From positions 1-64,000 of the forward strand of contig NZ_JALCYY010000014.1 of the NCBI RefSeq assembly GCF_022690685.1: a stretch of DNA of 64,000 bases. Direction: 5' to 3'. How positions within the stretch are numbered: position 1 is the stretch's first letter; every line of letters begins with the position of its first letter. The position numbers were made by a program, and so were the translations under genes. Below, piece by piece: positions 1-64,000 of the stretch. The notes under the pieces were generated by a model. It saw only the letters and a list, made by a program, of their open reading frames with translations, did no database searches and had not been told where the DNA came from. This stretch comes from Anaeromyxobacter terrae (lineage in GTDB: Bacteria; Myxococcota; Myxococcia; Myxococcales; Anaeromyxobacteraceae).

Positions 1-2
1 GC

Positions 3-560
3 TGGCTCGCCGCCACGGGCGGCCTCGCCGCCGTCACCGGCGCGGTCGGCATCGCGCTCGCGCCCGCCGCGGCGCGGGCGGCCCTCGCGCTCCCCGCGGC
101 GCTCGCCGCCCTCGTGGCGCTCCTCGTCTGGCGGCGGCTCGAGAAGACGACGTTCGGCGAGATCGTCGTGGCCGCCGCGCTCTCCTCGGCCGGGTGGGCC
201 GTCGCCCTCGCGGGCCACGCGCCCGCGGAGGACGCGCTCGCGGCCGCGCTCGCGTGGATCCTGGCCTTCGCGGCGGCGACCCTCGGCGTGCGCGTCATCC
301 TCGCCCGCGCTCGCTCGAAGGGCGCGGACGATCCCGGCAGGCTCCACGCCGCGCTCGCCGCCGCGCTCGCCGGCGTCGCGGTGCTGCTCTCCGCCGCCGG
401 CCTCCCCGCGGCGCTCGCCTGGGCGACGCTCCCGACCGCGCTCCTCTCGATCGTGATCTGCCTCGCGCGGTTCTCGCCGAAGCGCCTGCGCCCGCTCGGC
501 TGGGCCATCGTCGGCTCGTCCGCGGTGACGCTCGTGATCCTCGTCGCGGGCCTGCGGTAG
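3..560 (+). CDS. C-terminal part of an integral membrane protein, possibly YwiC-like (partial)
   Basis: The reading frame is open to the left edge of the window, so only the C-terminal 185 residues or so are present. They are very hydrophobic, with alternating Ala/Leu/Val-rich stretches that could form about five transmembrane helices, separated by short charged loops (RRLEK near the first loop, RARSKG, and SPKRLRPLGW before the last helix). The order of segments and the GEIVVAAALS and KRLRPLGW stretches remind me of the YwiC-like family of UbiA-related membrane proteins, but this is recognition from memory and not certain. It ends 10 bp before the end of the convergent usher gene. Function unknown. 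Confidence 0.6.
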   Translation, partial: WLAATGGLAAVTGAVGIALAPAAARAALALPAALAALVALLVWRRLEKTTFGEIVVAAALSSAGWAVALAGHAPAEDALAAALAWILAFAAATLGVRVILARARSKGADDPGRLHAALAAALAGVAVLLSAAGLPAALAWATLPTALLSIVICLARFSPKRLRPLGWAIVGSSAVTLVILVAGLR

Positions 561-570
561 CGCCTCACCC

Positions 571-3174
571 TCAGAGCAGCGGCTCGCGCGCCCCGCAGGT
601 GAGGGTGCCGAGCTCGAGCACGCCCGTGCCACTCTGCGGGATCTCGAGCGGCAGCTCGCACAGCTCGCCCTTCCAGTAGATCCGCGCAGCGTGCGCGCCG
701 GCGGGGACGTCCTCGAGCCAGAAGGCGCCGTCGGCGCCGACCGGCGAGCGGCGCGTGCCGCCGGGCACGTCCACCTCGAACGTCCCGTACGCCGGGACGT
801 CGGCGCGGTCGCGCCGCGCGATCCGGAGCCAGCCCTCGACCGCGCGGAGCCGCGCGACGTCGAAGCGCACGAGCGCCGCCCCGCGAGGCCGCGCGGCGAC
901 GACATGCTCCGTGAGGCCGACGCGGTAGCTCTGCGGCACGTCCGCGTCCTCGATCCCGAGCCGGTTGCCGTAGTAGGGCAAGAGCCCCGGGACGAGCAGG
1001 TCGCCGTGCGCGTCGGTGCGCCCGACCGGGCGGCGGTCGAGGTAGGCGCGGACGCCGGCGACCCCCGGGACGCGCACGAGGGCGAAGCCCTGCTCGACCG
1101 GGCGCGTGGCGAAGAGCCGGCCTCCGAGGAGCACGAGCGCACCCGACGCCGAGGCCGAGCCGACGTCGGACCCGTCCGCGCGGTCGTAGCCGAGCTCGTA
1201 GCGCCCGAACTCGGGCTGCGCCTGCAAGAGGCCGCTCACGGAGCCGCCGGCGCCGGAGTCGGCGCGGAGCCGGTAGCCGACGCCCGGGCCGACCGGGACC
1301 GACCGCTGGAGCCCGCTGCTCGCGCTCGTGCCCGCGCGCTCGGAGCGGACGCCCGCGTCGAACGTCCCGCCGCCCGGCGCGGAGAGGACGAGCTGCGCGA
1401 AGAACGCCGCGGCCGGCTCCGCGGCGCGATCCTTCGTGAGCGAGGCGGACGCGAGGAGCCAGGCGCCGGCGCGGATGCGCAGGGAGGTGCGCGCCTCGAG
1501 CCGCTGGCTCGCGCCCGCGTCGCGCTGCTCCGCGCCCACCCACTGGAGCTGCACGCTCGCGCGGCCGCCGAGGGGCGCCGCGACGTGGGCGCTCGCGCGC
1601 CACAGCGCGCGATCGGCGCTCGCGGCGAGCGTGGAGTTCGCGTACCGGCTCGAGAGGAGCGAGGCGTCCGCGCCGAGCGCGAAGCGGCGCGCGGCGTGGC
1701 GCCAGGCGACGAACGCGGCGGCGCCGGGGGTGCGGTCGTCGGCGCTCGCGGCTCCGGCGAGCTCGAGCTCGCTCGAGCCGAGGCCGAGCGCGGCGGAGGC
1801 GCCGGCCTGCTGCACCCGGGGCCCGAGCTCCAGCCGGCCGCCGCCGGTGAGCCAGTCCGTGAGGCCGCGCCGCTGCCGCGCGACGAGGACGGGATCGCCG
1901 TAGGCGAAGCTCGCCGTGCCGAAGCGCTCCCGCACCGCGCCGAGCCACAGCCCGGGCTCGTCGAGGCCGCGGGCGAGCAGCCCCTGCGCCTGGTAGTGCG
2001 CCGCCTCGATCGCCTGCGTGCGCCCGAACGCGTCGCGCACCACGATCCGGACGTCGTTCGCGCCCGCGGTGACCGGCAGGTTGGAGAGGTCGTAGGTGCC
2101 CGGGGCGACCGTGAGCGTGCGCGCGAGCGCGCCGTTCACGTAGACGTCGACGGTGGAGGGCGTGGCGGCGAAGGCGGTGGCGCCCGGGAGTGGCGTGCGC
2201 GCGAGGTAGGGGTCGAGCGACACGTCCCGCGCGAGGCCGACGCCGCCGAGGAGCGGCGCGCCGGAGAGCGCGTCGGGCGGGACGAGCGCGTCGCCCGCCG
2301 TCAGGCGCAGGAGCCGCTCCGGGCGATCCACGGTGAGCGTCGTGAGCCCGCGCACCGCGCCCGCCGCCCGCGTGGCCGAGACCGACCCGGCGAGGAGCGC
2401 CGGGCCGCGCGACACGCCCGCCTCGAGGAAGCCCGACACGTCCTCCTCCGTGGTGGCGCGCCCCGCGTAGTTGAGGAACGCGCTCGGCGCGTCTCCCGTC
2501 TCGAGCCCGGCGGGGCGGCTCGAGGCGCGCAGGTCGAGCGCGCCGCGACCGAGGAGCGGCTGGGCGACCTCGAGCCGGATCGCGAGCGCGCGCTCGTCGA
2601 GGTCGAAGCGCACGCCGGGCGCGAGCGAGCGGAGCGACACGACCGCGCGGCCGTCGAGCTCGCGGCGGGCGCCCCCGAACCCGGCGAGGCCCGCGCGAGA
2701 GAGATCGGCGGGCGCGATCCAGATGTCCTGCGGCGCCACGAGGACGAGGGCGGTGTCGGCCGGCACGCCGTTCACGAAGAGCTGGAGGAAGGCCGGCCGG
2801 AGATCGCCCTCGGCGGCGGACAGGTCCTGCTCGGCCGCGGCGGGGTGCGGGGGCGGGGCCGCGTCGAGCTGCTCCGTGGCCGAGAGGGCGAGGGCGGTGG
2901 GGGGGAGGGGGGAGCTGGGGGTGGGGGTCGCGGTCGCGATCTGGGTCGAGGTCGCGGTCGAGGTCGCGGTCGGGGTCGCGGTCGGGGTCGCGGTCGGGGT
3001 CGCGGTCGGGGTCGCGGTCGCGGTCGCGGTCGGGGTCGGGGTCGCGGTCGGGGTCGCGGTCGGGGTCGCGGTCGGGGTCGGGGCCACCGTCGAAGTCGAG
3101 ATCGCCGCCACCGCCGCCGCGGCGGACGCGGCGGCGACGAACGCGAGGACGCGGGCGAGGCGGCTACGGGTCAC
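571..3174 (-). CDS. Outer-membrane usher of a chaperone-usher pilus (FimD/CsuD type) with a Thr/Pro/Ala repeat linker
   Basis: Ushers are outer-membrane beta-barrels that accept chaperone-bound pilus subunits and secrete them. This 867-residue protein has about the usual usher length. Residues 1-27 look like a signal peptide. Residues about 30-85 are an unusual low-complexity run of Thr-Pro and Thr-Ala units. The N-terminal usher domain starts near residue 125 (LQLFVNGVPAD). A middle part with alternating glycine-rich beta strands contains a plug-like stretch (TVDVYVNGALARTLTVAPGTYDLSNLPV), and the C-terminal domains include GLLPYYGNRLGIE and a last segment ending in LTCGAREPLL. The start codon lies inside the end of the upstream chaperone gene (11-bp overlap), so the two are translationally coupled. 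Two spore-coat-U subunits lie divergently, giving a Csu-like locus. Identity as an usher is firm; the pilus type is inferred from the neighbours. Confidence 0.88.
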   Translation of the reverse strand: MTRSRLARVLAFVAAASAAAAVAAISTSTVAPTPTATPTATPTATPTPTATATATPTATPTATPTATPTATSTATSTQIATATPTPSSPLPPTALALSATEQLDAAPPPHPAAAEQDLSAAEGDLRPAFLQLFVNGVPADTALVLVAPQDIWIAPADLSRAGLAGFGGARRELDGRAVVSLRSLAPGVRFDLDERALAIRLEVAQPLLGRGALDLRASSRPAGLETGDAPSAFLNYAGRATTEEDVSGFLEAGVSRGPALLAGSVSATRAAGAVRGLTTLTVDRPERLLRLTAGDALVPPDALSGAPLLGGVGLARDVSLDPYLARTPLPGATAFAATPSTVDVYVNGALARTLTVAPGTYDLSNLPVTAGANDVRIVVRDAFGRTQAIEAAHYQAQGLLARGLDEPGLWLGAVRERFGTASFAYGDPVLVARQRRGLTDWLTGGGRLELGPRVQQAGASAALGLGSSELELAGAASADDRTPGAAAFVAWRHAARRFALGADASLLSSRYANSTLAASADRALWRASAHVAAPLGGRASVQLQWVGAEQRDAGASQRLEARTSLRIRAGAWLLASASLTKDRAAEPAAAFFAQLVLSAPGGGTFDAGVRSERAGTSASSGLQRSVPVGPGVGYRLRADSGAGGSVSGLLQAQPEFGRYELGYDRADGSDVGSASASGALVLLGGRLFATRPVEQGFALVRVPGVAGVRAYLDRRPVGRTDAHGDLLVPGLLPYYGNRLGIEDADVPQSYRVGLTEHVVAARPRGAALVRFDVARLRAVEGWLRIARRDRADVPAYGTFEVDVPGGTRRSPVGADGAFWLEDVPAGAHAARIYWKGELCELPLEIPQSGTGVLELGTLTCGAREPLL
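2925..3084. repeat. Tandem hexanucleotide/dodecanucleotide repeat inside the usher gene
   Basis: About 160 bp is built from the unit GGTCGC or GGTCGG (plus-strand view) in near-perfect tandem order. Read on the coding strand it gives ACC-CCG-ACC-GCG, that is Thr-Pro-Thr-Ala, repeated. The unit is a multiple of three, so a change in copy number would lengthen or shorten the linker without shifting the frame. Confidence 0.9.
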
Positions 3175-3910
3175 GGCACGCGCCCGGGGCGCGCGCTTCG
3201 ATCGCGCCGCGCTCCAGCGCGGCCGAAGCGACGACGGTGGCGGCCCGCGCGCACGCCTCCGCCGGGACCTCGACCTCGTACACCCGCTCGCCGCCGGCGA
3301 GCACGTACCAGGCCTCGAGCGACCTCTCGAACAGCCGCGCGCCGTCGGCCGCGACGAGCGCGAGGCTGACCGACCTCGGTCGCAGGCGGACCGTACCCGG
3401 GTTGCGCAGCGCGAAGCGGACGCGCGACCCGTCCCGGCCGAGGAAGGCGAGCTCGCCGCGCTCGACGCGGGCGGTCGGGGCGAGGAAGACGGGCACGCCG
3501 ATGCGCGTCAGCACCCGCACGTGCGCGGCGTCCTCTGCGCTCTCGGCGCGGGGCAGCTCCTCGATGAAGATGCGCCAGGTGCGCTCGGCCGCCGCCGGAG
3601 CGACGTCGGTCCCGATGCGCAGGGAGCGCGCCTCGCCCGCGGCGAGCTCGAGGAGCGGCGGGAAGACGGCGAGCTCGCGCGTGGGGGAGAGGTCCATCGC
3701 GCCGTCCGGCTTCTGCGCCCACCGGTACGCGCGGATCTGGTAGCGCGCCGGCGCGCCGCCGCCGTTCCTGAGCGACATGAGCGCGGTGCGGGCGCCGCCT
3801 GACAGCTCCACGTTCACGGGCGAGACGTCGAGATCGCCGGCACGGGCGGCCGTGGGCGCGAGCGCGGCGAGGACGAGGAGGGCGCGGGCGGCGCGGAGGA
3901 GCGGTCGCAT
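3164..3910 (-). CDS. Periplasmic pilus chaperone (PapD/CsuC-like)
   Basis: Pilus chaperones hold subunits in the periplasm and deliver them to the usher. The 248-residue protein has a clear signal peptide (RAARALLVLAALAPTAARA) followed by DLDVSPVNVELSGG, a typical first beta strand of the PapD-like immunoglobulin fold. Further family hallmarks are SLRNGGGAPARYQIRAYRW and FPPLLELAAGEARSLRIG, matching the conserved arginine- and proline-bearing strands of this fold, then RIFIEELPR. The length is normal. Its 3' end overlaps the usher start by 11 bp. Its ATG lies 62 bp from the divergent SCPU gene, so both share a very short intergenic region. Confidence 0.87.
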   Translation of the reverse strand: MRPLLRAARALLVLAALAPTAARAGDLDVSPVNVELSGGARTALMSLRNGGGAPARYQIRAYRWAQKPDGAMDLSPTRELAVFPPLLELAAGEARSLRIGTDVAPAAAERTWRIFIEELPRAESAEDAAHVRVLTRIGVPVFLAPTARVERGELAFLGRDGSRVRFALRNPGTVRLRPRSVSLALVAADGARLFERSLEAWYVLAGGERVYEVEVPAEACARAATVVASAALERGAIEARAPGACRDP

Positions 3911-3972
3911 TGGGACGTGGACTGGCGAGGTCGGTGGCGCCGGAGTCTAATACGCGCAATCTCGCACCAGCA

Positions 3973-4473
3973 ATGAAACGGCCGCTCTCACAGCGTCTCA
4001 CCGCCGCGCGTCACGCGGCGCTCGCCGTGGCGGCGATGTGCGCGGCGTCCGGCGCGCACACGGCCGTCGCGATCCAGCCCCCGGCCTCCGGGCCCACCTG
4101 TACCGTGAGCGCGGGGAGCGCCATCGCGTTCGGCGCCTACGATCCCTTCTCGCCCGTGCCGCTCGACTCCGTCGGAACGCTCACGCTGGACTGCCCGATC
4201 GGCCAGGTCGCCACGGTGACGATCGGGACGGGCCAGGCGGGCACCTTCTCGCCGCGCGCGCTGCGCGGGCCGGGCGGAGCTGCGCTCGGGTACAACCTCT
4301 ACCTCGACGCGCAGCGCACGCGGGTGTGGGGCGACGGGACGGGCGGGACGTCCACGGGACCGTTCGACAGCAGGAAGGGGAAGCAGGTGTCCATCTTCGC
4401 CCGCGCCTTCGCCGGCCAGGACGTGCCCGCGGGCGCGTACGCCGACACGGTCGTCGTGACGGTCGAGTTCTGA
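3973..4473 (+). CDS. Spore coat U (SCPU) domain pilus subunit
   Basis: SCPU proteins are secreted subunits of Csu-like chaperone-usher pili. I start at the ATG at 3973 (MKRPLSQRL), which puts a signal peptide of about 33 residues at the N-terminus (HAALAVAAMCAASGAHTAVA). An upstream in-frame start would add residues with no signal character. The mature part begins with CTVSAGSAIAFGAYDPFSPVPLDS, a typical SCPU opening with a conserved cysteine paired to the one in LTLDCPIG. It ends in the strand YADTVVVTVEF, as subunits of this family do. A TAATAC hexamer 20 bp upstream could be a -10 box, but no good -35 is visible. It is divergent from the chaperone and usher genes. Confidence 0.83.
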   Translation: MKRPLSQRLTAARHAALAVAAMCAASGAHTAVAIQPPASGPTCTVSAGSAIAFGAYDPFSPVPLDSVGTLTLDCPIGQVATVTIGTGQAGTFSPRALRGPGGAALGYNLYLDAQRTRVWGDGTGGTSTGPFDSRKGKQVSIFARAFAGQDVPAGAYADTVVVTVEF

Positions 4474-4707
4474 GCGTCGCCCGCGCTGCCCGTCGGGACA
4501 CGCGCAGTCGCGTCGGCGAGGCGGCCTCACGCTCCACGCTCACGATATCGCGTGCGGGCGCGGCGCCCGTTCACTCACCTCGGCCGCCGGTGGCGCACGT
4601 TTCCGCGTCACGTCCGCGTGGGCTTCCTCGCGATCCGCGCGGCGCTAAGCTGGCGATCATCCGGCGCGCGTGCAGGATCCGGCGCCGAACCCTCGCCAAG
4701 GAATCAT

Positions 4708-5214
4708 ATGAACCGCACCGCCCTCCGCCTCTCGCTCGCGCTCGCCGCCGTCCTCTCGTCCACGGCCGCCCGCGCCGGGACCGCCACCGCGACCATCAAC
4801 GTGAGCGCGCAGGTTCCGCAGAGCTGCAAGATCACGAGCAGCTCGGACATCGCCTTCGGCGCGTACGACCCGGTGGTCACCCATGCGTCGGCTGCGAAGA
4901 CCGCGACCGGCAGCGTCACGCTGCAGTGCACGAAGGGTACGACCTACGACCTGAAGCTCGGGCTCGGCTCGAACGCGGCGGGATCGCAGCGGCAGCTCAA
5001 GAGCCCCACGACGAGCGCCGTGCTCAGCTACGACCTCTACTCGGACACGGCCTCGCCCGCGACGCCGTGGAACGAGACGACCTACGTCACGAAGACCGCG
5101 GCCAACATGAGCCCCGCGACGCTCACGATCTACGCCGAGATCCCCGCCGGCCAGCCGACGGCGGAGGTCGCGGCCGACTACGCCGACTCGGTCACGGCGA
5201 CGCTGAACTTCTAG
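4708..5214 (+). CDS. Spore coat U (SCPU) domain pilus subunit, second copy
   Basis: This is a paralogue of the preceding gene. The ATG at 4708 follows an AAGGA ribosome site and starts a clean signal peptide (RLSLALAAVLSSTAARAG). The mature domain has the SCPU pattern VSAQVPQSCKITSSSDIAFGAYDP, a second cysteine in SVTLQCTKGT, LSYDLYSD near the middle, and the terminal strand ADYADSVTATLNF. It is 168 residues long, about normal. The two subunits share the IAFGAYDP motif and the ending but differ elsewhere, so one may be the main shaft and the other a tip or minor subunit; which is which cannot be told from sequence. A strong terminator follows 47 bp downstream. Confidence 0.85.
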   Translation: MNRTALRLSLALAAVLSSTAARAGTATATINVSAQVPQSCKITSSSDIAFGAYDPVVTHASAAKTATGSVTLQCTKGTTYDLKLGLGSNAAGSQRQLKSPTTSAVLSYDLYSDTASPATPWNETTYVTKTAANMSPATLTIYAEIPAGQPTAEVAADYADSVTATLNF

Positions 5215-5260
5215 CCTCGTCGGACGTCGACCCGCCGGCAGGCTGCGGCGCGGAGGGGGA

Positions 5261-5290
5261 GACCCGGGACCTCGGTCCCGGGTCTTTCTT
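5261..5290 (+). terminator. Rho-independent terminator after the pilus subunit genes
   Basis: A perfect 10-bp stem (GACCCGGGAC / GTCCCGGGTC) with a 4-base CTCG loop is followed by TTTCTT. It closes the SCPU transcription unit and separates it from the histidine kinase. Confidence 0.9.
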
Positions 5291-5478
5291 CGTTCATGGC
5301 CGGGCGACCTCGGCGGCGGCGTCGTCGGCGCCCCGCTCCTCCTCCCCGCCAGCCCGGCCGTCTCCCCAGCAGGGGCCCTGTTCGCGCGAAGCTCCAGCGG
5401 TCTATCTGAGGGATCCCTCGCGTGGTGCCCCTCCGCAGCACGCGCGGCGCCGGCGCCTCGCGCATATCCAGGTCGGAG

Positions 5479-7758
5479 ATGGAGAACTCGCCCCCTTCGC
5501 CCGCGGAACACCCGTTCGACGAGCGCTCCGAGGCCTCGGCGCGCGCGAGCCCCGAGCGCAACACCACGCGCGAGGAGCGGCCGCGCCCCGACCCCGAGCG
5601 CCCGGTCGCGATCGGCGAGCCGCAGCCCATCGACGTCCTCGCCGTCGACGACGACCCGCGGAACCTCGAGGTGACGCGCGCGCTCCTCTCCCGCTCCGGC
5701 GCGCGAATCGTGGAGGCCTCCACCGCCGAGGAGGCGCTGCGCATCCTCCTCACCCGCGAGGTCGCGCTCATCCTCCTCGACGTCAATCTCCCCGGGATGT
5801 CGGGGCTCGAGATGGCGAAGCTCGTGCGCGCGCGCGAGCGCACCCGCCACACGCCCATCATCTTCCTCACCGCGAGCTCCGACGTGCGGCTGCTCGAGCG
5901 CGGCTACGCCCTCGGCGCGGTCGACTTCCTCACCACGCCCGTGCCGGAGCAGGCGCTCCGCGCGAAGGTCGCGTTCTTCATCGAGGCGCACCGGAAGAAC
6001 GAGGTGTTGCGCCGCAACTCGGAGCTTCTCCGCGCCGCGCACGAGCGCGAGCTCGCCCGGAACGTGGCCGAGGCGCGGCGCCGCTGGGAGGAGGAGGCGC
6101 TCCGGCGCGAGATGGAGCGGGATCGGCGGCTCGTGGAGACGCTCCACAAGGCGAACGAGCGCCTCAAGATCCTCTCCGGCGTCCGGAGCGACCTGCTCTC
6201 GACCGAGAACGTGCGCGAGCGGCTCCCGGCGATCTGCGAGCGCGTCGCCACGCAGCTCGGCCTCGAGCGCTGGGCGGTGCACGTCGCCGGCCCGGACGGC
6301 CGGCTGTCGCTCGTCGCCGCGGGCGGCGCGCAAGACGACGCGGCGGAGCGCGTGGCGTCGCTCGACTCTGCCGAGGCGATCCTCGGCGGCCTCGCGCCGT
6401 GGGTGTCGGGGCGGGGAGAGCCGCTGCCGCCCGTCGCAGCCGCGCTCGGCGCAGCCTGCTGTGTGGCGCGGCCGTGCCTCGCGGGCGGGAAGGTGATCGC
6501 CACGCTCGCCTTCGGCTCCGCCGAGCGGGACGCGTGCGATCCGGACGATCCCGCCACGCTCGAGCTCGTCGGCTACGCCATCGCGATGGCGCTCGATCGC
6601 GATCGACTCATCGCCGAGCTGCAGGGCCGCAACGCGGAGCTGCGCGAGGCCGACCATCGCAAGGACCAGTTCCTCGCCATGCTCGCGCACGAGCTCCGCA
6701 ACCCGCTCGCGCCCGTCTCGAACGCGGTGCGTCTCCTCCAGGAGTACGGCGCCGACGCGCGCGTCCGGGAGCGCGCGCTCCAGGCGGCGGGGCGGCAGGT
6801 GCGGCACATGGCGCGGCTCGTCGACGATCTGCTCGACGTGTCTCGCATCCGGAGCGGGAAGGTCCGCCTGCGCAAGGACGTCGTCGATCTCGTCCAGGTG
6901 GTGCGGGACGCCGTGCAGACGATGCAGGAGCTCGTCATGTCGCGGCGCCACGCCCTCGGGGTGTCCCTGCCGGACGGGCCGCTCCTCGTGGAGGGGGACA
7001 CGGTGCGCCTCGCGCAGGTGGTCGAGAACCTCGTCGCGAACGCCGCGAAGTACACCGATCCCGGCGGGCACCTGCGCGTCGCCCTCGCGCGGGCGGGGGA
7101 CGAGGCCGTCCTCTCCGTCCAGGACGACGGCATCGGCATCGCGCCCGAGCTCGCGACCGGCATCTTCGAGCCGTTCGTGCAGGCCGAGCAGGGCATGGAC
7201 CGCTCCCGCGGCGGCCTCGGCATCGGACTCTCGCTCGTGAAGAGCCTCGTCGAGATGCACGGCGGCAGGGTGGGCGTGGAGAGCCCCGGCCCGGCGCGAG
7301 GCTCGACCTTCACGGTGCGGCTCCCCGCGCTCGCCGCCGACACCGCGGTCCCAACGCCGGCTCGTCCGACGTCGCCCGCGCCCCCCGCCGCCGAGCCCAC
7401 GGCGCCGCGCGACATCCTCATCGTCGAGGACATCGCCGACATCCGCGAGACGCTCGGCGAGCTCCTCCGCCGCCGCGGCCACGGGGTGCGCGAGGCCGAT
7501 GGCGGGCGCGCCGCCCTCGAGCTCGCCCGCGCGGCGCCCCCGGAGATCGCGCTCGTCGACATCGGGCTCCCCGAGATCGACGGGTACGAGGTGGCGCAGC
7601 GCCTGCGCGAGATCGCGCCTGCGACTCGGCTCGTCGCGCTCACCGGCTACGGCGGCGCCGAGGACCGGCGCCGCGCCTCCGAGGCCGGCTTCCGCGCGCA
7701 CCTGGTGAAGCCGATCGACATCGACGACCTCATCGCCCTCATCGACACGCTGGACTGA
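5479..7758 (+). CDS. Soluble hybrid histidine kinase with two receiver domains (REC-GAF-like-HisKA-HATPase-REC)
   Basis: This 759-residue protein has no membrane segment. Order: receiver 1 at about 50-170 (phospho-acceptor Asp101 in LLDVNLPGMSG), a charged coiled-coil linker, a GAF-like region at about 225-385, HisKA with His404 in MLAHELRNPLAP, and HATPase with the N box LVENLVANAAK, G1 DDGIGIAP and G2 GGLGIGLSLVK. Receiver 2 is at about 640-755 (Asp694 in LVDIGLPEIDG, Lys in HLVKPID). An N-terminal receiver suggests it takes phosphoryl groups or regulation from another kinase, and the C-terminal receiver passes the signal on. No DNA-binding partner is adjacent, so it is an orphan. I chose the ATG at 5479, with an AGG six bases upstream; a GTG at 5422 would add 19 residues. 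Confidence 0.9.
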   Translation: MENSPPSPAEHPFDERSEASARASPERNTTREERPRPDPERPVAIGEPQPIDVLAVDDDPRNLEVTRALLSRSGARIVEASTAEEALRILLTREVALILLDVNLPGMSGLEMAKLVRARERTRHTPIIFLTASSDVRLLERGYALGAVDFLTTPVPEQALRAKVAFFIEAHRKNEVLRRNSELLRAAHERELARNVAEARRRWEEEALRREMERDRRLVETLHKANERLKILSGVRSDLLSTENVRERLPAICERVATQLGLERWAVHVAGPDGRLSLVAAGGAQDDAAERVASLDSAEAILGGLAPWVSGRGEPLPPVAAALGAACCVARPCLAGGKVIATLAFGSAERDACDPDDPATLELVGYAIAMALDRDRLIAELQGRNAELREADHRKDQFLAMLAHELRNPLAPVSNAVRLLQEYGADARVRERALQAAGRQVRHMARLVDDLLDVSRIRSGKVRLRKDVVDLVQVVRDAVQTMQELVMSRRHALGVSLPDGPLLVEGDTVRLAQVVENLVANAAKYTDPGGHLRVALARAGDEAVLSVQDDGIGIAPELATGIFEPFVQAEQGMDRSRGGLGIGLSLVKSLVEMHGGRVGVESPGPARGSTFTVRLPALAADTAVPTPARPTSPAPPAAEPTAPRDILIVEDIADIRETLGELLRRRGHGVREADGGRAALELARAAPPEIALVDIGLPEIDGYEVAQRLREIAPATRLVALTGYGGAEDRRRASEAGFRAHLVKPIDIDDLIALIDTLD

Positions 7759-7773
7759 CGCGCCGGCGCGACG

Positions 7774-8436
7774 TCAGGGCACCGGCTCACCGCGCACCTT
7801 GGCGCGGAGGTCCACCCACCAGTCGTTCACCGTCCCGTACACGTTGTCGGGTCCCTGGTCGGCGCGGCTGGAGGTGTCGAGGTGGCAGACCACCTCGAGC
7901 GCGGTGACGCCGTCGCCGGCGTCGTAGGCGACGAGCGAGCCCGACTGCACGCGGATGTCCTCGATCCCGTCGACCTTCTGGTAGCGGAACCCGATCTGCT
8001 CGGGCGCCTCCATCGTGCCGAGGAGCGGCCCGCCGCGGTACACGATCGTCCAGCGCCCCTTGTAGATGGCGGGGCCGGCGGCGTAGCGGATCGAGAAGGA
8101 GATGGGGTAGTCCGGCTCGACGTTCGGTGTCGCGTACCAGCTGTCCGTCCCGTGGATGCGACTCACGCGCGGGTCGCGCAGCGCCTCGAGCACCTGCGGC
8201 AGCGACGCGTGCAGGTACGCCGCGCCGTGCGCGAAGGCGAGGCGACCCTCGCGCCAGCCGGCCACGATCTGGATCGCCTCGGGGTGCCGGTCGTCCCCTT
8301 CCGGCGGAGGGAACGCGGCGGTGGAGGGCTCGATCGGCTGGTAGCCGTCCTTGGGGTCGAACGGGGTCTTCACGTTGTCGGGGCAGCCGGCGAGCGCGGC
8401 GGACGCGAGCAACGCGACTGCATGAGGGAAGCGCAT
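7774..8436 (-). CDS. Lipoprotein of unknown function, possibly START/SRPBCC-like
   Basis: The 220-residue protein starts with a lipoprotein signal (VALLASAALAGC, Cys17), so it should be lipid-anchored. The rest is soluble. Stretches such as AAYLHASLPQVLEALRDPRVSRIHG, then FSIRYAAGPAIYKGRWTIVYRGG and a late VTALEVVCHLDTSS, have the helix-then-beta-sheet order and the YAAGP...W..VYR pattern of START-like (SRPBCC) lipid-binding folds, but this is only a suspicion. It converges on the histidine kinase with 15 bp between the stop codons. I do not recognise a named family. Confidence 0.75.
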   Translation of the reverse strand: MRFPHAVALLASAALAGCPDNVKTPFDPKDGYQPIEPSTAAFPPPEGDDRHPEAIQIVAGWREGRLAFAHGAAYLHASLPQVLEALRDPRVSRIHGTDSWYATPNVEPDYPISFSIRYAAGPAIYKGRWTIVYRGGPLLGTMEAPEQIGFRYQKVDGIEDIRVQSGSLVAYDAGDGVTALEVVCHLDTSSRADQGPDNVYGTVNDWWVDLRAKVRGEPVP

Positions 8437-8585
8437 GGTCGGCCTCCGGGTGAACGCATAGCGCCGCGGCGGGCCGGTGCCGCTCCCACGCGGCGCCGCA
8501 CCCCGAGCGGGAGACCTCGAATCGGCTCGTTGACGGAAGGTTCGGGCGGTGGTGCGCTCGTGCTCCCGACTCGCACGAGGTCACC

Positions 8586-9245
8586 ATGAAGAAGCTCCTC
8601 GCACTCTCCGTCGCGCTCGCCCTCGCCGCCTGCGGCGGCGGCAGCGACAAGAAGAGCCCGGCGCTGACCGGGAAGCTCTACGGCCAGACGTTCGATCCGT
8701 CCGAGATGGTCTTCTCCGGGCCGAGGTCGAGCGACTCCTGCAGCTTCACCTTCTCCGGGACGACCGTCGCGTTCGGGAACAGCGCCCTGATCCTCGGCTT
8801 CGGCGCGCAGAGCGGCGTGTGCGCGCTCGCCACGGACGCGTGCGCCGGCAAGAAGAGCTTCCCGTTCGTGTGGGGGCTCGTCGCGACCGCCAGGCTCGGC
8901 GGAGCGGCGCAGCCGCTCACGACCGGCTCGTACACCGTCTACGCCGACATCACGCAGGCGGTGCCCACGAACCCCCTCGATCCCATCCGCGCCGCGGTGT
9001 TCCAGGGCGACCGGACCGACGCGAGCTGCGTCCCGGACGCGAACCCGCCGGCCGCGACGGGCACGATCCGCATCGACGCCCTCTCCGCCTCGGCGGTGAG
9101 CGGCGAGCTCGACCTCACCTTCGCCGACGGGCAGGGGGGCTTCCTGCGCGGCCCGTTCACCGCCGTCCCCTGCGCCGGCGCGGAGTTCGACGCGTGCCTC
9201 CCCGCGCCGCCCGCGTGCACGACCGGCACTCCGACCTGCCAGTGA
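8586..9245 (+). CDS. Secreted lipoprotein of unknown function, coupled to the PAP2 gene
   Basis: It starts at MKKLLALSVALALAACGGG with a textbook lipobox (LAAC, Cys16) and a Gly/Ser linker, preceded by an AGGTCACC ribosome-site region. The 219-residue product is rich in small and polar residues and contains several cysteines (SCSF, GVCALATDACAGK, ASCVPD, VPCAG, DACL, ACTTGTPTCQ) that could form disulfides. The C-terminal half has LTFADGQGGFLRGPFTAVPC. No family recognised. Its TGA overlaps a GTG start for the next gene (GTGA), so the two are probably co-translated. Confidence 0.75.
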   Translation: MKKLLALSVALALAACGGGSDKKSPALTGKLYGQTFDPSEMVFSGPRSSDSCSFTFSGTTVAFGNSALILGFGAQSGVCALATDACAGKKSFPFVWGLVATARLGGAAQPLTTGSYTVYADITQAVPTNPLDPIRAAVFQGDRTDASCVPDANPPAATGTIRIDALSASAVSGELDLTFADGQGGFLRGPFTAVPCAGAEFDACLPAPPACTTGTPTCQ

Positions 9246-10153
9246 TCACCGCGTCTCGCGAGGCCGCCGTCGTGCGCCGCCTCGCGCTCGTCCTCGCCGT
9301 CGCGGTCGCCGCGGCGGCGCCCGCGGGCTCCCGCGCCGGGGAGGACGAGGGGGTGTACCTCGGCCCGCGCTTCCGCTGGGCCGAGATGCCCGTCCTGAAG
9401 CGGGTGCTGCACGACGTCGTCGCCATCCCCGCGAACGCGCCGCGCTGGAGCGCGGGCGAGTGGGCGGAGCTCGCCCTGTGGTCGGGCGCGGTCGGCGTGC
9501 TGATGTTCCCGCTCGCCAACCCGCGCGACGCGCAGCTCGATCGCTGGATCCACCGCGAGCTCGATCCGCGCCTGCCCACCGTCTGGACCGACTGGATGCA
9601 GCCGCTCCTCTGGAGCGGGATCGCGGCGGGCGGCCTCGGGACCTGGGCGTGGGCGGTCGCGAACGGCAACGAACGGGTCGCGCAGGGCTGCTCGCTCATG
9701 GGCGAGGCGCTCGCCGTCTCGCAGATCTACCACCTCACCTTCAAGTTCGCGCTCGGGCGCGACGGGCCCTGGGACGGTGACCAGAGCGGCGACATCAAGG
9801 GTCCGGCGAACGCGCTGCGCGTCTACCCGGCGGGCACCCCGTCCGGCCACGCCGCCACGATCTTCAGCCTCACCACCGCGGGTCTCTCGTACTTCCAGCC
9901 TCGGGGCTGGGTGCAGGCGCTCGGCTACGGCGCCGCCGGCACGCTGGTCGCGTTCCACGTCATCGATCACCGCCACTTCCTGTCGGACTCGCTGTGGGGC
10001 TCGGCGATGGGGTTCTACGTCGGGCGGTGGGTGGTCCGGCACCGTGCGTCGCCCCTCGACGACGCGGGCCGCGCGGTCCGCGCCCCGCGGGCGGCGATCG
10101 TGCCGCTCGCCGTCCCCGGCGGCGCCGGGCTCGCCCTCGTCGTCCGCAACTGA
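9242..10153 (+). CDS. PAP2-family (phosphatidic acid phosphatase type 2) membrane-associated phosphatase
   Basis: PAP2 enzymes remove phosphate from lipid phosphates such as phosphatidate or undecaprenyl pyrophosphate, on the outer face of the inner membrane. An N-terminal signal (RRLALVLAVAVAAAAPAGSRA) is followed by several hydrophobic helices. The phosphatase motifs are KFALGRDGPW (a variant of KxxxxxxRP with Gly-Arg-Asp), PSGHAATIFSL (motif 2, PSGH) and HVIDHRHFLSDSLWG (motif 3, with the catalytic His). The canonical Arg-Pro is replaced by Arg-Asp-Gly-Pro. I take the GTG at 9242 because it overlaps the upstream stop (GTGA); a GTG at 9272 just before RRLAL is the alternative. A small GC hairpin follows at 10168-10183. 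Confidence 0.78.
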   Translation: MITASREAAVVRRLALVLAVAVAAAAPAGSRAGEDEGVYLGPRFRWAEMPVLKRVLHDVVAIPANAPRWSAGEWAELALWSGAVGVLMFPLANPRDAQLDRWIHRELDPRLPTVWTDWMQPLLWSGIAAGGLGTWAWAVANGNERVAQGCSLMGEALAVSQIYHLTFKFALGRDGPWDGDQSGDIKGPANALRVYPAGTPSGHAATIFSLTTAGLSYFQPRGWVQALGYGAAGTLVAFHVIDHRHFLSDSLWGSAMGFYVGRWVVRHRASPLDDAGRAVRAPRAAIVPLAVPGGAGLALVVRN

Positions 10154-10233
10154 CCGGAGCGCCTCCCGCCCCCCGGTGGGGGCTGCGGTGCCATGCCGTT
10201 GATCCGCGCCAGGGCCGGTGTTTTCTCTCCCGC

Positions 10234-11190
10234 ATGCGCTCGTTCACCCGGTTCGCCTGGGCGGTCCTCACCTACAACCTGCTCGTCGTCGCCTGGGGCG
10301 CCTTCGTGCGCGCGACCGGGTCGGGCGCGGGCTGCGGCAAGCACTGGCCCATGTGCAACGGCCAGGTGGTGCCGCGCGCGCCCGCCGTCGAGACCGTGAT
10401 CGAGTTCACCCACCGCGCGATGAGCGGCGTGGCGCTCCTCCTCGTCGTCGCGCTGGTGGTCGCCGCCGTCCGCGCGTTTCCCGCGGGTCACCCGGTCCGG
10501 AAGGCGGCGTGGGCGTCGCTCGGGCTCATGATCCTCGAGGCGCTCGTCGGCGCGGGGCTGGTCCTCTTCGGCTGGGTGGCGAAGGACACCTCGTTCGCCC
10601 GCGGCTGGGTGATGGGGGTCCACCTCGCGAACACCTTCCTGCTGCTCGGCGCGCTCGCGCTGACCGCCGACTGGAGCGCGCAGCCCGGCGGGATGCGCTT
10701 CGCGGGGCGGGGCGCGATCGCGGGCGGGCTATGGCTCGGGTTCGCGTCGGTGCTCCTCGCCGGCGTGACCGGCGCGGTGGCCGCGCTCGGCGACACGCTC
10801 TTCCCGGCGACGAGCTTCGTCGAGGGGCTGCGCCAGGAGCTCTCCACCGAGGCGCACGTGCTCCTGCGCCTTCGCGTGCTCCACCCGTTCGCGGCGATCG
10901 CCACCGCCGGGGTGCTGCTCCTCGTGGCGCGGCTCGCCCTCCGGCTGCGCCCCGACGCGCGCGTCCGCCGCGCCGCGCTCGGGCTCGTCGGGCTGGTGGC
11001 GGTCGAGCTCCTCGCGGGCGTCGTGAACGTCGCCCTGGCGGCGCCCGTCTGGCTGCAGCTCGTGCACCTCCTCCTCGCCGACCTGATCTGGATCGCGCTC
11101 GTCCTCCTCGCCGCGGCGAGCCTCGCGCCGGGCCGCGTCGAGGTCACTGCCGAGACGCCTGCCGCCCTGCCCGCCGGCCTGGGCGGCTAG
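10234..11190 (+). CDS. ctaA: Heme A synthase / COX15-CtaA family protein
   Basis: CtaA/COX15 oxidises heme O to heme A for aa3-type cytochrome oxidases, in the inner membrane. The 318-residue protein has about eight predicted membrane helices in two four-helix halves. Conserved family marks are WGAFVRATGSGAGCGKHWPMCNGQVVP (with two extracytoplasmic cysteines), EFTHRAMSGVALL (heme-ligand His) in the first half, and RVLHPFAAIATAGVLL and LQLVHLLLADLIW (heme-ligand His residues) in the second half. The start is the ATG at 10234. No ctaB or oxidase genes are adjacent. Close relatives without oxidase neighbours are common in this family, so the exact product is inferred. Confidence 0.85.
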   Translation: MRSFTRFAWAVLTYNLLVVAWGAFVRATGSGAGCGKHWPMCNGQVVPRAPAVETVIEFTHRAMSGVALLLVVALVVAAVRAFPAGHPVRKAAWASLGLMILEALVGAGLVLFGWVAKDTSFARGWVMGVHLANTFLLLGALALTADWSAQPGGMRFAGRGAIAGGLWLGFASVLLAGVTGAVAALGDTLFPATSFVEGLRQELSTEAHVLLRLRVLHPFAAIATAGVLLLVARLALRLRPDARVRRAALGLVGLVAVELLAGVVNVALAAPVWLQLVHLLLADLIWIALVLLAAASLAPGRVEVTAETPAALPAGLGG

Positions 11191-11319
11191 CCACAGCCCC
11201 CCTCGCCGTTACCTCCCGGGAGGCGACCGGGTACAATGCCGCGCCTCGTGCGTGCGGCCGGGGGGCTGCGCTCGTCCCGAGCGCTGGCTCGGTCGCACGG
11301 GAGAACAGGAGAAACGGAA

Positions 11320-11937
11320 ATGCACGTTCGGTCCACCCGGGTCGTCGCGCTTGCGACCCTCGTCACCCTCATCGGCTGCGGCACCGCCGGAAAGCGCACG
11401 GCCATCGGCGGCGGCGCGGGCGCGCTCCTCGGCGCGGGCGTCGGCGCGCTCGCGGGCGGCAAGAAGGGCGCCCTCATCGGCGCGGGCGTCGGCGCGCTCG
11501 CCGGCGGCTCGGTCGGGCTCTACCTCGACAAGCAGCACAAGGAGCTCGAGAAGGTCGCCGAGGCGAAGCGCACCGAGAACGGGATCCTCGTGAACATGAA
11601 GAACGACATCCTGTTCGACACGGGCAGCGCCGACCTGAAGGCCGAGGCCGTCGCCCAGATCACGCAGGTGGGCGACATCCTGGCGAAGTACTCCGACGAC
11701 CGGATCCAGATCGACGGCCACACCGATTCGTCCGGCTCGAACGCGACGAACGAGGCGCTCTCGCGCAAGCGCGCCGACTCGGTCCGCACGGTGCTCGTGT
11801 CCCGCGGCGTTCGCGAGGAGCAGATCACGGTGGCCGGCTACGGCGAGTCGAAGCCCATCGCCGACAACGCCACGAAGGAAGGGCGGGCGAAGAACCGGCG
11901 GGTCGAGGTGCATATCGACGTGCCGAATCCGAGTTAG
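11320..11937 (+). CDS. OmpA-family lipoprotein with glycine-zipper segment (YiaD-like)
   Basis: The ATG at 11320 follows AGGAG at 11308-11312. The 205-residue product begins with a lipobox signal (VALATLVTLIGC). Residues about 28-70 form two glycine-zipper repeats (GGGAGALLGAGVGALAGGKKG and GVGALAGGSVG), which insert or pack in membranes. Residues about 95-200 are an OmpA peptidoglycan-binding domain: NDILFDTGSADLK, IQIDGHTDSSGS, SRKRADSVRTVLV, and AGYGESKPIADN ending in NRRVEVHI, with the expected Asp and Arg ligands for diaminopimelate. It most likely ties the outer membrane to the cell wall. A hairpin beginning at 11941 lies just past the stop. Confidence 0.9.
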   Translation: MHVRSTRVVALATLVTLIGCGTAGKRTAIGGGAGALLGAGVGALAGGKKGALIGAGVGALAGGSVGLYLDKQHKELEKVAEAKRTENGILVNMKNDILFDTGSADLKAEAVAQITQVGDILAKYSDDRIQIDGHTDSSGSNATNEALSRKRADSVRTVLVSRGVREEQITVAGYGESKPIADNATKEGRAKNRRVEVHIDVPNPS

Positions 11938-12319
11938 TGACGGGGGACTGCGTCCCCCGCCCCGTCGACGGCTGACCGCCGTCGCCGGGGCCCCACCCCC
12001 GCTCGGCGGGTCCCGTGAGCCTGCGCGCTCCCGCTGACGCGGGGGCACGCAGGCTCCCCGCCGGGAGGGGCTGCGCCCCTCCCCGTCGCTTCGCGCCGGG
12101 GCCCCTCCCTGCGGGCACGGCCGTTCCAATGGACGAAGTGGCTCGCGGGTCAGCTGAGGCTGGCGAGCGGTGGAGCGGTAGACCACTCGCCTCCTCGACT
12201 CCTGCCGCTCGTGGCTCGCTCGATCGCTGGCTTCGGCCGCTCCACCTGGCGCTGGCGAATGCCCTGTTGCGCTGCGCAGCTTCAGGGGTACGACGCGCCG
12301 CGGGCGTGGGGAGGGGAGC
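11938..12319. other. Intergenic region holding a cluster of stem-loops
   Basis: No gene is seen in these 382 bp. The first 170 bp contain four inverted repeats in a row: arms of 8 bp at 11941-11959 (CGGGGGAC/GTCCCCCG); 7 bp at 11966-11984 (CGACGGC/GCCGTCG); a nested hairpin at 12017-12056 (outer arms GAGCCTGCG/CGCAGGCTC, inner CCCGC/GCGGG); and GGAGGGGC/GCCCCTCC starting near 12063. None has a T-run. The remainder up to 12319 shows nothing I can name. Confidence 0.6.
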
Positions 12320-13276
12320 ATGCGAGATCGGATCGCGTGGCCGGAGCTGCCGCTTTCGCGCTGGAGCGACACGCGCGCGACGCTGCACATGTGGACGCAG
12401 GTCATCGGCAAGGTGCGCCTGGCGTCGACGCCGCTCGTGAACCACTGGTGGAACGTGCCGCTCTATCCGACGGCGCACGGGCTGACGACCTCGCTCATGT
12501 TCCACGGCGCGACCGGCTTCGAGATCTCCCTCGATCTCCTCGACCACCAGCTCGAGGTCACGACGAGCGACGGCACCTTCGGCGCGATGCCGCTCGTGGC
12601 GCAGCCGGTGTCGCGGTTCCACGCGCGGCTCATGGGGATGCTCCACGACCTCGCCATCGACGTGCCCGTCCGCACGACGCCGGTGGAGGTGCCCGATCCC
12701 ATCCCCTTCGAGAAGGATCACGTCCACGCATCGTACGATCCGGAGTGGGCGCAGCGCTTCTGGCGCGTGCTCCTCGCGACGACCCGGGTCCTCTGCGACT
12801 TCCGGGCGCGCTTCCTCGGCAAGGCGAGCCCCGTGCACTTCTTCTGGGGGAGCTTCGATCTCGCGCTCACGTTCTTCTCCGGCCGGCGAGCGCCGGAGCG
12901 GCCGGGCGCGGACCGGATCACGCGGGAGGCCTACTCGCACGAGGTGATGTCGTTCGGCTTCTGGCCGGGCGGCGGGGGGTTCGAGGACGCGGCGTTCTAC
13001 GCGTACGCCGCGCCCGAGCCGCCGGGCTTCGCCGACGCGCCGATCCGCCCGCGCGAGGCCCGCTACGATCAGGCGCTGCACGAGTTCCTCCTTCCCTACG
13101 CGGCGGTCTGCGCCGACGCCGATCCGGACGCGCGGCTCCGCGAGTTCCTCGAGACCGCCTACGAGGCGGGCGCCGAGCTCGGGGGCTGGGATCGCGCTGC
13201 GCTCGAGCGCGGCGCGCCGGCGGAGGCGGCCGCGGCGGCATACGGGGAGGGCCCTGGCGCCCCGCCGCTCCACTGA
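12320..13276 (+). CDS. DUF5996 family protein
   Basis: A soluble 318-residue protein without signal peptide. It opens with WPELPLSRWSDTRATLHMWTQVIGKVRLA and has HWWNVPLYPTAHGLTTS, DHQLEVTTSDG and VHFFWGSFDLALTFFSGR, which are the conserved blocks I associate with DUF5996. The family is widespread in bacteria; its function is unknown to me. The many conserved Trp, His and Phe residues suggest a ligand-binding pocket, but no catalytic motif is evident. The ATG at 12320 is preceded by GGGGAGGGGAGC, an adequate ribosome site. Confidence 0.8.
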   Translation: MRDRIAWPELPLSRWSDTRATLHMWTQVIGKVRLASTPLVNHWWNVPLYPTAHGLTTSLMFHGATGFEISLDLLDHQLEVTTSDGTFGAMPLVAQPVSRFHARLMGMLHDLAIDVPVRTTPVEVPDPIPFEKDHVHASYDPEWAQRFWRVLLATTRVLCDFRARFLGKASPVHFFWGSFDLALTFFSGRRAPERPGADRITREAYSHEVMSFGFWPGGGGFEDAAFYAYAAPEPPGFADAPIRPREARYDQALHEFLLPYAAVCADADPDARLREFLETAYEAGAELGGWDRAALERGAPAEAAAAAYGEGPGAPPLH

Positions 13277-13371
13277 GGCGCTGCGCCGACACCCCCCGCG
13301 GGCGTTGAGGCCCGCTCGCCCGCTGGGAATGGGAGGCCGAGCGGATCACGAACGGCACACGCGGAGGAGTC

Positions 13372-13779
13372 ATGAAGGAGACGCACGCCTGGAACGACCG
13401 GCTCGAGGTCGGGCACGAGGCGATGGATCACGACCATCACCTGCAGATCGGGCTCGCGAGCGCGTTCGTGGACGCGATCGAGCAGGGCCGCCCCTGGATG
13501 GCGCGGCGCCTCGCCGACCAGCTCCTCTCCTACAGCGTGGTGCACTTCGGCAGCGAGGAGCTGCTCATGGAGTCGAGCGCCTTCCCCGACCGCGACGCCC
13601 ACGCGGGCGAGCACGGCGCGTTCCTCGAGCAGATGCGCGAGCTGCAGCGCGCGTTCGCGAGCGGAGACGAGCAGCTCGCCACCACCGCCGCGCTCGATCT
13701 CCGCGCCGCCCTCGCCGCGCACATGAACGACGCGGATCGGCGCCTCGCCGCGCACGTCGCGCCGATCGCGCGCCGCTGA
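13372..13779 (+). CDS. Bacteriohemerythrin (oxygen-binding di-iron protein)
   Basis: Single-domain hemerythrins bind O2 at a non-heme di-iron centre and act in O2 storage, delivery or sensing. The 135-residue protein carries the ligand pattern: His20 in AMDHDHH, His58 and Glu62 in HFGSEELL, His77 and His81 in HAGEHGAF, and His117 with Asp122 in HMNDAD. The opening AWNDRLEVGHEAMDHDH is typical. A GGAGGAG ribosome site lies just upstream of the ATG. In a microaerophilic or anaerobic respirer it could handle O2, but nothing in the context proves a specific role. Confidence 0.92.
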   Translation: MKETHAWNDRLEVGHEAMDHDHHLQIGLASAFVDAIEQGRPWMARRLADQLLSYSVVHFGSEELLMESSAFPDRDAHAGEHGAFLEQMRELQRAFASGDEQLATTAALDLRAALAAHMNDADRRLAAHVAPIARR

Positions 13780-13986
13780 GGCGGCTTCATCTCCGAAAGC
13801 TCCGCGGGGCGGCGAGCACCCGTCCGTGCGTCCACGCCGTGCTCGCTGCGTGGGTCGCGCGCACGCACTCACTCATACATGGAGCGCTCGACGGGTCGCG
13901 TGTGCCCCGCCCTGTCGGGGTGGGGCGCGTTGACCCACCGCGATATCGACCTCTACGATGGCCCCTCCCATTCCGAGGAGGCGTGC

Positions 13987-14916
13987 TTGCCCTCACCCCG
14001 TGCCCTGTCCGCCGCCGCGCTCGCGGCAATTGCCCTCACCGCCTGCGAGGGCTCCCGCACCGACCCGAACCTCGCCGCCTCCGATCAGGCGCTCGCGGCG
14101 AATCACCAGATCCGCACCTGTGGCACCGAGACGCCGAGCGCGACGGAGCTGGCGCGCGTCTCCCGCGAGGTGGACGCGGCGCTGCGGACCTCCAACGCGG
14201 AGCTCGCCGCGGCGCGCACCGCTGGCTCGGTCGTCGTCCCGGTCTGGTTCCACGTCGTGAACCAGGGCGCCGGGCTCGCGAACGGCGACGTCCCCCAGTC
14301 CCTCATCGACGCGCAGCTCCAGGTGCTGAACGACGCCTACGCGGGCCGCTCCGGCGGCGCGCCGACGGCGTTCACCTTCACGCTCGCCGGCGTCACCCGT
14401 ACGACGAACGCGACGTGGTTCGGCTCGTGCGACGTCTCCTCGGTCGAGTCTCAGATGAAGACCGCGCTCCACACCGGCGGCGCGGGAACGCTGAACGTCT
14501 ACACGTGCAACCCGGGCGGCGGGCTCCTCGGCTGGGCGACGTTCCCGTGGAACTACGCCTCGAGCCCGAAGATGGACGGCGTGGTCGTCCTCTTCTCCTC
14601 GCTCCCCGGCGGTGGCGCCGCGCCGTACGACGAGGGCGACACCGGCACGCACGAGGTCGGCCACTGGCTCGGCCTCTACCACACGTTCCAGGGCGGGTGC
14701 GCCGGCGGGGACAGCGTCTCCGACACGAACGCGGAGCGCTCGGCGGCGTACGGCTGCCCGACGGGCCGCGACACCTGCAACGGGAAGCGCTATCCGGGCG
14801 CGGATCCGATCACGAACTTCATGGACTACACGGACGACGTCTGCATGTTCCAGTTCACCGCCGGTCAAGCGTCCCGCGCGGACGCGCAGACCGCGACGTA
14901 CCGTCCGGCGCCGTAG
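13987..14916 (+). CDS. Secreted zinc metalloprotease, M43 (pappalysin/cytophagalysin) type, lipid-anchored
   Basis: The TTG at 13987 is chosen because a GAGGAG ribosome site sits 6-7 bases upstream and the product then begins with a lipoprotein signal (LSAAALAAIALTAC). The 309-residue protein has VPVWFHVVNQG at the start of the catalytic domain and an extended zinc motif HEVGHWLGLYH with ligands at about His222, His226 and His232 and catalytic Glu223. Cysteine-rich loops follow (GGCAGGDSVSDTNAE, GCPTGRDTCNGKRYPGADP), then the Met-turn NFMDYTDDVCMFQF. All of this is characteristic of the M43B peptidases. It probably digests extracellular protein, in keeping with a predatory or proteolytic lineage. 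A terminator-like hairpin follows. Confidence 0.87.
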   Translation: MPSPRALSAAALAAIALTACEGSRTDPNLAASDQALAANHQIRTCGTETPSATELARVSREVDAALRTSNAELAAARTAGSVVVPVWFHVVNQGAGLANGDVPQSLIDAQLQVLNDAYAGRSGGAPTAFTFTLAGVTRTTNATWFGSCDVSSVESQMKTALHTGGAGTLNVYTCNPGGGLLGWATFPWNYASSPKMDGVVVLFSSLPGGGAAPYDEGDTGTHEVGHWLGLYHTFQGGCAGGDSVSDTNAERSAAYGCPTGRDTCNGKRYPGADPITNFMDYTDDVCMFQFTAGQASRADAQTATYRPAP

Positions 14917-14964
14917 CTCCACTTCACCTCGCCCGGCAGCCCGCGCGGGCGTCCAGACTGCTCG

Positions 14965-15003
14965 AGAGGCCCGGATGCCGCGAGGCGCCGGGCCTCTTCC
15001 ATT
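14965..15003 (+). terminator. Terminator-like hairpin after the M43 protease gene
   Basis: Perfect 10-bp arms AGAGGCCCGG (14965-14974) and CCGGGCCTCT (14988-14997) enclose a 13-base loop and are followed by TCCATT. The T-run is weak. Confidence 0.65.
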
Positions 15004-15062
15004 GCCGCCGGGCGCTCGCATGCTCTCCCGGCTGGGCGGCCCCGGCCGCTGCAGGAGGGGGA

Positions 15063-15266
15063 ATGACGGCCGAGCGCCGCGGGTTCGATCGCACGGTCCC
15101 CCCACCGGAGGTGTGTGTGACGACGTCCCTGGCCGTGCTCCTCGCCCTGTCGATCCTCGGGCTCCTCGGCGCCCTGGCCGTGCTGACGCGCGGGTCCGGG
15201 CCGGCACGGCTCCGCGCGCGCGTGACGGTGCCCGTCCGCGCGAGCCGCGCCCGCCGCCGCCGCTGA
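15063..15266 (+). CDS. Small single-span membrane protein
   Basis: The ATG at 15063 is preceded by an AGGAGG ribosome site at 15053-15058. The 67-residue product has a short polar N-terminus, one hydrophobic helix (TTSLAVLLALSILGLLGALAVL) and a strongly basic, Arg-rich tail. A GTG at 15117, also with a GGAG upstream, would give a 49-residue version that starts right at the helix. No homologue is recognised. The positive-inside tail makes a real membrane peptide plausible, but coding status rests only on the ribosome site and the helix. Confidence 0.4.
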   Translation: MTAERRGFDRTVPPPEVCVTTSLAVLLALSILGLLGALAVLTRGSGPARLRARVTVPVRASRARRRR

Positions 15267-15707
15267 CGGTGAGTCGATCCCTCGGCGCGCGCGCGACCCT
15301 CTCCCGGTCGGCGCCGCTCCGGTGAACGCGCATTCATGTCGGCGCGCGTGGGCGTCTTGCGCCCGCCGCCGGCATCCCCGCGTTCGAGCGTCCCCCGCGC
15401 GTGGGATGCTGCCGCCCTGGAATTCACGGTTCGTGCTGTACGCGCAGGACGCGCGCCTCCCACGTGAACGCGCTGGCAGGGGGTCCGGGGCGAACGGGGT
15501 AGACACCGTAGGTGAAGTGTGACGGCGGCCGAGGCCGCGGCGCGCTCCGCCGAGCCGTTCCGATGGGCCGAGCGCGACGCGAGCGGAGCGAGCTCGGCGC
15601 GCGAGCGCTCGCCAGGACGGCGCGAAGGCCCCGCGGCCAGGCTCCCGGGTTCAGCCTCCCATCGCGTCCGCTCCGCGCCCATCGTTCCGGCGAGGGGGGA
15701 CGCCACG
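15267..15707. other. Intergenic region, nothing recognised
   Basis: In these 441 bp I see only short open frames of shadow composition and no convincing ribosome site, hairpin or promoter. The upstream region of the aldo-keto reductase gene lies here. Confidence 0.5.
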
Positions 15708-16724
15708 ATGACGCGCCGAGAGTTCCTGGAGCTGGCGGCCGCGATGACGCTCGTGCCGCTCGCCGCGTGCGGCGGCCGGACGGGGCAGGGTGGGACGCAC
15801 GAGAGCGTCCCGGCGGCGGGCGGTGCGCTCCCGCAGCGGAAGCTCGGTCGTACGGGCGTGGCGGTGTCGCTCGTCGGCCTGGGCGGCTTCCACATGGGAA
15901 TGCAGGAGACGGAGGAGGAGAGCCTCCGCATCGTCCGCACCGCCATCGACGGCGGGATCACCTTCCTCGACAACTGCTGGGACTACAACGACGGCGAGAG
16001 CGAGCGGCGGATGGGGAAGGCGCTCCAGGGCGGCTACCGCGAGAAGGTCTTCCTCATGTCCAAGATCGACGGGCGAGACGCCGCGACCGCGGCGCGCCAG
16101 ATCGACGAGTCGCTCCAGCGCCTGCGGACCGACCGGGTGGACCTCATGCAGATCCACGAGGTGATCCGCCCGACCGATCCGGAGCGCTGCTTCGCGCAGG
16201 GCGGCGCGGTCGAGGCGCTCGTCGCCGCGCGCCAGGCCGGCAAGATCCGCTACATCGGGTTCACCGGCCACAAGTCGCCCCGCTGGCACCTCGAGATGCT
16301 GCGCCAGGCGGACGCGCACCGCTTCACGTTCGACACCGTCCAGATGCCGCTCAACGTCCTCGACGCGCACCACGACAGCTTCGAGAGGAACGTCCTGCCC
16401 GTGCTCGTCGAGAAGAACATCGGCGTCATCGGCATGAAGCCGCTGGCCGACGCGCGGATCGTGATGCAGGGGATCGCCTCCGCGGAGGAGTGCCTCGGCT
16501 ACGCGATGAGCCTCCCCGCGAGCGTGGTCGTCACCGGCTGCGACTCCGTCGAGCGCGTCGAGCAGGCGCTGCGCGTCACGCGGGGGTTCCGCCCCCTCAC
16601 CGAGGACGGCGTGAACGCGCTGCTCGCCCGCAGCGCGCCGGCGGGGCAGGACGGCGCGAACGAGCTCTACAAGACCACCGAGCAGTACGACGGGACGGCG
16701 CAGAACCCGCAGTGGCTCGGGTAG
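15708..16724 (+). CDS. Aldo/keto reductase with Tat signal and lipobox
   Basis: AKRs reduce carbonyl groups with NAD(P)H. Residues 1-22 (TRREFLELAAAMTLVPLAAC) combine a twin-arginine motif with a lipobox, so the protein may be exported folded and lipid-anchored, which is unusual for an NADPH enzyme. The catalytic barrel then starts with LPQRKLGRTGVAVSLVGLGGFHMG. The tetrad region is FLDNCWDYNDGESERRMGKAL (Asp and Tyr), MSKIDGR (Lys) and LMQIHEVI (His). GVIGMKPLADARI and SLPASVVVTGCDS lie in the cofactor half. Length is 338 residues. It is convergent with the nuclease gene, 12 bp apart. The substrate cannot be deduced. Confidence 0.85.
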   Translation: MTRREFLELAAAMTLVPLAACGGRTGQGGTHESVPAAGGALPQRKLGRTGVAVSLVGLGGFHMGMQETEEESLRIVRTAIDGGITFLDNCWDYNDGESERRMGKALQGGYREKVFLMSKIDGRDAATAARQIDESLQRLRTDRVDLMQIHEVIRPTDPERCFAQGGAVEALVAARQAGKIRYIGFTGHKSPRWHLEMLRQADAHRFTFDTVQMPLNVLDAHHDSFERNVLPVLVEKNIGVIGMKPLADARIVMQGIASAEECLGYAMSLPASVVVTGCDSVERVEQALRVTRGFRPLTEDGVNALLARSAPAGQDGANELYKTTEQYDGTAQNPQWLG

Positions 16725-16736
16725 CTGGAGCGCCGC

Positions 16737-17579
16737 TCAGCGCGGCCTGGCGCGGGCCTCCCGCGCCACGGCGATCCGGTCGAGCAGCGCCGCGAGCCGC
16801 ACGCCCGCCTTCTGGAGCTGCGCCTCGACCTGCGCCCGCTGCATTGCGGCGTACGCGTCCGGGAGGACCAGGACCCGGCCGCCTCGCGGGGGCGGCCCGA
16901 GCTCCGCGTACAGCGCCCTCGCGAGGGCGTGCGACTCGTTCGCCCACGCGGCGGGCGAGAGCTCGGCGGCCGCGCGCGCGGCGTCGCCGGCGCTGACCTC
17001 GCGCGCGAGGGCGCGGCCCGCGGCGATCGCGCCGCGGCGGTAGAGGATCGGCTGGAGCACGTCCTCGTCCCATACGCGGTGGAGGCTCCGCGTCTTCCTC
17101 CCGCCGCGCGCGCGCCGCGTCTCGAGCTCGGTCCCGCCCCGCTCGCGCCCGTCCGCGTGCAGCGGCTGGTGGAGGTCCGCCACGAGGTGCACGAGCCAGC
17201 GGAACGCGTCCGCCCTGCGAACCGCGGCGTCTCCGCCGGAGAGCTCGGCGATCGCGCGCTCCAGCGCCGCGACGACGCACGCGTCCCTCGGACAGTCGCG
17301 CTCGCGCTCGTAGCCGGCCGCTTCGGGCGGGATGTTCACGTAGTGCCAGGGCCGCGTGGCGGGATCGCGCTGAGCGTCGGCCCAGCCGGCGACGTCGGAC
17401 ATGGGGGTCGCGCCGAGGAGCTCCCGCACGAGCCGCCGCGCCGCCGGCGTGAGCCGCTCCTCGGCGATCGCCGCGGCGACGCGGTGGCCCTGCGCGGACC
17501 AGGCGTCGGCGGGGAACGGCGTCGCGGCGAGCGCTGCGGCGAGCGAGAGGAGCGGGAGCGCGGCGGGGGTGCGGGTCAT
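16737..17579 (-). CDS. Secreted S1/P1-type nuclease
   Basis: S1/P1 nucleases are trinuclear-zinc enzymes that cut single-stranded nucleic acids. The start at 17579 gives a signal peptide (TPAALPLLSLAAALAATPFPADA) whose cleavage would expose the N-terminal Trp of WSAQGHRVAAAIAEERL, required as a zinc ligand in this family. Other ligands are visible in GWADAQRD, RPWHYVNIP, FRWLVHLVADLHQPLHA and LHRVWDEDVL. Length 280 residues is normal. The product should be periplasmic or extracellular and may provide phosphate or nucleosides from foreign nucleic acid. Confidence 0.9.
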   Translation of the reverse strand: MTRTPAALPLLSLAAALAATPFPADAWSAQGHRVAAAIAEERLTPAARRLVRELLGATPMSDVAGWADAQRDPATRPWHYVNIPPEAAGYERERDCPRDACVVAALERAIAELSGGDAAVRRADAFRWLVHLVADLHQPLHADGRERGGTELETRRARGGRKTRSLHRVWDEDVLQPILYRRGAIAAGRALAREVSAGDAARAAAELSPAAWANESHALARALYAELGPPPRGGRVLVLPDAYAAMQRAQVEAQLQKAGVRLAALLDRIAVAREARARPR

Positions 17580-17822
17580 CTGGCCTCGGCGGCGGGGGTG
17601 GGTCGGGAGCCTACCGCGCGGGGACCACGCCGGGCGCGGAGGAGCCGACCCGCGGCGCCCAGGAACGCAGCGGCCGCCTGCCTCGCGCCGGCGAGCGGAC
17701 GGCGATATCGACGGCAGGTGAAGCCAGCCTCGTTTGACGTTCCGTGTGGAACGGTCCCACCCGGTCACCCTCGCGACCGACACGCTGCGTCCGCTACGCT
17801 GCGCGCCGTCCGGGAGGGAGCC

Positions 17823-18479
17823 TTGTCGAGACGCTTGCTGTGGGTGACGTTGCTCGTGGCCGCCGCGGGCTGCATGCCCTACCACCGCGCCCGGCCCGGC
17901 GCCGAGACCTGGCGCAAGGGCGTGAAGACCGTGGGCGTGCTCCCGGCGATCCGGATCCTCGAGGTCGCGCCGGGGGGCGTCGAGGAGGTGCACGAGGAGT
18001 GGACGGAGCAGGGGGCGCGGAACGTCGTGAAGGCCCTCTCCGACGGCCTCGCGGCGCGCGGGCTCCGGCCCAAGGTGATGAGCTGGAAGACCGACGAGGA
18101 GCTCGACGACGTCCGGCTGCTCTACGCCGAGGTCGCCGAGGCGATCTGGCTCTACACGTATCCGCCGTACGCGTTCCCGTACAAGACTGAGCGGTTCGAG
18201 TACTCGGTCGGCCCCATCGGCCGGATCCTCGACCGCGCCGGCGCCGACGTGCTGCTCGTCGCGGCGGGCCAGGACAGCGTCGGCTCCGACGGCCGGAAGC
18301 TCTCCGTGTTCGCCGGGATGCGCGCGATGGCGCTCCTCACGCTCGGGCTCGTCGACCGGGAGGGCAACGTGGTCTGGTTCGACGTGTGGGGCGGCGCGGG
18401 GATCGACCTGCGCGAGGACGCCGACGTCCGCGCCTCCGTCGAGAAGCTCCTCTCGGAGCTGCCGGGGGCCATCCAGTGA
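17823..18479 (+). CDS. Lipoprotein of unknown function, first gene of a coupled lipoprotein operon
   Basis: The TTG at 17823 is favoured because GGGAGGGA lies 3-12 bases upstream and the product begins with a lipobox signal (LLWVTLLVAAAGC). The 218-residue protein has KTVGVLPAIRILEVAPGGVEEVHEEWTEQG, a helix-rich middle and GADVLLVAAGQDSVGSDGRK, then DREGNVVWFDVWGGAGIDLRE. The lay-out of a beta strand, helix and late VVWFDVWGG resembles GNA1162/LpoB-like lipoproteins that report a parameter derived from envelope state, but I cannot assign it. Its stop overlaps the GTG of the M48 protease gene (GTGA). Confidence 0.75.
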   Translation: MSRRLLWVTLLVAAAGCMPYHRARPGAETWRKGVKTVGVLPAIRILEVAPGGVEEVHEEWTEQGARNVVKALSDGLAARGLRPKVMSWKTDEELDDVRLLYAEVAEAIWLYTYPPYAFPYKTERFEYSVGPIGRILDRAGADVLLVAAGQDSVGSDGRKLSVFAGMRAMALLTLGLVDREGNVVWFDVWGGAGIDLREDADVRASVEKLLSELPGAIQ

Positions 18480-19630
18480 CCGCGCGCGTCCTCGGGGCGA
18501 TCGCCGCGGCCGCGCTCGTCTCCGCCTGCGCGATCGCGCCCCCGCGCGCGGCGCGCCTCCCGCCGATCACCGCCCCGGGCTTCGCGCCGGAGCGCGACGA
18601 GCGGCGGCTCTGGCACGAGGCCGAGGAGATGGACGCCCGGGCGAAGAAGAGCGGTGCCGTGCTCGCCGACGCCGGGCTGGAGCGCTACCTGCTCGGCGTC
18701 GCCCGGCGGCTCACCCCGCGCGCCGCGCTCGACCGGCTCGACGTGCGAGTGCGCGTCATCGAGGCGCCCGGCCTCTCCGCGTTCGTCTCGCCCGACGGCG
18801 GCGTGTTCGTGACGATGGGGCTCCTCGCGCGGCTCGAGAACGAGGCGCAGCTCGCGATCGTGATCGGCCACGAGCTCGTCCACGCCGTGAACCGCCACGC
18901 GATCGTCGAGTACCGCACGTTCAAGGAGGGCGCCGCGCTCGCGTCCGGGCTGCCGTTCGGGCTCGGCGCGGTCGGCACCCTGGCGGCCGTGACCGGCTAC
19001 TCGCGCGACCTCGAGCGCGAGGCGGACGAGGAGGGGCTCGCGTTCGCCGCTGCGGGCGGCTGGGACGTCGGCGAGGCGACGCGCCCGTTCGAGCACCTCG
19101 CCGCGTGGGTGAAGGAGGAGGAGATCGAGGAGCCGTTCGTCTTCGCCACGCACCCCCGGCTGGAGGAGCGGATCGAGAGCTACCGCGCGCTCCTCCGCAC
19201 CCGCTATGCGGGCCGGCGCGGCGGGGACCTCGGGCGGGAGCGCTACCTCGCCGCGGTGCGCGAGGTCGTCCTGGCGAGCGCCCGCCTCGACCTCGCCGCC
19301 GGCCGGTTCGGGCCCGCCGAGCGGGGCGCGAAGGCCTACCTCGCGCTCCGGCCGGGCGGCGCACAGGCGTACGCGCTCCTCGGCGACGTCGCGCGGCAGC
19401 GTGGCGGGGACGGCGCTCCCGGGGCCGCGCTCGCCGCGTACCGCCGCGCGGTCGAGCTCGACCCGCGCTGCCCCGAGGCGCAGCGCGGCCTCGGCCTCGC
19501 GCTCGCGCGGAGCAACGACCGGGAGGGCGCGCGGGCGGCGCTCAGGGCCTACCTCGCCCTCAGCCCGGCCGCGGTGGATCGCGCCTGGATCGAGGGCGAC
19601 CTCGCGGCGCTCGAGGGGAGGGCACGATGA
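18476..19630 (+). CDS. M48-family zinc metalloprotease lipoprotein with C-terminal TPR-like repeats (BepA/YcaL-like)
   Basis: The GTG at 18476 overlaps the upstream stop, and the product starts with a lipobox signal (AIAAAALVSAC). Residues about 80-230 form the M48 protease: LSAFVSPDGGVFVTMGLL, the zinc motif HELVH in IVIGHELVHAVNRHA, and the third-ligand helix SRDLEREADEEGL. Residues about 270-380 contain tetratricopeptide-like repeats (ALLGDVARQRGG, AYRRAVELDPRCPEAQRGLGLAL, ARAALRAYLALSP). This protease-plus-TPR order is that of BepA, a periplasmic protease that checks outer-membrane protein assembly. ATGA overlap links it to the next lipoprotein gene. Confidence 0.88.
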   Translation: MTARVLGAIAAAALVSACAIAPPRAARLPPITAPGFAPERDERRLWHEAEEMDARAKKSGAVLADAGLERYLLGVARRLTPRAALDRLDVRVRVIEAPGLSAFVSPDGGVFVTMGLLARLENEAQLAIVIGHELVHAVNRHAIVEYRTFKEGAALASGLPFGLGAVGTLAAVTGYSRDLEREADEEGLAFAAAGGWDVGEATRPFEHLAAWVKEEEIEEPFVFATHPRLEERIESYRALLRTRYAGRRGGDLGRERYLAAVREVVLASARLDLAAGRFGPAERGAKAYLALRPGGAQAYALLGDVARQRGGDGAPGAALAAYRRAVELDPRCPEAQRGLGLALARSNDREGARAALRAYLALSPAAVDRAWIEGDLAALEGRAR

Positions 19631-20196
19631 GGATCCGGCTCGCGACGCTCGCCTGCCTCGCCGCGCTCGCGGCGGGCTGCATCCACGACGAGGCGCCCTG
19701 GCGCGAGGTGGGCGGCAAGTACGACTCCGGCAACTGGTTCGGCCCGCGCATCTCGATGGCGCTGCCGGACGACTGGATGAAGCTCAACCACGTCGACGAC
19801 GGGCTCGTCGCGACGCGCGACGGCTTCAACCTGCAGGCGATCAAGATCCGGCGGGTCGATCCGGGCAAGCCGCTCCCGCACACGAAGAAGACGGTGACGA
19901 AGGGGATGCGGCCCAGCGAGCTCGCCGAGGTCCTCCTCGACGACCTGCGCAGCGACGGTTCGGTGAACGGGCTCAAGGTCCTCGAGACGCGCCCCGCGAG
20001 CATCGCAGGCGCGGCCGGGTTCCGGACCACCGTCGCGTTCAAGGACGCCTTCGGCCTCAAGGTGCGGGTCGCCCTCTGCGGCGTGCTGATCGACGGCCAC
20101 GCCTGGCAGATCGCCTACGTCGCGCCGGCCCGCCACTACTTCGAGCAGGACCTCGCCACGTTCGACGCGGCGCTCGCGAGCTTCCGGGTGCGGTGA
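19627..20196 (+). CDS. Lipoprotein of unknown function, third gene of the coupled operon
   Basis: The ATG at 19627 overlaps the M48 stop (ATGA). A lipobox signal (ATLACLAALAAGC, Cys18) precedes a 170-residue soluble domain: WFGPRISMALPDDWMKLNHVDDGLVATRDG, LQAIKIRRVD, a basic KKTVTKGM loop, and AGFRTTVAFKDAFGLKVRVALCGVLIDGHAWQIAYVAPARHYFEQDLATFDAALASFRV at the end. The pattern of a fitted curve-like sheet with WQI.Y.AP..YFE.D resembles PsbP/MOG1-like alpha-beta sandwiches of unknown function. Being coupled to a BepA-like protease suggests a common role in envelope quality control. Confidence 0.8.
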   Translation: MRIRLATLACLAALAAGCIHDEAPWREVGGKYDSGNWFGPRISMALPDDWMKLNHVDDGLVATRDGFNLQAIKIRRVDPGKPLPHTKKTVTKGMRPSELAEVLLDDLRSDGSVNGLKVLETRPASIAGAAGFRTTVAFKDAFGLKVRVALCGVLIDGHAWQIAYVAPARHYFEQDLATFDAALASFRVR

Positions 20197-20270
20197 GGGG
20201 CTCGCCGTCCTCGTGAGCCGAGCCCGCGGTGCATCGGCCCGAAGGCCGCCGCTGCGGTATCGTGCGCGCG

Positions 20271-21425
20271 ATGGATCGCGAGCGCGTGGCGCTGTACGTC
20301 GGGACGGTCGCGGCCTACGCCGACATGTACGTGACGCAGCCGATCCTCCCGCTGCTCTCGCGGGAGTTCGGCGTGGGCCCGGCGCGCGCGGGGCTCACCG
20401 TCTCGGCGGTCGTCCTCGCCGTCGCGGCCGCCTCGAGCGTGTACGGCCCGCTCTCCGACGCGCTCGGGCGGCGGCGCGTGATGGCGAGCGCGACGGCGGT
20501 CCTCTCGCTCGCGACCCTCGCCTGCGCCGCGGCCCCCTCCTTCGGCGCGCTCGTCGGTCTGCGCGCGCTGCAGGGCGCGTTCGTGCCCGGGATGACCGCC
20601 GTCTCGGTGGCCTACGCGGGCGACCGCTTCTCCCCCGCGGAGCTCGGGCGGGTGGTGGCCGGCATCATCGCCGCGTCCGTGGTGGGCGGGCTCGTCGGGC
20701 GCGTGGGATCGGGCGCCATCGCCGCGCACCTCGGCTGGCGCGCCGCGTTCGTGGCGTTCGCGGCGCTCACCCTCGCCGCGGCGGCGGTGCTCGCTCGGGG
20801 GCTCGCGCCGGGCGCGCGCGTGGTGGGGCGCGGGGTCGTCGCGGCGTACGCCGGGATGCTGCGCCACCTCCGCGATCCGCGCCTCGCAGGCGCCTACCTC
20901 GTCGGCCTCTCGCTCTTCTTCGGCTGGATCGGGATCTTCACCTACCTGCCGTACCACCTGTCCGCGCCGCCGTACGGGCTCTCCACCGCGGCGGTCTCGA
21001 GCGTGTACGTCGTGTACGCGGCGGGCGTCGTGGCCTCGCCGCTCGCGGGCAGGCTCTCCGGTCGCGTGCCGCCGTGGCGGCTCATCGGCATCGGCCTCGC
21101 CGGGGAGGCGCTCGGGATGGCGCTCGCGCTCGCGCGGCCCCTGCCGCTCGTGGTGGTAGGCCTCGTCGTGCTCGTGCTCGGCACGTTCACCGCGCAGGCG
21201 GTGGTGCCGGCCTTCGTGAACGCCTCGGCGCGGACCGCCAAGGGCGGCGCGAGCGCGCTCTATCTCGCCTTCTACTACGCGGGCGGGACGCTCGGCTCGG
21301 CGCTCCCCGGCCTCGCCTGGCAGGCGGGCGGGTGGGGCGCGGTGGTGGCGGTCTGCGCAGCGTCGGTCGGGGTCGGCCTCGCGGCGAACGCCGCGCTGTG
21401 CGGGCGCGGCGAGCCCGGGTCGTAG
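20271..21425 (+). CDS. MFS transporter (arabinose-efflux / drug-efflux type)
   Basis: A 384-residue protein with about twelve predicted membrane helices. It has the MFS signature between helices 2 and 3, GPLSDALGRRRVMASATAV, and a motif-C-like stretch VVGGLVGRVGSGAIAAHLGWRAAF in the fifth helix region. The opening MYVTQPILPLLSREFGVGPARAGLTVS is typical of YnfM/AraJ-like proton-driven exporters. The ATG at 20271 is not preceded by a strong ribosome site. The substrate cannot be predicted. A second MFS gene of the same general type is at 52481-53674. Confidence 0.85.
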   Translation: MDRERVALYVGTVAAYADMYVTQPILPLLSREFGVGPARAGLTVSAVVLAVAAASSVYGPLSDALGRRRVMASATAVLSLATLACAAAPSFGALVGLRALQGAFVPGMTAVSVAYAGDRFSPAELGRVVAGIIAASVVGGLVGRVGSGAIAAHLGWRAAFVAFAALTLAAAAVLARGLAPGARVVGRGVVAAYAGMLRHLRDPRLAGAYLVGLSLFFGWIGIFTYLPYHLSAPPYGLSTAAVSSVYVVYAAGVVASPLAGRLSGRVPPWRLIGIGLAGEALGMALALARPLPLVVVGLVVLVLGTFTAQAVVPAFVNASARTAKGGASALYLAFYYAGGTLGSALPGLAWQAGGWGAVVAVCAASVGVGLAANAALCGRGEPGS

Positions 21426-21451
21426 CGCTGCCGCTCCGCCTGCCTGCCGCG

Positions 21452-21943
21452 CTACTTCAGCAGCTTCACGAGGCCGAGCGCCCGGGACTGGCGCCGCGGG
21501 GCGAGGGCCCATCCGCGCCAGCTGCGCGCGACGCTCCGCTCGACGAGCTCGTGCGTCGAGAAGCGACCCGGGCCGGCGGTGAGCAGCGCGGCGGCGATCC
21601 CCATGAGGGCGAGGTTGAACTCGAACCCGCCGTTCACGTTCGAGAAGCCCTTCGGCGCGTGCACCTTCGCGACGGCGACCGCCTGCGTGCCGAGGATCGC
21701 GAGCGCGCCGAGCCGGGTGCCGATCCCGAGGATCGCGGTCGCGCCACCGAACACCTCCGCGAGGCCGGTGAGCGCGGCCCAGGTCGTCCCGGGCTTGAAG
21801 CCGAGCCCCTCGAACATCTCCCCGGTCTGCTTCGGCCCCTCGCCGCGCAGCTTCTGCAGGCCGTGGTAAATCATCGTCGCCCCGAGCGAGGCCCGCACCG
21901 GGACGAGCGCAACGTCCTTCGCGACAGCGGTCATCGAGCTCAC
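21452..21943 (-). CDS. DoxX family membrane protein
   Basis: DoxX-type proteins are four-helix inner-membrane proteins; some belong to quinol- or thiosulfate-linked redox systems, most are uncharacterised. The 163-residue product has ATMIYHGLQKLRGEGPKQTGEMFEGLGFKPG and LAEVFGGATAILGIGTRLGALAILGTQAVAVAKVHAPKGFSNVNGGFEFNLALMGIAAALL, the typical DoxX helix pattern. I prefer the GTG at 21943, which has GGGGGAG five bases upstream, over the ATG at 21934. Three other DoxX-related genes occur in the window (24260, 46880, 48852). Confidence 0.85.
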   Translation of the reverse strand: MSSMTAVAKDVALVPVRASLGATMIYHGLQKLRGEGPKQTGEMFEGLGFKPGTTWAALTGLAEVFGGATAILGIGTRLGALAILGTQAVAVAKVHAPKGFSNVNGGFEFNLALMGIAAALLTAGPGRFSTHELVERSVARSWRGWALAPRRQSRALGLVKLLK

Positions 21944-22064
21944 GAGATCTCCCCCCGGAGAAATCTGGTGCCCGGGGCGTGCACGACAAGCAGCGCGCCG
22001 CCTCACGGGCGCCGCCATGCCGGGCGGCGCACCGGGGGCCCGCCCGGGCCGCCGCGGACGGTGC

Positions 22065-22928
22065 TCAGCCTGCGCGCGGCCGGTAGGTGCCGACACGGAC
22101 CGCCGCGGTGACCCGCACCGGCTCGGGGAGCGCGGCGATCCGGGCGGCGAGCGCGCCGGCGTCGGCGTGCCACGCGCTCGGCCCCATGCCCACGAGCGTC
22201 CGCACCTCGGCGTGCCCGAGGGTGAGCACGCGCGCGGCGTGCGTCTCCCCGGCGAGCACGAAGCGCTCCCCGAGGCTCGCCTCGACGCGGTCGGCCTTCT
22301 CGGGGTCCACCGCGAGGAGGCTCAGGGCGTCCACGAGCGCGCCGAGGTGCTCGGGCGCGGGCGTGACGACGAGGAGCGCGCCGTCCTCCGAGAGCACGCG
22401 GTGGAACTCGGGACCGTTGCGCGGCGCGAAGACGTCGAGGACGAGCCGGGCCGCACCGCCGGCGATCGGCAGGCCGGCCCACGTGTCGCACAGCGCGGCC
22501 GCCGCCCGGGGGTGAGCGCGCGCGGCGCGGCGCAGCGCCGGCTTCGAGACGTCGAGCGCGAGGCCCGAGGCGTCGGGGAGCGCGTCGAGCACGGCGGCGA
22601 GGTGGTGCCCGGTGCCGGCGCCCGCGTCGAGGACGAGCCTCGCGGCGTCACCCCCGCCGGCCCAGGCCTCCCGCGCGGCCGCGACGAGCGCGTCCGTCAC
22701 GAAAGCGTAGTGCCCCGCGGCGAGGAACGCCGCGCGGGCGGCGATCATCTCGGCGGTGTCGCCCGCGTGCGCGCGGCGGCCGGTGTCGAGGCTCACGTAG
22801 CCCTGCCGGGCGAGGTCGAAGCTGTGCCCCGCGGGACAGCGCAGCGCCCGGCCGCTCCCGGCGGCGACCTCGGCGAGCGCCGCCGCGCAGAGCGGGCAGC
22901 GCAAGGCGTTCAGGATCTCGGCGAGCAT
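22065..22928 (-). CDS. rlmA: RlmA-like 23S rRNA (guanine-N1) methyltransferase
   Basis: RlmA methylates N1 of G745 (or G748 in TlrB homologues) in 23S rRNA hairpin 35. The 287-residue protein begins with the zinc-binding module LRCPLCAAALAEV followed by LRCPAGHSFDLARQGYVSL (Cys-x2-Cys and Cys-x3-His), which is diagnostic of RlmA. The SAM-binding motif VLDAGAGTGHHLAAVLD lies near residue 95, followed by GLALDVSKPALRRAARAHP and a DVFAPRNGPEFHRVLSEDG motif. Length is normal. It sits 57 bp downstream of the nitronate monooxygenase gene on the same strand. Confidence 0.9.
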   Translation of the reverse strand: MLAEILNALRCPLCAAALAEVAAGSGRALRCPAGHSFDLARQGYVSLDTGRRAHAGDTAEMIAARAAFLAAGHYAFVTDALVAAAREAWAGGGDAARLVLDAGAGTGHHLAAVLDALPDASGLALDVSKPALRRAARAHPRAAAALCDTWAGLPIAGGAARLVLDVFAPRNGPEFHRVLSEDGALLVVTPAPEHLGALVDALSLLAVDPEKADRVEASLGERFVLAGETHAARVLTLGHAEVRTLVGMGPSAWHADAGALAARIAALPEPVRVTAAVRVGTYRPRAG

Positions 22929-22985
22929 CGCGGCGGGCTTAGCACGAACCGCGATCGCTCGCGCGGGGACTCGCGTGCGCCGGCC

Positions 22986-24038
22986 TCACGCCCCCAGCTC
23001 CTCGACGAGGCGCCGGACGAGCTCCCGCGCCGGCAGCGCGCGCGCTCGCGCGACGCCCTGCCCGGCCCAGAGCGACAGGAGCTCGGCGTCTCCCGCGCGC
23101 GCCGCCGCGGTGCGCATCGGGCGCGTGAGCGCGTTCTGGAGCGGGTAGGGGAGGATCGCGCCCGGGTCCGCCCCCACGAGACGCATGAAGTCGTTCACGA
23201 GCCCGCGCGCCGGCCGCCCCGAGAACGCGCGGGTGAGCGCGGTGGTGTCGGCGCGCGCGGCGAGGAGCGCCCGCTTGTAGGGCTCGGACGTGCCGCCCTC
23301 CGGCGTCACGAGGAACGCGGTGCCGAGCTGAGCGGCGGAGGCTCCGAGGCGCAGCATCGCCGCGATGTCGCGACCGTCCATGAGCCCTCCCGACGCGATC
23401 ACCGGGAGGCGCACGGTGGAGACGCTCTCGCGGACGAGCTGCGCGGTGGGGACGAGCGCCGCCTCGAAGGGCCCCGCGAACGTTCCCCGGTGCCCGCCGG
23501 CCTCGGCGCCCTGCGCGACGACGGCGTCGACGCCGGCCTCCTCGAGCAGCCGCGACTCCTCGGCGGAGGTGGCGGTCCCCATCGTGAAGATCCCGCGCTC
23601 GCGGAGGCGCCGCAGGGCGTCCGCCGAGGGGATGCCGAAGGTGAAGCTGAACGCCGCGGGGCGTGCGTCGAGCACGATCGCGAGCTGGGCCTCGAACGGA
23701 TCCTCCGGCAGCGACGGGACCGTGGGCGGGGGGATCCCCAGCCTCGCATGGATCGGCGCGAGGAGCTCGAGCATGCGCTGCGCGTCTCCGCTCGCGCGCG
23801 CGTCCCACCCGCCGGCGAACAGGTTCACCGCGAATGGCCTCGCCGTCCTCGAGCGGATCTCGCCGATCGCGTCCTCGAGCTGCTCGGGCGTGAGGTATGC
23901 GGCGCCGAGGCTGCCGAGCGCGCCCGCCTCGGAGACCTCCGCCACGAGCGCGTTCGTGGGCACGCCGCCGAGCGGCGCCTGGATGATGGGGTGCTCGATC
24001 CCGAGCCGCGCGACGAGCGCGTTCGCCTGGCCTGCCAT
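22986..24038 (-). CDS. Nitronate monooxygenase (2-nitropropane dioxygenase family)
   Basis: This FMN enzyme family oxidises nitronates. The 350-residue protein opens with LGIEHPIIQAPLGGVPTNALVAEVSEAGALGSLGAAYLTPEQL and has the FMN-binding GVDAVVAQGAEAGGHRGTFAG with the catalytic His in AGGHRG. It continues with LPVIASGGLMDGRDIAAMLRLGASAAQLGTAFLVTPE and ends with ARALPARELVRRLVEELG. All blocks are typical of class I nitronate monooxygenases or related FMN oxidoreductases. It lies far from nos genes and has no obvious pathway neighbours. Confidence 0.9.
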   Translation of the reverse strand: MAGQANALVARLGIEHPIIQAPLGGVPTNALVAEVSEAGALGSLGAAYLTPEQLEDAIGEIRSRTARPFAVNLFAGGWDARASGDAQRMLELLAPIHARLGIPPPTVPSLPEDPFEAQLAIVLDARPAAFSFTFGIPSADALRRLRERGIFTMGTATSAEESRLLEEAGVDAVVAQGAEAGGHRGTFAGPFEAALVPTAQLVRESVSTVRLPVIASGGLMDGRDIAAMLRLGASAAQLGTAFLVTPEGGTSEPYKRALLAARADTTALTRAFSGRPARGLVNDFMRLVGADPGAILPYPLQNALTRPMRTAAARAGDAELLSLWAGQGVARARALPARELVRRLVEELGA

Positions 24039-24259
24039 GCGGTCTCTCCCTTCGCACCCGGCGGCCTCGCGCGAGTCCCTGGGGGGGCGCCCGCGGAGGT
24101 CGTCCCGAGGCTTAAGGTGGGAGGCGGGGCGGCGTCAGGCCCGCGCGGCGGGACGCCCCGTCGGTGGAACGCCGGCGATCGCGCCGAGCGTCCTTGCGAG
24201 GCCGACACCCGAAGGGAACGGTGGGAACTCGGCGCCCGCCTCGGCGTGTCCCAGGCGCC

Positions 24260-25114
24260 ATGCAACCGACCTCGCGCGCCGATCTCTCCCTCCTCGTCCT
24301 CCGGCTCCTCGCGACGCCCATCTTCGTCGGCGCAGGGGTGAAGCACCTCGTCGCCTCAGGCCGCGTCGCGGCGCGGCTCGCCGCGGCGCCGCACGCGGAC
24401 CTCGCCCTCGCGCTCGCTCCCGCACGCACGCTGGTCGTCCTCTCGGGCGTCGCGCTCCTCGCCGGCGGGCTCGCGCTCTTCACCGGCCTGTTCACGCGCG
24501 CTGCCGCGCTCGGCCTCCTCGCCGTGCTCGTGCCGATCACCGTCACCGTGCAGCTCGGCGCCGAGACGAATGGGCCACTCCTCAAGAACGTCGCCATCGC
24601 GGGCCTGCTCCTGCACCTCGCGCTCTCGGGCGCGGGCGCGTTCGCGCTCGACGCGCTCCTCTCCCGGCGCTGGCGTCTGCGCGCCGGCGCTGCGGGCGCG
24701 GCCATCGCGGCGGCGCTCCTCCTCGCCGCGGGAGGCCTCGCGCCGGCCTCGACGGCGCGGGCGGCCGAGCCGCCGGCCGAGCGGCGGGTCGTGCTGCTCG
24801 TGCAGGGGGCCCAGCAGCTCGACCCGGTGCTCACCACCGCCGGGCAGATGCTCGCCGGCCGTGGCCTCCCGGCGCGCGAGGTGCGCGTCATCGCCTGCGG
24901 TGGCGCGCTCGAGGCGCTCCTGCGCGGCAGCCCCGCGGAAGGCCAGGTCGCGAAGGCGACCGCGGCCGGCGTCCAGCTCGTCGCCTGCGGCCTCACGCTC
25001 GAGAAGAAGGGGATAGAGCCGTCACGGCTGCAGGCCGGCGTCGGCGTCGTGCCGAACGGCATCGTCGAGGCCCTGCGGCTCGAGTCGGAGGGCTGGCTGT
25101 CCCTCGCGCTGTAG
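24260..25114 (+). CDS. Fusion of a DoxX-type membrane domain with a DsrE/DsrF-like domain
   Basis: The ATG at 24260 begins MQPTSRADLSLLVLRLLATPIFVGAGVKHL. Residues 1-150 form a four-helix DoxX-like membrane domain (LTGLFTRAAALGLLAVLVPITVTVQL, VAIAGLLLHLALSG). A further hydrophobic segment ending ASTARA (about 155-172) leads to a soluble C-terminal domain of about 110 residues, predicted outside the cytoplasm. That domain opens ERRVVLLVQGAQQLDPVLTTAGQMLAGRG and carries REVRVIACGGALEALLRG and GVQLVACGLTLEKKGI, like DsrE/TusD-type sulfur-handling proteins with a Cys in VACG. The membrane-plus-DsrE arrangement suggests a role in sulfur or redox transfer; no partner is adjacent. Confidence 0.75.
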   Translation: MQPTSRADLSLLVLRLLATPIFVGAGVKHLVASGRVAARLAAAPHADLALALAPARTLVVLSGVALLAGGLALFTGLFTRAAALGLLAVLVPITVTVQLGAETNGPLLKNVAIAGLLLHLALSGAGAFALDALLSRRWRLRAGAAGAAIAAALLLAAGGLAPASTARAAEPPAERRVVLLVQGAQQLDPVLTTAGQMLAGRGLPAREVRVIACGGALEALLRGSPAEGQVAKATAAGVQLVACGLTLEKKGIEPSRLQAGVGVVPNGIVEALRLESEGWLSLAL

Positions 25115-25121
25115 CCCCGGC

Positions 25122-26717
25122 TCAGGCGGCCGCGCGCGACCGCGGCGGCAGCTCGCGGCGCGCCGCGCCGCCGTCCGCCTCGACCTGGAAGAAGGCGATC
25201 GCGGCGCGGAGCGACTTCGCCTGGCCGGCGAGCTCCTCCGCGGTGGAGGCCATCTCCTCGGCCGCCGCCGCGTTCCGGCCGACGATCCGCTCCAGGTCCG
25301 CGAGCGAGCCGCTCACCTCCTCGGCGCTCGCACCCTGACCGTGGGTCGCCCCGGTGATCTCCCGGACGAGGCCGGCGGTCCGCTCCACGCCGGGGACGAT
25401 CTTGGCGAGGGCGCTCCCCGCCTCCTCGGCGACCGCGACGCTCGTCCCTGCGAGCGCCCCGATCTCGCCGGCTGCGCGCCGGCTCCGCTCGGCGAGGCGC
25501 CGGACCTCGGCAGCCACGACGGTGAAGCCGCGGCCGTGCTCGCCCGCGCGCGCGGCCTCGATGGCGGCGTTCAGCGCGAGGAGGTTGGTCTGGTAGGCGA
25601 TCTCCTCGACGATCGAGATCCGCTCGCCGATCTCCTTCATCGCGGCGACCGCCCGCCCGACCGCCTCGCCCCCGGCGCGGGCGTCGCGCGCCGCGGTGGT
25701 CGCGGCCGCGCCGGTGCGGGCCGCCGCCTCCGCGGTCCTTTGCGCGAGCGCCGCGATCTCCCGCATCGCCGCGGCGGCGCGCTCGGCGGACGCCGCCTGC
25801 TCGGAGGAGCCGTGCGAGAGCTCCGCCGAGCTCTGCGCGAGCTGGCCGCTCCCCGCCGCGACGCCCTCCGCCGCCGCCTGCGCGCGCGCCACCACCTCGC
25901 GCAACGCCGCGAGCATCCGGCGCAGCGCCTCGAGCAGCCGCCCGACCTCGTCCGCCCCGTCGTCCTCGACCGCGAGGTCGAGCCGTCCGGCGGCGACGGC
26001 GTCGAGCGCCTCGCCGAGCCGGGCGAGGCGCGCCGTCACGGTCCGGACGAGCAGCGCGGAGACGACGAGCCCCACCGCGAGCACCAGCGCGCCGAGGCCG
26101 AGCGAGCGGAGGAGCGCGTCGCGGAGCGCGGCGTCCAGCGTCTCGGTGTGCACGTCCACGCCCAGGAAGAACTCGGTCCCCGCGGGCGAGCGGAGCGGTA
26201 CGTACACCGAGCGCAACGAGTCGGTTGGGTCGACGTAGGTGTCGAAGTGGACCTGGTGGTCCGCCCACGCCGCGCGGAGCCCGGGGCTCGGGTGCGCCGT
26301 CCTCTGGAAGAACGCCGGCCCGGTGCCCTTCTCCAGCTCCTCGCGCGTGGCGCTCGAGGACGTGAACGCGCCCGAGCCGTCGCGCACCACGACGGTGTAG
26401 ACGTAGGCGAGCCCGCTCTCCTCGACGAGGGCCGACAGGCGGCGCTGCAGCGCGAGGTGGTCCGCGCGGGAGACCGAGCTCGCGTCGCGGATCCCGTCGT
26501 GGAACGGCGCGAGGAAGAGCGCCGCCGCGCGCGCGCAGGTGAGCAGCTTGTCGTCCAGGGCGGCGCGGATCTGCGCCTCCTGCGTGCGCTGCGCGAGGGC
26601 GACGAACGCCGCGGTGACGAGCAGGTTGAGGGCGGTGAGGACGACGAGGAGCTTCGTCCGGAGCTTCAGGTCCCGGAACCGGAGCGGCAACCCGCGCTCC
26701 CTCGCTGGTCTGACCAT
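25122..26717 (-). CDS. Methyl-accepting chemotaxis protein, downstream of the nos operon
   Basis: A 531-residue receptor. A membrane helix at about 20-41 ([20 protein letters not shown]) is followed by a periplasmic sensor of about 150 residues with a single-Cache-like pattern ([37 protein letters not shown]), a second helix ([19 protein letters not shown]), and a HAMP domain ([21 protein letters not shown]). The cytoplasmic coiled coil contains the signalling tip [28 protein letters not shown]. No C-terminal CheR-tether pentapeptide is seen. It starts 101 bp after nosY on the same strand, with an inverted repeat CCCGTGA/TCACGGG at 26750-26768 between them. It may be co-transcribed or have its own promoter. 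Confidence 0.92.
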
Positions 26718-26818
26718 CGCCCCCTTCTAACGCCGCTGCGACGCTGTGACCCGTGACGCGTTCACGGGACGCTGGCCGGCGTGGGGTCGGGGCGGCACGG
26801 AGCGCACCCCCTCCCACC

Positions 26819-27667
26819 TCACAGGTCGATGTGCCCGAGCCGTCGGATCGCGGCCGCGACGGGCAGGACGATCCACGCGAGCACCGAGGCCCCGAGGAGC
26901 AGCGCCGCGCCCACCGGGCCGCCGGTGAGGCGCAGGAGCGCGAGCGACGCGGCGCCGAAGGCAGCCGTGCCCTGGACGGCGAGGAGCGACCCGACCCGGA
27001 TCGCGCTCGCCGGGTTCAGGACGACCGAGGCGACGAGGAGGCGCGACGCCGCGGTCGAGCGGAGCAGCGTGGCGATGCCCAGGGCCGCGACGTCGACGAG
27101 CACCGTCGCGGCGAACCAGACGACGAGCGCGAGCGCGAGCGCCCGGACCCGCTTGCGCCCCACCGCCCCGGCGCCGACGAGCGCCGCGATCGCGAGGAAC
27201 ACCGCGGTGAGGAGGATCGCGCCCAGCACGAGGAGGAAGTACGCGCCCGCGCCCTCCTCCCCGGCGTTCAGGAACACGACGAGCCCCGCCGCGCCGAAGC
27301 CGATGAGCTCGGCGGCCGAGAGCGCGACGAAGAGGCCGGCGAGCTGCCCGAGGAGGACGACGCCCCGCCCGATGGGCTGCGAGAAGAGGAGCTCGGCGGT
27401 GCCCCGCTCCGGCGCGACGGCGAGCACCCCCATCACGAGCGCCGCGAGCGGCACCACCAGCACCACGAGCTGCACGAGCGACACGCTGGTGCGCGCGAAG
27501 TCCTCGAAGCCGCTGCCGCCCGAGAGGATGTAGCCGCTCGCGGCGACCCCCACGGCGAGCAGCGCGAACACCGCCGCGAAGATGGCGGTCCAGCGCGAGC
27601 GGACCGCGAGCGCGATCTCCTGGCGCGCCACGAGGGCGAGGGCGGCGAGCCGGGTCGGCGCGCTCAT
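26819..27667 (-). CDS. nosY: NosY, permease subunit of the NosDFY copper-centre maturation ABC transporter
   Basis: NosY forms the membrane part of the NosF-NosY-NosD complex that supports CuZ assembly in nitrous oxide reductase. The 282-residue protein has about six helices. Visible marks are EIALAVRSRWTAIFAAVFALLAVGVAASGY at the start, APERGTAELLFSQPIGRGVVLLGQLAGL (coupling-helix region), and LFLAIAALVGAGAVGRKRVRALALALVVWF. The last helix ends IRRLGHIDL. Its ATG overlaps the nosL stop (ATGA). It is the last gene of the ten-gene operon. Confidence 0.92.
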   Translation of the reverse strand: MSAPTRLAALALVARQEIALAVRSRWTAIFAAVFALLAVGVAASGYILSGGSGFEDFARTSVSLVQLVVLVVPLAALVMGVLAVAPERGTAELLFSQPIGRGVVLLGQLAGLFVALSAAELIGFGAAGLVVFLNAGEEGAGAYFLLVLGAILLTAVFLAIAALVGAGAVGRKRVRALALALVVWFAATVLVDVAALGIATLLRSTAASRLLVASVVLNPASAIRVGSLLAVQGTAAFGAASLALLRLTGGPVGAALLLGASVLAWIVLPVAAAIRRLGHIDL

Positions 27668-28122
27668 CTGCCGTCCGGTGGCCCGGCGGGGCCGAAGATC
27701 TCCGCCGCGCTGGCCGGGACGCCGCCCTGCGCGGCGGGATCCGCGTCGCGCGAGGCGGCGTCCGCGTGGGCGACGAGGTGGGAGCCCATGGGCGTCTCGA
27801 GGCGCGGGCTCCGCGTGTACACGGCGCGCGCGGTCCGGACCCACTCGCCCGTGCGGTGATCGGCGACCCACGCCACCGCCCGCGCGCGCGGGCGGGACGC
27901 CGCGAGGTGGCGGGCGAGGCAGCCGAGGTCGTCGAAGAACAGCGGCTCCTCGCCGGGCGCCACGAGCTGCGCGGCGAAGTGGCGGTCCGAGACCGCCATC
28001 CGGCAGAACGCGCAGGCGTCGTGGCGCGTGTCGAGCGGCGCGGGGGCGGGCGGCCCGGACCGGCAGGCGAGGGCAAAGAGGAGCGCGACCGCGGGGAGCG
28101 CGCGAGAGAGGGAGCACGTCAT
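27664..28122 (-). CDS. nosL: NosL, copper-delivering lipoprotein for NosZ maturation
   Basis: NosL is an outer-membrane or periplasmic Cu(I)-binding lipoprotein that feeds copper into NosZ through NosDFY. The 152-residue product has a lipobox signal (LPAVALLFALAC, Cys20) and the family's metal motif CAFCRMAVSDRHFAAQL (Cys-x2-Cys-x-Met). FFDDLGCLARHL and WVADHRTGEWVRTARAVYTRSP follow, then the conserved THIS-like region LETPMGSHLVAHAD near the C-terminus. Both ends overlap neighbours (ATGA with nosF and nosY), so the operon is translationally coupled here. Confidence 0.92.
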   Translation of the reverse strand: MTCSLSRALPAVALLFALACRSGPPAPAPLDTRHDACAFCRMAVSDRHFAAQLVAPGEEPLFFDDLGCLARHLAASRPRARAVAWVADHRTGEWVRTARAVYTRSPRLETPMGSHLVAHADAASRDADPAAQGGVPASAAEIFGPAGPPDGR

Positions 28123-29042
28123 GCGCGAACCTCCGGCCCGGCGCGCTCGGCGGCGCCGACGAGCTCGTCGTAGAGGAGATCGAGCCTCCCCTCCTCCGAG
28201 GAGAGCCCGCGCAGCTCGGCGCCGCTCGCGCGCACGGCCTCGAGCGCGGCGGCGCGCACCGCGGCGGGCCCGATCACCACGATCTCGTCGTCGTGGAGCG
28301 CGGCGCCGGGCGCGATGCGCGCGAGCGCGGCGGCGAGCGTGGCCGGAGCGCGCGCGACGCGCAGGCGCAGCACCCCGCGCCGGGCGAGGCGATCCGCGAG
28401 CTCGGCGCGATCGAGGTCCCCCACGAGCGCCCCGTCCACGAGCACCGCCACCCGATCGGCGAGCCGCTCGACGTCGGCGAGCTGGTGCGTGCTGAAGAGC
28501 ACCGCGCGCCCCTCGCTGCGGCCGCGGTCGGCGAGCGCGTGGGCGGCCGCGAGGCCGGCGCGGTCGAGGGAGGAGGTGGGCTCGTCGAGCAGGAGGATGG
28601 GCGCGTCGGCCAGCGCCACCACGGCGAGCCCGAGCCGCTGGACCATGCCGCCGGAGTAGGTCCCCACCGGACGGTCCGCCGCGCCCTCGAGCGCGGCCAT
28701 CCCGAGCGCCGCCTCGGTGCGCCCGGGCGCGGCGCCCCGCAGCCGCCGGTAGAACTCGACCACCTCGCGCCCGCTGAGCGCCTCCGGGAACGCGACCTTC
28801 TGCGGGAGGAACGAGACTCCGCGCCGGGCCTCGGGCAGCGCCGCGGAGCGGAGCGGCTCGCCCACCTCCACGCTGCCGTCGGTCGGCCGGACGAGCCCGG
28901 CCGCGGCCTTGAGGCAAGTGCTCTTCCCGGAGCCGTTCGGGCCGAGGAGCGCCACGACCTCGCCGCGGCGCACCGCGAGGTCGACGCGCGAGACCGCCCG
29001 CTGGCGGCCATACCGCTTGCCGAACCCGTCGAAGCGGATCAC
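28119..29042 (-). CDS. nosF: NosF, ATPase subunit of the NosDFY complex
   Basis: The GTG at 29042 overlaps the nosD stop. The 307-residue ABC ATPase has Walker A GPNGSGKST, Q-loop region VSFLPQKVAF, signature YSGGMVQRLGLAVVAL, Walker B ILLLDEPTSSLD and the switch His in LFSTHQL. A C-terminal extension (about 210-307) with ARAPATLAAALARIAPGAAL and AALEAVRASGAELRGLSSEEGRLDLLYDEL is typical of NosF and related single-substrate ATPases. It powers NosD/NosY in copper-centre assembly. Confidence 0.92.
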   Translation of the reverse strand: MIRFDGFGKRYGRQRAVSRVDLAVRRGEVVALLGPNGSGKSTCLKAAAGLVRPTDGSVEVGEPLRSAALPEARRGVSFLPQKVAFPEALSGREVVEFYRRLRGAAPGRTEAALGMAALEGAADRPVGTYSGGMVQRLGLAVVALADAPILLLDEPTSSLDRAGLAAAHALADRGRSEGRAVLFSTHQLADVERLADRVAVLVDGALVGDLDRAELADRLARRGVLRLRVARAPATLAAALARIAPGAALHDDEIVVIGPAAVRAAALEAVRASGAELRGLSSEEGRLDLLYDELVGAAERAGPEVRA

Positions 29043-30433
29043 GCCGCCTCCGCGGGCCGCCGAGGTCGCGCGCCGGCGAGCAGCGCCCCGCCCGCGGCGA
29101 GCGCCGCGAGCGAGCCCGCGAGCCCGAACGGATCGGGTCTCCGCGGCCGCGGCGAGGGGCGGGGGACGGCGGGGAGCGGGGGCGGGCGCGCGAGGGGCCG
29201 CCGGTCGGCGACCTCGGCGGGCGCGAGCACCGGGAACGCGCGCTCGGCCACCCCCAGCGCCGCGGCGGCGAGGCTCTGGGCGAGCAGATCGGCGGCGGTG
29301 AGGTTGCCGCGCAGGTGATCGAACAGGCTCCCGAGCACGAACGGCCGATCGGAGACGCCGTCGCCGTCGAGGTCGGGCTCGTCGTTGTCCGACCAGTAGT
29401 TGCCGTCGAGGACGGTGTCGGTCCGGCGGCCCACGAGCGTGAGGGAGGTGAGGTTCGCGATGAAGGCGTTCCCCTCGATCCGGTTCTCGCCGCACGAGTC
29501 GTACACCACGAGGGCGGTGTCCGACTCGGCCACGACGTTCCTGCGCAGGAGGTTGCGGTAGGAGCCCTCGAGGAAGACGCCGCGCGCGTTGTCCGCGAGG
29601 AGGTTGTCCTCGGCGAGCGAGTCGTCGCAGGCCTTGAGGAGCAGGCCCACCGAGGCGAAGCCGCGGTTGTGGAGGAAGCGGTTCCGCCGGAAGACGAGCC
29701 GCCGCGAGTACATGAGCACGCCGCCGGCGTCCGAGCGCTCGAAGAGGTTGTCCTCGAAGACGTTGTCGTCCGAGTACATGAAGTGGATCGCGTAGCGCAG
29801 GTCGCGGACCGAGTTGCCGCGGATCGTGCCGTGCGGCGAGGACTGGATGTAGAGACCGTCGCGGCAGTCGGCGATGTCGTTCCCCACGAGCGTGAACCCG
29901 TCCGTGTTCCAGACGTGGATGCCCGAGCCCTTCTCGCCCGGATCCTTCCCGCGGATGCCGCGCACCACGTTCCCCTCGACGCGCGCGCCGGGCGCCTCCC
30001 GCAGGTACACGCCGAAGAGCGCGTTCGCGATCCGGTTGTCGCGCACCACGGCCCCCGGGGCGGAGACGTGGATGCCCGAGCTGTCGCGGCCGAGATCACC
30101 GCCGCCGCGCCCGTCCACGTCGAGCCCCTCGACCGTCACCCCCGCCGCCCGGATCCGCACCACGCTCCCCTTGCCGGAGCCGCGCAGCAGCGGCCGCCCG
30201 CGCCCGGCGAGCCGGAGCGGGCGGTCGATCACGAGGTCGCCGTCGTACGTCCCCGGCCCGACCTCGACGGTCGCGCCCGCAGGCGCTGCGTCGACGCGCG
30301 CCTGGAGCGGGGAGGCCTCGCCGGGGGGTGGCCGGCCCTCGAGCTGCCCCGGCGCGACGCTGGGCATGTCGCCCGCGGCCTGCGCCGCGAGGAGCGCCAC
30401 GAGGAGCCCCTCGACGAGCGGCGCCGCCGTCAT
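29039..30433 (-). CDS. nosD: NosD, periplasmic right-handed beta-helix maturation protein
   Basis: NosD binds NosF-NosY and helps load the CuZ centre of NosZ. The 464-residue protein has an N-terminal signal (LVEGLLVALLAAQAAG) and a long series of parallel beta-helix rungs. Examples are GTYDGDLVIDRPLRLAGRGRP, SGIHVSAPGAVVRDNRIANALFGVYLREAPGARVEGN, DGLYIQSSPHGTIRGNSVRDLRYAIHFMYSDDNVFEDN and NYWSDNDEPDLDGDGVSDRPF. The YAIHFMYSDDN motif is a strong NosD marker. The C-terminus is Pro/Arg-rich with a hydrophobic segment (FGLAGSLAALAAGGALLAGA) that could anchor it. The ATG at 30433 overlaps the nosB stop. Confidence 0.93.
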   Translation of the reverse strand: MTAAPLVEGLLVALLAAQAAGDMPSVAPGQLEGRPPPGEASPLQARVDAAPAGATVEVGPGTYDGDLVIDRPLRLAGRGRPLLRGSGKGSVVRIRAAGVTVEGLDVDGRGGGDLGRDSSGIHVSAPGAVVRDNRIANALFGVYLREAPGARVEGNVVRGIRGKDPGEKGSGIHVWNTDGFTLVGNDIADCRDGLYIQSSPHGTIRGNSVRDLRYAIHFMYSDDNVFEDNLFERSDAGGVLMYSRRLVFRRNRFLHNRGFASVGLLLKACDDSLAEDNLLADNARGVFLEGSYRNLLRRNVVAESDTALVVYDSCGENRIEGNAFIANLTSLTLVGRRTDTVLDGNYWSDNDEPDLDGDGVSDRPFVLGSLFDHLRGNLTAADLLAQSLAAAALGVAERAFPVLAPAEVADRRPLARPPPLPAVPRPSPRPRRPDPFGLAGSLAALAAGGALLAGARPRRPAEAA

Positions 30434-31110
30434 GCCTGCTCGGCGGCGAGCTCGCGGCGAGCGCCGCGGACGGCGAGGACGAACGCGACCGCCATCGCGA
30501 CGGCGGCGACGATGATCGCCCACGTGCCAATCCCCGGGTACGAGTACACCTCGAAGTTCGCGAGCTGCTTCGACCCGAACACCGGCGGCATGAACGGCGG
30601 GACCTTCACGGGCGCGGTCGGCGCGAGCTCGTGGCCGTACGCCCACATCGTCTTCGCGAACGACCACAGGGAGAACGCGCCGACGTACAGCGACAGGACG
30701 GTCACGTCGAGCACGTTCCCGACCGTGCCGAACACCGCCGCGCGGAGGAGCAGGAGCGCGAGCGCGCCGAAGACGAACGGCATCCACAGGAACTCCTTGA
30801 AGCTCTCCTGCGCGAGATCGTGCATGCCGATGTAGTGGTTGAGGAGGTTGATCTCCTTCAGATCCTGGCCGCCGTTGCCGCCCACGAGGCGCGAGGCGTG
30901 GATGTGGAGCCGCAGGCCGTCCTGGTACTGCGGCGCGAACATCGTCATGTCCCACAGCGACTGCGTGAGGGCGACGACGAGCAGCGCCGCCGCGAGCACG
31001 AGGAGCGCCCGCGGCGCGGCGCTGATCGGGGAGTCCAGCACCCGATGGCTCCTCACGATGTAGCCGCGCAGCCGCCCCCGCGGCGCCGCCATCACCAGCT
31101 CCGATCGCAT
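30430..31110 (-). CDS. nosB: NosB, membrane protein characteristic of clade II nos operons
   Basis: NosB is an integral membrane protein found next to nosZ only in atypical (clade II) gene clusters; its role is not known. The 226-residue product has about five membrane helices: RALLVLAAALLVVALTQSLWDM, FLWMPFVFGALALLLLRAAVF, NVLDVTVLSLYVGAFSLWSF and GTWAIIVAAVAMAVAFVLAV. In between lies the conserved loop QDLKEINLLNHYIGMHDLAQESFKEF, whose NHYIGM stretch is typical of the family. It follows nosZ by 14 bp. Confidence 0.88.
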   Translation of the reverse strand: MRSELVMAAPRGRLRGYIVRSHRVLDSPISAAPRALLVLAAALLVVALTQSLWDMTMFAPQYQDGLRLHIHASRLVGGNGGQDLKEINLLNHYIGMHDLAQESFKEFLWMPFVFGALALLLLRAAVFGTVGNVLDVTVLSLYVGAFSLWSFAKTMWAYGHELAPTAPVKVPPFMPPVFGSKQLANFEVYSYPGIGTWAIIVAAVAMAVAFVLAVRGARRELAAEQA

Positions 31111-31124
31111 CGCCCCCTCCGTCG

Positions 31125-33029
31125 TCAGTCGTGCTCCTCGCCGTGCTTGCGGCCCTTCTCGTCGCCTCCCGCGCGCGGCTTCACGATGAGATAACCCTGC
31201 ATCTCCTGGTGGAGCGCCGAGCAGAAGTTCGTGCAGTAGTAGGGGAACACGCCGGGCTTGTCGGCCTTGATGGTGACGGTCTTCGTCTCGCCGGGATCGA
31301 CGACCAGGTTCCGGTCGTAGCCGAGGAGCCCGAACCCGTGGAGCTCGTCGGTGGTCTGCTCGATGTTGGTGATGGCGAACGTGACGGTGTCGCCCTGGTT
31401 CACCTCGACGCTCGTGGGCGTGATGGTCGAGCGGACCACCACGGTGCGCACGACGACCCGGTCGCCCTCGCGCTTCGGGCCCGCCTCCTTCACGTCCCAG
31501 GTCGCGAGGGGGTGCTTGTTCTCCTCCTTCGGATAGACCTCGATCGGCTTCACCTTGTCCGCCTTGATGATCTGCGCGTAGTGCGGCTCGGGCTCGGTGA
31601 AGGCGTCGTAGAGCAGCTTCATCTTCTCCTCGGTGATGTCGATGAGCTGCGACGACTCGGGCTGGGAGGGGCCGAGGGACAGGTGGCGCCCGTGGGAGAG
31701 CTTGTTCAGGGACACGACGTACTTGCCGTCCGGGCTCACCGTGTCACCCTCGGCGGCGGCGAGGTGGCCGACCGAGTACGAGACCGGGATCTTGTCGACG
31801 ACCTCCCACGTGCCGAGCTTCCACTTCGCGATGGCGCTGTCCACGAACAGCGAGGTGTAGGCGAAGCCGTCCGGGCCGAACTGCGTGTGCAGCGGGCCGA
31901 GGCCCACCGGCACCTCGGCGTCCTTGATCGACTCGTACTTGAGCACCGGGATCCCGTCCTCGTCGCCGATGAAGTCCTTGTTGCGGATCGCCGTCTGCAC
32001 CTTCTCGAAGTTGAAGGCGGTGGTGACGCCCTGGAGCTTGCCCGAGCCGATGATCCACTTGCCGTCGGGAGACACGTCCACGCCGTGCGGCGACTTCCCG
32101 CAGGGCATGAGGTAGATGAGGCCGGGGACCTCGCGCGGGTCGAGCACGCGCACGCCGCCGATCATCTTGCCCTTGCCCTCGGCGATGGACTTCTCGGCGA
32201 GCCGCCAGTCCACCGCGGCGATGTAGTCGCGGTCGCGCTGCGAGGCGGTCACCTCGAGCTTCCCCGTGCCCCGCTCGGAGTTGTAGCAGGTGAAGAACAT
32301 CCAGCCGTCGGACACGCCCTTGCCGGCGTCGCCGAGGTCCCAGTCGAACGGCGGCGTCACGATCTCCCAGCCGAGCGACATCTCGCCCGACTTGGGATCG
32401 ATCTTCACGCCGACGACGACGCCCTTGTAGTCCGTCGCGTACTTCTCGATCGGCGCGTAGGTGCCGAGCGGGATCGGGACCGAGAAGCGCGACGACATCA
32501 TCGCGTACTCGGTGTTCGGCGTGACGAAGGACGAGCCGTGGTTCCCGGAGACGTTCGGGATGGGCCCGAGGATCTGCTTCGTCTTGAAGTCGCGCAGGTC
32601 GATGCGCGCGACCCGGCCGTTCATGTCGTTGATGAACAGCCAGCGGCCGTCGTAGTCGCCCTTCGTCTCGGAGAGCGCCGGGTGGTGGGCGTCACCCCAG
32701 GTGTACGCCCCGAGCATCTTCCGCGTGTCGTCGTCGTACCCGTAGCCCGTCCCCGGGTAAGGCGTGAACACCGGGATGGTGCCGAGGTGGCGCATCGAGG
32801 GCAGCCCGTAGACGAACACCTGCCCGGAGTGCCCGCCCGACGAGAACATGTAGTACTCGTCGAGATCGCCGGGCGCGACGTAGGTCTTCTGCGCGGCCAC
32901 CGCCACGTCCGAGGCGGCGGCTGGCGCGCGGCGCCCGCCCTTCGGCTTCGACGGCGCGCAGCCCGCGACCGAGATCATCGCCAGCGCGGCCGCAGCGATC
33001 GCGACGCGCCTCTTCCCCTGCAACGTCAT
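31125..33029 (-). CDS. nosZ: NosZ, nitrous oxide reductase, clade II (atypical)
   Basis: NosZ reduces N2O to N2 in the periplasm using a CuA electron-entry site and the tetranuclear CuZ site. The 634-residue protein starts with KRRVAIAAAALAMISVAGC: a Sec-like signal with a lipobox (Cys24), not the long SRRxFL Tat signal of clade I. The beta-propeller has the CuZ histidine pair His115/His116 in WGDAHHPALSETKGDYDG, His164 in SGNHGSSFV and more His in CGKSPHGVDVSP, GPLHTQFGPDG and GHLAAAEGD. CuA is at the C-terminus: CTNFCSALHQEMQGY with ligands Cys599, Cys603, His607 and Met610, plus His in DELHGFG. The ATG overlaps the stop of the pentaheme cytochrome gene (ATGA). Confidence 0.96.
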   Translation of the reverse strand: MTLQGKRRVAIAAAALAMISVAGCAPSKPKGGRRAPAAASDVAVAAQKTYVAPGDLDEYYMFSSGGHSGQVFVYGLPSMRHLGTIPVFTPYPGTGYGYDDDTRKMLGAYTWGDAHHPALSETKGDYDGRWLFINDMNGRVARIDLRDFKTKQILGPIPNVSGNHGSSFVTPNTEYAMMSSRFSVPIPLGTYAPIEKYATDYKGVVVGVKIDPKSGEMSLGWEIVTPPFDWDLGDAGKGVSDGWMFFTCYNSERGTGKLEVTASQRDRDYIAAVDWRLAEKSIAEGKGKMIGGVRVLDPREVPGLIYLMPCGKSPHGVDVSPDGKWIIGSGKLQGVTTAFNFEKVQTAIRNKDFIGDEDGIPVLKYESIKDAEVPVGLGPLHTQFGPDGFAYTSLFVDSAIAKWKLGTWEVVDKIPVSYSVGHLAAAEGDTVSPDGKYVVSLNKLSHGRHLSLGPSQPESSQLIDITEEKMKLLYDAFTEPEPHYAQIIKADKVKPIEVYPKEENKHPLATWDVKEAGPKREGDRVVVRTVVVRSTITPTSVEVNQGDTVTFAITNIEQTTDELHGFGLLGYDRNLVVDPGETKTVTIKADKPGVFPYYCTNFCSALHQEMQGYLIVKPRAGGDEKGRKHGEEHD

Positions 33030-34297
33030 GGCGTCCTCCTCGTGTTCGCGGGCTCGCCGCCCGGCTCCCTGGGCTTCGCGGCGGGCTCCTCTTTCTTCGC
33101 GCGCTCCTGCTGCCAGGCGGCGAACGCCTCGCGGAGCTTCGCGATCGCGACCTTCTTCTCCTCGGGCGTGAGCACGATCTGGCGGGAGAGCACCACCGCC
33201 ATCGTGCCGGTCGGCGCCGCGAGGAAGTCGTCGAGGGTGCGGCCGAAGCGCTTCTGCACGTCCTCGACGGCGATCGACAGGTCGGGGCCGATCTGCGCGG
33301 GGCTCCTCACGCCCAGCGACGAGATGCTGTGGCAGACGAAGCAGCCGGTCTTCACGAACCACGCGCCCGGCCCGGTGCGCATCCGCTCCTCCTCCGCCAC
33401 CTCCTGCGGCGTCTGCGGCTCGCTCCGCGGCGCGCCGGGGGCGTAGGACGCCGGCAGCGACGTGCGCCGCCACGACGTGACCAGCATCGCGAGCGCCTGC
33501 ACCTCGCGCGTCGTGAACCCGAAGTTCGGCATCACCGTCTCGGGCACGATCGCCTTCGGCTCCTTGAGGTGCGCCACGTGCCAGGCGAAGGCCGTCTTCT
33601 GGCCGAGCAGGCGCGAGTGGTCGTACTGCTCGGGCGCCTTGTCGCCGACGTAGGTCAGGTCGGGGCCGATCGTGCCGCCGCGCCCGTTCACGACGTGGCA
33701 CGCCCGGCAGCCCTTGTCGCGCACGAGCTTCTTCGCGAGGTTCACCGCGTCGGCGCCCTTGGTCTCGCGCTCGTAGCGGTGGCACAGGTTGCAGTTGATC
33801 TGGATGAGCGCGCCCTTGTCCTCCCAGGCGAGCGAGTACGCCTCGCCGAGGTAGGGCCCGAGCACCGGCTCCTCCCAGTGCGGCGCCGGCCCGTGCGCCT
33901 CGTCCGCGTCGATGGCGTAGCCCTGGCCGCCGTGGCAGGCGGTGCAGCCGAAGCGCTGGACCGGGTGGATCCGGATGATCTCCGGCGGGTGCGTCCGGAA
34001 CGGCTCCTCCGCGTCCTCGAAGCCCTTCCACGGCCCGGCCTGGTGGCAGGTGATGCAGCGATCGGCGCGGCGCAGCTCCGGGGCCCAGATCTGGACGAGC
34101 CCGTCGTGGACGCCCTGCGCCTTCTCCGCGCCGAACTTCTCCTCGACGCGCTTGCGGAACTCGGCCTGGTACCAGCGCCAGTCCTTCGCCCGATCGCTCC
34201 AGACGAACAGGACCGTGGAGACGACGAGGAGCACGCCCACGATCGCGAAGACGAGGCGGTCACGGGAGGCGAACGGCGATGGGGTGACGGGTTCCAT
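33026..34297 (-). CDS. Membrane-anchored pentaheme cytochrome c in the nos operon
   Basis: The 423-residue protein has an N-terminal membrane helix (about 14-34, RLVFAIVGVLLVVSTVLFVW) that is not cleaved, so the rest faces the periplasm. Five CxxCH heme sites are visible: CITCH (81), CTACH (118), CNLCH (169), CRACH (197) and CFVCH (319). Possible Met ligands lie in TVMPNFGF and elsewhere. The last 50 residues are a basic, Pro-rich tail (EPAAKPREPGGEPANTR). Three bases separate it from the cytochrome b gene, and it overlaps nosZ. Its position suggests it takes electrons from the Rieske/cytochrome b pair and passes them to CuA of NosZ. That role is inferred, not seen. Confidence 0.9.
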   Translation of the reverse strand: MEPVTPSPFASRDRLVFAIVGVLLVVSTVLFVWSDRAKDWRWYQAEFRKRVEEKFGAEKAQGVHDGLVQIWAPELRRADRCITCHQAGPWKGFEDAEEPFRTHPPEIIRIHPVQRFGCTACHGGQGYAIDADEAHGPAPHWEEPVLGPYLGEAYSLAWEDKGALIQINCNLCHRYERETKGADAVNLAKKLVRDKGCRACHVVNGRGGTIGPDLTYVGDKAPEQYDHSRLLGQKTAFAWHVAHLKEPKAIVPETVMPNFGFTTREVQALAMLVTSWRRTSLPASYAPGAPRSEPQTPQEVAEEERMRTGPGAWFVKTGCFVCHSISSLGVRSPAQIGPDLSIAVEDVQKRFGRTLDDFLAAPTGTMAVVLSRQIVLTPEEKKVAIAKLREAFAAWQQERAKKEEPAAKPREPGGEPANTRRTP

Positions 34298-34300
34298 GGC

Positions 34301-35656
34301 CTAGAACCGGGTCGGCATCTCTGGCCAGGCCTGCCACGGCCAGTAGAGGTGCCAGTAGGGGCCGCGCGAGAAGGTGCCGACGATGGTGAGGAGGATCACG
34401 ATCGCGACGATGACGAGGAACACGGCGTTCTGGGTGCGGCGGCTCCGGGGGAACCACCGCCCCGCCGCCGCGGCCGGGCTGCGATCGAGCCACGGCCAGA
34501 CGACGAGGAGCGCGACGAGCAGGCCGGGCAGGATGACGCCGCCGACGAGCGCCCCGTTCACGGTGAAGGAGCCGATCCGGATCGTCGTGTCGGTGACGAT
34601 CTCCTGCAGCCAGAGGAAGTACCAGGGGGCCTTCGCCGGGTTCGGCGTGACGAGCGCGTTCGCCGGCTCCTCGAGCGGCGACGGGACGAACACCGCCAGG
34701 ATCGAGATCACCGCGACGGTGCCGAGCATGACGAGGGCGACGCGGCGGGTGAGGTCCGGGACCGAGCTGACCGTGGTCTCCGGCCGCTCGACGGACGAGG
34801 CGCGGATGAGCGGCCCCTGCCCGCGCGCGACGCCGAGCAGCGAGTAGGTCTTCGTGCGCGTGCGCTCGGCGGGGACCTCCGCCGGCGCGGGCAGGCGCGT
34901 CGCGTGGTCGGCGCGCGCGAGCCCGCCGTCCTTGCGGATGCGCCACATGTGGTAGGCGAACAGCACCCCGAGCACGCCCGGCAGCACGATCACGTGCAGG
35001 ACGTGGAAGCGCGTGAGCGTCGGCTGGTCGATGGCGCGTCCCCCGAGGAGGAGCTCGCGCATCTGCGCCCCGACGAGCGGCACCGCCGACGCGATGTTGG
35101 TGCCGACCGTCACCGCCCAGTAGGCGAGCTGGTCCCACGGGAGCAGGTACCCGGTGAAGGACAGGAACAGGGTGAGGAGGAACATCACGACGCCGATGAC
35201 CCAGTTCCACTCGCGGTTCTGGCCGCGGCCGACGCCGTTCTTGTACGCGCCGGTGAGGAAGACCCGCGCGAGGTGCAGGAAGACGACCGCCACCATGAGG
35301 TGCGCGCCGAGCCGGTGCACCGCCCGGATCCAGGAGCCGAACGTGACGACGTTCTCGATGTCCTTCACGGACCCGTAGGCGCGCTCGACCGAGGGGATGT
35401 GCAGGAACAGGAGGGGGATCCCGGACGCGACGAGGAGCGCGAGGAGCGCGGTCGAGATGGTCCCGAGCCAGAGCGAGTAGCGCCACTCCATCGACTCCTT
35501 GAGCGAGCGCGCCGGGAACCAGTGGAGGATGAAGTTCGCGACGATCGCGTCGCCCGCCTCGCGATCGGAGGCGGGGCGCACGCTCCACAGGCGGCGCAGG
35601 TGGACGCCTGGCGCGGGGCGGGGCGCTTCGGGCGGGACGGTCGGCAGGACGGCCAT
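34301..35656 (-). CDS. Cytochrome b subunit of a Rieske/cytochrome b quinol-oxidising complex
   Basis: The 451-residue protein has about eight membrane helices. The N-terminal half resembles cytochrome b6 with paired heme ligands in WIRAVHRLGAHLMVAVVFLHLARVF and in RFHVLHVIVLPGVLGVLFAYH, and the GYLLPWDQLAYWAVTVGTNI region near the quinol site. The C-terminal half resembles subunit IV, with PAKAPWYFLWLQE at the place of the PEWY motif (Glu replaced, APWY). FSFTGYLLPW and ILPGLLVALLVVWPW support the assignment. Together with the Rieske and multiheme c it would form a bc-like quinol:NosZ route. Nine bases separate it from the Rieske gene. Confidence 0.93.
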   Translation of the reverse strand: MAVLPTVPPEAPRPAPGVHLRRLWSVRPASDREAGDAIVANFILHWFPARSLKESMEWRYSLWLGTISTALLALLVASGIPLLFLHIPSVERAYGSVKDIENVVTFGSWIRAVHRLGAHLMVAVVFLHLARVFLTGAYKNGVGRGQNREWNWVIGVVMFLLTLFLSFTGYLLPWDQLAYWAVTVGTNIASAVPLVGAQMRELLLGGRAIDQPTLTRFHVLHVIVLPGVLGVLFAYHMWRIRKDGGLARADHATRLPAPAEVPAERTRTKTYSLLGVARGQGPLIRASSVERPETTVSSVPDLTRRVALVMLGTVAVISILAVFVPSPLEEPANALVTPNPAKAPWYFLWLQEIVTDTTIRIGSFTVNGALVGGVILPGLLVALLVVWPWLDRSPAAAAGRWFPRSRRTQNAVFLVIVAIVILLTIVGTFSRGPYWHLYWPWQAWPEMPTRF

Positions 35657-35665
35657 GGCGCCTCC

Positions 35666-36166
35666 TCAGGCGGTCGTGAGGCGGAAGCTGCGCTCCACCG
35701 GCTTCGCGAGATCCACGACGAGCTGCCCGTCGTCGGGGGCGACCGAGAGCGCCCACCACTCGAGCGGCCGCGGCGCCGGCCCGGCCACGTTCTGGCCGTC
35801 GCCGGTGTACTGCGAGCCGTGGCACGGGCAGAGGAACCGGTGCGTGAGCCTGAGCTCGGCGCCGCCGACCTTCTTCATGACCGGGGAGGAGAGCGCCTCC
35901 GCGCGGACGGTGCAGCCGAGGTGGGTGCACACCGCCGAGATCGCGTGGAAGACGTTGCCCTCGCGGAACACGAACAGCCGCTGCTCCGGGAGGAACTTCA
36001 TCCCCTCCGGGAACTCGGCGGGGATCCCGAGCTTCACGACCGTGGGCGCGTCGTAGGAGACGTTCGGGACGAGCGAGCGGAGCGACGCGAGCCCCTGGCC
36101 GGCGACGGAGGCGAGCCCCACGCCGATCCCGAGCTTCTTCAGGAACTCCCTGCGATCCGAGGTCAT
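35666..36166 (-). CDS. Rieske [2Fe-2S] protein with Tat signal
   Basis: Rieske proteins take the first electron from quinol in bc-type complexes. Residues 3-12 are a near-perfect twin-arginine signal (SDRREFLKKLG) followed by a hydrophobic stretch that would anchor the protein. The cluster ligands are in CTHLGC (Cys80, His82) with the disulfide Cys85, and CPCHGSQY (Cys113, His116) with Cys115. A GP loop (VAGPAPRPLEWWAL) follows. The 166-residue length is normal for a bacterial Rieske. Its ATG overlaps the stop of the flavoprotein gene, linking the two in translation. Confidence 0.94.
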   Translation of the reverse strand: MTSDRREFLKKLGIGVGLASVAGQGLASLRSLVPNVSYDAPTVVKLGIPAEFPEGMKFLPEQRLFVFREGNVFHAISAVCTHLGCTVRAEALSSPVMKKVGGAELRLTHRFLCPCHGSQYTGDGQNVAGPAPRPLEWWALSVAPDDGQLVVDLAKPVERSFRLTTA

Positions 36167-38115
36167 GGCGTCCCCTCCGGCGCGGCCGCCGCGGTCCACC
36201 GCTCCGTGAACGTGAAGCGCTCCATCGTCATCGCGTCCGTGGGGCAGCGGATGGCGCAGAGCCCACAGCGGATGCAGGCGGTGTCGTCCTTCAGCATCGC
36301 GGAGAGCGGCAGCCCCTCCGCCGCGGCGAGCGCCACCACCGCGGCGCGCTCCGCCTCGGGCAGCTCCACCTCGTCGAGCGGCACGAGCGCGAGGCAGTAC
36401 TCCGGGCAGACGTCGACGCAGCGGCTGCAGAGGACGCACTTCTCCGGGTCGTAGATGGTCTGCACGTGGCAGACGAGACAGCGCGCCCCCTGCTGGCGCG
36501 CCTCGAGCTCCGAGAAACCGACCTCGACCTCGGCGATGCCGGTGCGCCGGTCCACCGGCAGGGTCGGCGGCGCCTGGCGGTCGAGGAGCTCGTAGCCGGG
36601 GATCATCCGGTACTCGCGCGTCGGGATCTTCTCGACGTCGAGCCGCGTCTCGAGCCTGGCGCGCTCCCCGGCGAGGAACCGGTGGATCGACCGCGCCGCG
36701 CGCTTGCCGTTCGCGATGCCCTCGATGAGGTTCCGCGGCCCGAAGGCGACGTCGCCGCCCGCGAACACTCCCGGCGCGGACGTGGCGAGGGTGCCCTGGT
36801 CCACGCGGATCGTGCCGCCGGGCGTGAGCTCGACGCCGTCCTCCGGGTGCAGGAACGACAGGTCCGCCCGCTGCCCGATGGCGAGGATGCAGCCATCGGC
36901 CTCGAGCGGCATGACGTCGGCGTCGTCGTAGCGGGGCGCGAAGCGGCCGCTCGCGTCGAACACGGAGAGGACCTTGCGCAGCTCCACCGCCCGGAGCTTG
37001 CCGCCCTCGCCGAGGAACCGGCGCGGGCCGCGCCGGGGCAGGAACCGGACGCCTTCGCGCTGCGCCTCCTCGAACTCCTCGTGGCCCTGCGTGGTGCGCA
37101 GGACGGGCATCTCCTCGAACGCCTCGAGGGAGACGATGGTGACCTCCGTGGCGCCGCCGCGCAGCGCCTCGCGCGCGGAGTCGAGCGCCTCCTTGAGCCG
37201 CGCGTCGGCCTCGCCGCCGGTCTCGCCCGAGAGCGCCCGGAGCTCCTCCTCCCGGCTCACACGCAGCGCGGTGCGCGCGGCGTCGAACGCCACGAACCCG
37301 CCGCCGATCACCACCACGCGCCGCCCGAGATCGAGCCGGAACCCCTGGTTCGCGTTGAGCAGGTAGTCGATGGCCTTCACGACGCCGTCGAGCTCGACCC
37401 CCGGCAGCTGGAGATCGCGCCCCTTCTGCACGCCCACCGCGAGGAAGACCGCCTCGAACCCGTCTGACCGGAGCGCCGCGAGGCCGCGCTCCGGCGTGAG
37501 CGGCGTCTCCAGCCGGAGCGTGACGCCGAGCGAGAGGATCGCGTCGATCTCCGCCTGGATCAGGCTGCGCGGGAGCCGGTACTCCGGGATGCCGTAGCGC
37601 ATCATCCCGCCCGGCTCGGCCGAGGCCTCGAAGACCGTGACGTCGTAGTCGAGGAGGGCGAGGTCGTGCGCCGCCGAGAGCCCCGCCGCGCCCGCGCCGA
37701 TCACCGCGACCTTGGGCCGCCGCGCCGCCGGAGTCTGCCCGACACGCTCGACCGGCAGGTGCCCGGCGTAGCGATTCCCCTCGCGCATCGGCTCCGTGCG
37801 CAGCCGGGCCTGCGTCTCCGGGTGCATCGACTCGACGCCGTAGCGCTCGCACAGCGTCCGCTTGAGCGCGCGGATCGTGATGGGACGATCCACGCTCCCC
37901 CGCCGGCACGCCTCCTCGCACGGCGCGGCGCAGACGCGGCCACACACCGAGGCGAACGGGTTCGGGGCGCGCGCGACGAGGTACCCCTCCTCGTAGCGGC
38001 CCTCCGCGACGAGCTGGACGTAGCGCCCCGCGTCCGTGGCGACCGGGCAACCCGCCTGACACTTCACCTGATCTTCCCAGTCGCGCAGCCCGGGTATGCG
38101 CGCAGCGATCCCCAT
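36163..38115 (-). CDS. GltD-like FAD/NAD(P) oxidoreductase with N-terminal Fe-S domain and C-terminal 2x[4Fe-4S] ferredoxin; first gene of the nos operon
   Basis: The ATG at 38115 gives 650 residues. The N-terminal cysteine module (Cys19, 23, 58, 62, 66, 70 in CQAGCP, CGRVCAAPCEEAC) matches the Fe-S domain of the glutamate synthase small subunit family. An FAD-binding GxGxxG lies at about 140 (VIGAGAAGLSAAHDLALL) and an NAD(P)-binding one at about 280 (VVVIGGGFVAFDAARTA). GILAIGQRAD-like and GVFAGGDVAFGPRNLIEGIANGKRAA segments close the flavin fold. Residues 546-630 contain CLVCH and two clusters of Cys-x2-Cys-x2-Cys-x3-Cys (560-570, 614-624). No glutamate synthase large subunit is present, so it is probably an electron-transfer protein for this operon. 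It is predicted cytoplasmic. Confidence 0.88.
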   Translation of the reverse strand: MGIAARIPGLRDWEDQVKCQAGCPVATDAGRYVQLVAEGRYEEGYLVARAPNPFASVCGRVCAAPCEEACRRGSVDRPITIRALKRTLCERYGVESMHPETQARLRTEPMREGNRYAGHLPVERVGQTPAARRPKVAVIGAGAAGLSAAHDLALLDYDVTVFEASAEPGGMMRYGIPEYRLPRSLIQAEIDAILSLGVTLRLETPLTPERGLAALRSDGFEAVFLAVGVQKGRDLQLPGVELDGVVKAIDYLLNANQGFRLDLGRRVVVIGGGFVAFDAARTALRVSREEELRALSGETGGEADARLKEALDSAREALRGGATEVTIVSLEAFEEMPVLRTTQGHEEFEEAQREGVRFLPRRGPRRFLGEGGKLRAVELRKVLSVFDASGRFAPRYDDADVMPLEADGCILAIGQRADLSFLHPEDGVELTPGGTIRVDQGTLATSAPGVFAGGDVAFGPRNLIEGIANGKRAARSIHRFLAGERARLETRLDVEKIPTREYRMIPGYELLDRQAPPTLPVDRRTGIAEVEVGFSELEARQQGARCLVCHVQTIYDPEKCVLCSRCVDVCPEYCLALVPLDEVELPEAERAAVVALAAAEGLPLSAMLKDDTACIRCGLCAIRCPTDAMTMERFTFTERWTAAAAPEGTP

Positions 38116-38387
38116 CGCGCTGGATTCTCGGCGCGGCACGAGGACGCGAGCCGGTCTTGCTGGGCACTCCCCAACGTCGACGGTAGGCCGCTCGGTCACT
38201 CCGCCTGGGCTCGTCGCCTCGGGTGTGGCACGACGCCGCGGAACGCGCGCTCCCGGGGCGGCGAGGAGGCCGAGGCCGGCGGGCGGACGTGCCGGACGAG
38301 AGCGCGGCGGCGTGGGGCCGGACGGCTCCCGGCCCGGTGCCGCCCGCGCGGCGCGTGCCGAATTTCCGGTCTTCCAGGAGGTCACAC

Positions 38388-39596
38388 ATGCGAGCAGTGG
38401 TGTGGAAGGGGCCGGGGAAGGTGTCCGTCGAGCAGGTGGAGGACCCGCGGATCGAGAGCGCGACGGACGTGCTCGTACGGATCAGCACCGCCGGTATCTG
38501 CGGCAGCGATCTGCACATGTACGAGGGGCGCACCGCCGCCGAGCCGGGCGTGGTCATGGGCCACGAGAACATGGGCGTCATCGAGGAGGTGGGGGCCGCG
38601 GTGCAGCAGCTGCAGAAGGGTGACCGGGTGGTCCTGCCCTTCAACATCGCCTGCGGCACCTGCTTCAACTGCTCGCGCGGCTACACGAGCGCGTGCCTCG
38701 TGACGAACGACGAGGCGGCCGGCGCGGCGTACGGCTACGTGGGGATGGGCCCGTACAAGGGCGGCCAGGCGGAGCTCCTGCGCGTCCCATGGGGCGAGGC
38801 GAACTGCATCAAGCTGCCGGGCAAGCCGGGCGACGAGCTCGAGGACGACTTCCTGCTCCTCTCCGACATCTTCCCGACCGGCTACCACGCCGCGGAGATG
38901 GCGAAGGTGCAGCCCGGCTCCACCGTCGCGATCTTCGGCGCCGGCCCGGTGGGTCTGCTCGCCGCGTACAGCTCCATGCTGCGCGGCGCCGCCGAGGTGT
39001 ACGTCGTCGACGCGATCCCGGAGCGGCTCGAGAAGGCGCAAAAGATCGGCGCCATCGCGATCGACTTCCGCAAGGGGCCGCCGGCCGAGCAGATCCGCAA
39101 CCTGCGCCTCGCGAACCCCCTCGTGCGCGGCGCCATGCGCCGGGGCGAGGAGAAGATGGCGGGCGTCATGTGCGGCATCGACGCGGTCGGCTACCAGGCC
39201 AAGGACTTCGCGGACCCGAGCAAGGAGCACGCGACCTCGGTGACCGAGCAGCTCGTCGAGGTCGTGAACCCCACCGGCGCCCTCGGCATCATCGGCGTCT
39301 TCCTGCCCGAGGATCCGGGCGGCAAGGACAAGGCCGCGAAGCAGGGCGCCTACACCCTGCCGTGGGGCAAGCTGTGGGAGAAGGGGCTCCAGGTCGGAAT
39401 GGGGCAGACGCCGGTGAAGAACTACAGCCTGGTGCTGCGCGACCTCATCATCGCCGGCCGGGCGAAGCCCAGCTTCATCGTGTCTCGGCGCATCCCGCTC
39501 AGCGAGGCGCCCGACGCGTACCGGAAGTTCGATCGGCGCGAGCCCGGCTACACCAAGGTCCTCATCAAGCCCGGCCAGGAGGCGGCGGCGCGCTGA
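38388..39596 (+). CDS. Zinc-dependent alcohol dehydrogenase, formaldehyde-dehydrogenase-like MDR family
   Basis: A 402-residue medium-chain dehydrogenase. Catalytic zinc ligands are in GICGSDLH (Cys) and GHENMGVI (His-Glu), and the structural zinc site is partly visible in CGTCFNCSRGYTSAC. The Rossmann motif is VAIFGAGPVGLLAAY. The long insertion with GMGPYKGGQAELLRVPWGEANCIKLP and HAAEMAKVQPGS, and the C-terminal ILRDLIIAGRAKPSFIVS segment, resemble the glutathione-independent formaldehyde dehydrogenase subgroup. The ATG has a CAGGAGG ribosome site six bases upstream. It is divergent from the nos operon, with 272 bp between starts, which hold the promoters of both. Confidence 0.87.
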   Translation: MRAVVWKGPGKVSVEQVEDPRIESATDVLVRISTAGICGSDLHMYEGRTAAEPGVVMGHENMGVIEEVGAAVQQLQKGDRVVLPFNIACGTCFNCSRGYTSACLVTNDEAAGAAYGYVGMGPYKGGQAELLRVPWGEANCIKLPGKPGDELEDDFLLLSDIFPTGYHAAEMAKVQPGSTVAIFGAGPVGLLAAYSSMLRGAAEVYVVDAIPERLEKAQKIGAIAIDFRKGPPAEQIRNLRLANPLVRGAMRRGEEKMAGVMCGIDAVGYQAKDFADPSKEHATSVTEQLVEVVNPTGALGIIGVFLPEDPGGKDKAAKQGAYTLPWGKLWEKGLQVGMGQTPVKNYSLVLRDLIIAGRAKPSFIVSRRIPLSEAPDAYRKFDRREPGYTKVLIKPGQEAAAR

Positions 39597-39670
39597 AGGA
39601 TTCTGGCGGGGCCTGCGACGACGGCTGGTCGCCGTCGTCGGGGCCCCTCCCGTCACAGCACGACAGCCTG

Positions 39671-39707
39671 GCTGACGAGCCGACCGCCTCCTGGCGGTCT
39701 CGTCAGC
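39671..39707. terminator. Bidirectional terminator-like hairpin between convergent genes
   Basis: GCTGACGA-GCC-GACCGCC pairs with GGCGGTC-TCGTCAGC across a TCCT loop: 15 base pairs with a three-base bulge. It overlaps the stop codon of the small membrane protein gene and lies 75 bp after the dehydrogenase. A second perfect 10-bp hairpin (CGACGACGGC/GCCGTCGTCG) is at 39616-39640. Confidence 0.6.
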
Positions 39708-40014
39708 TGGTGCGCGAGTTCCTCCGCCCCGGGTCGCCGGGCTCGGCGGCGGAGGCCGCGGTCTCCTCCTGCTCGCGCGCCGCGCGGAGCCTCGCGCGTG
39801 CGCCGCGCGCCAGCACGGCCGCGCCCACGCCCGCGGCGACCGGCGTGCCCGAGAGGACGCGCGGCGTGGTGCGCTCAGTGCTCTGGAAGGTGAGGGGCAT
39901 CGACAGCGCGCCCAGCAGGAGGCAGCAGAGGCTCGCGAGCGTGAGCAGCGTGACGCGGTTCGCGAGGTGCCCCGCGTCGTGGGCCGGCGGGGTCTCGGGT
40001 CGGTTCGTGTGCAT
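39703..40014 (-). CDS. Small membrane protein of unknown function
   Basis: The 103-residue product starts at the ATG at 40014. A short polar N-terminus (HTNRPETPPAHDAGHLANR) is followed by one clear membrane helix (VTLLTLASLCCLLLGALSMPLTF), a second weaker one (VLSGTPVAAGVGAAVLARG), and a charged Arg/Glu-rich tail. No family recognised. It is convergent with the dehydrogenase and divergent from the antiporter, with which it may share a promoter region of about 230 bp. Confidence 0.5.
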   Translation of the reverse strand: MHTNRPETPPAHDAGHLANRVTLLTLASLCCLLLGALSMPLTFQSTERTTPRVLSGTPVAAGVGAAVLARGARARLRAAREQEETAASAAEPGDPGRRNSRTS

Positions 40015-40243
40015 ACCGAAGTCGTTACCACGGGTCTGCGCGAGCTGGCACCTCCCGCGCGCTGGCGCGCTCGCGCGGCGCGGGGCTCCGCTCCGCTGCA
40101 GGAGCCGCTGAGCGCGCGCGAGGGCCCCGGCAGAGACGCTCGCGCGCGGATTTCTCGCGCGCGAGGCGATTTCCGACCGACGGCCGGGCCCGCCATCGGT
40201 AAGTTGGCTCCCTCGACCACTCACCTGCAGGAGGTGTCCCGGC

Positions 40244-42364
40244 GTGTCCGGAGCCCACGTCTTCCTTCATGCGCTCGTGATCGTCCTCGCGGTCGCGGCG
40301 ATCACGACGGTCCTCTTCCAGCGGCTCCGGCAGCCAGTGGTGCTCGGCTACATCCTCGCCGGCCTCATCGTCGGCCCGCACGTGCCGGTGCCGCTCGTGG
40401 CCGACGTGGACGTCGTCCAGACCCTCTCGGAGCTGGGCGTCATCCTGCTCATGTTCGGCCTGGGGCTCGAGTTCAGCCTGCGCAAGCTCGTGGAGGTCGG
40501 CCCCACCTCCGGGGTCACGGCGCTGGTCCAGTCGAGCATCATGGTCTGGCTCGGCTTCCTCGCGGGGCGCGCGTTCGGCTGGTCCGCGATGGAGAGCGTC
40601 TTCGCGGGCGCCATCGTCGCGATGTCCAGCACGACCATCATCGCGAAGGCGTTCGACGACCTGAAGGTGCGCGGCCGGCTGAGGGACCTCGTCGTCGGGG
40701 TGCTCCTCGTCGAGGACCTGTTCGCGATCCTCTTCATGGCCGTGCTCACCGCGGTCGCGACCGGCGCGGGGCTCTCGCCCGGCGCGCTCGGCCTCACGCT
40801 CGGAAAGCTCGGCGCCTTCCTGGCGGCCCTCCTCGCTGCCGGCATGCTCGTCGTGCCCCGCGCGATCCGCTACGTGCACCGGCTCGGCCGCCCCGAGACG
40901 CTCCTCGTGACGAGCCTCGCGCTCTGCTTCGGCATCTCCTACCTCGCGCTCGCGGCCGGCTACTCCGTGGCCCTCGGGGCGTTCATCGCGGGCTCGCTCG
41001 TCGCGGAGTCCGGCGAGGCGCACTCCGTCGAGGAGCTCGTCCGGCCGGTGCGCGACCTGTTCGCGGCGATCTTCTTCGTCTCGGTCGGCATGCTCATCGA
41101 CCCGGCCCTCGTCGCCGAGAACTGGGTCGCGATCGTGGTCTTCATCCCCCTCGTCGTGCTGGGGAAGTCCGCCGCGGTCGCGCTGGGCGCGGTCTTCACG
41201 GGGAGCAGCGTCCGCACCTCCGTCCAGGCGGGCATGAGCCTCGCGCAGATCGGCGAGTTCTCCTTCATCCTCGCCGCCCTCGGCTCCTCGCTCGGCGCGA
41301 CCCGCGACTTCCTCTACCCCCTCGCGGTGGCGGTCTCGGCGGTGACCACCCTCACCACCCCCTGGCTCATCGGCGCCTCCGGCGGCACCGCGGCCTGGCT
41401 CGATCGCAAGCTGCCGCACTCCGTGCAGACCGTGCTGTCGCTGTACGGGAGCTGGATCGAGCAGCTCCGCACCTCGCCCCGCCGGCAGTCCGCCGGCGCG
41501 CGGGTCCGCCGCGTCGTGCGCGCGATGCTCCTCGACGCCGGGCTCCTCGTCGCGATCGTGATCGGCGGGTCCTTCGCGGCGGGGTCGGCGGCTCGCGCGC
41601 TCGTCGGGCACCTCGGCATGGGGGCGACGCTCGCGCACCTCGTCGTGGTCGTCGCGATCTCGCTCCTCGCGCTCCCGTTCGGCGTAGGGCTCGTCGTGAA
41701 CGCCCGGCGCCTGGGCCTCACGCTCGCCGCGATCGCCCTGCCCGAGAGCGGCGCCGGACGGCTCGATCTCGCGCAGGCGCCTCGCCGCGCGCTCGTCGCC
41801 TCGTTCCAGCTCGGCGCGACGCTGCTCGCGCTCCTGCCGGTGGTGGCGCTCACGCAGCCGTTCCTGCCGAGCGGGGCCCCCGGGGCGCTGCTCCTCCTCG
41901 GCGCGCTCCTCGTGTTCGGGGTCGGGTTCTGGCGGAGCGCCACCGAGCTCCAGGGCCACGTCCGCGCCGGCGCGCAGGTGATCGTCGAGGCGCTCGCCAA
42001 GCAGGCGGTGCCGAGCGGCGAGGGCCACTCTGGGGACGCCCTCTCCGCCGTGCGCGCGATGTTCCCCGGGCTGGGCGAGCCGGTGGTGGTGCGGCTCGGC
42101 GCCGAGAGCGCTGCGTCCGGGCAGACCCTGTCCGAGCTCGCCATCCGCGGGCGAACCGGCGCCACGGTGCTCGCGATCTCGCGGGCGGCCGGCCCCGTGA
42201 TGATCCCGGCGGCGGCCGAGGTCCTCCGTGCCGGTGACGTCCTCGCGCTGGCGGGGACGCATGAGGCCACCGACGCTGCGCGCGCACTGCTGGGCGCGGA
42301 GCTCGTCGACCGCGGGCCCGCGATGGCTGCCCCGGATCGCGCGGGCACGCCTGCGGCGCCCTGA
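40244..42364 (+). CDS. CPA2-type monovalent cation:proton antiporter (KefB/YbaL-like) with TrkA-C domain
   Basis: The GTG at 40244 has AGGAGG at 40229-40234. The 706-residue protein has a twelve-helix antiporter core: VVLGYILAGLIVGPHVP, LGVILLMFGLGLEFSLRKL, AIVAMSSTTIIAKAFDDLKVRGR, LLVEDLFAILFM and ISYLALAAGYSVALGAFIAGSLVAES. About four further hydrophobic segments follow (420-570). A cytoplasmic TrkA-C domain closes the protein at about 610-695 (VVVRLGAESAASGQTLSELAIRG, VLRAGDVLALAGTHEATDAAR). There is no nucleotide-binding TrkA-N domain between core and TrkA-C, unlike KefB/KefC. Probably K+ or Na+/H+ exchange. Confidence 0.88.
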   Translation: MSGAHVFLHALVIVLAVAAITTVLFQRLRQPVVLGYILAGLIVGPHVPVPLVADVDVVQTLSELGVILLMFGLGLEFSLRKLVEVGPTSGVTALVQSSIMVWLGFLAGRAFGWSAMESVFAGAIVAMSSTTIIAKAFDDLKVRGRLRDLVVGVLLVEDLFAILFMAVLTAVATGAGLSPGALGLTLGKLGAFLAALLAAGMLVVPRAIRYVHRLGRPETLLVTSLALCFGISYLALAAGYSVALGAFIAGSLVAESGEAHSVEELVRPVRDLFAAIFFVSVGMLIDPALVAENWVAIVVFIPLVVLGKSAAVALGAVFTGSSVRTSVQAGMSLAQIGEFSFILAALGSSLGATRDFLYPLAVAVSAVTTLTTPWLIGASGGTAAWLDRKLPHSVQTVLSLYGSWIEQLRTSPRRQSAGARVRRVVRAMLLDAGLLVAIVIGGSFAAGSAARALVGHLGMGATLAHLVVVVAISLLALPFGVGLVVNARRLGLTLAAIALPESGAGRLDLAQAPRRALVASFQLGATLLALLPVVALTQPFLPSGAPGALLLLGALLVFGVGFWRSATELQGHVRAGAQVIVEALAKQAVPSGEGHSGDALSAVRAMFPGLGEPVVVRLGAESAASGQTLSELAIRGRTGATVLAISRAAGPVMIPAAAEVLRAGDVLALAGTHEATDAARALLGAELVDRGPAMAAPDRAGTPAAP

Positions 42365-42391
42365 CGGCCCCGGCGCACGGGGCGAGAAACG

Positions 42392-42428
42392 CCGACGACC
42401 CGGCGAGAGGCCGGGTCGTCGGTTCCTG
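42392..42428. terminator. Bidirectional rho-independent terminator
   Basis: A perfect 12-bp stem (CCGACGACCCGG / CCGGGTCGTCGG, 42392-42422) with a 7-base loop lies between two convergent genes and is followed by TTCC. It is the only structure in the 81-bp gap and probably stops transcription from both sides. Confidence 0.85.
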
Positions 42429-42445
42429 CGAAGAGCTCGGCGGGG

Positions 42446-42937
42446 CTACGGCTTCGCGGGCGCGGGCGCCGGGGCGGGCGCAGGCGGCGCAGGCGTGGGC
42501 GCCGGCTCCGTCTCCATCCGCTCCTGCGCGGCCTTGGCCTTCTCCTCGCCCTTCGCCTTGGTCTCCGCGGCGGTCGCCTCGCCCTTCGCCTTGCCGGTCT
42601 TCGCCTTGGAGACGCCCTTCGCCTTGCTGGTCTTCGCCTTCGCCTTCGCGGTGGTGGCCTGCTCGTGCCCCTTGGCCTTCGCCTCGGCGGCCTGCTCCTT
42701 GGCCTCCGTCGCCGCGGACTCGCTCTTCTCCTCGGCCTTCTTCGCGGCGGCCTCGCTCTGCGCGTCGGCCTTCGTGGCCGCGGCGCTCGACTTCGTCTCG
42801 GCCTGGGCGCCGGTCTCCTGCGCCTTCGCCTTGGCCGTCCCGAGGTGCTCCCCCGCGGCCGGAGCCTGGGCGCGAGCAGGAACAGCGAAGCCGACCAGCG
42901 CCGCGAAAGCGATCGTGACTGCGATCCTCTTCGTCAT
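42446..42937 (-). CDS. Secreted Ala/Lys/Glu-rich low-complexity protein
   Basis: The 163-residue product starts with a signal peptide (RIAVTIAFAALVGFAVPARA). The rest is almost entirely Ala, Lys, Glu and Thr in helix-forming repeats (TAKAKAQETGAQAETKSS, AAATKADAQSEAAAKKAEEKSES, TAKAKAKTSKAKGVSKAKTGKAKG), with a Pro-Ala tail (PTPAPPAPAPAPAPAKP). The composition resembles histone H1-like proteins or LEA-like stress proteins, but a signal peptide puts it in the periplasm. It could form a long single helix or coiled coil and span or bind cell wall. Function is unknown. Confidence 0.7.
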   Translation of the reverse strand: MTKRIAVTIAFAALVGFAVPARAQAPAAGEHLGTAKAKAQETGAQAETKSSAAATKADAQSEAAAKKAEEKSESAATEAKEQAAEAKAKGHEQATTAKAKAKTSKAKGVSKAKTGKAKGEATAAETKAKGEEKAKAAQERMETEPAPTPAPPAPAPAPAPAKP

Positions 42938-43343
42938 CTACGTGTCCTCTCGAGTGCGGGAGCGGCATCGCTCCCTGGGTGAACCAGGCGCGGCCGCCAG
43001 AGCGGCCCAGCCGGGGCCTAAAGAGACCGCGAGTAAACCACCGTTCACCGCCGGCGCTCGATCCCGGAAAGGGCCAGCGAGGAACGGCGGGCCCGAATGG
43101 CCTCGGCGTCTCGAGCTACAGACGACCGCGTCCCGCGGCTATTCACTCGCGCGCGGAGTCGGATGGGCCGGTTCACCGCCGCGGCGCGAGCTCCTGCGGC
43201 CCAGCGCCGACAGCAATCGTCGAATTCGCTCCCCTTCTTGCTGTCGCGCCTCACGCGGACCGTTCCCGCCATCGGGGGACCGGTTCCGAGATCTGAGTGG
43301 TGTCCCTCGAAGGGTCCGAGATGGGTCGTCTTCGAACGCGGGG
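42938..43343. other. Intergenic region, nothing recognised
   Basis: These 406 bp between the low-complexity protein gene and the end of the transporter gene hold only short frames without ribosome sites. No hairpin or repeat stands out. It must contain the promoter of the 42446-42937 gene near its left end. Confidence 0.5.
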
Positions 43344-44711
43344 CTACGCCAGCCGGATCACGCCGAGGCTGTTGAGGAGGATGAGCAGGATGAGCCCCGG
43401 CGCGACGAACCGGATGAACGCGTAGAACGTCCGGTCGTACCAGCTCGCCGACGCGTGGCCCTTGTTCAGCTCGTCCATGAAGGCCTTCCTCGAGACGAGC
43501 CAGCCGCCGACGATCGCGATGGCGAGGCCGCCCACCGGGAGGAGCACGTTCGAGGACAGGAAGTCGAAGAGATCGAAGAAGTTCTTGCCGAAGAGTTTCA
43601 CGTCCGCGAGGACCGGGCCCTGGGAGAGGGTCGCGAGGGTCCCGAGCGCGAACATCGCGCCGCCGGTGATGACGGCGGCGACCGGGCGGCGCACGTGACC
43701 CTTCTCGACGAAGAAGGCGACCGGGACCTCCATGAGGCTCACCATCGCGCCGATGGTCGCGATCGCTGCGAGGACGAAGAAGATCGCGGTGAAGAGCCCG
43801 CCGAGCGGCATCTGGGCGAAGACGAGCGGGATGGTGTTGAAGAGGAGCCCCGGGCCACCCGCCGGCGTGCCGCCGAGGGCGAACACCGCCGGGAAGATGG
43901 CGAGCCCCGCGAGCAGCGACACGAGGGTGTCGGCGAGCGCCACCCGCGTCGCGTTCGGGACGATCCGGGTCTGGTCCGGCATGTACGACCCGTAGGTCGT
44001 CATCGTTCCCATGCCGAGCGACAGCTTGAAGAAGGCGAGGCCGAGCGCCGAGAGCAGGACGCTCGCCGTGATCTTGGAGGGGTCCGGGCTGAACAGGTAC
44101 GAGACGCCGGCGAAGGCGCCGGGGAGCGTGAGGGCGCGGAGATCGCAGACGAGGAGGAGGGCGAAGAGGAGCGGCATGAGGGTCTTCGTGACCTTCTCGA
44201 TGCCCTGCGAGACGCCGGACGCGATGATGACCGTCGTGAGCGCGAGGACGGCGGCCTGCCAGAAGATGGGCTCCCAGGTCCCGCCCGCCAGGGCGCCGAA
44301 GGTCTCGGGCGTGAGCGGCTTGCCGGAGACGAACGCACCCGCCGACTTGAACACGTAGGCGAACACCCAGCCGGCGACGTCCGTGTAGAACGCCATGATG
44401 AGGACCGCCGAGACGAGGCCTGCCCAGCCGATCGCCGCCCAGAACGGCTGGCCCGGGACCACCCGGCCATAGGCGCGGACGGCGTCGAGGCGCATTTTCC
44501 GGCCGATGACGTGCTCCACGGCCATCACGGGAATCCCGACGAGCGCCACTGCGAGCAGGTAGGTGAGCACGAAGGCGGCGCCGCCGTTCGAGCCGGTGAG
44601 GTAGGGGAACTTCCAGATGTTGCCGAGCCCGATGGCGGAGCCGACGGTGGCGGCGAAGGCGCCGAGGTTCGAGGCAAAGGCGTCGCGGCTGGCGGTCTTC
44701 GATGCGGGCAT
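43344..44711 (-). CDS. Neurotransmitter:sodium symporter (NSS) family transporter
   Basis: NSS proteins (LeuT-like) import amino acids or related amines with Na+. The 455-residue protein begins with the family signature FASNLGAFAATVGSAIGLGNIWKFPYLTGSNGGAAFVLTYLLAVALVGIPVMAVEHVIGRK, containing the unwound helix 1 (GSAIGLGNIWKFPY). YGSYMPDQTRIVPNATRVALADTLVSLLAGLAIFPAVFALG and SLMEVPVAFFVEKGHVRRPVAAVI match the later helices. There are about twelve helices. No operon neighbour suggests the substrate. The gene ends with GVIRLA. Confidence 0.93.
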   Translation of the reverse strand: MPASKTASRDAFASNLGAFAATVGSAIGLGNIWKFPYLTGSNGGAAFVLTYLLAVALVGIPVMAVEHVIGRKMRLDAVRAYGRVVPGQPFWAAIGWAGLVSAVLIMAFYTDVAGWVFAYVFKSAGAFVSGKPLTPETFGALAGGTWEPIFWQAAVLALTTVIIASGVSQGIEKVTKTLMPLLFALLLVCDLRALTLPGAFAGVSYLFSPDPSKITASVLLSALGLAFFKLSLGMGTMTTYGSYMPDQTRIVPNATRVALADTLVSLLAGLAIFPAVFALGGTPAGGPGLLFNTIPLVFAQMPLGGLFTAIFFVLAAIATIGAMVSLMEVPVAFFVEKGHVRRPVAAVITGGAMFALGTLATLSQGPVLADVKLFGKNFFDLFDFLSSNVLLPVGGLAIAIVGGWLVSRKAFMDELNKGHASASWYDRTFYAFIRFVAPGLILLILLNSLGVIRLA

Positions 44712-44815
44712 GGGGCTCCTCGGCGTCTCTCGAGCCGGTTTCGAGGGTGCCCATCTAACACCGCGCGGGGGCGGTAATCTTGCGCGAGGACATGGGCGGC
44801 TCGAGGAGGGAACCG

Positions 44816-45535
44816 ATGACGACGAGGCTCTATCTGGAGGACGCCTACCTCCGCGAGTTCGAGGCCGAGGTGCAGGAGAGCGCCGGCGGCGCCTGCACTC
44901 TGTCGCGGACGGCCTTCTTCCCGGGCGGCGGCGGCCAGCCGCCGGACCGCGGCGCGCTCGCCATGGGCGGCGAGGGCGGCGAGACCCTGCCGGTCGCCGC
45001 GGTTCACGAGGACGACGCCGGCCGGATCTGGCACGCGGTCGGCCGCGAGCTCGCGCCGGGCCAGCGGGTCCGGGGGATCCTGGACTGGCCGTGGCGTTAC
45101 GCGCTCATGCGCCACCATGGCCTCATGCACGTGGTGAACACGGTGGCGCGCGAGGCGTTCGGCGGGATCATCACCGGCGTCCAGCTCGGCGCGGACCGCT
45201 CACGCATCGACTTCAGGCTGCCGTCGTTCGCGCGCGAGCAGATCGGCGAGCTCGAGGCGCGAGTTAACGCGGTGATCGAGCGGGGCCTGCGCGTCACCTC
45301 GGCGATCATCGGCGAGGAGGAGTTCCGGGCGCGTCCCGAGCTCGTCCGGACCCTGAACGTCCTCCCGCCCGTGGTGGACGGCCGCGTGCGGATCGTCGAG
45401 CTGGAGGGCTTCGACGCGCAGGCGTGCGGCGGGACGCACGTGCACTCGACGGAGGAGATCGGCCGCGCGCGCGTCGCGAGGTTCGACAACAAGGGGAAGG
45501 ACAACAAGCGCTTCTACTGGGAGCTCACGGGGTGA
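44816..45535 (+). CDS. Alanyl-tRNA editing protein AlaX
   Basis: AlaX proteins hydrolyse mischarged Ser- or Gly-tRNA(Ala) in trans. The ATG at 44816 follows GAGGAGGG at 44802-44809. The 239-residue product begins TRLYLEDAYLREFEAEV and has FFPGGGGQPPDRG (editing domain hallmark). The zinc site is formed by HHGLMH (His101-x3-His105) and CGGTHVHSTEEIG (Cys and His), and the C-terminus is FDNKGKDNKRFYWEL. Length fits AlaX-M type proteins. It is divergent from the NSS transporter with about 100 bp between starts. Confidence 0.93.
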   Translation: MTTRLYLEDAYLREFEAEVQESAGGACTLSRTAFFPGGGGQPPDRGALAMGGEGGETLPVAAVHEDDAGRIWHAVGRELAPGQRVRGILDWPWRYALMRHHGLMHVVNTVAREAFGGIITGVQLGADRSRIDFRLPSFAREQIGELEARVNAVIERGLRVTSAIIGEEEFRARPELVRTLNVLPPVVDGRVRIVELEGFDAQACGGTHVHSTEEIGRARVARFDNKGKDNKRFYWELTG

Positions 45536-45569
45536 GCCCGCGGACCGGCGCCCGCGGCCCTCGCCCGCC

Positions 45570-45935
45570 TCACGGCCAGGTGTTGGCGTCGTCGCCGAGG
45601 GGGCCGCGCTGCTCGCGGCAGACGCAGAAGCGCTGGCCGGTGGGGGCCTCCATCACCCACCACGTCCGCACCTGGGCGACCCGCTTCGCCCCGAGCGCTT
45701 CGAGCCGGCGTACCTCGGCCTCGACGTCGCTGGACTCGATGTCGAGGTGGACGCGGCTCGGGTGGTCGACCCGCTGGAGGAGCACGATGAGCCGGTCCCG
45801 GTCCTCGAGCGTCACGTAGTTCCCCTCGCGCTCGCGTTCGGGACGGCCGAGCGCGCCCGACCAGAAGCGCGAGGCCACGTCGAGGTCGCCGTCCTTGCAG
45901 TCGATCGTCACCGCGCAGAGCCTGCTCTTGTGCAT
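45570..45935 (-). CDS. VOC (glyoxalase/bleomycin-resistance fold) family protein
   Basis: A 121-residue single-domain protein. LCAVTIDCKDGDLDVASRFWSGALGRPE is the usual first beta-alpha module, followed by GNYVTLEDRDRLIVLLQRVDHPSRVHLDIESSDVEAEVRRLEALGAKRV and a final WWVMEAPTGQRFCVCRE. Potential metal ligands are His in SRVHLDI and Glu in VMEAPTG. Substrate unknown; many members of this subtype are not enzymes but binders. An AGGTGAC ribosome site precedes the ATG. Confidence 0.85.
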   Translation of the reverse strand: MHKSRLCAVTIDCKDGDLDVASRFWSGALGRPEREREGNYVTLEDRDRLIVLLQRVDHPSRVHLDIESSDVEAEVRRLEALGAKRVAQVRTWWVMEAPTGQRFCVCREQRGPLGDDANTWP

Positions 45936-45996
45936 GTCACCTCCGGTGCTGGCGATTGTAGCGAAGGGCGAGGGGCGCGGCAGCCCCGCGTCGAGG

Positions 45997-46028
45997 CCCT
46001 CTCCCCCCGGCGCGCCGGGGGGAGAGGG
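45997..46028. terminator. 32-bp perfect palindrome, terminator-like
   Basis: The 16-base left arm (45997-46012) and the 16-base right arm (46013-46028) are exact reverse complements, rich in C then G. No T-run follows. It lies 9 bp after the stop of the beta-barrel gene (minus strand), where a transcript end is expected. Confidence 0.6.
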
Positions 46029-46037
46029 AGCGGAGCT

Positions 46038-46673
46038 TTAAAGGTCGAACCGCCCGCGGATGCCGAACTGCAGCCACTCGTGCATCGCCTTCTGGTCGAT
46101 CTCGCCGGACATGGTGATGCCGGAGCCGTCGTCGATCGAGGTGTTCGAGTAGCGCGCGAGGCTGAGCCCGAGGTACGGCCCGATCGCGAACTGCGGGTTC
46201 ACCACGTAGTCGGCGCCGCCGGTGAGGTTCAGGAGCTCGAACCCGCGGAACGAGACGGAGACCTTCTGGCCGCCGGACTCCGCGCTCAGGCTGCCCCACT
46301 CGTACCCGGCGCCCACGCCGGCGAACGGCCTGAGCTGCCCCATGGGAGCGAAGGTGTAGATCCCCTGCACGCCCGCCCGGACGACGCGCGTGGAGCAGTC
46401 GACCTGATCGCAGATCTGCTTGAACTGGTCGCCGGTCTGGCCGAAGCCGTACGAGACGTACCCGCCGAGGGCGAAGCTAGGGGTGAGCGCGTAGGTGGCG
46501 TCGAGCTGGATGGGGATCTGGCTCTTGATGCCGTCCGACATCTTCGAGTCCTTCGCGGCGTCGCCGAGCGCGGGGGCGTACCCGAGCCGGAGGCCGAGCG
46601 AGACCTGGGCGTGAGAGGCGAACGGGACTGCGAGCAGCGTGAGGGCAAACAGGGCAGGGAGCAGCTTGCGCAT
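46038..46673 (-). CDS. Outer-membrane beta-barrel protein (porin-like fold)
   Basis: The 211-residue product has a signal peptide (LLPALFALTLLAVPFASHA) and then alternating hydrophobic/polar strands typical of small eight-stranded barrels. Examples are QVSLGLRLGYAPALGDAA, ATYALTPSFALGGYVSYGFG, GVQGIYTFAPMGQLRPFAGVGAGYEWG, GADYVVNPQFAIGPYLGLSLARY and the last strand LQFGIRGRFDL ending in an aromatic-x-aromatic-like Phe-Asp-Leu. An internal Cys pair (QICDQVDCST) is in a loop. The exact role (adhesion, transport or structure) is open. Confidence 0.85.
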   Translation of the reverse strand: MRKLLPALFALTLLAVPFASHAQVSLGLRLGYAPALGDAAKDSKMSDGIKSQIPIQLDATYALTPSFALGGYVSYGFGQTGDQFKQICDQVDCSTRVVRAGVQGIYTFAPMGQLRPFAGVGAGYEWGSLSAESGGQKVSVSFRGFELLNLTGGADYVVNPQFAIGPYLGLSLARYSNTSIDDGSGITMSGEIDQKAMHEWLQFGIRGRFDL

Positions 46674-46879
46674 GGGGATCTCTCCTCGTGAGGGTAGGAC
46701 CGCTGCGCCCCGCTGTTCACCGAACGTGCCAGGGCCGCGCCGTCGCGATGCTCCCGAGGGATCTCCGATGCTTCGGCGGCGCCGTGTGGTCCCGGAGGAT
46801 ACGTGCGCTCACGTGAGCCCTGCGCACGCGCGGTGCGCGTTCGCCACGTCGGGGGAACGAGCCACAGGGCGGGAGCGCG

Positions 46880-47308
46880 TCAATGTCCGCGCGGCCCACC
46901 GCGCAGCGCGTCGACCGAGATCGCCCCCGGCCCGCGCGCCGTCACGTAGAGGAAGAGGAAGCAGTACAGGGCGGCGAGCTCGCCCTTGTTCACCGCGGGC
47001 AGCCACGCGAAGCCGGAGAGGGCGAGCTTCCAGTGGAACTGGAGATAGGCGACGGCCATCGTGCCCGAGGCGAGGAACGCCGCGGCGCGCGTGAAGAGCC
47101 CGAGCGCGATGAGCGTCCCGGCGGCGAGCTCGATGATCCCGCCGAACCAGAGCTGCGTGCCGGCCGCGGGGCCGGGCCCGGCGGCGAGCCAGCCGAGGAT
47201 CTTCTGGGCGCCGTGGAACATGAACATCGCGCCGGCGACGGCGCGCAGCGCGGTGTAGAGCGGGGTCTCGAGACGCGCGGCGGTCGCGGCCAGGGCACGG
47301 GTGGTCAT
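46880..47308 (-). CDS. DoxX family membrane protein near the ArsR regulator
   Basis: The 142-residue product has four membrane helices: LRAVAGAMFMFHGAQKILGWLA, LWFGGIIELAAGTLIALGLFTRAAAFLASGTMAVAYLQFH and GELAALYCFLFLYVTARGPGAISVDA. The HGAQK and LFTRAAAFLASG stretches are typical DoxX motifs. Its start is 80 bp from the divergent ArsR reading frame, and an ATCGA-N6-TCGAT palindrome lies 102 bp upstream of its ATG. It may therefore be controlled by the regulator. Confidence 0.87.
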   Translation of the reverse strand: MTTRALAATAARLETPLYTALRAVAGAMFMFHGAQKILGWLAAGPGPAAGTQLWFGGIIELAAGTLIALGLFTRAAAFLASGTMAVAYLQFHWKLALSGFAWLPAVNKGELAALYCFLFLYVTARGPGAISVDALRGGPRGH

Positions 47309-47409
47309 GCCCGGATACCTAACGACGGGCCGGCGCGCCTCGCGAGCCTTTCAGCAGCGCTCCGTCACCTACACCGGCGCCGCCGGAGGTGCGCCTTGAC
47401 TCGAGAATC

Positions 47410-47425
47410 ATCGACGGTTATCGAT
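47410..47425. promoter_or_regulatory. Palindromic operator candidate 1 (ATCGA-N6-TCGAT) upstream of the ArsR gene
   Basis: The inverted repeat ATCGA (47410-47414), a six-base spacer and TCGAT (47421-47425) extend by one more base pair on each side. It lies 20 bp before the ArsR start and in the region between two divergent genes. A site with the same arms and spacer length precedes the gene at 47862. ArsR proteins commonly bind such 12-2-12-like dyads, so this is likely an autoregulatory site. Confidence 0.6.
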
Positions 47426-47445
47426 GCCCTCGGGGGGCGGTCACC

Positions 47446-47778
47446 ATGCCGGTCGGGCTCACCGACGAAGAGTTCTGCACCATCGCCAGGGCGCTCGCGG
47501 ATCCTCAGCGCTGCGAGATCCTGGAGCGCGCGTCCGCCGCCGGCGAGCTCCCGTGCTCGGCGATCGTCGAGTCGGCCGCGCTCTGCCAGTCCACGGTGTC
47601 GCACCACCTGAAGGAGCTCGCGAACGCGCAGCTCCTCGAGCGGCGGCGGGACGGCCACTTCACCTACTACCGCTTCCGGCGCGACGTGATGGAGGCGTAC
47701 CTCGACGCGCTGCGGGCGCGGACCCTCTCGGGCGCGGGCCGCCCCAAGCCCGCGGAACGAAAGGCGCGCAGCCTGTGA
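47446..47778 (+). CDS. ArsR/SmtB-family winged-helix transcriptional regulator
   Basis: The ATG at 47446 has a G-rich ribosome site (CGGGGGG) about 8 bases upstream; an upstream GTG at 47389 would lie before the palindrome and is less likely. The 110-residue protein has the winged-helix pattern: TIARALADPQRCEILERASAAGELPCSAIVESA, the recognition helix QSTVSHHLKELANAQLLERRRDG, and the wing HFTYYRFRRDVMEAYL. Two cysteines (PCS, LCQ) sit where some ArsR sensors bind metals, but they are not a classic CxCxxC box. The effector is unknown. Confidence 0.88.
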   Translation: MPVGLTDEEFCTIARALADPQRCEILERASAAGELPCSAIVESAALCQSTVSHHLKELANAQLLERRRDGHFTYYRFRRDVMEAYLDALRARTLSGAGRPKPAERKARSL

Positions 47779-47818
47779 GCGTAGCGGCCGTGCCCTCGAG
47801 CCACGGCCGTTCCGGTTG

Positions 47819-47838
47819 AAATCGACAGATTTCGATTT
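47819..47838. promoter_or_regulatory. Palindromic operator candidate 2 (AAATCGA-N6-TCGATTT)
   Basis: Arms of seven bases (47819-47825 and 47832-47838) flank a six-base spacer; the core ATCGA-N6-TCGAT is identical to candidate 1. It is in a short AT-rich island (47817-47845), striking in this GC-rich sequence, 23 bp upstream of the small gene at 47862 and 40 bp after the ArsR stop. Confidence 0.65.
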
Positions 47839-47861
47839 AAGTAACTGACCAGGAGCGTGCG

Positions 47862-48095
47862 ATGAACACCTGGTCCCTCGTCCCGATGCTGCTCGTCGAT
47901 CCCGCCGTGCCCGTGGAGGCGCGCCTCGCGCTGCACGCCTCGCTGTTGATGAGCGACGCGGTCCGCGCTCGCGAGGCGCGCGCCCTCGCCGGCCGCGTCC
48001 TCGTCGAGCGCAGGATGCTGTCGGCTCGCGACGCGGCGGAGCTGGTCGGGGTCGAGGCCGTGGCGATCGAATCCCACCTGCCGCTCGCCGCGTGA
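47862..48095 (+). CDS. 77-residue protein of unknown function under a palindromic operator
   Basis: The ATG follows a CCAGGAGCG ribosome site. The product is Ala/Leu-rich with a first half NTWSLVPMLLVDPAVPVEARLALHASLLMSDAVRAREARALAG, a basic RVLVERRMLSARDAAELVGVEAVAIE and the ending SHLPLAA. It is predicted helical and soluble. The middle SARDAAELVGVEAVAIESHLP resembles a short helix-turn-helix-like pattern. No family recognised. Its position behind a site shared with the ArsR gene suggests it belongs to the same regulon. Confidence 0.6.
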   Translation: MNTWSLVPMLLVDPAVPVEARLALHASLLMSDAVRAREARALAGRVLVERRMLSARDAAELVGVEAVAIESHLPLAA

Positions 48096-48157
48096 GGGGG
48101 CCCGCTCCCCGTTTCCGACGGAACGCGCCGAGCCGCGCGGCCGATTAGTGTCGGGCC

Positions 48158-48760
48158 ATGGGAAAGACCCGGCTCGAAGCCTTCAGCGACGGCGTGCTCG
48201 CGATCGTCATCACGATCATGGTGCTCGAGCTGCGCGTCCCGGAGGGAGGTCACGACCTCGCCGCGCTGCGGCCGCTCCTGCCGGTGTTCCTGAGCTACGT
48301 GCTCAGCTTCGTGTACGTCGGGCTCTACTGGAACAACCACCACCACATGCTCCACGCGACGCACCGCGTGAGCGGGCGCATCCTCTGGGCGAACCTGCAC
48401 CTCTTGTTCTGGCTCTCGCTCGTGCCGTTCACCACGCACTGGGTCGGAGAGAGCCCGAACGAACCGTGGCCGGCGGCGGTGTACGGCTGCGTGCTGCTCT
48501 CGGCCGCGATCGCCTACTACCTCTTGCAGGGCTCGATCCTCGCGCACGAGGGGCCCGGCTCGACGCTCGCCCGCGCGATCGGGAGCGACTGGAAGGGGAA
48601 GAGCTCGCCGATCGTCTACGCGCTCGCGATCGGGCTCGCGTTCGTCCATCCGTGGATGTCGTACGCGCTCTACGTCCTCGTCGCGATCGTCTGGCTCGTC
48701 CCCGACAGGCGGATCGAGCGGAGGCTCGACTCGCCGGGCAGGGAAGTCGACACCCAGTGA
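48158..48760 (+). CDS. TMEM175-family (DUF1211) potassium channel-like protein
   Basis: Bacterial TMEM175 homologues are K+-selective channels that lack the usual selectivity filter. The 200-residue product starts with the diagnostic KTRLEAFSDGVLAIVITIMVLEL (the RxxxFSDG motif). About six helices follow: LLPVFLSYVLSFVYVGLYWNNHHHML, ANLHLLFWLSLVPFTTHWVG, YGCVLLSAAIAYYLL, IVYALAIGLAFVHPWMSYALYVLVAIVWLVPD. The cluster of His in WNNHHHMLHATH is typical. It ends with a basic tail. Confidence 0.92.
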   Translation: MGKTRLEAFSDGVLAIVITIMVLELRVPEGGHDLAALRPLLPVFLSYVLSFVYVGLYWNNHHHMLHATHRVSGRILWANLHLLFWLSLVPFTTHWVGESPNEPWPAAVYGCVLLSAAIAYYLLQGSILAHEGPGSTLARAIGSDWKGKSSPIVYALAIGLAFVHPWMSYALYVLVAIVWLVPDRRIERRLDSPGREVDTQ

Positions 48761-48851
48761 AGAGCCGGCGGCCGCGTCGTCTCACGTCCCGGCGGGTCGA
48801 CGCTCATCCCGCAGGTCGCCGTGGATCACGGCGAGCTCGTTCGCGGCGGCA

Positions 48852-49301
48852 TCACGTCAGATCCCTGCGCGAAGGGACGAGCGCCCGCAGCCGGGCCTCG
48901 CGCAGGAACAGCCCTCCCCACAGCAGCGCGCCCACGTAGACCGGGAAGAGGACGTGGCTCACGAGCGGGTCGCCGACGCGCACGTGGGTGGAGACGGCGC
49001 CGCCCAGATAGCCCGTCAGCAGGATCGCGCCGAGCACCGAGGTCCTTGGCGCGAGGTAGACGGCGAGGAGGGCGAGCTCGAGCGCGCCGATCCCGCGGGC
49101 GAGGCCGACCGGATAGCCGAGCCGGGCCATGGACTCCACGACCGGCTCCGGCACGAGCAGCTTGATGACGCCGTCGAGGGCGAGGAACAGCGCGGCGAAG
49201 GCGCTCAGGGACCGTCCGGCCCAGAGCCCCTTCCGCGAGGCGTGGCGCGCGGCGCGCGCGGGCGCTGCCGCGAGCTCGGCAGGGGCGGCGCTCGCGCTCA
49301 T
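48852..49301 (-). CDS. DoxX-like family membrane protein, coupled to the YCII gene
   Basis: The 149-residue product has an Ala-rich N-terminus, then helices SLSAFAALFLALDGVIKLL, LARGIGALELALLAVYLAPRTSVLGAILLTGYLGGAVSTHVRVGDPLVSHVLFPVYVGALLWGGL. This is the typical four-helix pattern of the DoxX-like (YphA/DUF) subgroup with the conserved GYLGGAVSTHVR motif. Its ATG overlaps the stop of the YCII gene upstream (ATGA), so the two are co-translated. Function unknown. Confidence 0.87.
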   Translation of the reverse strand: MSASAAPAELAAAPARAARHASRKGLWAGRSLSAFAALFLALDGVIKLLVPEPVVESMARLGYPVGLARGIGALELALLAVYLAPRTSVLGAILLTGYLGGAVSTHVRVGDPLVSHVLFPVYVGALLWGGLFLREARLRALVPSRRDLT

Positions 49302-50053
49302 GCGATCCCCCGCTCCGGCGCGGAGTGCTCGACGTCGAACAGCGGGCGGACGTCCATCTCGACGTCGCCCACGACGTCCGCGAAGCGCTGGGCCCAGTAG
49401 AAGACGTCGTCCTTCGTCTTCACGTCCAAGATGACGAAGCCGGCGATGAGCTCCTTCGACTCGGCGAAGGGGCCGTCGATCACCGTGCGCTTGCCGCCGC
49501 GGTACCGGAGGCGCCACCCCGTGGAGCTGGGCATCAGCCCCTCGGTCGCGAGGAGCACGCCGGCCTTCGACATGTCCTCCACGAGCTTCGCCATGTCGGC
49601 CATCATCTGCGGGCTGGGCGGAGCGCCCGCCTCCGAGCTCTCGTCCGCCTTGTGCACGGCGAGGACGCGCAGGGGCGCGTCCGTCGGCTTCGGCATCACC
49701 CCGAGATCCCAGGGCTCGGTCACCGGCCCCACGTCGATCTCCACGTCTCCCACGATCCGGGCGAAGCGCGTAGCCCACTCGATGGCCTCGTCCATCGACT
49801 GCACCTTCATGAGCGCGAAGCCGGCGACGAGCTCGTTCGAGCCGACGAGCGGGCCCTTCGTCAGGGTGCGCTGGCCCCGGGAGAAGTTGAGGCGCACGCG
49901 CGTCGAGCTCGGCCGGAGCCCCTCCCCGTTGCGGAACACGCCGGCCTTCGCCGCGTCCTGGACGAGCTTCCCCATCCCAGCCATGAGCTCCGGGCTGGGG
50001 AGGACGCCCGCCTCGGTGCTCGCGTTCACCTTGTGCATGATCATGTAGCGCAT
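49298..50053 (-). CDS. Tandem YCII-domain protein
   Basis: YCII domains are small ferredoxin-like folds found in enzymes and in sigma-factor-linked proteins. Two copies follow each other: residues 1-118 (RYMIMHKVNASTEAGVLPS, TLTKGPLVGSNELVAGFALMKVQSMDEAIEWATRFARI) and 125-245 (LRVLAVHKADESSEAGAPPS, TVIDGPFAESKELIAGFVILDVKTKDDVFYWAQRFADV). The DGPF/KGPL turn and the conserved AxEWAxRF helix are clear in both. The halves are visibly homologous, so this is an internal duplication. It starts the unit that continues with the DoxX-like gene. Confidence 0.9.
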   Translation of the reverse strand: MRYMIMHKVNASTEAGVLPSPELMAGMGKLVQDAAKAGVFRNGEGLRPSSTRVRLNFSRGQRTLTKGPLVGSNELVAGFALMKVQSMDEAIEWATRFARIVGDVEIDVGPVTEPWDLGVMPKPTDAPLRVLAVHKADESSEAGAPPSPQMMADMAKLVEDMSKAGVLLATEGLMPSSTGWRLRYRGGKRTVIDGPFAESKELIAGFVILDVKTKDDVFYWAQRFADVVGDVEMDVRPLFDVEHSAPERGIA

Positions 50054-50325
50054 CGCCGTCTCTCCTTCGGTGGGCCGGGGTCGAGCTCCCGGGTCTAAGG
50101 GGACGTCGAACGACGCTCCGCGAGATCGACACGGCGGCCCGGTCTCCTTTCGGGGACCGACGAATTCCAGGAATGAGGATCACGAAGAGGCGGGCGCGCG
50201 GCGACGCGAGCGCGTGACGGCGGCAACGCCGCCCCGTGCGACATCCTGTCCAGAATCCTCACGGCGAGCCCGGGCTCTCAGGCTCGATCGCCCGGTCGCG
50301 CGGCACCGCCGCGAAAGGAACCGCC

Positions 50326-51204
50326 ATGAAGATGAGACTCGCCCTCGGCTACCTCCTCCTCGCCACCTCGGCCCTCGCAGCCGACCCCGCGATGAAGCCC
50401 TTCGTGCTCGCCTCGCGTGGCTCCGGAGACGTGGACGGTGCGGCGAAGACGGCCAGGCAGAAGCTCCAGGCCGCGGGCTTCGAGATCGCCGGGAGCTACG
50501 CGCCCTATCCCGGCGCCCTCGTGCTGGCGGTGACGAACGAGACCCTGAAGACCGAGGCGTCCAGGACCCCCGCCGGCGGCTACGCCGCGGCCCAGCGCGT
50601 CACGATCACGAAGATGGGCGAGGAGGTCCAGGTCGCCTACACGAACCCGTCGTACATGGCGGCGGCCTATCGCCTCCCCGGCGACCTCGCTCGGGTCGCG
50701 GCAGCTCTCGAGGGCGCGCTGGGGCGGATGGAGGAGTACGGGCCGTCCGAGGGAAGGAGCGCGAAGGACCTTCGCAAGTACCACTACATGGTCGGCATGG
50801 AGTACTTCGACGAGCCGTCGAAGCTCGGCCAGTTCGCGAGCCATGACGAGGCGGTCAAGGCGGTCGAGGCCGGACTCGCCGAGCGGCGCGGCGGATCGAG
50901 CAAGGTCTACCGGATCGACCTCCCAGACGGCAGGCAGACGGTGTTCGGCGTGGCGCTCGCCGACGGCTGCTCGGGCGACGCGCGCATCATGAGCGAGATC
51001 GACTTCAAGGCGATCCGCTCCACCGGCCACCTGCCGTACGAGATCCTCGTCACGGACGGTGACGTTCGCGCGCTCTACGCCCGCTTCCGGATCGCGGTGA
51101 ACTTCCCGGACCTCAAGATGATGGGCTCGCACAGCTTCATGAACATCCGCTGCGCGCCCGAGGCGATCGAGAAGGCGCTGAAGGCGGTGGCCGGGACGAG
51201 GTAG
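50326..51204 (+). CDS. Secreted protein of unknown function
   Basis: The ATG at 50326 follows AAAGGA. The 292-residue product has a short signal peptide (RLALGYLLLATSALA). The mature part opens PAMKPFVLASRGSGDVDGAAKTARQKLQAAGFEIAGSYAPYPGALVLAVTNETL, with a DUF302-like feel but no certain match. It continues with YHYMVGMEYFDEPSKLGQFASHDEAVKAVEAGLAER and YRIDLPDGRQTVFGVALADGCSGDARIMSEIDFKAI, and ends LPYEILVTDGDVRALYARFRIAVNFPDLKMMGSHSFMNIRCAPEAIEKALKAVAG. The mature protein is soluble and periplasmic. No recognised catalytic motif. Confidence 0.78.
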   Translation: MKMRLALGYLLLATSALAADPAMKPFVLASRGSGDVDGAAKTARQKLQAAGFEIAGSYAPYPGALVLAVTNETLKTEASRTPAGGYAAAQRVTITKMGEEVQVAYTNPSYMAAAYRLPGDLARVAAALEGALGRMEEYGPSEGRSAKDLRKYHYMVGMEYFDEPSKLGQFASHDEAVKAVEAGLAERRGGSSKVYRIDLPDGRQTVFGVALADGCSGDARIMSEIDFKAIRSTGHLPYEILVTDGDVRALYARFRIAVNFPDLKMMGSHSFMNIRCAPEAIEKALKAVAGTR

Positions 51205-51368
51205 GCGACCTCGGGGCCGCAACGCACTGCTCGGGATCCTGCATGCCCGCATGCCCACCGCTCGAGCCGGCGGGTGTGGGCCGCGGACCACGCGTGCGAG
51301 CGAGGGCGCGTCGCTTTCGGAGAGGCTTCGGGGCGCGCAAGCTGCGGGTGGTGGGACCGGGAGGAACC

Positions 51369-51740
51369 ATGGTCCATATCGGAGAGCTGAGCGAGAACAT
51401 GACGCTCCGCGCGCGCGACGGCGTGGAGCTCGGGACGATCATCCGGCTCGAGCCGGCCGGGATCCTCGTCGAGAGCGGGGTGTCCTTCCTGAAGGACCAT
51501 CTGGTCCCGATCGACCTCGTGAGCGAGGTGCGGGACGGAGCTGCGTACCTGTCCGTCACGCGTGGGGAGCTCCGGCTCGAGCGCGAGGGCCACACCGCGA
51601 TCGCAGAACGGAGGGTTCGCGACGAGAGCTCGGAGTTCGCGCACGAGGACCAGGGGCTCGTAGCTCCGGGCGACAACGTGAGGGAAGGCGAGGCCGCCCA
51701 CGCCGAGGAAGGCGAAGGATCGGGCGCGCCCATGACCTGA
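51369..51740 (+). CDS. PRC-barrel-like / DUF2171-like small protein
   Basis: The ATG at 51369 follows GGGAGGAACC, a good ribosome site. The 123-residue product begins MVHIGELSENMTLRARDGVELGTIIRLEPAGILVESGVSFLKDHLVPIDLVSEVRDGAAYLSVTR, a small beta-barrel with the GxxxGxI.R... pattern of PRC-barrel domains such as DUF2171. The second half is acidic and disordered (EFAHEDQGLVAPGDNVREGEAAHAEEGEG). PRC-barrels often bind RNA or regulate photosynthetic or ribosomal proteins; no clue to the role here. Confidence 0.7.
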   Translation: MVHIGELSENMTLRARDGVELGTIIRLEPAGILVESGVSFLKDHLVPIDLVSEVRDGAAYLSVTRGELRLEREGHTAIAERRVRDESSEFAHEDQGLVAPGDNVREGEAAHAEEGEGSGAPMT

Positions 51741-51756
51741 AGCTCGCGGCGACGGG

Positions 51757-52365
51757 CTACCCGACCGCGAGCGCGAGGAGCAGCTGCCCGGCGTAGTAGA
51801 GCGGCAGCCCGACGACGCGGTTCGACATCCCCGGCTTCACGAACCGGTCGCGCGCGACGAGCAGGTCCGAGAGGTAGAAGAGCAGCGCGCCGGCGCGGAC
51901 CGCGGGGCGCTCGACGCCGAGCGCGAGCCAGAGCATCGCGGAGATGACGGCGCAGTAGGCGACGACCGGGATGCGCAGATCGCCGAGTCCAGCCCAGAGC
52001 CAGCGGAGCGCCGTGCCCGTCGCCGCGAGGACGACGAGCGCGAGCGCGAGCGATGGGTGGGTCACGCGCGCGAAGGCCGCGGCATAGGCGACGTGCGCGA
52101 GCAGGAACGCGACGAGCCCACCGAGGAACGCGAGCCGCCGTCGCGAGAGGAGGAGCGCGTCGCCCAGCACGGAGAGGACCAGGCCCGCGAGGATCCCGCG
52201 CTCGAACGCGCCCTCGACGCCGAGGGCGAGCGCGAGGGCCACGAGCGCCGCCGATGCTCCGACCTTCCCGAGCGCCCTCAGGGCCGGCGCTCCGCGCGCC
52301 TCCGCCGTGAGGTGCACGGCGAGGAGCGCCGCGACGGACCCGATGGCCACCCATTCGGCCGGCAT
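51757..52365 (-). CDS. YhhN/TMEM86-family protein (lysoplasmalogenase-like)
   Basis: YhhN/TMEM86 proteins cleave vinyl-ether lysolipids. The 202-residue product from ATG 52365 has about eight short helices: EWVAIGSVAALLAVHLTAEA, ILAGLVLSVLGDALLLSRRRLAFLGGLVAFLLAHVAYAAAF, IPVVAYCAVISAMLWLALG, AGALLFYLSDLLVARDRFV and VVGLPLYYAGQLLLALAVG. The SVLGDALLL...F..G..AF...H..Y pattern and the FYLSD motif with Asp are hallmarks. Myxobacteria contain ether lipids and plasmalogens, so the activity would make sense. A GTG at 52401 would add 12 residues. Confidence 0.86.
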   Translation of the reverse strand: MPAEWVAIGSVAALLAVHLTAEARGAPALRALGKVGASAALVALALALGVEGAFERGILAGLVLSVLGDALLLSRRRLAFLGGLVAFLLAHVAYAAAFARVTHPSLALALVVLAATGTALRWLWAGLGDLRIPVVAYCAVISAMLWLALGVERPAVRAGALLFYLSDLLVARDRFVKPGMSNRVVGLPLYYAGQLLLALAVG

Positions 52366-52480
52366 GGCGGGAGTCGAGCACGACCGCGGAAGGGCGTCCA
52401 CGCGCCGGGAAGGGCAGGGGGCTGGAGAGGTCAGGACGCGCGCGGCGCGCGTCGCTCCGCCACGGCGCCGAGCCGTTGAG

Positions 52481-53674
52481 CTAGCCGCGCGCCACCGCAG
52501 CGGAGGCCTCCACCGCCTCTCGGTGCCCCACCGTCGCCCACGCGACGATCGCGAGGGCCGAGAACACCGCCCCGGCGGCGCACACCGCGGACCAGCCCCC
52601 GGCGCTCCACGCCCACGCGCCGGCCGTCGAGCCGGCGGCGCCGCCCGCGAAGTAGGTCACCATGTAGACGGTGTTGATGCGGTTGCGCTTCTCGGCCGAG
52701 AGGCCGAGCACGATGGTCTGGTTCGAGATGTGGTTCGCCTGCGCGCCGAAGTCGAGGAGCACGACGCCGGCGGCGAGCCCGGCGAGGCTCGCCCGTCCGA
52801 GCGCGAGCACGCCGAACGAGGCGAGCACCGCGACGATCGCGCCGAGGTTCACGATGCGCGAGCCGTGGCGGTCGGCGAGGCGCCCCGCGACCGGCGCGGC
52901 GATCGCGCCGGAGACGCCGACGACGCCGAACAGCCCGGCGACGCTGCTGCCGTAGCCGAGCGGCGGGCGCGCGAGGTGGAAGGCGAGGGTGGTCCAGAAC
53001 ACGCTGAACGCGGCGAACGCGAGCGCGCCGAGGAGCGCGTGCCGCCGGAGCAGGGGCTCCTCGCGCACGAGGCGCGGCAGCGAGGCGAGGAGGTCCGCCC
53101 AGCGCGCGCGGGAGGGCGGCTCCTGCGCCGGGAGCACGAACCGGAGCGCGATCGCGAGGAGCAGCATCGTCCCCGCGGCGCCCGCGTACGTCGCACGCCA
53201 GCCGATGTGCGCCCCGAGCACGCCGCTCACCGTGCGCGAGAGGAGGATCCCGACGAGGAGCCCGCTCATCACGAGTCCGACCGAGCGCCCCCGCGCGGCG
53301 GGATCGGCGACGGCGACGGCGTACGGGACGACGAGCTGCGGGACGATGGTCGTGGCGCCGAGGAGGAAGCTCGCGGCGAGCAGCGCGCCGAGACCCGGCG
53401 CGACCGCGACACCGACGAGCGCCGCGCTGACCGCGCCGGTCATCGCCACGATGAGCCGTCGCCGCTCGTGCCCGTCGCCCAGCGGGACGAGGAGCAGCAT
53501 GCCGACGGCGTACCCGATCTGCGTGGCGGTCGAGACGAGCCCGGCGGTGCCGGGCGCGACGTGCAGCTCGGCCGCGATCATCGGGAGGAGCGGCTGGCTG
53601 TAGTACAGGTTCGCGACGGTGAGGCCGGCGGTGCCGGCGAGGAGCCAGAGGAGGCGGCGGACGGGGGCGCTCAT
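52481..53674 (-). CDS. MFS transporter (drug/sugar efflux type)
   Basis: A 397-residue protein with twelve helices. It opens LLWLLAGTAGLTVANLYYSQPLLPMIAAELHVAPGTAGLVSTATQIGYAVGMLLLVPLGDGHERRRLIVAMT, containing the first loop signature (PLGDGHERRRL). The motif-C-like GLVMSGLLVGILLSRTVSGVLGAHIGWRATY lies in helix 5. VVLLDFGAQANHISNQTIVLGLSAEKRNRINTVYMVTYFAGGAAGSTAG is a typical block of the YybF/YgaY-like exporter subgroup. Substrate unknown. Confidence 0.87.
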   Translation of the reverse strand: MSAPVRRLLWLLAGTAGLTVANLYYSQPLLPMIAAELHVAPGTAGLVSTATQIGYAVGMLLLVPLGDGHERRRLIVAMTGAVSAALVGVAVAPGLGALLAASFLLGATTIVPQLVVPYAVAVADPAARGRSVGLVMSGLLVGILLSRTVSGVLGAHIGWRATYAGAAGTMLLLAIALRFVLPAQEPPSRARWADLLASLPRLVREEPLLRRHALLGALAFAAFSVFWTTLAFHLARPPLGYGSSVAGLFGVVGVSGAIAAPVAGRLADRHGSRIVNLGAIVAVLASFGVLALGRASLAGLAAGVVLLDFGAQANHISNQTIVLGLSAEKRNRINTVYMVTYFAGGAAGSTAGAWAWSAGGWSAVCAAGAVFSALAIVAWATVGHREAVEASAAVARG

Positions 53675-53834
53675 CGAAGCCCGCAGATCTACCGCGCCCC
53701 CACCACGTTCGCCCGCCAGATCGGCCCTGCGGCCGCCCGCGGGCGCGCCGGCCGAGCCTGCGCCGCGCGTGGCGGGAGCGGATTCCGCTCGGTGATCTAC
53801 CTCGGTCGCTCACCTGCAGCCGCGGTCTCGATCG

Positions 53835-54851
53835 TCACGGCGTGAACGGCTGCTCGACGGCGGGCAGCGCCCGGACCTCGGCCGCGCGCGCCTCCCACGA
53901 GCCCGCGACGGCGTTCGTCCCGCCCGCGCCGCCGTTCGGGCCGATGATCCAGGTGCGCTCCGCGGGGACGCCGGCGCCGGCGTAGGCGTACACGTCGGTG
54001 GTCGCGTTGCCGTACGCCTCCTCGAGCACGAACCCCTGCGCGCGCAGCCCCTCGAGGAACGCGAGCTTGTAGGCGCCCACGCCCGCCTCGGTCGGGAGCG
54101 CCTCCGTGTTCGAGTCCGTGGTGTGCAGCGCGCCGGGCGCGAAGTCGCCCGCCGCGAGCCAGGCGCGCGTCTTCGCGGCGAGCCAGTACGGCCGGCCCGT
54201 CAGGTAGACGAGGACGTAGCCGCGGCCCGACAGCGCGCGCGTGAGCGCCGCCGCGCCCGGGTACGCCTCCGGCACGTCGTTGCCGGTGAAGATCGGCGCG
54301 AACAGGTCGGTGAGGACGTCCTGGACGAGCTCCTCGTCGCTCGTCGTGAGCGTGCCGTCGATGTCGGTCACCGCGAGGCGCGCGCCGCGCGGCAGCACCC
54401 AGATACGCCCCGGCGCGACGCTCGCGTCGCCGAGCACCTCGAGCCGGACGTCGTAGACGCCCGCCGGGAGCGCGCCGACCGCGACCGCGATCCGCCCGTC
54501 CGAGTCGGTGGTCGCCTCGCCCAGCGCGCGCCAGCCGCTGCAGTCGTCGAGGTAAACGCGGACGCGCTCGCCCTCGAGATCCTTGGAGACCGTGCCGTAG
54601 GCGAACTTGCCGTGCACGACGATCGAGGCGCCGTCGACGGCGACGACGTCCTGCATCGAATGGCCGGGCGAGCCGAGCGCGGCGAGCAGCGCGTTCGTGT
54701 CGTAGGCGAACCCCTTCGCCGGGGCGGGCGTGAAGGGCGCGCCCACGCACCAGGCGAGGCCGGCCGGACCGGTCTGGTCGGTCTCCTCCGGTCCGGTGGC
54801 GGGGAGCTGGCAGGCGGCGGCGAGGAGCAGCAAGGCAGCGGCGGATCGCAT
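53835..54851 (-). CDS. Lipoprotein with an LNS2/App1-type HAD phosphatase domain
   Basis: LNS2 (lipin/Ned1/Smp2) domains are HAD-fold phosphatases, with phosphatidate as substrate in lipins. The 338-residue protein has a lipobox signal (ALLLLAAAC, Cys14). Residues about 40-150 form a beta-rich domain (SIVVHGKFAYGTVSKDLEGERVRVYLDDCSGW, AVGALPAGVYDVRLEVLGDASVAPGRIWVLP). Residues about 155-320 form the HAD domain with DIDGTLT (Asp163, Asp165), VLVYLTGRPYWLAAKTRAWL (motif II Thr) and a late AYGNATTDVYAYAGAGV (motif III/IV region with Asp). It is predicted outside the cytoplasm. It follows the partner lipoprotein gene by 8 bp. Confidence 0.86.
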   Translation of the reverse strand: MRSAAALLLLAAACQLPATGPEETDQTGPAGLAWCVGAPFTPAPAKGFAYDTNALLAALGSPGHSMQDVVAVDGASIVVHGKFAYGTVSKDLEGERVRVYLDDCSGWRALGEATTDSDGRIAVAVGALPAGVYDVRLEVLGDASVAPGRIWVLPRGARLAVTDIDGTLTTSDEELVQDVLTDLFAPIFTGNDVPEAYPGAAALTRALSGRGYVLVYLTGRPYWLAAKTRAWLAAGDFAPGALHTTDSNTEALPTEAGVGAYKLAFLEGLRAQGFVLEEAYGNATTDVYAYAGAGVPAERTWIIGPNGGAGGTNAVAGSWEARAAEVRALPAVEQPFTP

Positions 54852-54859
54852 GGCGCCCT

Positions 54860-55894
54860 CTAGCGAGCGGCGACGAACGTCGCGCTCGCCTCCTCCTCGC
54901 CCTGGCCGAGATCGACGCTCGCGGTCCATACGCCGCCCGCGAACCGCTCCGCCGTCGCGATCTCGCTGGCCGGGTCGACCGCGACGCCCTCGGCGGTCGC
55001 GGTGCCGGCCTGCAGGTGGATCGCCTTGTAGTCGAGCGCGAGGATGCGGGCCTCGACCTGCGCGGCCGCCTCGTCGAGGCCCCCCTCGCACACCGCGGCG
55101 AGCTCGGTCTCGTGCCCGACGCAGACGAACCCGACGCAGCGCGCGCCCACGCTCTCGGCCATCGCGGCGCAGTCCACGGCGCCGGCGAGCACGGCGCGCA
55201 CGTCCGGCACGCCGTACTGCGCCTCGAGCAGGATCGCGAGCGCCTGGCGCGCGTAGCGGCCGAACGGGACGCCCATCGCGTGGTCGCCGACGGAGAGCTT
55301 CGCGGGGCCATCCTGCCCCTCGACCCAGGACACGTTCGCGTACACGCCCGTCGCGGCGGCGACGGGAGCGGTTGCGTCGACCGGGATCACCAGGGGCTCG
55401 CCCGTCGCGTGGAAGGCGATCGCCTTCGGCGTGTGCCTGCCGGGCGCCGGCGTCAGGAGCTCCAGCTCCGAGCGCAGCTCCCAGTCGAGCAGCACGGAGC
55501 GGATGAGCGCGTCGAGCGCGACGAGGTCGTCGTGCGGCGTGCTCCCGCCGACCGTGGCGGTCTCGAGGAATGCGTTCATCCAGCCTTCCAGCTCGCCCTG
55601 GAGCGCGTCGGGGAGGACCGAGCGGATCGTCCCGAGCGCGGGGACGCCCGCGTCCTCGGCGAGATCGAGGAGCGCGCCGGCCGGGTTCACCGCGAGGCCG
55701 TGAACGAGGCCCAGCGCGTCGCCGAGCGGGCCGGGGGCCGCCGCTGCGGCCGGAACGCTGAACTGGGAGACGACCTGGTAGCTCCCGGCGAGCGGGTGGA
55801 CCTCGGCGTTTACTGGAGGTGTCCCAAGGCCCGCGTCCGGGGTACACGCGGAGAGGAGCATCAGCGACACGGTTCCGAGCGCGATCGTTCGCAT
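54860..55894 (-). CDS. Lipoprotein of unknown function, partner of the LNS2 lipoprotein
   Basis: The ATG at 55894 gives 344 residues with a lipobox signal (LGTVSLMLLSAC, Cys17). The mature protein has PLAGSYQVVSQFSVP, an Ala/Leu-rich helical middle (DALGLVHGLAVNPAGALLDLAEDAGV) and then a beta-rich second half with TPHDDLVALDALIRSVLL, FHATGEPLVIPVDATAPV, GDHAMGVPFGRYARQALAIL, a possible disulfide pair (AVDCAAM, ARCVGFVCVG) and an ending EEASATFVAAR. I do not recognise a family. It is translated with the LNS2 lipoprotein, so both are likely parts of one surface lipid-linked activity. Confidence 0.75.
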   Translation of the reverse strand: MRTIALGTVSLMLLSACTPDAGLGTPPVNAEVHPLAGSYQVVSQFSVPAAAAAPGPLGDALGLVHGLAVNPAGALLDLAEDAGVPALGTIRSVLPDALQGELEGWMNAFLETATVGGSTPHDDLVALDALIRSVLLDWELRSELELLTPAPGRHTPKAIAFHATGEPLVIPVDATAPVAAATGVYANVSWVEGQDGPAKLSVGDHAMGVPFGRYARQALAILLEAQYGVPDVRAVLAGAVDCAAMAESVGARCVGFVCVGHETELAAVCEGGLDEAAAQVEARILALDYKAIHLQAGTATAEGVAVDPASEIATAERFAGGVWTASVDLGQGEEEASATFVAAR

Positions 55895-56087
55895 GTTGCC
55901 TGACAGTGCAATGGCCGGTCCGACGGCGCGATTGCGCGGCAACATGGGCGGATTCACTGGCGGAATGACGACATGTCGCACAGCGGGGCCGCGTAACGGT
56001 CGTGGCGGCACCGCGACGCGAGCGCCGCGGTGCGGCGATCTTGCGCTGATCGCCGTCAAGCGGTCACAGGCGTGGCATCCTCGCGGC

Positions 56088-57071
56088 ATGGTCCGCTTCG
56101 CCGCCGACGTCCTGGTCGCGCTTCTCGCCGTCATCCTGATCGCGCGCGCGCTGCTCTGGTGGATCGAGCGCCGCGACCGCACGCGGGCGAGGCCGCCGGT
56201 GCCGCCGCCGGGCCCGCCTCTCGCCGGCACCGCCGTGCCGCTCCCCGCGCGGCTCGAGCCGCACCGGGCGCAGCTCGAGGGGCTCCTCGCGCCTGCGGCG
56301 AGGCTCGAGCCGCTCGCGCCTGCGCCGGCCGACGTCGCGCGGCGAGAGCAGGGCGGGGCCGACGCCGCGCCCGCGCAGCTCGGCGGCGCGCCCCACCTCC
56401 CGGACGACGTGCCGTGGCCCGCGGCGCCGGACCGGCCGCTGTCGTTCCTGGCCGAGCTGGATCTCGCCGCGCTCCACGCGCGCGCACCGGAGGCCGCGGC
56501 CGGGCTCCCGGACGAGGGCCTCCTCCTGCTGTTCTACGACGCGGAGGCCATGCCCTGGGGCCTCGAGCCCGCCGATCGCGAGCGCTTCTCGCTCCTGCAC
56601 GTCCCCGCCGGCGCCCCGCCGCGCGCCGCACCCGCGGGCGCGACGGTGTTCCCGAGTCGCCGCCTGACGCCCGCGCCGGTGCGCGTGCTCCCCGCGGCCG
56701 ACGAGCTTCCCGGGGGCCGCTTCGGCGACGACGCCGCCGACGAAGCCTACGTCGAGCACGCCTGCGCGCTCTGGGGCGAACCCGACCACCGGGTCCGCGG
56801 GTTCGCGGGTTGGATCCAGTCGGAAGCTCGCGAGGAGGCCGCGCTCGCGGCGTCCGAGTTCCCGACCGGCTCCCCGGCGCAGCTCCAGGCCGCCCGGCCG
56901 CACGCGCCCGAGGTGCGGCCCGCGGACTGGCGGCTCCTCTTGCAGCTCGACTCGGATCCCGCCGTCCGCTTCGAGTGGGGCGACGCGGGGCGGCTGTACG
57001 TGCTCGCGAGAGACGAGGACGTGCTGGCGCGCCGGTTCGATCGGGCCTGGCTCCTGCTGCAGTGCTACTAG
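56088..57071 (+). CDS. DUF1963 (YwqG-like) protein with N-terminal membrane helix
   Basis: The 327-residue product from ATG 56088 has one helix at about 6-25 (ADVLVALLAVILIARALLWW), then a soluble domain. Marks of DUF1963 are AQLGGAPHLPDDVPWPAAPDRPLSFLAELDLAALHAR (the GG.P.LP...PWP.....L.F..Q.DL block), EGLLLLFYDAEAM, EHACALWGEPDHRVRGFAGWIQSE and WRLLLQLDSDPAVRFEWGDAGRLYVLARDEDVLARRFDRAWLLLQCY at the end. The function of the family is unknown. Its ATG lies 193 bp from the divergent partner-lipoprotein gene. Confidence 0.87.
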   Translation: MVRFAADVLVALLAVILIARALLWWIERRDRTRARPPVPPPGPPLAGTAVPLPARLEPHRAQLEGLLAPAARLEPLAPAPADVARREQGGADAAPAQLGGAPHLPDDVPWPAAPDRPLSFLAELDLAALHARAPEAAAGLPDEGLLLLFYDAEAMPWGLEPADRERFSLLHVPAGAPPRAAPAGATVFPSRRLTPAPVRVLPAADELPGGRFGDDAADEAYVEHACALWGEPDHRVRGFAGWIQSEAREEAALAASEFPTGSPAQLQAARPHAPEVRPADWRLLLQLDSDPAVRFEWGDAGRLYVLARDEDVLARRFDRAWLLLQCY

Positions 57072-57283
57072 CGCAGATCGCCCGGCGCGTGCCGACGAGG
57101 CGGCATGACAGCCTGGCGCCTGCCTGCCCTCCCGCCTTCGATGCGGCCCGCCGACAGCCTCTTCCGGGCGAGAAGGGGCGCGAGGATGAAGGTCGGGCTC
57201 GCGGCGGATATGGTGCTGCGCGACCCCGTCCTCGGGCACCGCTTCGAGCGGGAATCCCGCGGGCGGCGGCGTGTTGAGGCCCC

Positions 57284-57583
57284 GTGCGCTATCGAGTCCG
57301 TCACCGTTCCAACGGGATCACGGAGATCCGTCGCCGCACCGTCGCGGATGCGCTCCTCACCCGCGAGCTCGCACTCCTCGCGCTGCTGATGGGCGTGTGG
57401 GCCGTCTGCACCGTGGCGCTCGTCGAGGCGCTGGTCGTCCAGGCCGCCCTGACGAGCACGGTCGTCCTGCTCGGCGCGGTCTCCGTGTCGAGCGCCGTCG
57501 CCGCGACCCGGGCGAGCGCCAACGCGCCCGTCCAGCGCGGGCCGACTCGCGGGCCGACGCCTCCCCCCGGCCGCGCCGCGTGA
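57284..57583 (+). CDS. Possible small membrane protein
   Basis: A GTG at 57284 would start a 99-residue product with a charged N-terminus (RYRVRHRSNGITEIRRR), two closely spaced membrane helices (LLTRELALLALLMGVWAVCTVALVEALVVQAALTSTVVLLGAVSVSSAVAA) and a Pro-rich tail. No clear ribosome site is seen, and the region upstream is non-coding. It could be real, but the evidence is only the length of the hydrophobic stretch. Confidence 0.3.
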   Translation: MRYRVRHRSNGITEIRRRTVADALLTRELALLALLMGVWAVCTVALVEALVVQAALTSTVVLLGAVSVSSAVAATRASANAPVQRGPTRGPTPPPGRAA

Positions 57584-57640
57584 CGCGTTCGCTCGCACCG
57601 TCGACCCCGGTGCGGAGCGAGGGCGTGCCGTGAGGGAGAC

Positions 57641-59914
57641 CTACGGCCCGACGGTGAAGAGCTTCAGCGCGGTGCTCGTGAGCGTCAGCATGCGTAGCCC
57701 GTCGCCGGAGACGGCGATCCCGCGGTCGGTGAGATGGGTGACCGTGTACGCCGACTGCAAGCTTCCGGCGGCGTCGTAGATCCAGACGTCGTTGGTTCCG
57801 GAGGGGTTGTCGGCGCCGCAATAGATGCGGCCCTCGGACCCGACCTCCACGGCGACGGGATACGCGGAACCGGAGAGATACTTCACCATCGGCATCGTGG
57901 CTCCGCTCGCCGTCGCGTCGAACTCCGCGAAAGCGTAAGGCGCTCCGGAGGCGACATAGACGCGCGACCCGTCCTCGTCGATCGCGACGTCCCGCCCGTT
58001 GCTGCCCGCGTCGCTCGGCGACTTCGCCGCCCCGAGCAAGATCTCTCCGGTGAGGCCGCTCACGTCGACGGCGTAGCACTTCAGCGTGTAGGGGCTGGAC
58101 GACCGTGTGATCCCGCACAACCTCGAGCCGTCCCGGCTCGCCGCCAGGACCGACCCGCTGAACGCCGTGGTCGCGTACCGCGACCCGGTCGCCGCGTCGT
58201 AGACGTGGTGGTCGTTCGCGAAGACGACGCCGACCCCCTGCACGCGCGCGTACGCCACGAACGAGTTCGGCTCGCTCGTGTAGGTGGGGATCTCGAGCGC
58301 CCACGGGGCGCCCACCGTACGCGTCCCGAGATCCACCGGGACGATGGTCTTGCTCGTGTCATCGATGACGAAGAGTTGCGCGCCGTCGCTGCTCACCGTC
58401 ATCTGGCCGAGCTTCGTCCCGATACGGGCGATGGTGGCGACCTGCGTGCCCGTGTAGACGTTGTACACGACGACGTCGGTGCCGCGGTTGTGGACGTAGG
58501 CGTAAGGCCTCATGGGATCGGCGGCGATCTCCGCGTAGATGGCAGCCAGGGACGTCGAGGCCGCCGGCGTGCTGGAGCCGATCCAGAGGGCGACCTGGAC
58601 CGTCTCGGTGCCGACGACCGTAGGGTCCTGCGAGGTGATCGAGACCACGGCTCGGTGGAGCGTGTCCGCCGCGAGGCCCGCCGGATTCGCGGTCAGCACG
58701 AGGGCGTCGTCGGTGGTGCCCGAGGAGGTCACGGTGAGCCAGGTGGGAGCGTCGGTGGTGGCGTTCCACGTCGTGGTGAGACCGCGATTGCTGCGGATCC
58801 GCAGCGCGCGCGTCAGCCGGGACAGCCCGGGCACGCTCGAGAAGGCGACGCCGCCGTCGCTCGCGAAGAGCTTGTGCGCGTCGAGCGTCAAGCTCACGGG
58901 GACCGACGTCGAGACGTCGCTGCCGTCTACGTTGGCGGTGAAGGTCACGGCGCCGGTGTACGTGCCCGCGGCGAGACCCGCGAGGTCGGGCGAGAGCGTG
59001 ACCGGCACGGCGGTGCCCGAAACCGATCCCGAGGAGGAGGAGAGCCGGAGCCAGGTGGGCGCGCCCGTCGCGGTCCAGCCGAACGCGCGGGTGCCGGTCG
59101 ACAGGCTGAGCTGCACGTCCTTCCCGCTCAGGTCGTGCCCGCTCGCGCCTCCCAGCGCGATGGTTCCCGCCGGCGTCGCGGTCAGCGCGGGGGCGGTGAT
59201 CGTCAGGGTCACGCCCACGATCGACGTCACCCCGCCCCCGGTGAAGGTCACCGTCGCGGTATGCGTCCCGGGTCCGAGCCCGGCGGGGTTCACGGACATC
59301 CGCGTGTTGGAGGGGACGGTGCCGCTCTCGGCGGTCAGCGACACCCAGCTCTCGCTCGGCGACGCCGTCCAGCTCACCCCGGTCGTGCCGCTCACGACGA
59401 TGGTCTGCGTGGAAGGCATCGTGCTGGACCCGAGCACGTAGGCGAACTGCTCGGTCGAAGGCCAGGCGGAGATTCCCGGTTGCACCGTGTACGTCACCTG
59501 CACGTCCTTCATCTCGATGATCGTCTGATCCTGGCGCGCCACGCCCACGCGCAGCGTCGCGGAGTAGGTGCCCGCGGCGAGCGCGGTGGTGGTGACGGAC
59601 GTGCTGAGGGTCCAGCTGTTCCCCGAGCCATAAAGCGACTTCGAGAGCCAGGTGGGCTCCGTGGTTCCCTGCGGGTACCCGGCGGCGACGTAGTACGCGT
59701 CCGGGTGGTTCACCGTGATTTGGAATGACCTGGAACCGGGGGTCGTCGATGCGTTCTCCACGGCCGAGAAGCTCACGGAGCCGGGCGTGACCGTCAGGGC
59801 CGAACCGCCCCCGCCCCCGCCGACAGTTCCACCTCCTCCACCGCTGCACGCGTCGAGCACCGCGACCAGCACGGCCAGCGACGAGGAACGGCGAAGCGCG
59901 AGCGCGAGCGACAT
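57641..59914 (-). CDS. Large surface lipoprotein with BACON-like Ig repeats and a C-terminal beta-propeller
   Basis: The ATG at 59914 gives 757 residues with a lipobox signal (LAVLVAVLDAC) and a glycine-rich linker. Residues about 35-440 contain four to five repeats of about 100 residues with the pattern LTVTPGSVSFSAVEN ... PTWLSKSL ... AAGTYSATL, as in BACON/Ig-like carbohydrate- or mucin-binding modules. Residues about 455-757 look like a beta-propeller of YVTN type (VYNVYTGTQVATIARIG, VSSDGAQLFVIDDTSKTIVPVDLGTRTVG, AIDEDGSRVYVASGAPYAFAEFD). It is probably an outer surface adhesin or binding protein. The gene stands alone. Confidence 0.83.
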   Translation of the reverse strand: MSLALALRRSSSLAVLVAVLDACSGGGGGTVGGGGGGSALTVTPGSVSFSAVENASTTPGSRSFQITVNHPDAYYVAAGYPQGTTEPTWLSKSLYGSGNSWTLSTSVTTTALAAGTYSATLRVGVARQDQTIIEMKDVQVTYTVQPGISAWPSTEQFAYVLGSSTMPSTQTIVVSGTTGVSWTASPSESWVSLTAESGTVPSNTRMSVNPAGLGPGTHTATVTFTGGGVTSIVGVTLTITAPALTATPAGTIALGGASGHDLSGKDVQLSLSTGTRAFGWTATGAPTWLRLSSSSGSVSGTAVPVTLSPDLAGLAAGTYTGAVTFTANVDGSDVSTSVPVSLTLDAHKLFASDGGVAFSSVPGLSRLTRALRIRSNRGLTTTWNATTDAPTWLTVTSSGTTDDALVLTANPAGLAADTLHRAVVSITSQDPTVVGTETVQVALWIGSSTPAASTSLAAIYAEIAADPMRPYAYVHNRGTDVVVYNVYTGTQVATIARIGTKLGQMTVSSDGAQLFVIDDTSKTIVPVDLGTRTVGAPWALEIPTYTSEPNSFVAYARVQGVGVVFANDHHVYDAATGSRYATTAFSGSVLAASRDGSRLCGITRSSSPYTLKCYAVDVSGLTGEILLGAAKSPSDAGSNGRDVAIDEDGSRVYVASGAPYAFAEFDATASGATMPMVKYLSGSAYPVAVEVGSEGRIYCGADNPSGTNDVWIYDAAGSLQSAYTVTHLTDRGIAVSGDGLRMLTLTSTALKLFTVGP

Positions 59915-60397
59915 GTGTGGTCCTCTCCCGAGGCCGCCCGCGAAACGCACCGCGACGGGCCGGCAACCACGGCGAGTGTACCATCGCCGTTCACTGTGCG
60001 AGCGGTCGGGATGGCGGTGGAGGTCGGACGTTCTCGGCGCTGTGACCGCAGCAACCACGACCGGGAGCCAGAGGGGCGGCGGATGCCCGCGTCGGGCTCG
60101 CGCGGGCGTTCCCCTGCGATCATGGAGCGAACGCAGCGCCGGCGGAGGGACCGGCTCGCGGGTGGAGACCACTGGTGGTCAATCAGGCGGACGTGCCGGC
60201 GAACGCGCCGTTCCGCCCGTATCCGCGAGGCTCGGGCGTAAGGTCCCGACCGACTACTTCCCCAGCGCACGCCGCGCCGCGGCGCGCGCCGCGCGCGCGA
60301 GCCCGGACCCCATAGGAAGGCGCGACCCCCCCGCCCCGGGGCGCGGGGGTCCTCGTCCTTGCTTGCGTCGCAGGGCGGGCGGCCAAATCGTCTCGGC
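59915..60397. other. Intergenic region with one orphan hairpin
   Basis: These 483 bp lie between the divergent lipoprotein gene and the aldo-keto reductase. Only short shadow frames are seen. A GC hairpin at 60324-60351 (14-base arms, one mismatch) followed by CTCGTCCTT lies 47 bp before the reductase gene. It looks like a terminator for a plus-strand transcript, but no plus-strand gene precedes it. Confidence 0.5.
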
Positions 60398-61258
60398 ATG
60401 CCAGCGATGTCAGCGTCCGGCGTGCGTACGGTCGTGCTCCCGCTCGGCGAGCGAATTCCCGCCCTGGGGCTCGGCACCTGGTTCATGGCAGAGGATCCGA
60501 CGCGCCGGGAAACGGAGCTGGCCGCGCTCGAGCTCGGGATCGACCTCGGCCTCACGCTCATCGACACGGCGGAGCTGTACGCCGACGGAGGCGCCGAGAA
60601 GCTCGTCGGCGAGGCCATCGCCGGGCGGCGCGACGAGGTCTTCCTGGTGAGCAAGGTGCTCCCGACGAACGCCTCGCGCGCCGGCACGATCGCCGCGTGC
60701 GAGGGCAGCCTGCGACGCCTCGGGACGGACCGGATCGATCTGTACCTCCTGCACTGGCGCGGCTCCTTCCCTCTCGAGGAGACCCTCGAGGCCTTCCATG
60801 AGCTCGTCGACGCCGGGAAGATCCGTCACTGGGGCGTCAGCAACTTCGACGTGCCGGACCTGGAGGAGCTGTTCGGCCTGCCCGGCGGGCCGCGCGTCGA
60901 GGCCGACCAGGTGCTCTACAACCTCTCCCGCCGCGGCATCGAGCTCGATCTGCTGCCCTGGTGCCGCGCGCGGGGCATTCCCGTCATGGCGTACTCGCCC
61001 TTCGAGCAGGGACGGGTACTCCGCGACAACCCCGCCCTCGCCAGCGTCGCCGAGCGGCACGGCGCGACGCCGGCCCAGATCGCCCTGGCCTGGGTCCTGA
61101 GGCTGGGCGGTGTGAGCGCCATCCCGAAGGCGGGCACCCCTGCGCACGTCGAGGAGAACCGCGCCGCGCTCGACCTCCGCCTGACCGGAGAGGACCTCGC
61201 CGAGCTCGACGGCGCCTTCCCGCAACCGGAGGAGGAGCAGCCGCTCGAGATGCTGTGA
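60398..61258 (+). CDS. Aldo/keto reductase (AKR5-like)
   Basis: The 286-residue protein opens [25 protein letters not shown] and has the AKR catalytic elements: [19 protein letters not shown] (Asp, Tyr), [11 protein letters not shown] (Lys) and [18 protein letters not shown] (His). [33 protein letters not shown] and [26 protein letters not shown] (NADP phosphate-binding Lys) follow. Unlike the reductase at 15708 it has no signal sequence. Starts at 60398 or 60407 are equally possible. It may reduce methylglyoxal-type aldehydes; the substrate is not deducible. Confidence 0.9.
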
Positions 61259-61522
61259 AGGCCTTTGCCGCGGAACCCCTCGCAGGCCGTTGCCGCGCCC
61301 GTGGCGAAGAGCAAGACGTGTCACCCTGCGTGCGCAGCTTCTGACGCCTTCGGCGCCCCGAGAGCTTCGAGCTGACGGACGTCCCGAAGCCCGCATCCGC
61401 CCAGCCCCGGCATCCCGTTGACGAGGCGGACGCTCGCGACCATGTCAGCGCTTCAATCCGTCGTGCCTTCACTCGGGGCCCGCGCAGGCGGCCCGCGCGT
61501 GCGGGCGCGCGAGGAGGGGACC

Positions 61523-62893
61523 GTGGATCGTGACGACGTGACCGTGCTCCTGCAGGACGCAACCGCGCGTGCCTCGGCGTACCTCCGGGAGCTACGGACC
61601 CGCTCGGTAGCACCGTCCCCGGAAGCGGTGGAGCGGCTCGCCGCCCTGGACCGCGCGCTGCCCGCGGAGCCGAGCGACCCGAGGACCGTGCTCGCGGAGC
61701 TCGACGCGCTCGTGTCGCCGGCCACCATGGCCATGGCCGGGTCGCGCTTCTTCGGGTTCGTGATCGGCGGGGCGCTGCCGGTGACGGTGGCCGCGAACAT
61801 CCTCGCGACGGCGTGGGACCAGAACTCGGCCCGTCGCGACGTGACGCCCGGAACGGCCGTGCTGGAGGACGTCGCGCTGCGCTGGGTCGTCGAGGCGCTC
61901 GGGTTGCCGCCCGGGACGGCGGGCGGGTTCGTGACCGGCGCGACGGTGGCGAACCTGACCGCGCTCGCCGCCGCGCGCCACGCGGTGCTGGCGCGGGCGG
62001 GCTGGGAGGTCGAGTCGCAGGGCCTCTTCGGCGCGCCGGAGATCACGGTCGTCGTCGGCGCCGAGGCGCACGTCAGCGTGATGAAGGCCCTCGCGATGCT
62101 GGGCCTCGGGCGCGACCGGGTCGTCGTCGTCCCCGTGGACGGGCAAGGTCGGATGCGCCCCGAGGCGCTGCCCCGGCTCTCCGGGCCGACGATCGTCTGC
62201 CTCCAGGCGGGCAACGTGAACTCCGGCGCGTTCGACCCCTTCGCCGAGCTCGTGCCGCGCGCCCACGACGCCGGCGCGTGGGTGCACGTGGACGGCGCCT
62301 TCGGCCTGTGGGCCCGCGCCGCCCCGAACCGCGCGGCGCTCGCGAGCGGGATCGAGGGCGCGGACTCCTGGGCGACCGACGCGCACAAGTGGCTGAACGT
62401 GCCGTACGACAGCGGGCTCGCGCTCGTCCGCGACGGCGCTCCCCTGCGCGCCGCCATGGGCATGACCGCGGCCTACCTGCCCGCGGGCGGCACCCATCGC
62501 GATCCGGCCGACTACACCCCGGAGCTGTCGCGCCGGGCGCGCGGAGTGGAGGTCTGGGCTGCGCTGCGCGCGCTCGGGCGTAGCGGGCTCGCGGACCTCC
62601 TGGAGCGGAGCTGCCGTCAGGCGCGCCGCTTCGCCGACGGGCTCGCCGCGGCGGGTTACCGGGTGCTGAACGACGTCACGCTGAACCAGGTGCTCGTGTC
62701 GTTCGGCGATCCGGAGCGCACGCGGCGGGTGATCGCGGCGATCCAGGCGGACGGCACCTGCTGGTGCGGCGGCACCGTCTGGCAGGGCCACACCGCCATG
62801 CGGATCAGCGTCTGCTCGTGGGCGACCACCGAAGAGGACGTGGAGCGGTCGCTCGAGGCGATGTGCAGGGCGGCGGGCGCGAACCCGCGGTGA
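61523..62893 (+). CDS. Pyridoxal-phosphate-dependent decarboxylase (group II amino-acid decarboxylase family)
   Basis: This family removes CO2 from aromatic or acidic amino acids. The GTG at 61523 has GAGGAG 7 bases upstream, and the protein from there (456 residues) has a normal beginning (DRDDVTVLLQDATARASAYLRELR). An ATG at 61442 lacks this support. The PLP-binding blocks are GFVTGATVANLTALAAARHAVL, VVVGAEAHVSVMKALAMLGLG, VHVDGAFGLWARA (Asp) and the Schiff-base Lys289 in TDAHKWLNVPYDSGLALV. The C-terminal NQVLVSFG and GCWCGGTVWQGHTAMRISVCSWAT regions agree with the family. The amino-acid substrate is unknown. Confidence 0.9.
   Translation: MDRDDVTVLLQDATARASAYLRELRTRSVAPSPEAVERLAALDRALPAEPSDPRTVLAELDALVSPATMAMAGSRFFGFVIGGALPVTVAANILATAWDQNSARRDVTPGTAVLEDVALRWVVEALGLPPGTAGGFVTGATVANLTALAAARHAVLARAGWEVESQGLFGAPEITVVVGAEAHVSVMKALAMLGLGRDRVVVVPVDGQGRMRPEALPRLSGPTIVCLQAGNVNSGAFDPFAELVPRAHDAGAWVHVDGAFGLWARAAPNRAALASGIEGADSWATDAHKWLNVPYDSGLALVRDGAPLRAAMGMTAAYLPAGGTHRDPADYTPELSRRARGVEVWAALRALGRSGLADLLERSCRQARRFADGLAAAGYRVLNDVTLNQVLVSFGDPERTRRVIAAIQADGTCWCGGTVWQGHTAMRISVCSWATTEEDVERSLEAMCRAAGANPR
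62842..62867 (+). repeat. Direct repeat copy 1 (3' end of the decarboxylase gene)
   Basis: A 26-base stretch inside the last codons of the decarboxylase gene is identical to 63549-63574. The following 18 bases are also similar. Confidence 0.9.
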
Positions 62894-63143
62894 TCTGTCG
62901 GCTCGGTCGCGCACCGCGGGGCGCCTGCACCGCTCGCCGCGTACCGGGGCCGAGAGGGACCCTCACCGTCACGCCCGCCCCGCAGCGCGGCCGGCGCCTG
63001 AGCGGGCGTGGAGGGGTGCGCTCGGGCTCGCGACCACGCACGGTCCTGCCGCGCGACCGTCCTCTCTCGACGCGGGAGCAGAAGGCGCGCCCGCCGCTTG
63101 CGTCGGGGTGGGCTCGCGGGAGGATCAAGCCGAGGATCGAGTC

Positions 63144-63527
63144 ATGGCAACCACAGCAAATACCCGCGCGCCCGGAGAGTTCGGCGCGACATTCTCTCTC
63201 GGAGCGTCCTCCTTGCCTCGGTTGATCAACCTCACACTGGGCGCATGGCTGTTCGTCTCCGCGTTCCTGCTGCCCCGCACCGGCGCGGGCTTCACGAACA
63301 CATGGATCATGGGAGTCGTGATCTTCGGGTTCGCCCTCCTCGCGATGGGCGCGCCGCTCGCGCGCTGGGTGGACACGCTCGCTGGGGCGTGGGTGTTCAT
63401 CGCGGCGTTCGCCCTCCCGCATCCGTCGGTCGCGTCGTTCTGGAACGACCTGATCGTCGGCGCCGCGGTGGCGCTCCTCTCGCTCGTCCCGACGAGGGAG
63501 TCCGGCCCGGCGTCGGTCCGGACCTGA
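63144..63527 (+). CDS. SPW-repeat membrane protein
   Basis: SPW proteins are small four-helix membrane proteins with two repeats of a Ser-Pro-Trp-containing motif. The 127-residue product from ATG 63144 has LPRLINLTLGAWLFVSAFLLPRTGAGFTNTWIMGVVIFGFALLAM and the second repeat APLARWVDTLAGAWVFIAAFALPHPSVASFWNDLIVGAAVALLSLVP. The conserved block GAWLFVSAF...TNTWI.G and GAWVFIAAF...ASFWND.I.G is diagnostic. The function is unknown. The gene lies between the decarboxylase and a duplicated fragment of it. Confidence 0.87.
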   Translation: MATTANTRAPGEFGATFSLGASSLPRLINLTLGAWLFVSAFLLPRTGAGFTNTWIMGVVIFGFALLAMGAPLARWVDTLAGAWVFIAAFALPHPSVASFWNDLIVGAAVALLSLVPTRESGPASVRT

Positions 63528-63858
63528 GCGCGTCGCGGGTCGGACGTCGGAGCGGTCGCTCGAGGCGATGTGCAAGGTGGGGCGGGCGTAACCGACCGGC
63601 GCCGACCCCGGACCCAGAGTAATCCGCTGTCGCACGAAGCACGCGCACCGCTGTCGGCGGCCGGTCGCGAGGATCTCTGACGGTGTGTCATGCCGAGCTT
63701 CGAGAACGCCTCAGACTCCCGGTGGTTGCGTCCCCCGCTCCATTCCTGGGCCTTCCCGGACGCTGACATCTGCGACACACTCTTCGAAGCCGCCGCGTCG
63801 TTCCGCCGAGATCTTGCTGGGAATAGACGGGGCTCGCGCCTTTCGTTTACCCTGAGTC
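63528..63858. other. Intergenic region containing a duplicated gene fragment
   Basis: These 331 bp contain a copy of part of the decarboxylase gene at 63549-63593 and otherwise no gene that I can support. Confidence 0.55.
63549..63574 (+). repeat. Direct repeat copy 2 (fragment of the decarboxylase 3' end)
   Basis: Identical over 26 bases to 62842-62867, with similar sequence continuing to about 63593. In this copy the frame is not open. It marks a past duplication or recombination around the SPW gene. Confidence 0.9.
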
Positions 63859-64000
63859 ATGCGAGCTCTACTCGTACTCCTGCTTCTTGCCGTCGCCTGT
63901 GGTCGCGCCGCGACGCACACCGACGGAAGCCCCGCGGCCGACGCGGCCTGCACGGGAGGACCCTTCGCGGACGCCTGCGCAGCGATCGAGAACGCCGCGT
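63859..64000 (+). CDS. N-terminal part of a lipoprotein (cut by the window edge)
   Basis: The ATG at 63859 starts RALLVLLLLAVAC, a clear lipobox signal with Cys14, then GRAATHTDGSPAADAACTGGPFADACAAIENAA up to the edge. The frame stays open to the last base. Function cannot be told; the Cys-rich start suggests a secreted, disulfide-bonded protein. Confidence 0.65.
   Translation, partial: MRALLVLLLLAVACGRAATHTDGSPAADAACTGGPFADACAAIENAA

Follow-up and report, generated by a model that had tools for sequence, protein, structure and literature searches.

A clade II nitrous oxide reductase operon with a predicted NAD(P)-linked Rieske/cytochrome b complex

Analysis of a 64,000-nucleotide stretch of Anaeromyxobacter terrae DNA (hereafter the window) identified a nos operon that may encode, besides its clade II N2O reductase, an NAD(P)-linked complex of Rieske protein and cytochrome b that splits menaquinol electrons between N2O and NADP+, a reading to which we assign a probability of roughly 0.45. 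The parts of this reading differ in strength. The architecture, in which the positive side of such a complex would lead to NosZ and its negative side would exchange electrons with NADP(H), is predicted with good confidence; least certain is which way the NADP(H) step runs, bifurcation that forms NADPH being the preferred direction. Coupling of N2O respiration by quinol-based bifurcation, with half of the menaquinol electrons driven uphill to NADPH, would follow the same scheme and is doubtful in this full form.

Operon organization and distribution

Gene calls on the window placed ten genes, all on the minus strand, in one tight block at 26819-38115:

36163..38115, minus strand: GltD/NfnB-like FAD/NAD(P) oxidoreductase (Pyr_redox_2, Fer4_20 and Fer4; relative of the NfnABC fold)
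35666..36166, minus strand: Rieske 2Fe-2S protein with RR signal motif (Rieske family; relatives Kustd1480 and Kuste4569)
34301..35656, minus strand: cytochrome b (N and C halves of Cytochrome_B)
33026..34297, minus strand: pentaheme cytochrome c, membrane-anchored (five CxxCH)
31125..33029, minus strand: NosZ, Sec-dependent clade II nitrous oxide reductase (TIGR04246, 901 bits)
30430..31110, minus strand: NosB, membrane protein characteristic of clade II loci (position, and homologues beside nosZ elsewhere)
29039..30433, minus strand: NosD, periplasmic beta-helix maturation protein (TIGR04247, 388 bits)
28119..29042, minus strand: NosF, ABC ATPase with GTG start (ABC ATPase family match)
27664..28122, minus strand: NosL, copper chaperone lipoprotein (NosL family match)
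26819..27667, minus strand: NosY, ABC-2 membrane subunit (ABC2 membrane family match)

Six junctions overlap by 4 bp (GltD/Rieske, cytochrome c/NosZ, NosB/NosD, NosD/NosF, NosF/NosL and NosL/NosY) and the others are gaps of 9 bp (Rieske/cytochrome b), 3 bp (cytochrome b/cytochrome c) and 14 bp (NosZ/NosB). Coordinates and family models thus confirmed the genes, order, overlaps, gaps and families given in an initial annotation of this DNA. NosB matched no Pfam or NCBIfam model and was named by its position directly 3' of nosZ and by homologues that likewise adjoin nosZ in other genomes. A scan of 25000-38800 returned no promoter-like site and terminators at chance level, a result that is uninformative at the G+C content of the window, and FNR/NNR-type boxes were not found 5' of the first gene in the window and eight relatives.

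The comparative search that the initial annotation had proposed recovered the same ten-gene order among relatives as well as in several further phyla. The operon is therefore a widespread type, and since its order recurs in other phyla the ten-gene grouping is beyond chance. The flavoprotein gene lay directly upstream of the Rieske gene in 26/26 loci of this type, window included, a count made over loci with sequence upstream of the Rieske gene (two more end at a contig edge). Distances across loci for the four upstream proteins and NosZ correlated at 0.87-0.95, as co-inheritance predicts. Within the NosZ clade of the module, L034, L037, L047, L048 and L060 seemed to have lost it, but their contigs stop just upstream of nosZ. 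Comparison of the loci showed that the four upstream genes form a module, predicted to be an NAD(P)-linked Rieske/cytochrome b module, that travels with this nosZ lineage. The same loci weaken the earlier idea that translational coupling sets the stoichiometry of the products, because the junctions before nosZ and nosB differ widely between orthologous loci (-4 to +586 bp).

NosZ and the pentaheme cytochrome

The score of NosZ against the Sec-dependent model compares with a cut-off of 625, and its score against the TAT-type model TIGR04244 (430 bits) falls under the cut-off of that model. The N-terminus of NosZ, MTLQGKRRVAIAAAALAMISVAGC, resembles a lipoprotein signal and the protein is probably a lipoprotein (VAGC). 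Its CuA motif is CTNFCSALHQEM, and nosZ occurs as a single copy in the genome. All five CxxCH motifs were kept in every intact homologue of the pentaheme cytochrome c, which is proposed to carry electrons from the Rieske protein to the CuA site of NosZ.

The GltD/NfnB-like flavoprotein

The product of the first gene has six conserved cysteines in its N-terminal Fer4_20 domain and C-terminal 4Fe-4S motifs comprising C546, C549, C560, C563, C566, C570, C574, C614, C617, C620 and C624. In the homologue alignment 17 cysteines showed little or no variation, and the sequence motifs for FAD and NAD(P), including D278, R281 and R285, were retained. NfnABC (9bov/9bp5) was its closest solved relative by profile (1.4e-106) and by Foldseek (6.8e-37), the AlphaFold2 model of the flavoprotein being of moderate quality (mean pLDDT 69), and DALI gave this same structure for Kuste4570 of Kuenenia. 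No signal peptide or transmembrane segment was predicted in the flavoprotein. To judge from these features it must be a multi-[4Fe-4S] protein of the NfnB/GltD type that lies on the cytoplasmic face of the membrane. Homologous proteins serve as the NAD(P)-side subunit in flavin-based bifurcating enzymes and in anammox Rieske/cytochrome b complexes, and the flavoprotein is proposed to be the N-side subunit of the Rieske/cytochrome b complex. Identity as the glutamate synthase subunit GltD was rejected, as scores for TIGR01317/01318 (187 of 448 and 170 of 483 bits) were far under the cut-offs and the GltB partner is absent among the operon genes.

This placement bears on the initial annotation, which had inferred a complete route from quinol to CuA with all four upstream proteins on one electron path. 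An operon-like block with Rieske and cytochrome b genes and a dedicated pentaheme cytochrome does stand beside clade II nosZ across phyla, but the linear path was not supported, as the flavoprotein is predicted to be cytoplasmic and combines 4Fe-4S motifs with folds for FAD and NAD(P). Gene order and packing are in keeping with a single linear route; however, a flavoprotein that has an NAD(P) site and lacks an export signal or transmembrane segment cannot pass electrons to a periplasmic cytochrome, and we consider such a route highly improbable.

Alternatively, NosZ could receive its electrons from a conventional menaquinol:cytochrome c oxidoreductase that runs the usual Q cycle, the flavoprotein being a separate soluble enzyme that is merely co-transcribed and serves, for example, redox balance or maturation. 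Such an arrangement would agree with Wolinella, in which, as reported by Hein in 2017, a Rieske/cytochrome bc complex supports clade II NosZ and N2O respiration; moreover, binding of the flavoprotein to Rieske/cytochrome b in this operon is a prediction. We nevertheless find a separate enzyme unlikely. The flavoprotein is never absent beside Rieske/cytochrome b in testable loci and keeps its Fe-S-rich C-terminal extension. A role as NosZ maturation factor was rejected, because the four-gene module also exists without nosZ (twice in genome G009, and in G016 and G192), where the cytochromes have 7-8 hemes.

The Rieske protein and cytochrome b

The two closest solved relatives of the Rieske protein were Kustd1480 (9rk3, 1.6e-19) and Kuste4569 (9rk4, 5.4e-19), the next Rieske structures following at 1e-14. 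Ser118 and Tyr120 are the residues of the high-potential pair; Ser118 was found in 27/27 sequences and position 120 was Tyr or Phe, as in Kuste4569 and Kustd1480. The measured potentials of these two proteins are +303 mV (Kuste4569) and +335 mV (Kustd1480) (PMC12954380). The residues of the operon protein predict a high potential suited to bifurcation.

Cytochrome b is a single chain that joins a b6-like N part to a C part resembling subunit IV, with heme ligands H114, H128, H221 and H236, the last pair spaced 15 residues. Canonical bc1/b6f identity was rejected, as a pentaheme cytochrome c takes the place of cytochrome c1/f and APWY replaces PEWY in all aligned cytochrome b sequences. A genome profile search found this cytochrome b to be the sole PF00033 protein, so the operon route is not an addition to a housekeeping bc complex.

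An extra N-terminal histidine, His45, was present in 26/26 cytochrome b sequences of nos loci. In the anammox models His43/His62 bind a new heme at the dimer interface that faces the NAD(P) subunit (PMC12954380), the His and Arg positions being matched between the operon and Kuenenia proteins by number only and not by direct alignment. The residue is consistent with a flavoprotein-linked cytochrome b and was rejected as a specific mark of one, because it also occurs in related cytochrome b genes without a GltD-like partner (L167, L172, L174 and L169). In the cytochrome b alignment the nos set had no conserved cysteine for heme cN and carried Trp63 there, the cysteine being found only in L167, L172 and L174.

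Proposed electron route and its direction

In the proposed mechanism the Qo site of cytochrome b would oxidise menaquinol and send its two electrons along separate branches. The first would reach CuA of NosZ, and then N2O, by way of the high-potential Rieske protein followed by the pentaheme cytochrome c, while the other would pass through the b hemes and a 4Fe-4S chain to the FAD of the flavoprotein and then to NADP+, possibly with an extra heme on His45 at the dimer interface in this low-potential branch. N2O is a very strong oxidant, and its reduction would in this way pull low-potential electrons uphill to NADPH.

The same anatomy would also serve the reverse direction, in which the flavoprotein oxidises NADPH and delivers electrons through the Fe-S clusters and cytochrome b to menaquinone or into a Q cycle, giving an NADPH-to-N2O chain. 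Electron flow from NADPH to menaquinone is downhill, and NADPH would not have to be limiting in a heterotroph. Such a chain would, however, waste energy that NADH dehydrogenases conserve, an argument made for Kuenenia (PMC12954380), and the Rieske residues that predict a potential fit for bifurcation also speak against it. We therefore give reverse operation a rather low chance, and bifurcation towards NADPH remains the preferred reading.

Comparison with known systems

For anammox Rieske/cytochrome b complexes with an NfnB/GltD-like subunit it has been proposed that menaquinol electrons are divided, some going to a strong oxidant and some to NAD(P)+ (PMC12954380); in Kuenenia, too, bifurcation with quinol-driven NAD(P)+ reduction is a proposed mechanism. 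The operon resembles Kustd1480-1485 and Kuste4569-4574 of Kuenenia stuttgartiensis in its Rieske protein, in its b6-like cytochrome b with an N-terminal His that by residue number may correspond to the extra His of the anammox models (PMC12954380), in an NfnB/GltD-like NAD(P) subunit with 4Fe-4S clusters, and in a multiheme cytochrome c that replaces c1/f. It differs in that cytochrome b and subunit IV are fused in one chain, the cytochrome has five hemes rather than being a hexa/octaheme protein, and the oxidising partner is NosZ instead of a proposed nitrite reductase. Heme cN is present in both Kuenenia models, whereas the cytochrome b of the operon lacks its cysteine, and for this reason the complex is described as likely to work like and be related to the anammox complexes, and not as one of them.

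In gene content the operon does not differ from the clade II nos operons of Anaeromyxobacter and others, which share the nosZ-nosB-nosD-nosF-nosL-nosY core and the Rieske, cytochrome b and cytochrome c genes; Anaeromyxobacter sp. PSR-1 has the identical ten-gene order. The nos system of Wolinella succinogenes (NosG, C1, C2, H) likewise has clade II NosZ, NosB and a Rieske/cytochrome bc complex, but NosG and NosH are not among the ten genes here, and the operon itself includes the Rieske/cytochrome b set, next to genes for an NAD(P) subunit and for a cytochrome with five hemes. The fold of the first gene product, with its FAD/NAD(P)/Fe-S domain, is shared with the electron-bifurcating transhydrogenases NfnABC/StnABC and with GltD; in contrast to these, no NfnA/C or GltB partner is encoded in the operon, the protein has a C-terminal Fe-S extension and its gene adjoins Rieske/cytochrome b. 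Among the papers searched, none connected clade II nos operons to Rieske/cytochrome b complexes of the NAD(P)-linked kind. Relative to these papers, the novelty lies in assigning the first gene to an NAD(P)-side subunit, the gene content being already known in clade II nos operons.

Significance

Anammox bacteria, from which NAD(P)-linked Rieske/cytochrome b complexes are known, grow slowly, and genetic tests of what these complexes do are hard there. The operon puts the module beside N2O reductase in a lineage with cultured strains, such as Anaeromyxobacter sp. PSR-1. Both the oxidant (N2O) and the terminal enzyme are clear here, and the host allows direction and coupling to be measured. Should the complex produce NADPH, the yields calculated for growth of these clade II organisms on N2O would have to be revised, because part of the quinol electrons would bypass N2O. 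If this is true, the block would serve the reducing power of the cell in the form of NADPH, beyond passing electrons to N2O.

Operon composition and genomic setting

Gene calls confirmed the ten genes of the initial annotation together with their order, strand and junctions; the operon and its neighbouring genes are as follows:
26819-38115 (minus): operon encoding GltD-like flavoprotein, Rieske protein, cytochrome b, pentaheme cytochrome c, NosZ, NosB, NosD, NosF, NosL and NosY
36163-38115 (minus): GltD/NfnB-like flavoprotein, first operon gene
25122-26717 (minus): methyl-accepting chemotaxis protein (HAMP, MCPsignal), starting 101 bp downstream of nosY
22986-24038 (minus): nitronate monooxygenase family protein, close to the operon
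38391-39596 (plus): zinc-type alcohol dehydrogenase, divergent, about 275 bp from the first operon gene

Adjacent genes overlap by 4 bp at six junctions (ATGA at five, GTGA at NosD/NosF) and are separated by 9, 3 and 14 bp at the other three. NosZ is present as a single copy in the genome and matches the family model of the Sec-dependent clade II type, and the operon cytochrome c has exactly five CxxCH motifs and one N-terminal anchor. At the window's G+C of 70–79%, spurious long ORFs turn up frequently in every frame, and gene identity was therefore based on family matches. The genome holding the window (contig 46) is 5.65 Mb and 99.98% complete; a genome-wide NosZ search identified Anaeromyxobacter sp. 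PSR-1 as the closest named relative by nos locus, and PSR-1 grouped with same-genus genomes in the GltD tree. The spacer of about 275 bp is the likely site of the operon promoter, and the chemotaxis gene could be co-transcribed with the operon, a hint of taxis tied to N2O respiration.

Distribution of the operon type

We compared 80 named loci from the NosZ search, ten from relatives and a later-added locus of genome G192, detecting upstream genes with profiles built in this analysis. The order GltD-Rieske-cytochrome b-cytochrome c-NosZ was found in Myxococcota, Acidobacteriota, Bacteroidota/Ignavibacteriota, Kryptoniota, Chlorobiota, Zixibacteria and Thermodesulfobacteriota, and the GltD-like gene was present in 26/26 Rieske and cytochrome b loci having sequence upstream, the window included (L049 and L051, where sequence stops at or near the Rieske gene, were left out). 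Because the same gene order and flavoprotein recur across phyla, the operon itself belongs to a known type that is widespread, and is no peculiarity of this genome.

Loci bearing the module (flavoprotein, Rieske, cytochrome b and multiheme cytochrome c) clustered on the NosZ tree, which has one true module-free group (Verrucomicrobiota/Gemmatimonadales/Phycisphaerales); module losses inside the close NosZ clade were only apparent, as contigs end there. Pairwise distances of GltD, Rieske, cytochrome b, cytochrome c and NosZ correlated at 0.87–0.95, partly from shared species history. Six loci (L044, L045, L050, L052, L055, L063) have about 500–830 bp between nosB and nosD, a gap absent from the window that may house an additional gene. 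Pontibacter genomes (L086, L091, L093) carry two tandem nosZBLD sets about 7 kb apart, and in L045 and L050 the cytochrome b frame is broken into overlapping frames by assembly errors or frameshifts.

The flavoprotein

The flavoprotein scored far under glutamate synthase models, and no GltB partner was found among the operon genes. Its best solved relatives, by profile and by fold, are the bifurcating transhydrogenases NfnABC and StnABC (Foldseek 6.8e-37 to 9bov; AlphaFold2 model, mean pLDDT 69). Among aligned sequences from module-bearing nosZ loci (the nos set), Cys19, 23 and, nearly so, 58, 62, 66 and 70 are conserved in the Fer4_20 part, as are Cys546, 549, 560, 563, 566, 570, 574, 614, 617, 620 and 624, which belong to an Fe-S extension at the C-terminus; R513 is invariant. 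Both dinucleotide folds are conserved, the second with D278/R281/R285, which we take to resemble the NADPH-type site of GltD. No signal or transmembrane segment was found in the flavoprotein, which is therefore predicted to be cytoplasmic.

Likeness to anammox Rieske/cytochrome b complexes

The top two PDB matches of the window Rieske protein were 9rk3 and 9rk4, Kustd1480 and Kuste4569 of Kuenenia stuttgartiensis. The Kuenenia complexes combine Rieske, b6-like cytochrome b, subunit IV and multiheme cytochrome c with a putative NAD(P) oxidoreductase; DALI relates this last subunit to 9bp5 (PMC12954380), one of two entries in the window flavoprotein's top match. Their Rieske potentials (+303 and +335 mV) were argued to imply b hemes low enough in potential to reduce NAD(P)+. 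Their models hold a new heme between two cytochrome b chains, liganded by His43 (Kuste4571) or His62 (Kustd1481), whose propionates lie close to Arg247 or Arg266/Lys267 and Arg511/Arg550 from the NAD(P) subunit (PMC12954380).

In the nos set, cytochrome b has an additional invariant His45, invariant R239/R241 and nearly invariant K242, and Rieske has universal Ser118 with Tyr or Phe at 120; His/Arg positions agree with Kuenenia in a comparison by residue number only. His45 is missing in canonical bc-type cytochrome b of relatives (L164, L166, L168, L175) but is found in L167, L172, L174 and L169, a related group lacking the flavoprotein, so that it is consistent with an anammox-type complex and not diagnostic. 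Unlike the Kuenenia complexes, nos-set cytochrome b lacks a cysteine at the heme cN position. The flavoprotein-free Rieske-cytochrome b modules of L167, L172 and L174 have Cys at this position, and those of L167 and L172 a cytochrome with about 8 hemes.

Proposed electron flow

The composition and conservation of the module are directly observed. From known families, menaquinol would be oxidised at Qo by Rieske/cytochrome b, the Rieske arm would reduce a periplasmic c-type cytochrome, and electrons would enter NosZ at CuA; the pentaheme cytochrome may be the NosZ donor. The earlier proposal that all four upstream proteins form one linear path to NosZ is wrong, because the flavoprotein, without signal or transmembrane segment, lies across the membrane from the rest of that path. 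An NAD(P)-linked Rieske/cytochrome b complex joined to N2O reductase is the better reading, with the flavoprotein presumably docked to the N side of cytochrome b and, in net terms, menaquinol reducing NADP+ in a reaction that N2O would power. With midpoints of -70 mV for menaquinone and -320 mV for NAD(P) (PMC12954380), one electron drops about 370–400 mV in reaching the Rieske cluster and the second rises 250 mV, and the split is thus energetically feasible. Reverse flow, with NADPH electrons entering the quinone pool, is a possible alternative. A literature search that covered few subscription papers found no prior statement linking clade II nos operons with NAD(P)-linked Rieske/cytochrome b.

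Probable other quinol routes and modules without nosZ

A PF00033 search of the genome returned one cytochrome b, that of the nos operon; in two relatives lacking this nos locus (G003, G006), other cytochrome b genes are present. The genome has 11 NrfD-type genes, which makes further pathways of quinol oxidation probable.

Modules of flavoprotein, Rieske, cytochrome b and multiheme cytochrome (7–8 hemes) also occur in Myxococcota relatives (L171, L173, L177, L178), in stretches examined without nosZ. A phylum search placed such modules, with the flavoprotein gene followed by Rieske, cytochrome b and 7–8-heme cytochrome, at two loci of G009, in G016 and at another locus of G192, with no nosZ in the stretches examined around them and with all their flavoproteins outside the nos clade. 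As the module occurs without nosZ and with other multiheme cytochromes, it is a general device with an exchangeable multiheme output, of which the nos version is one use.
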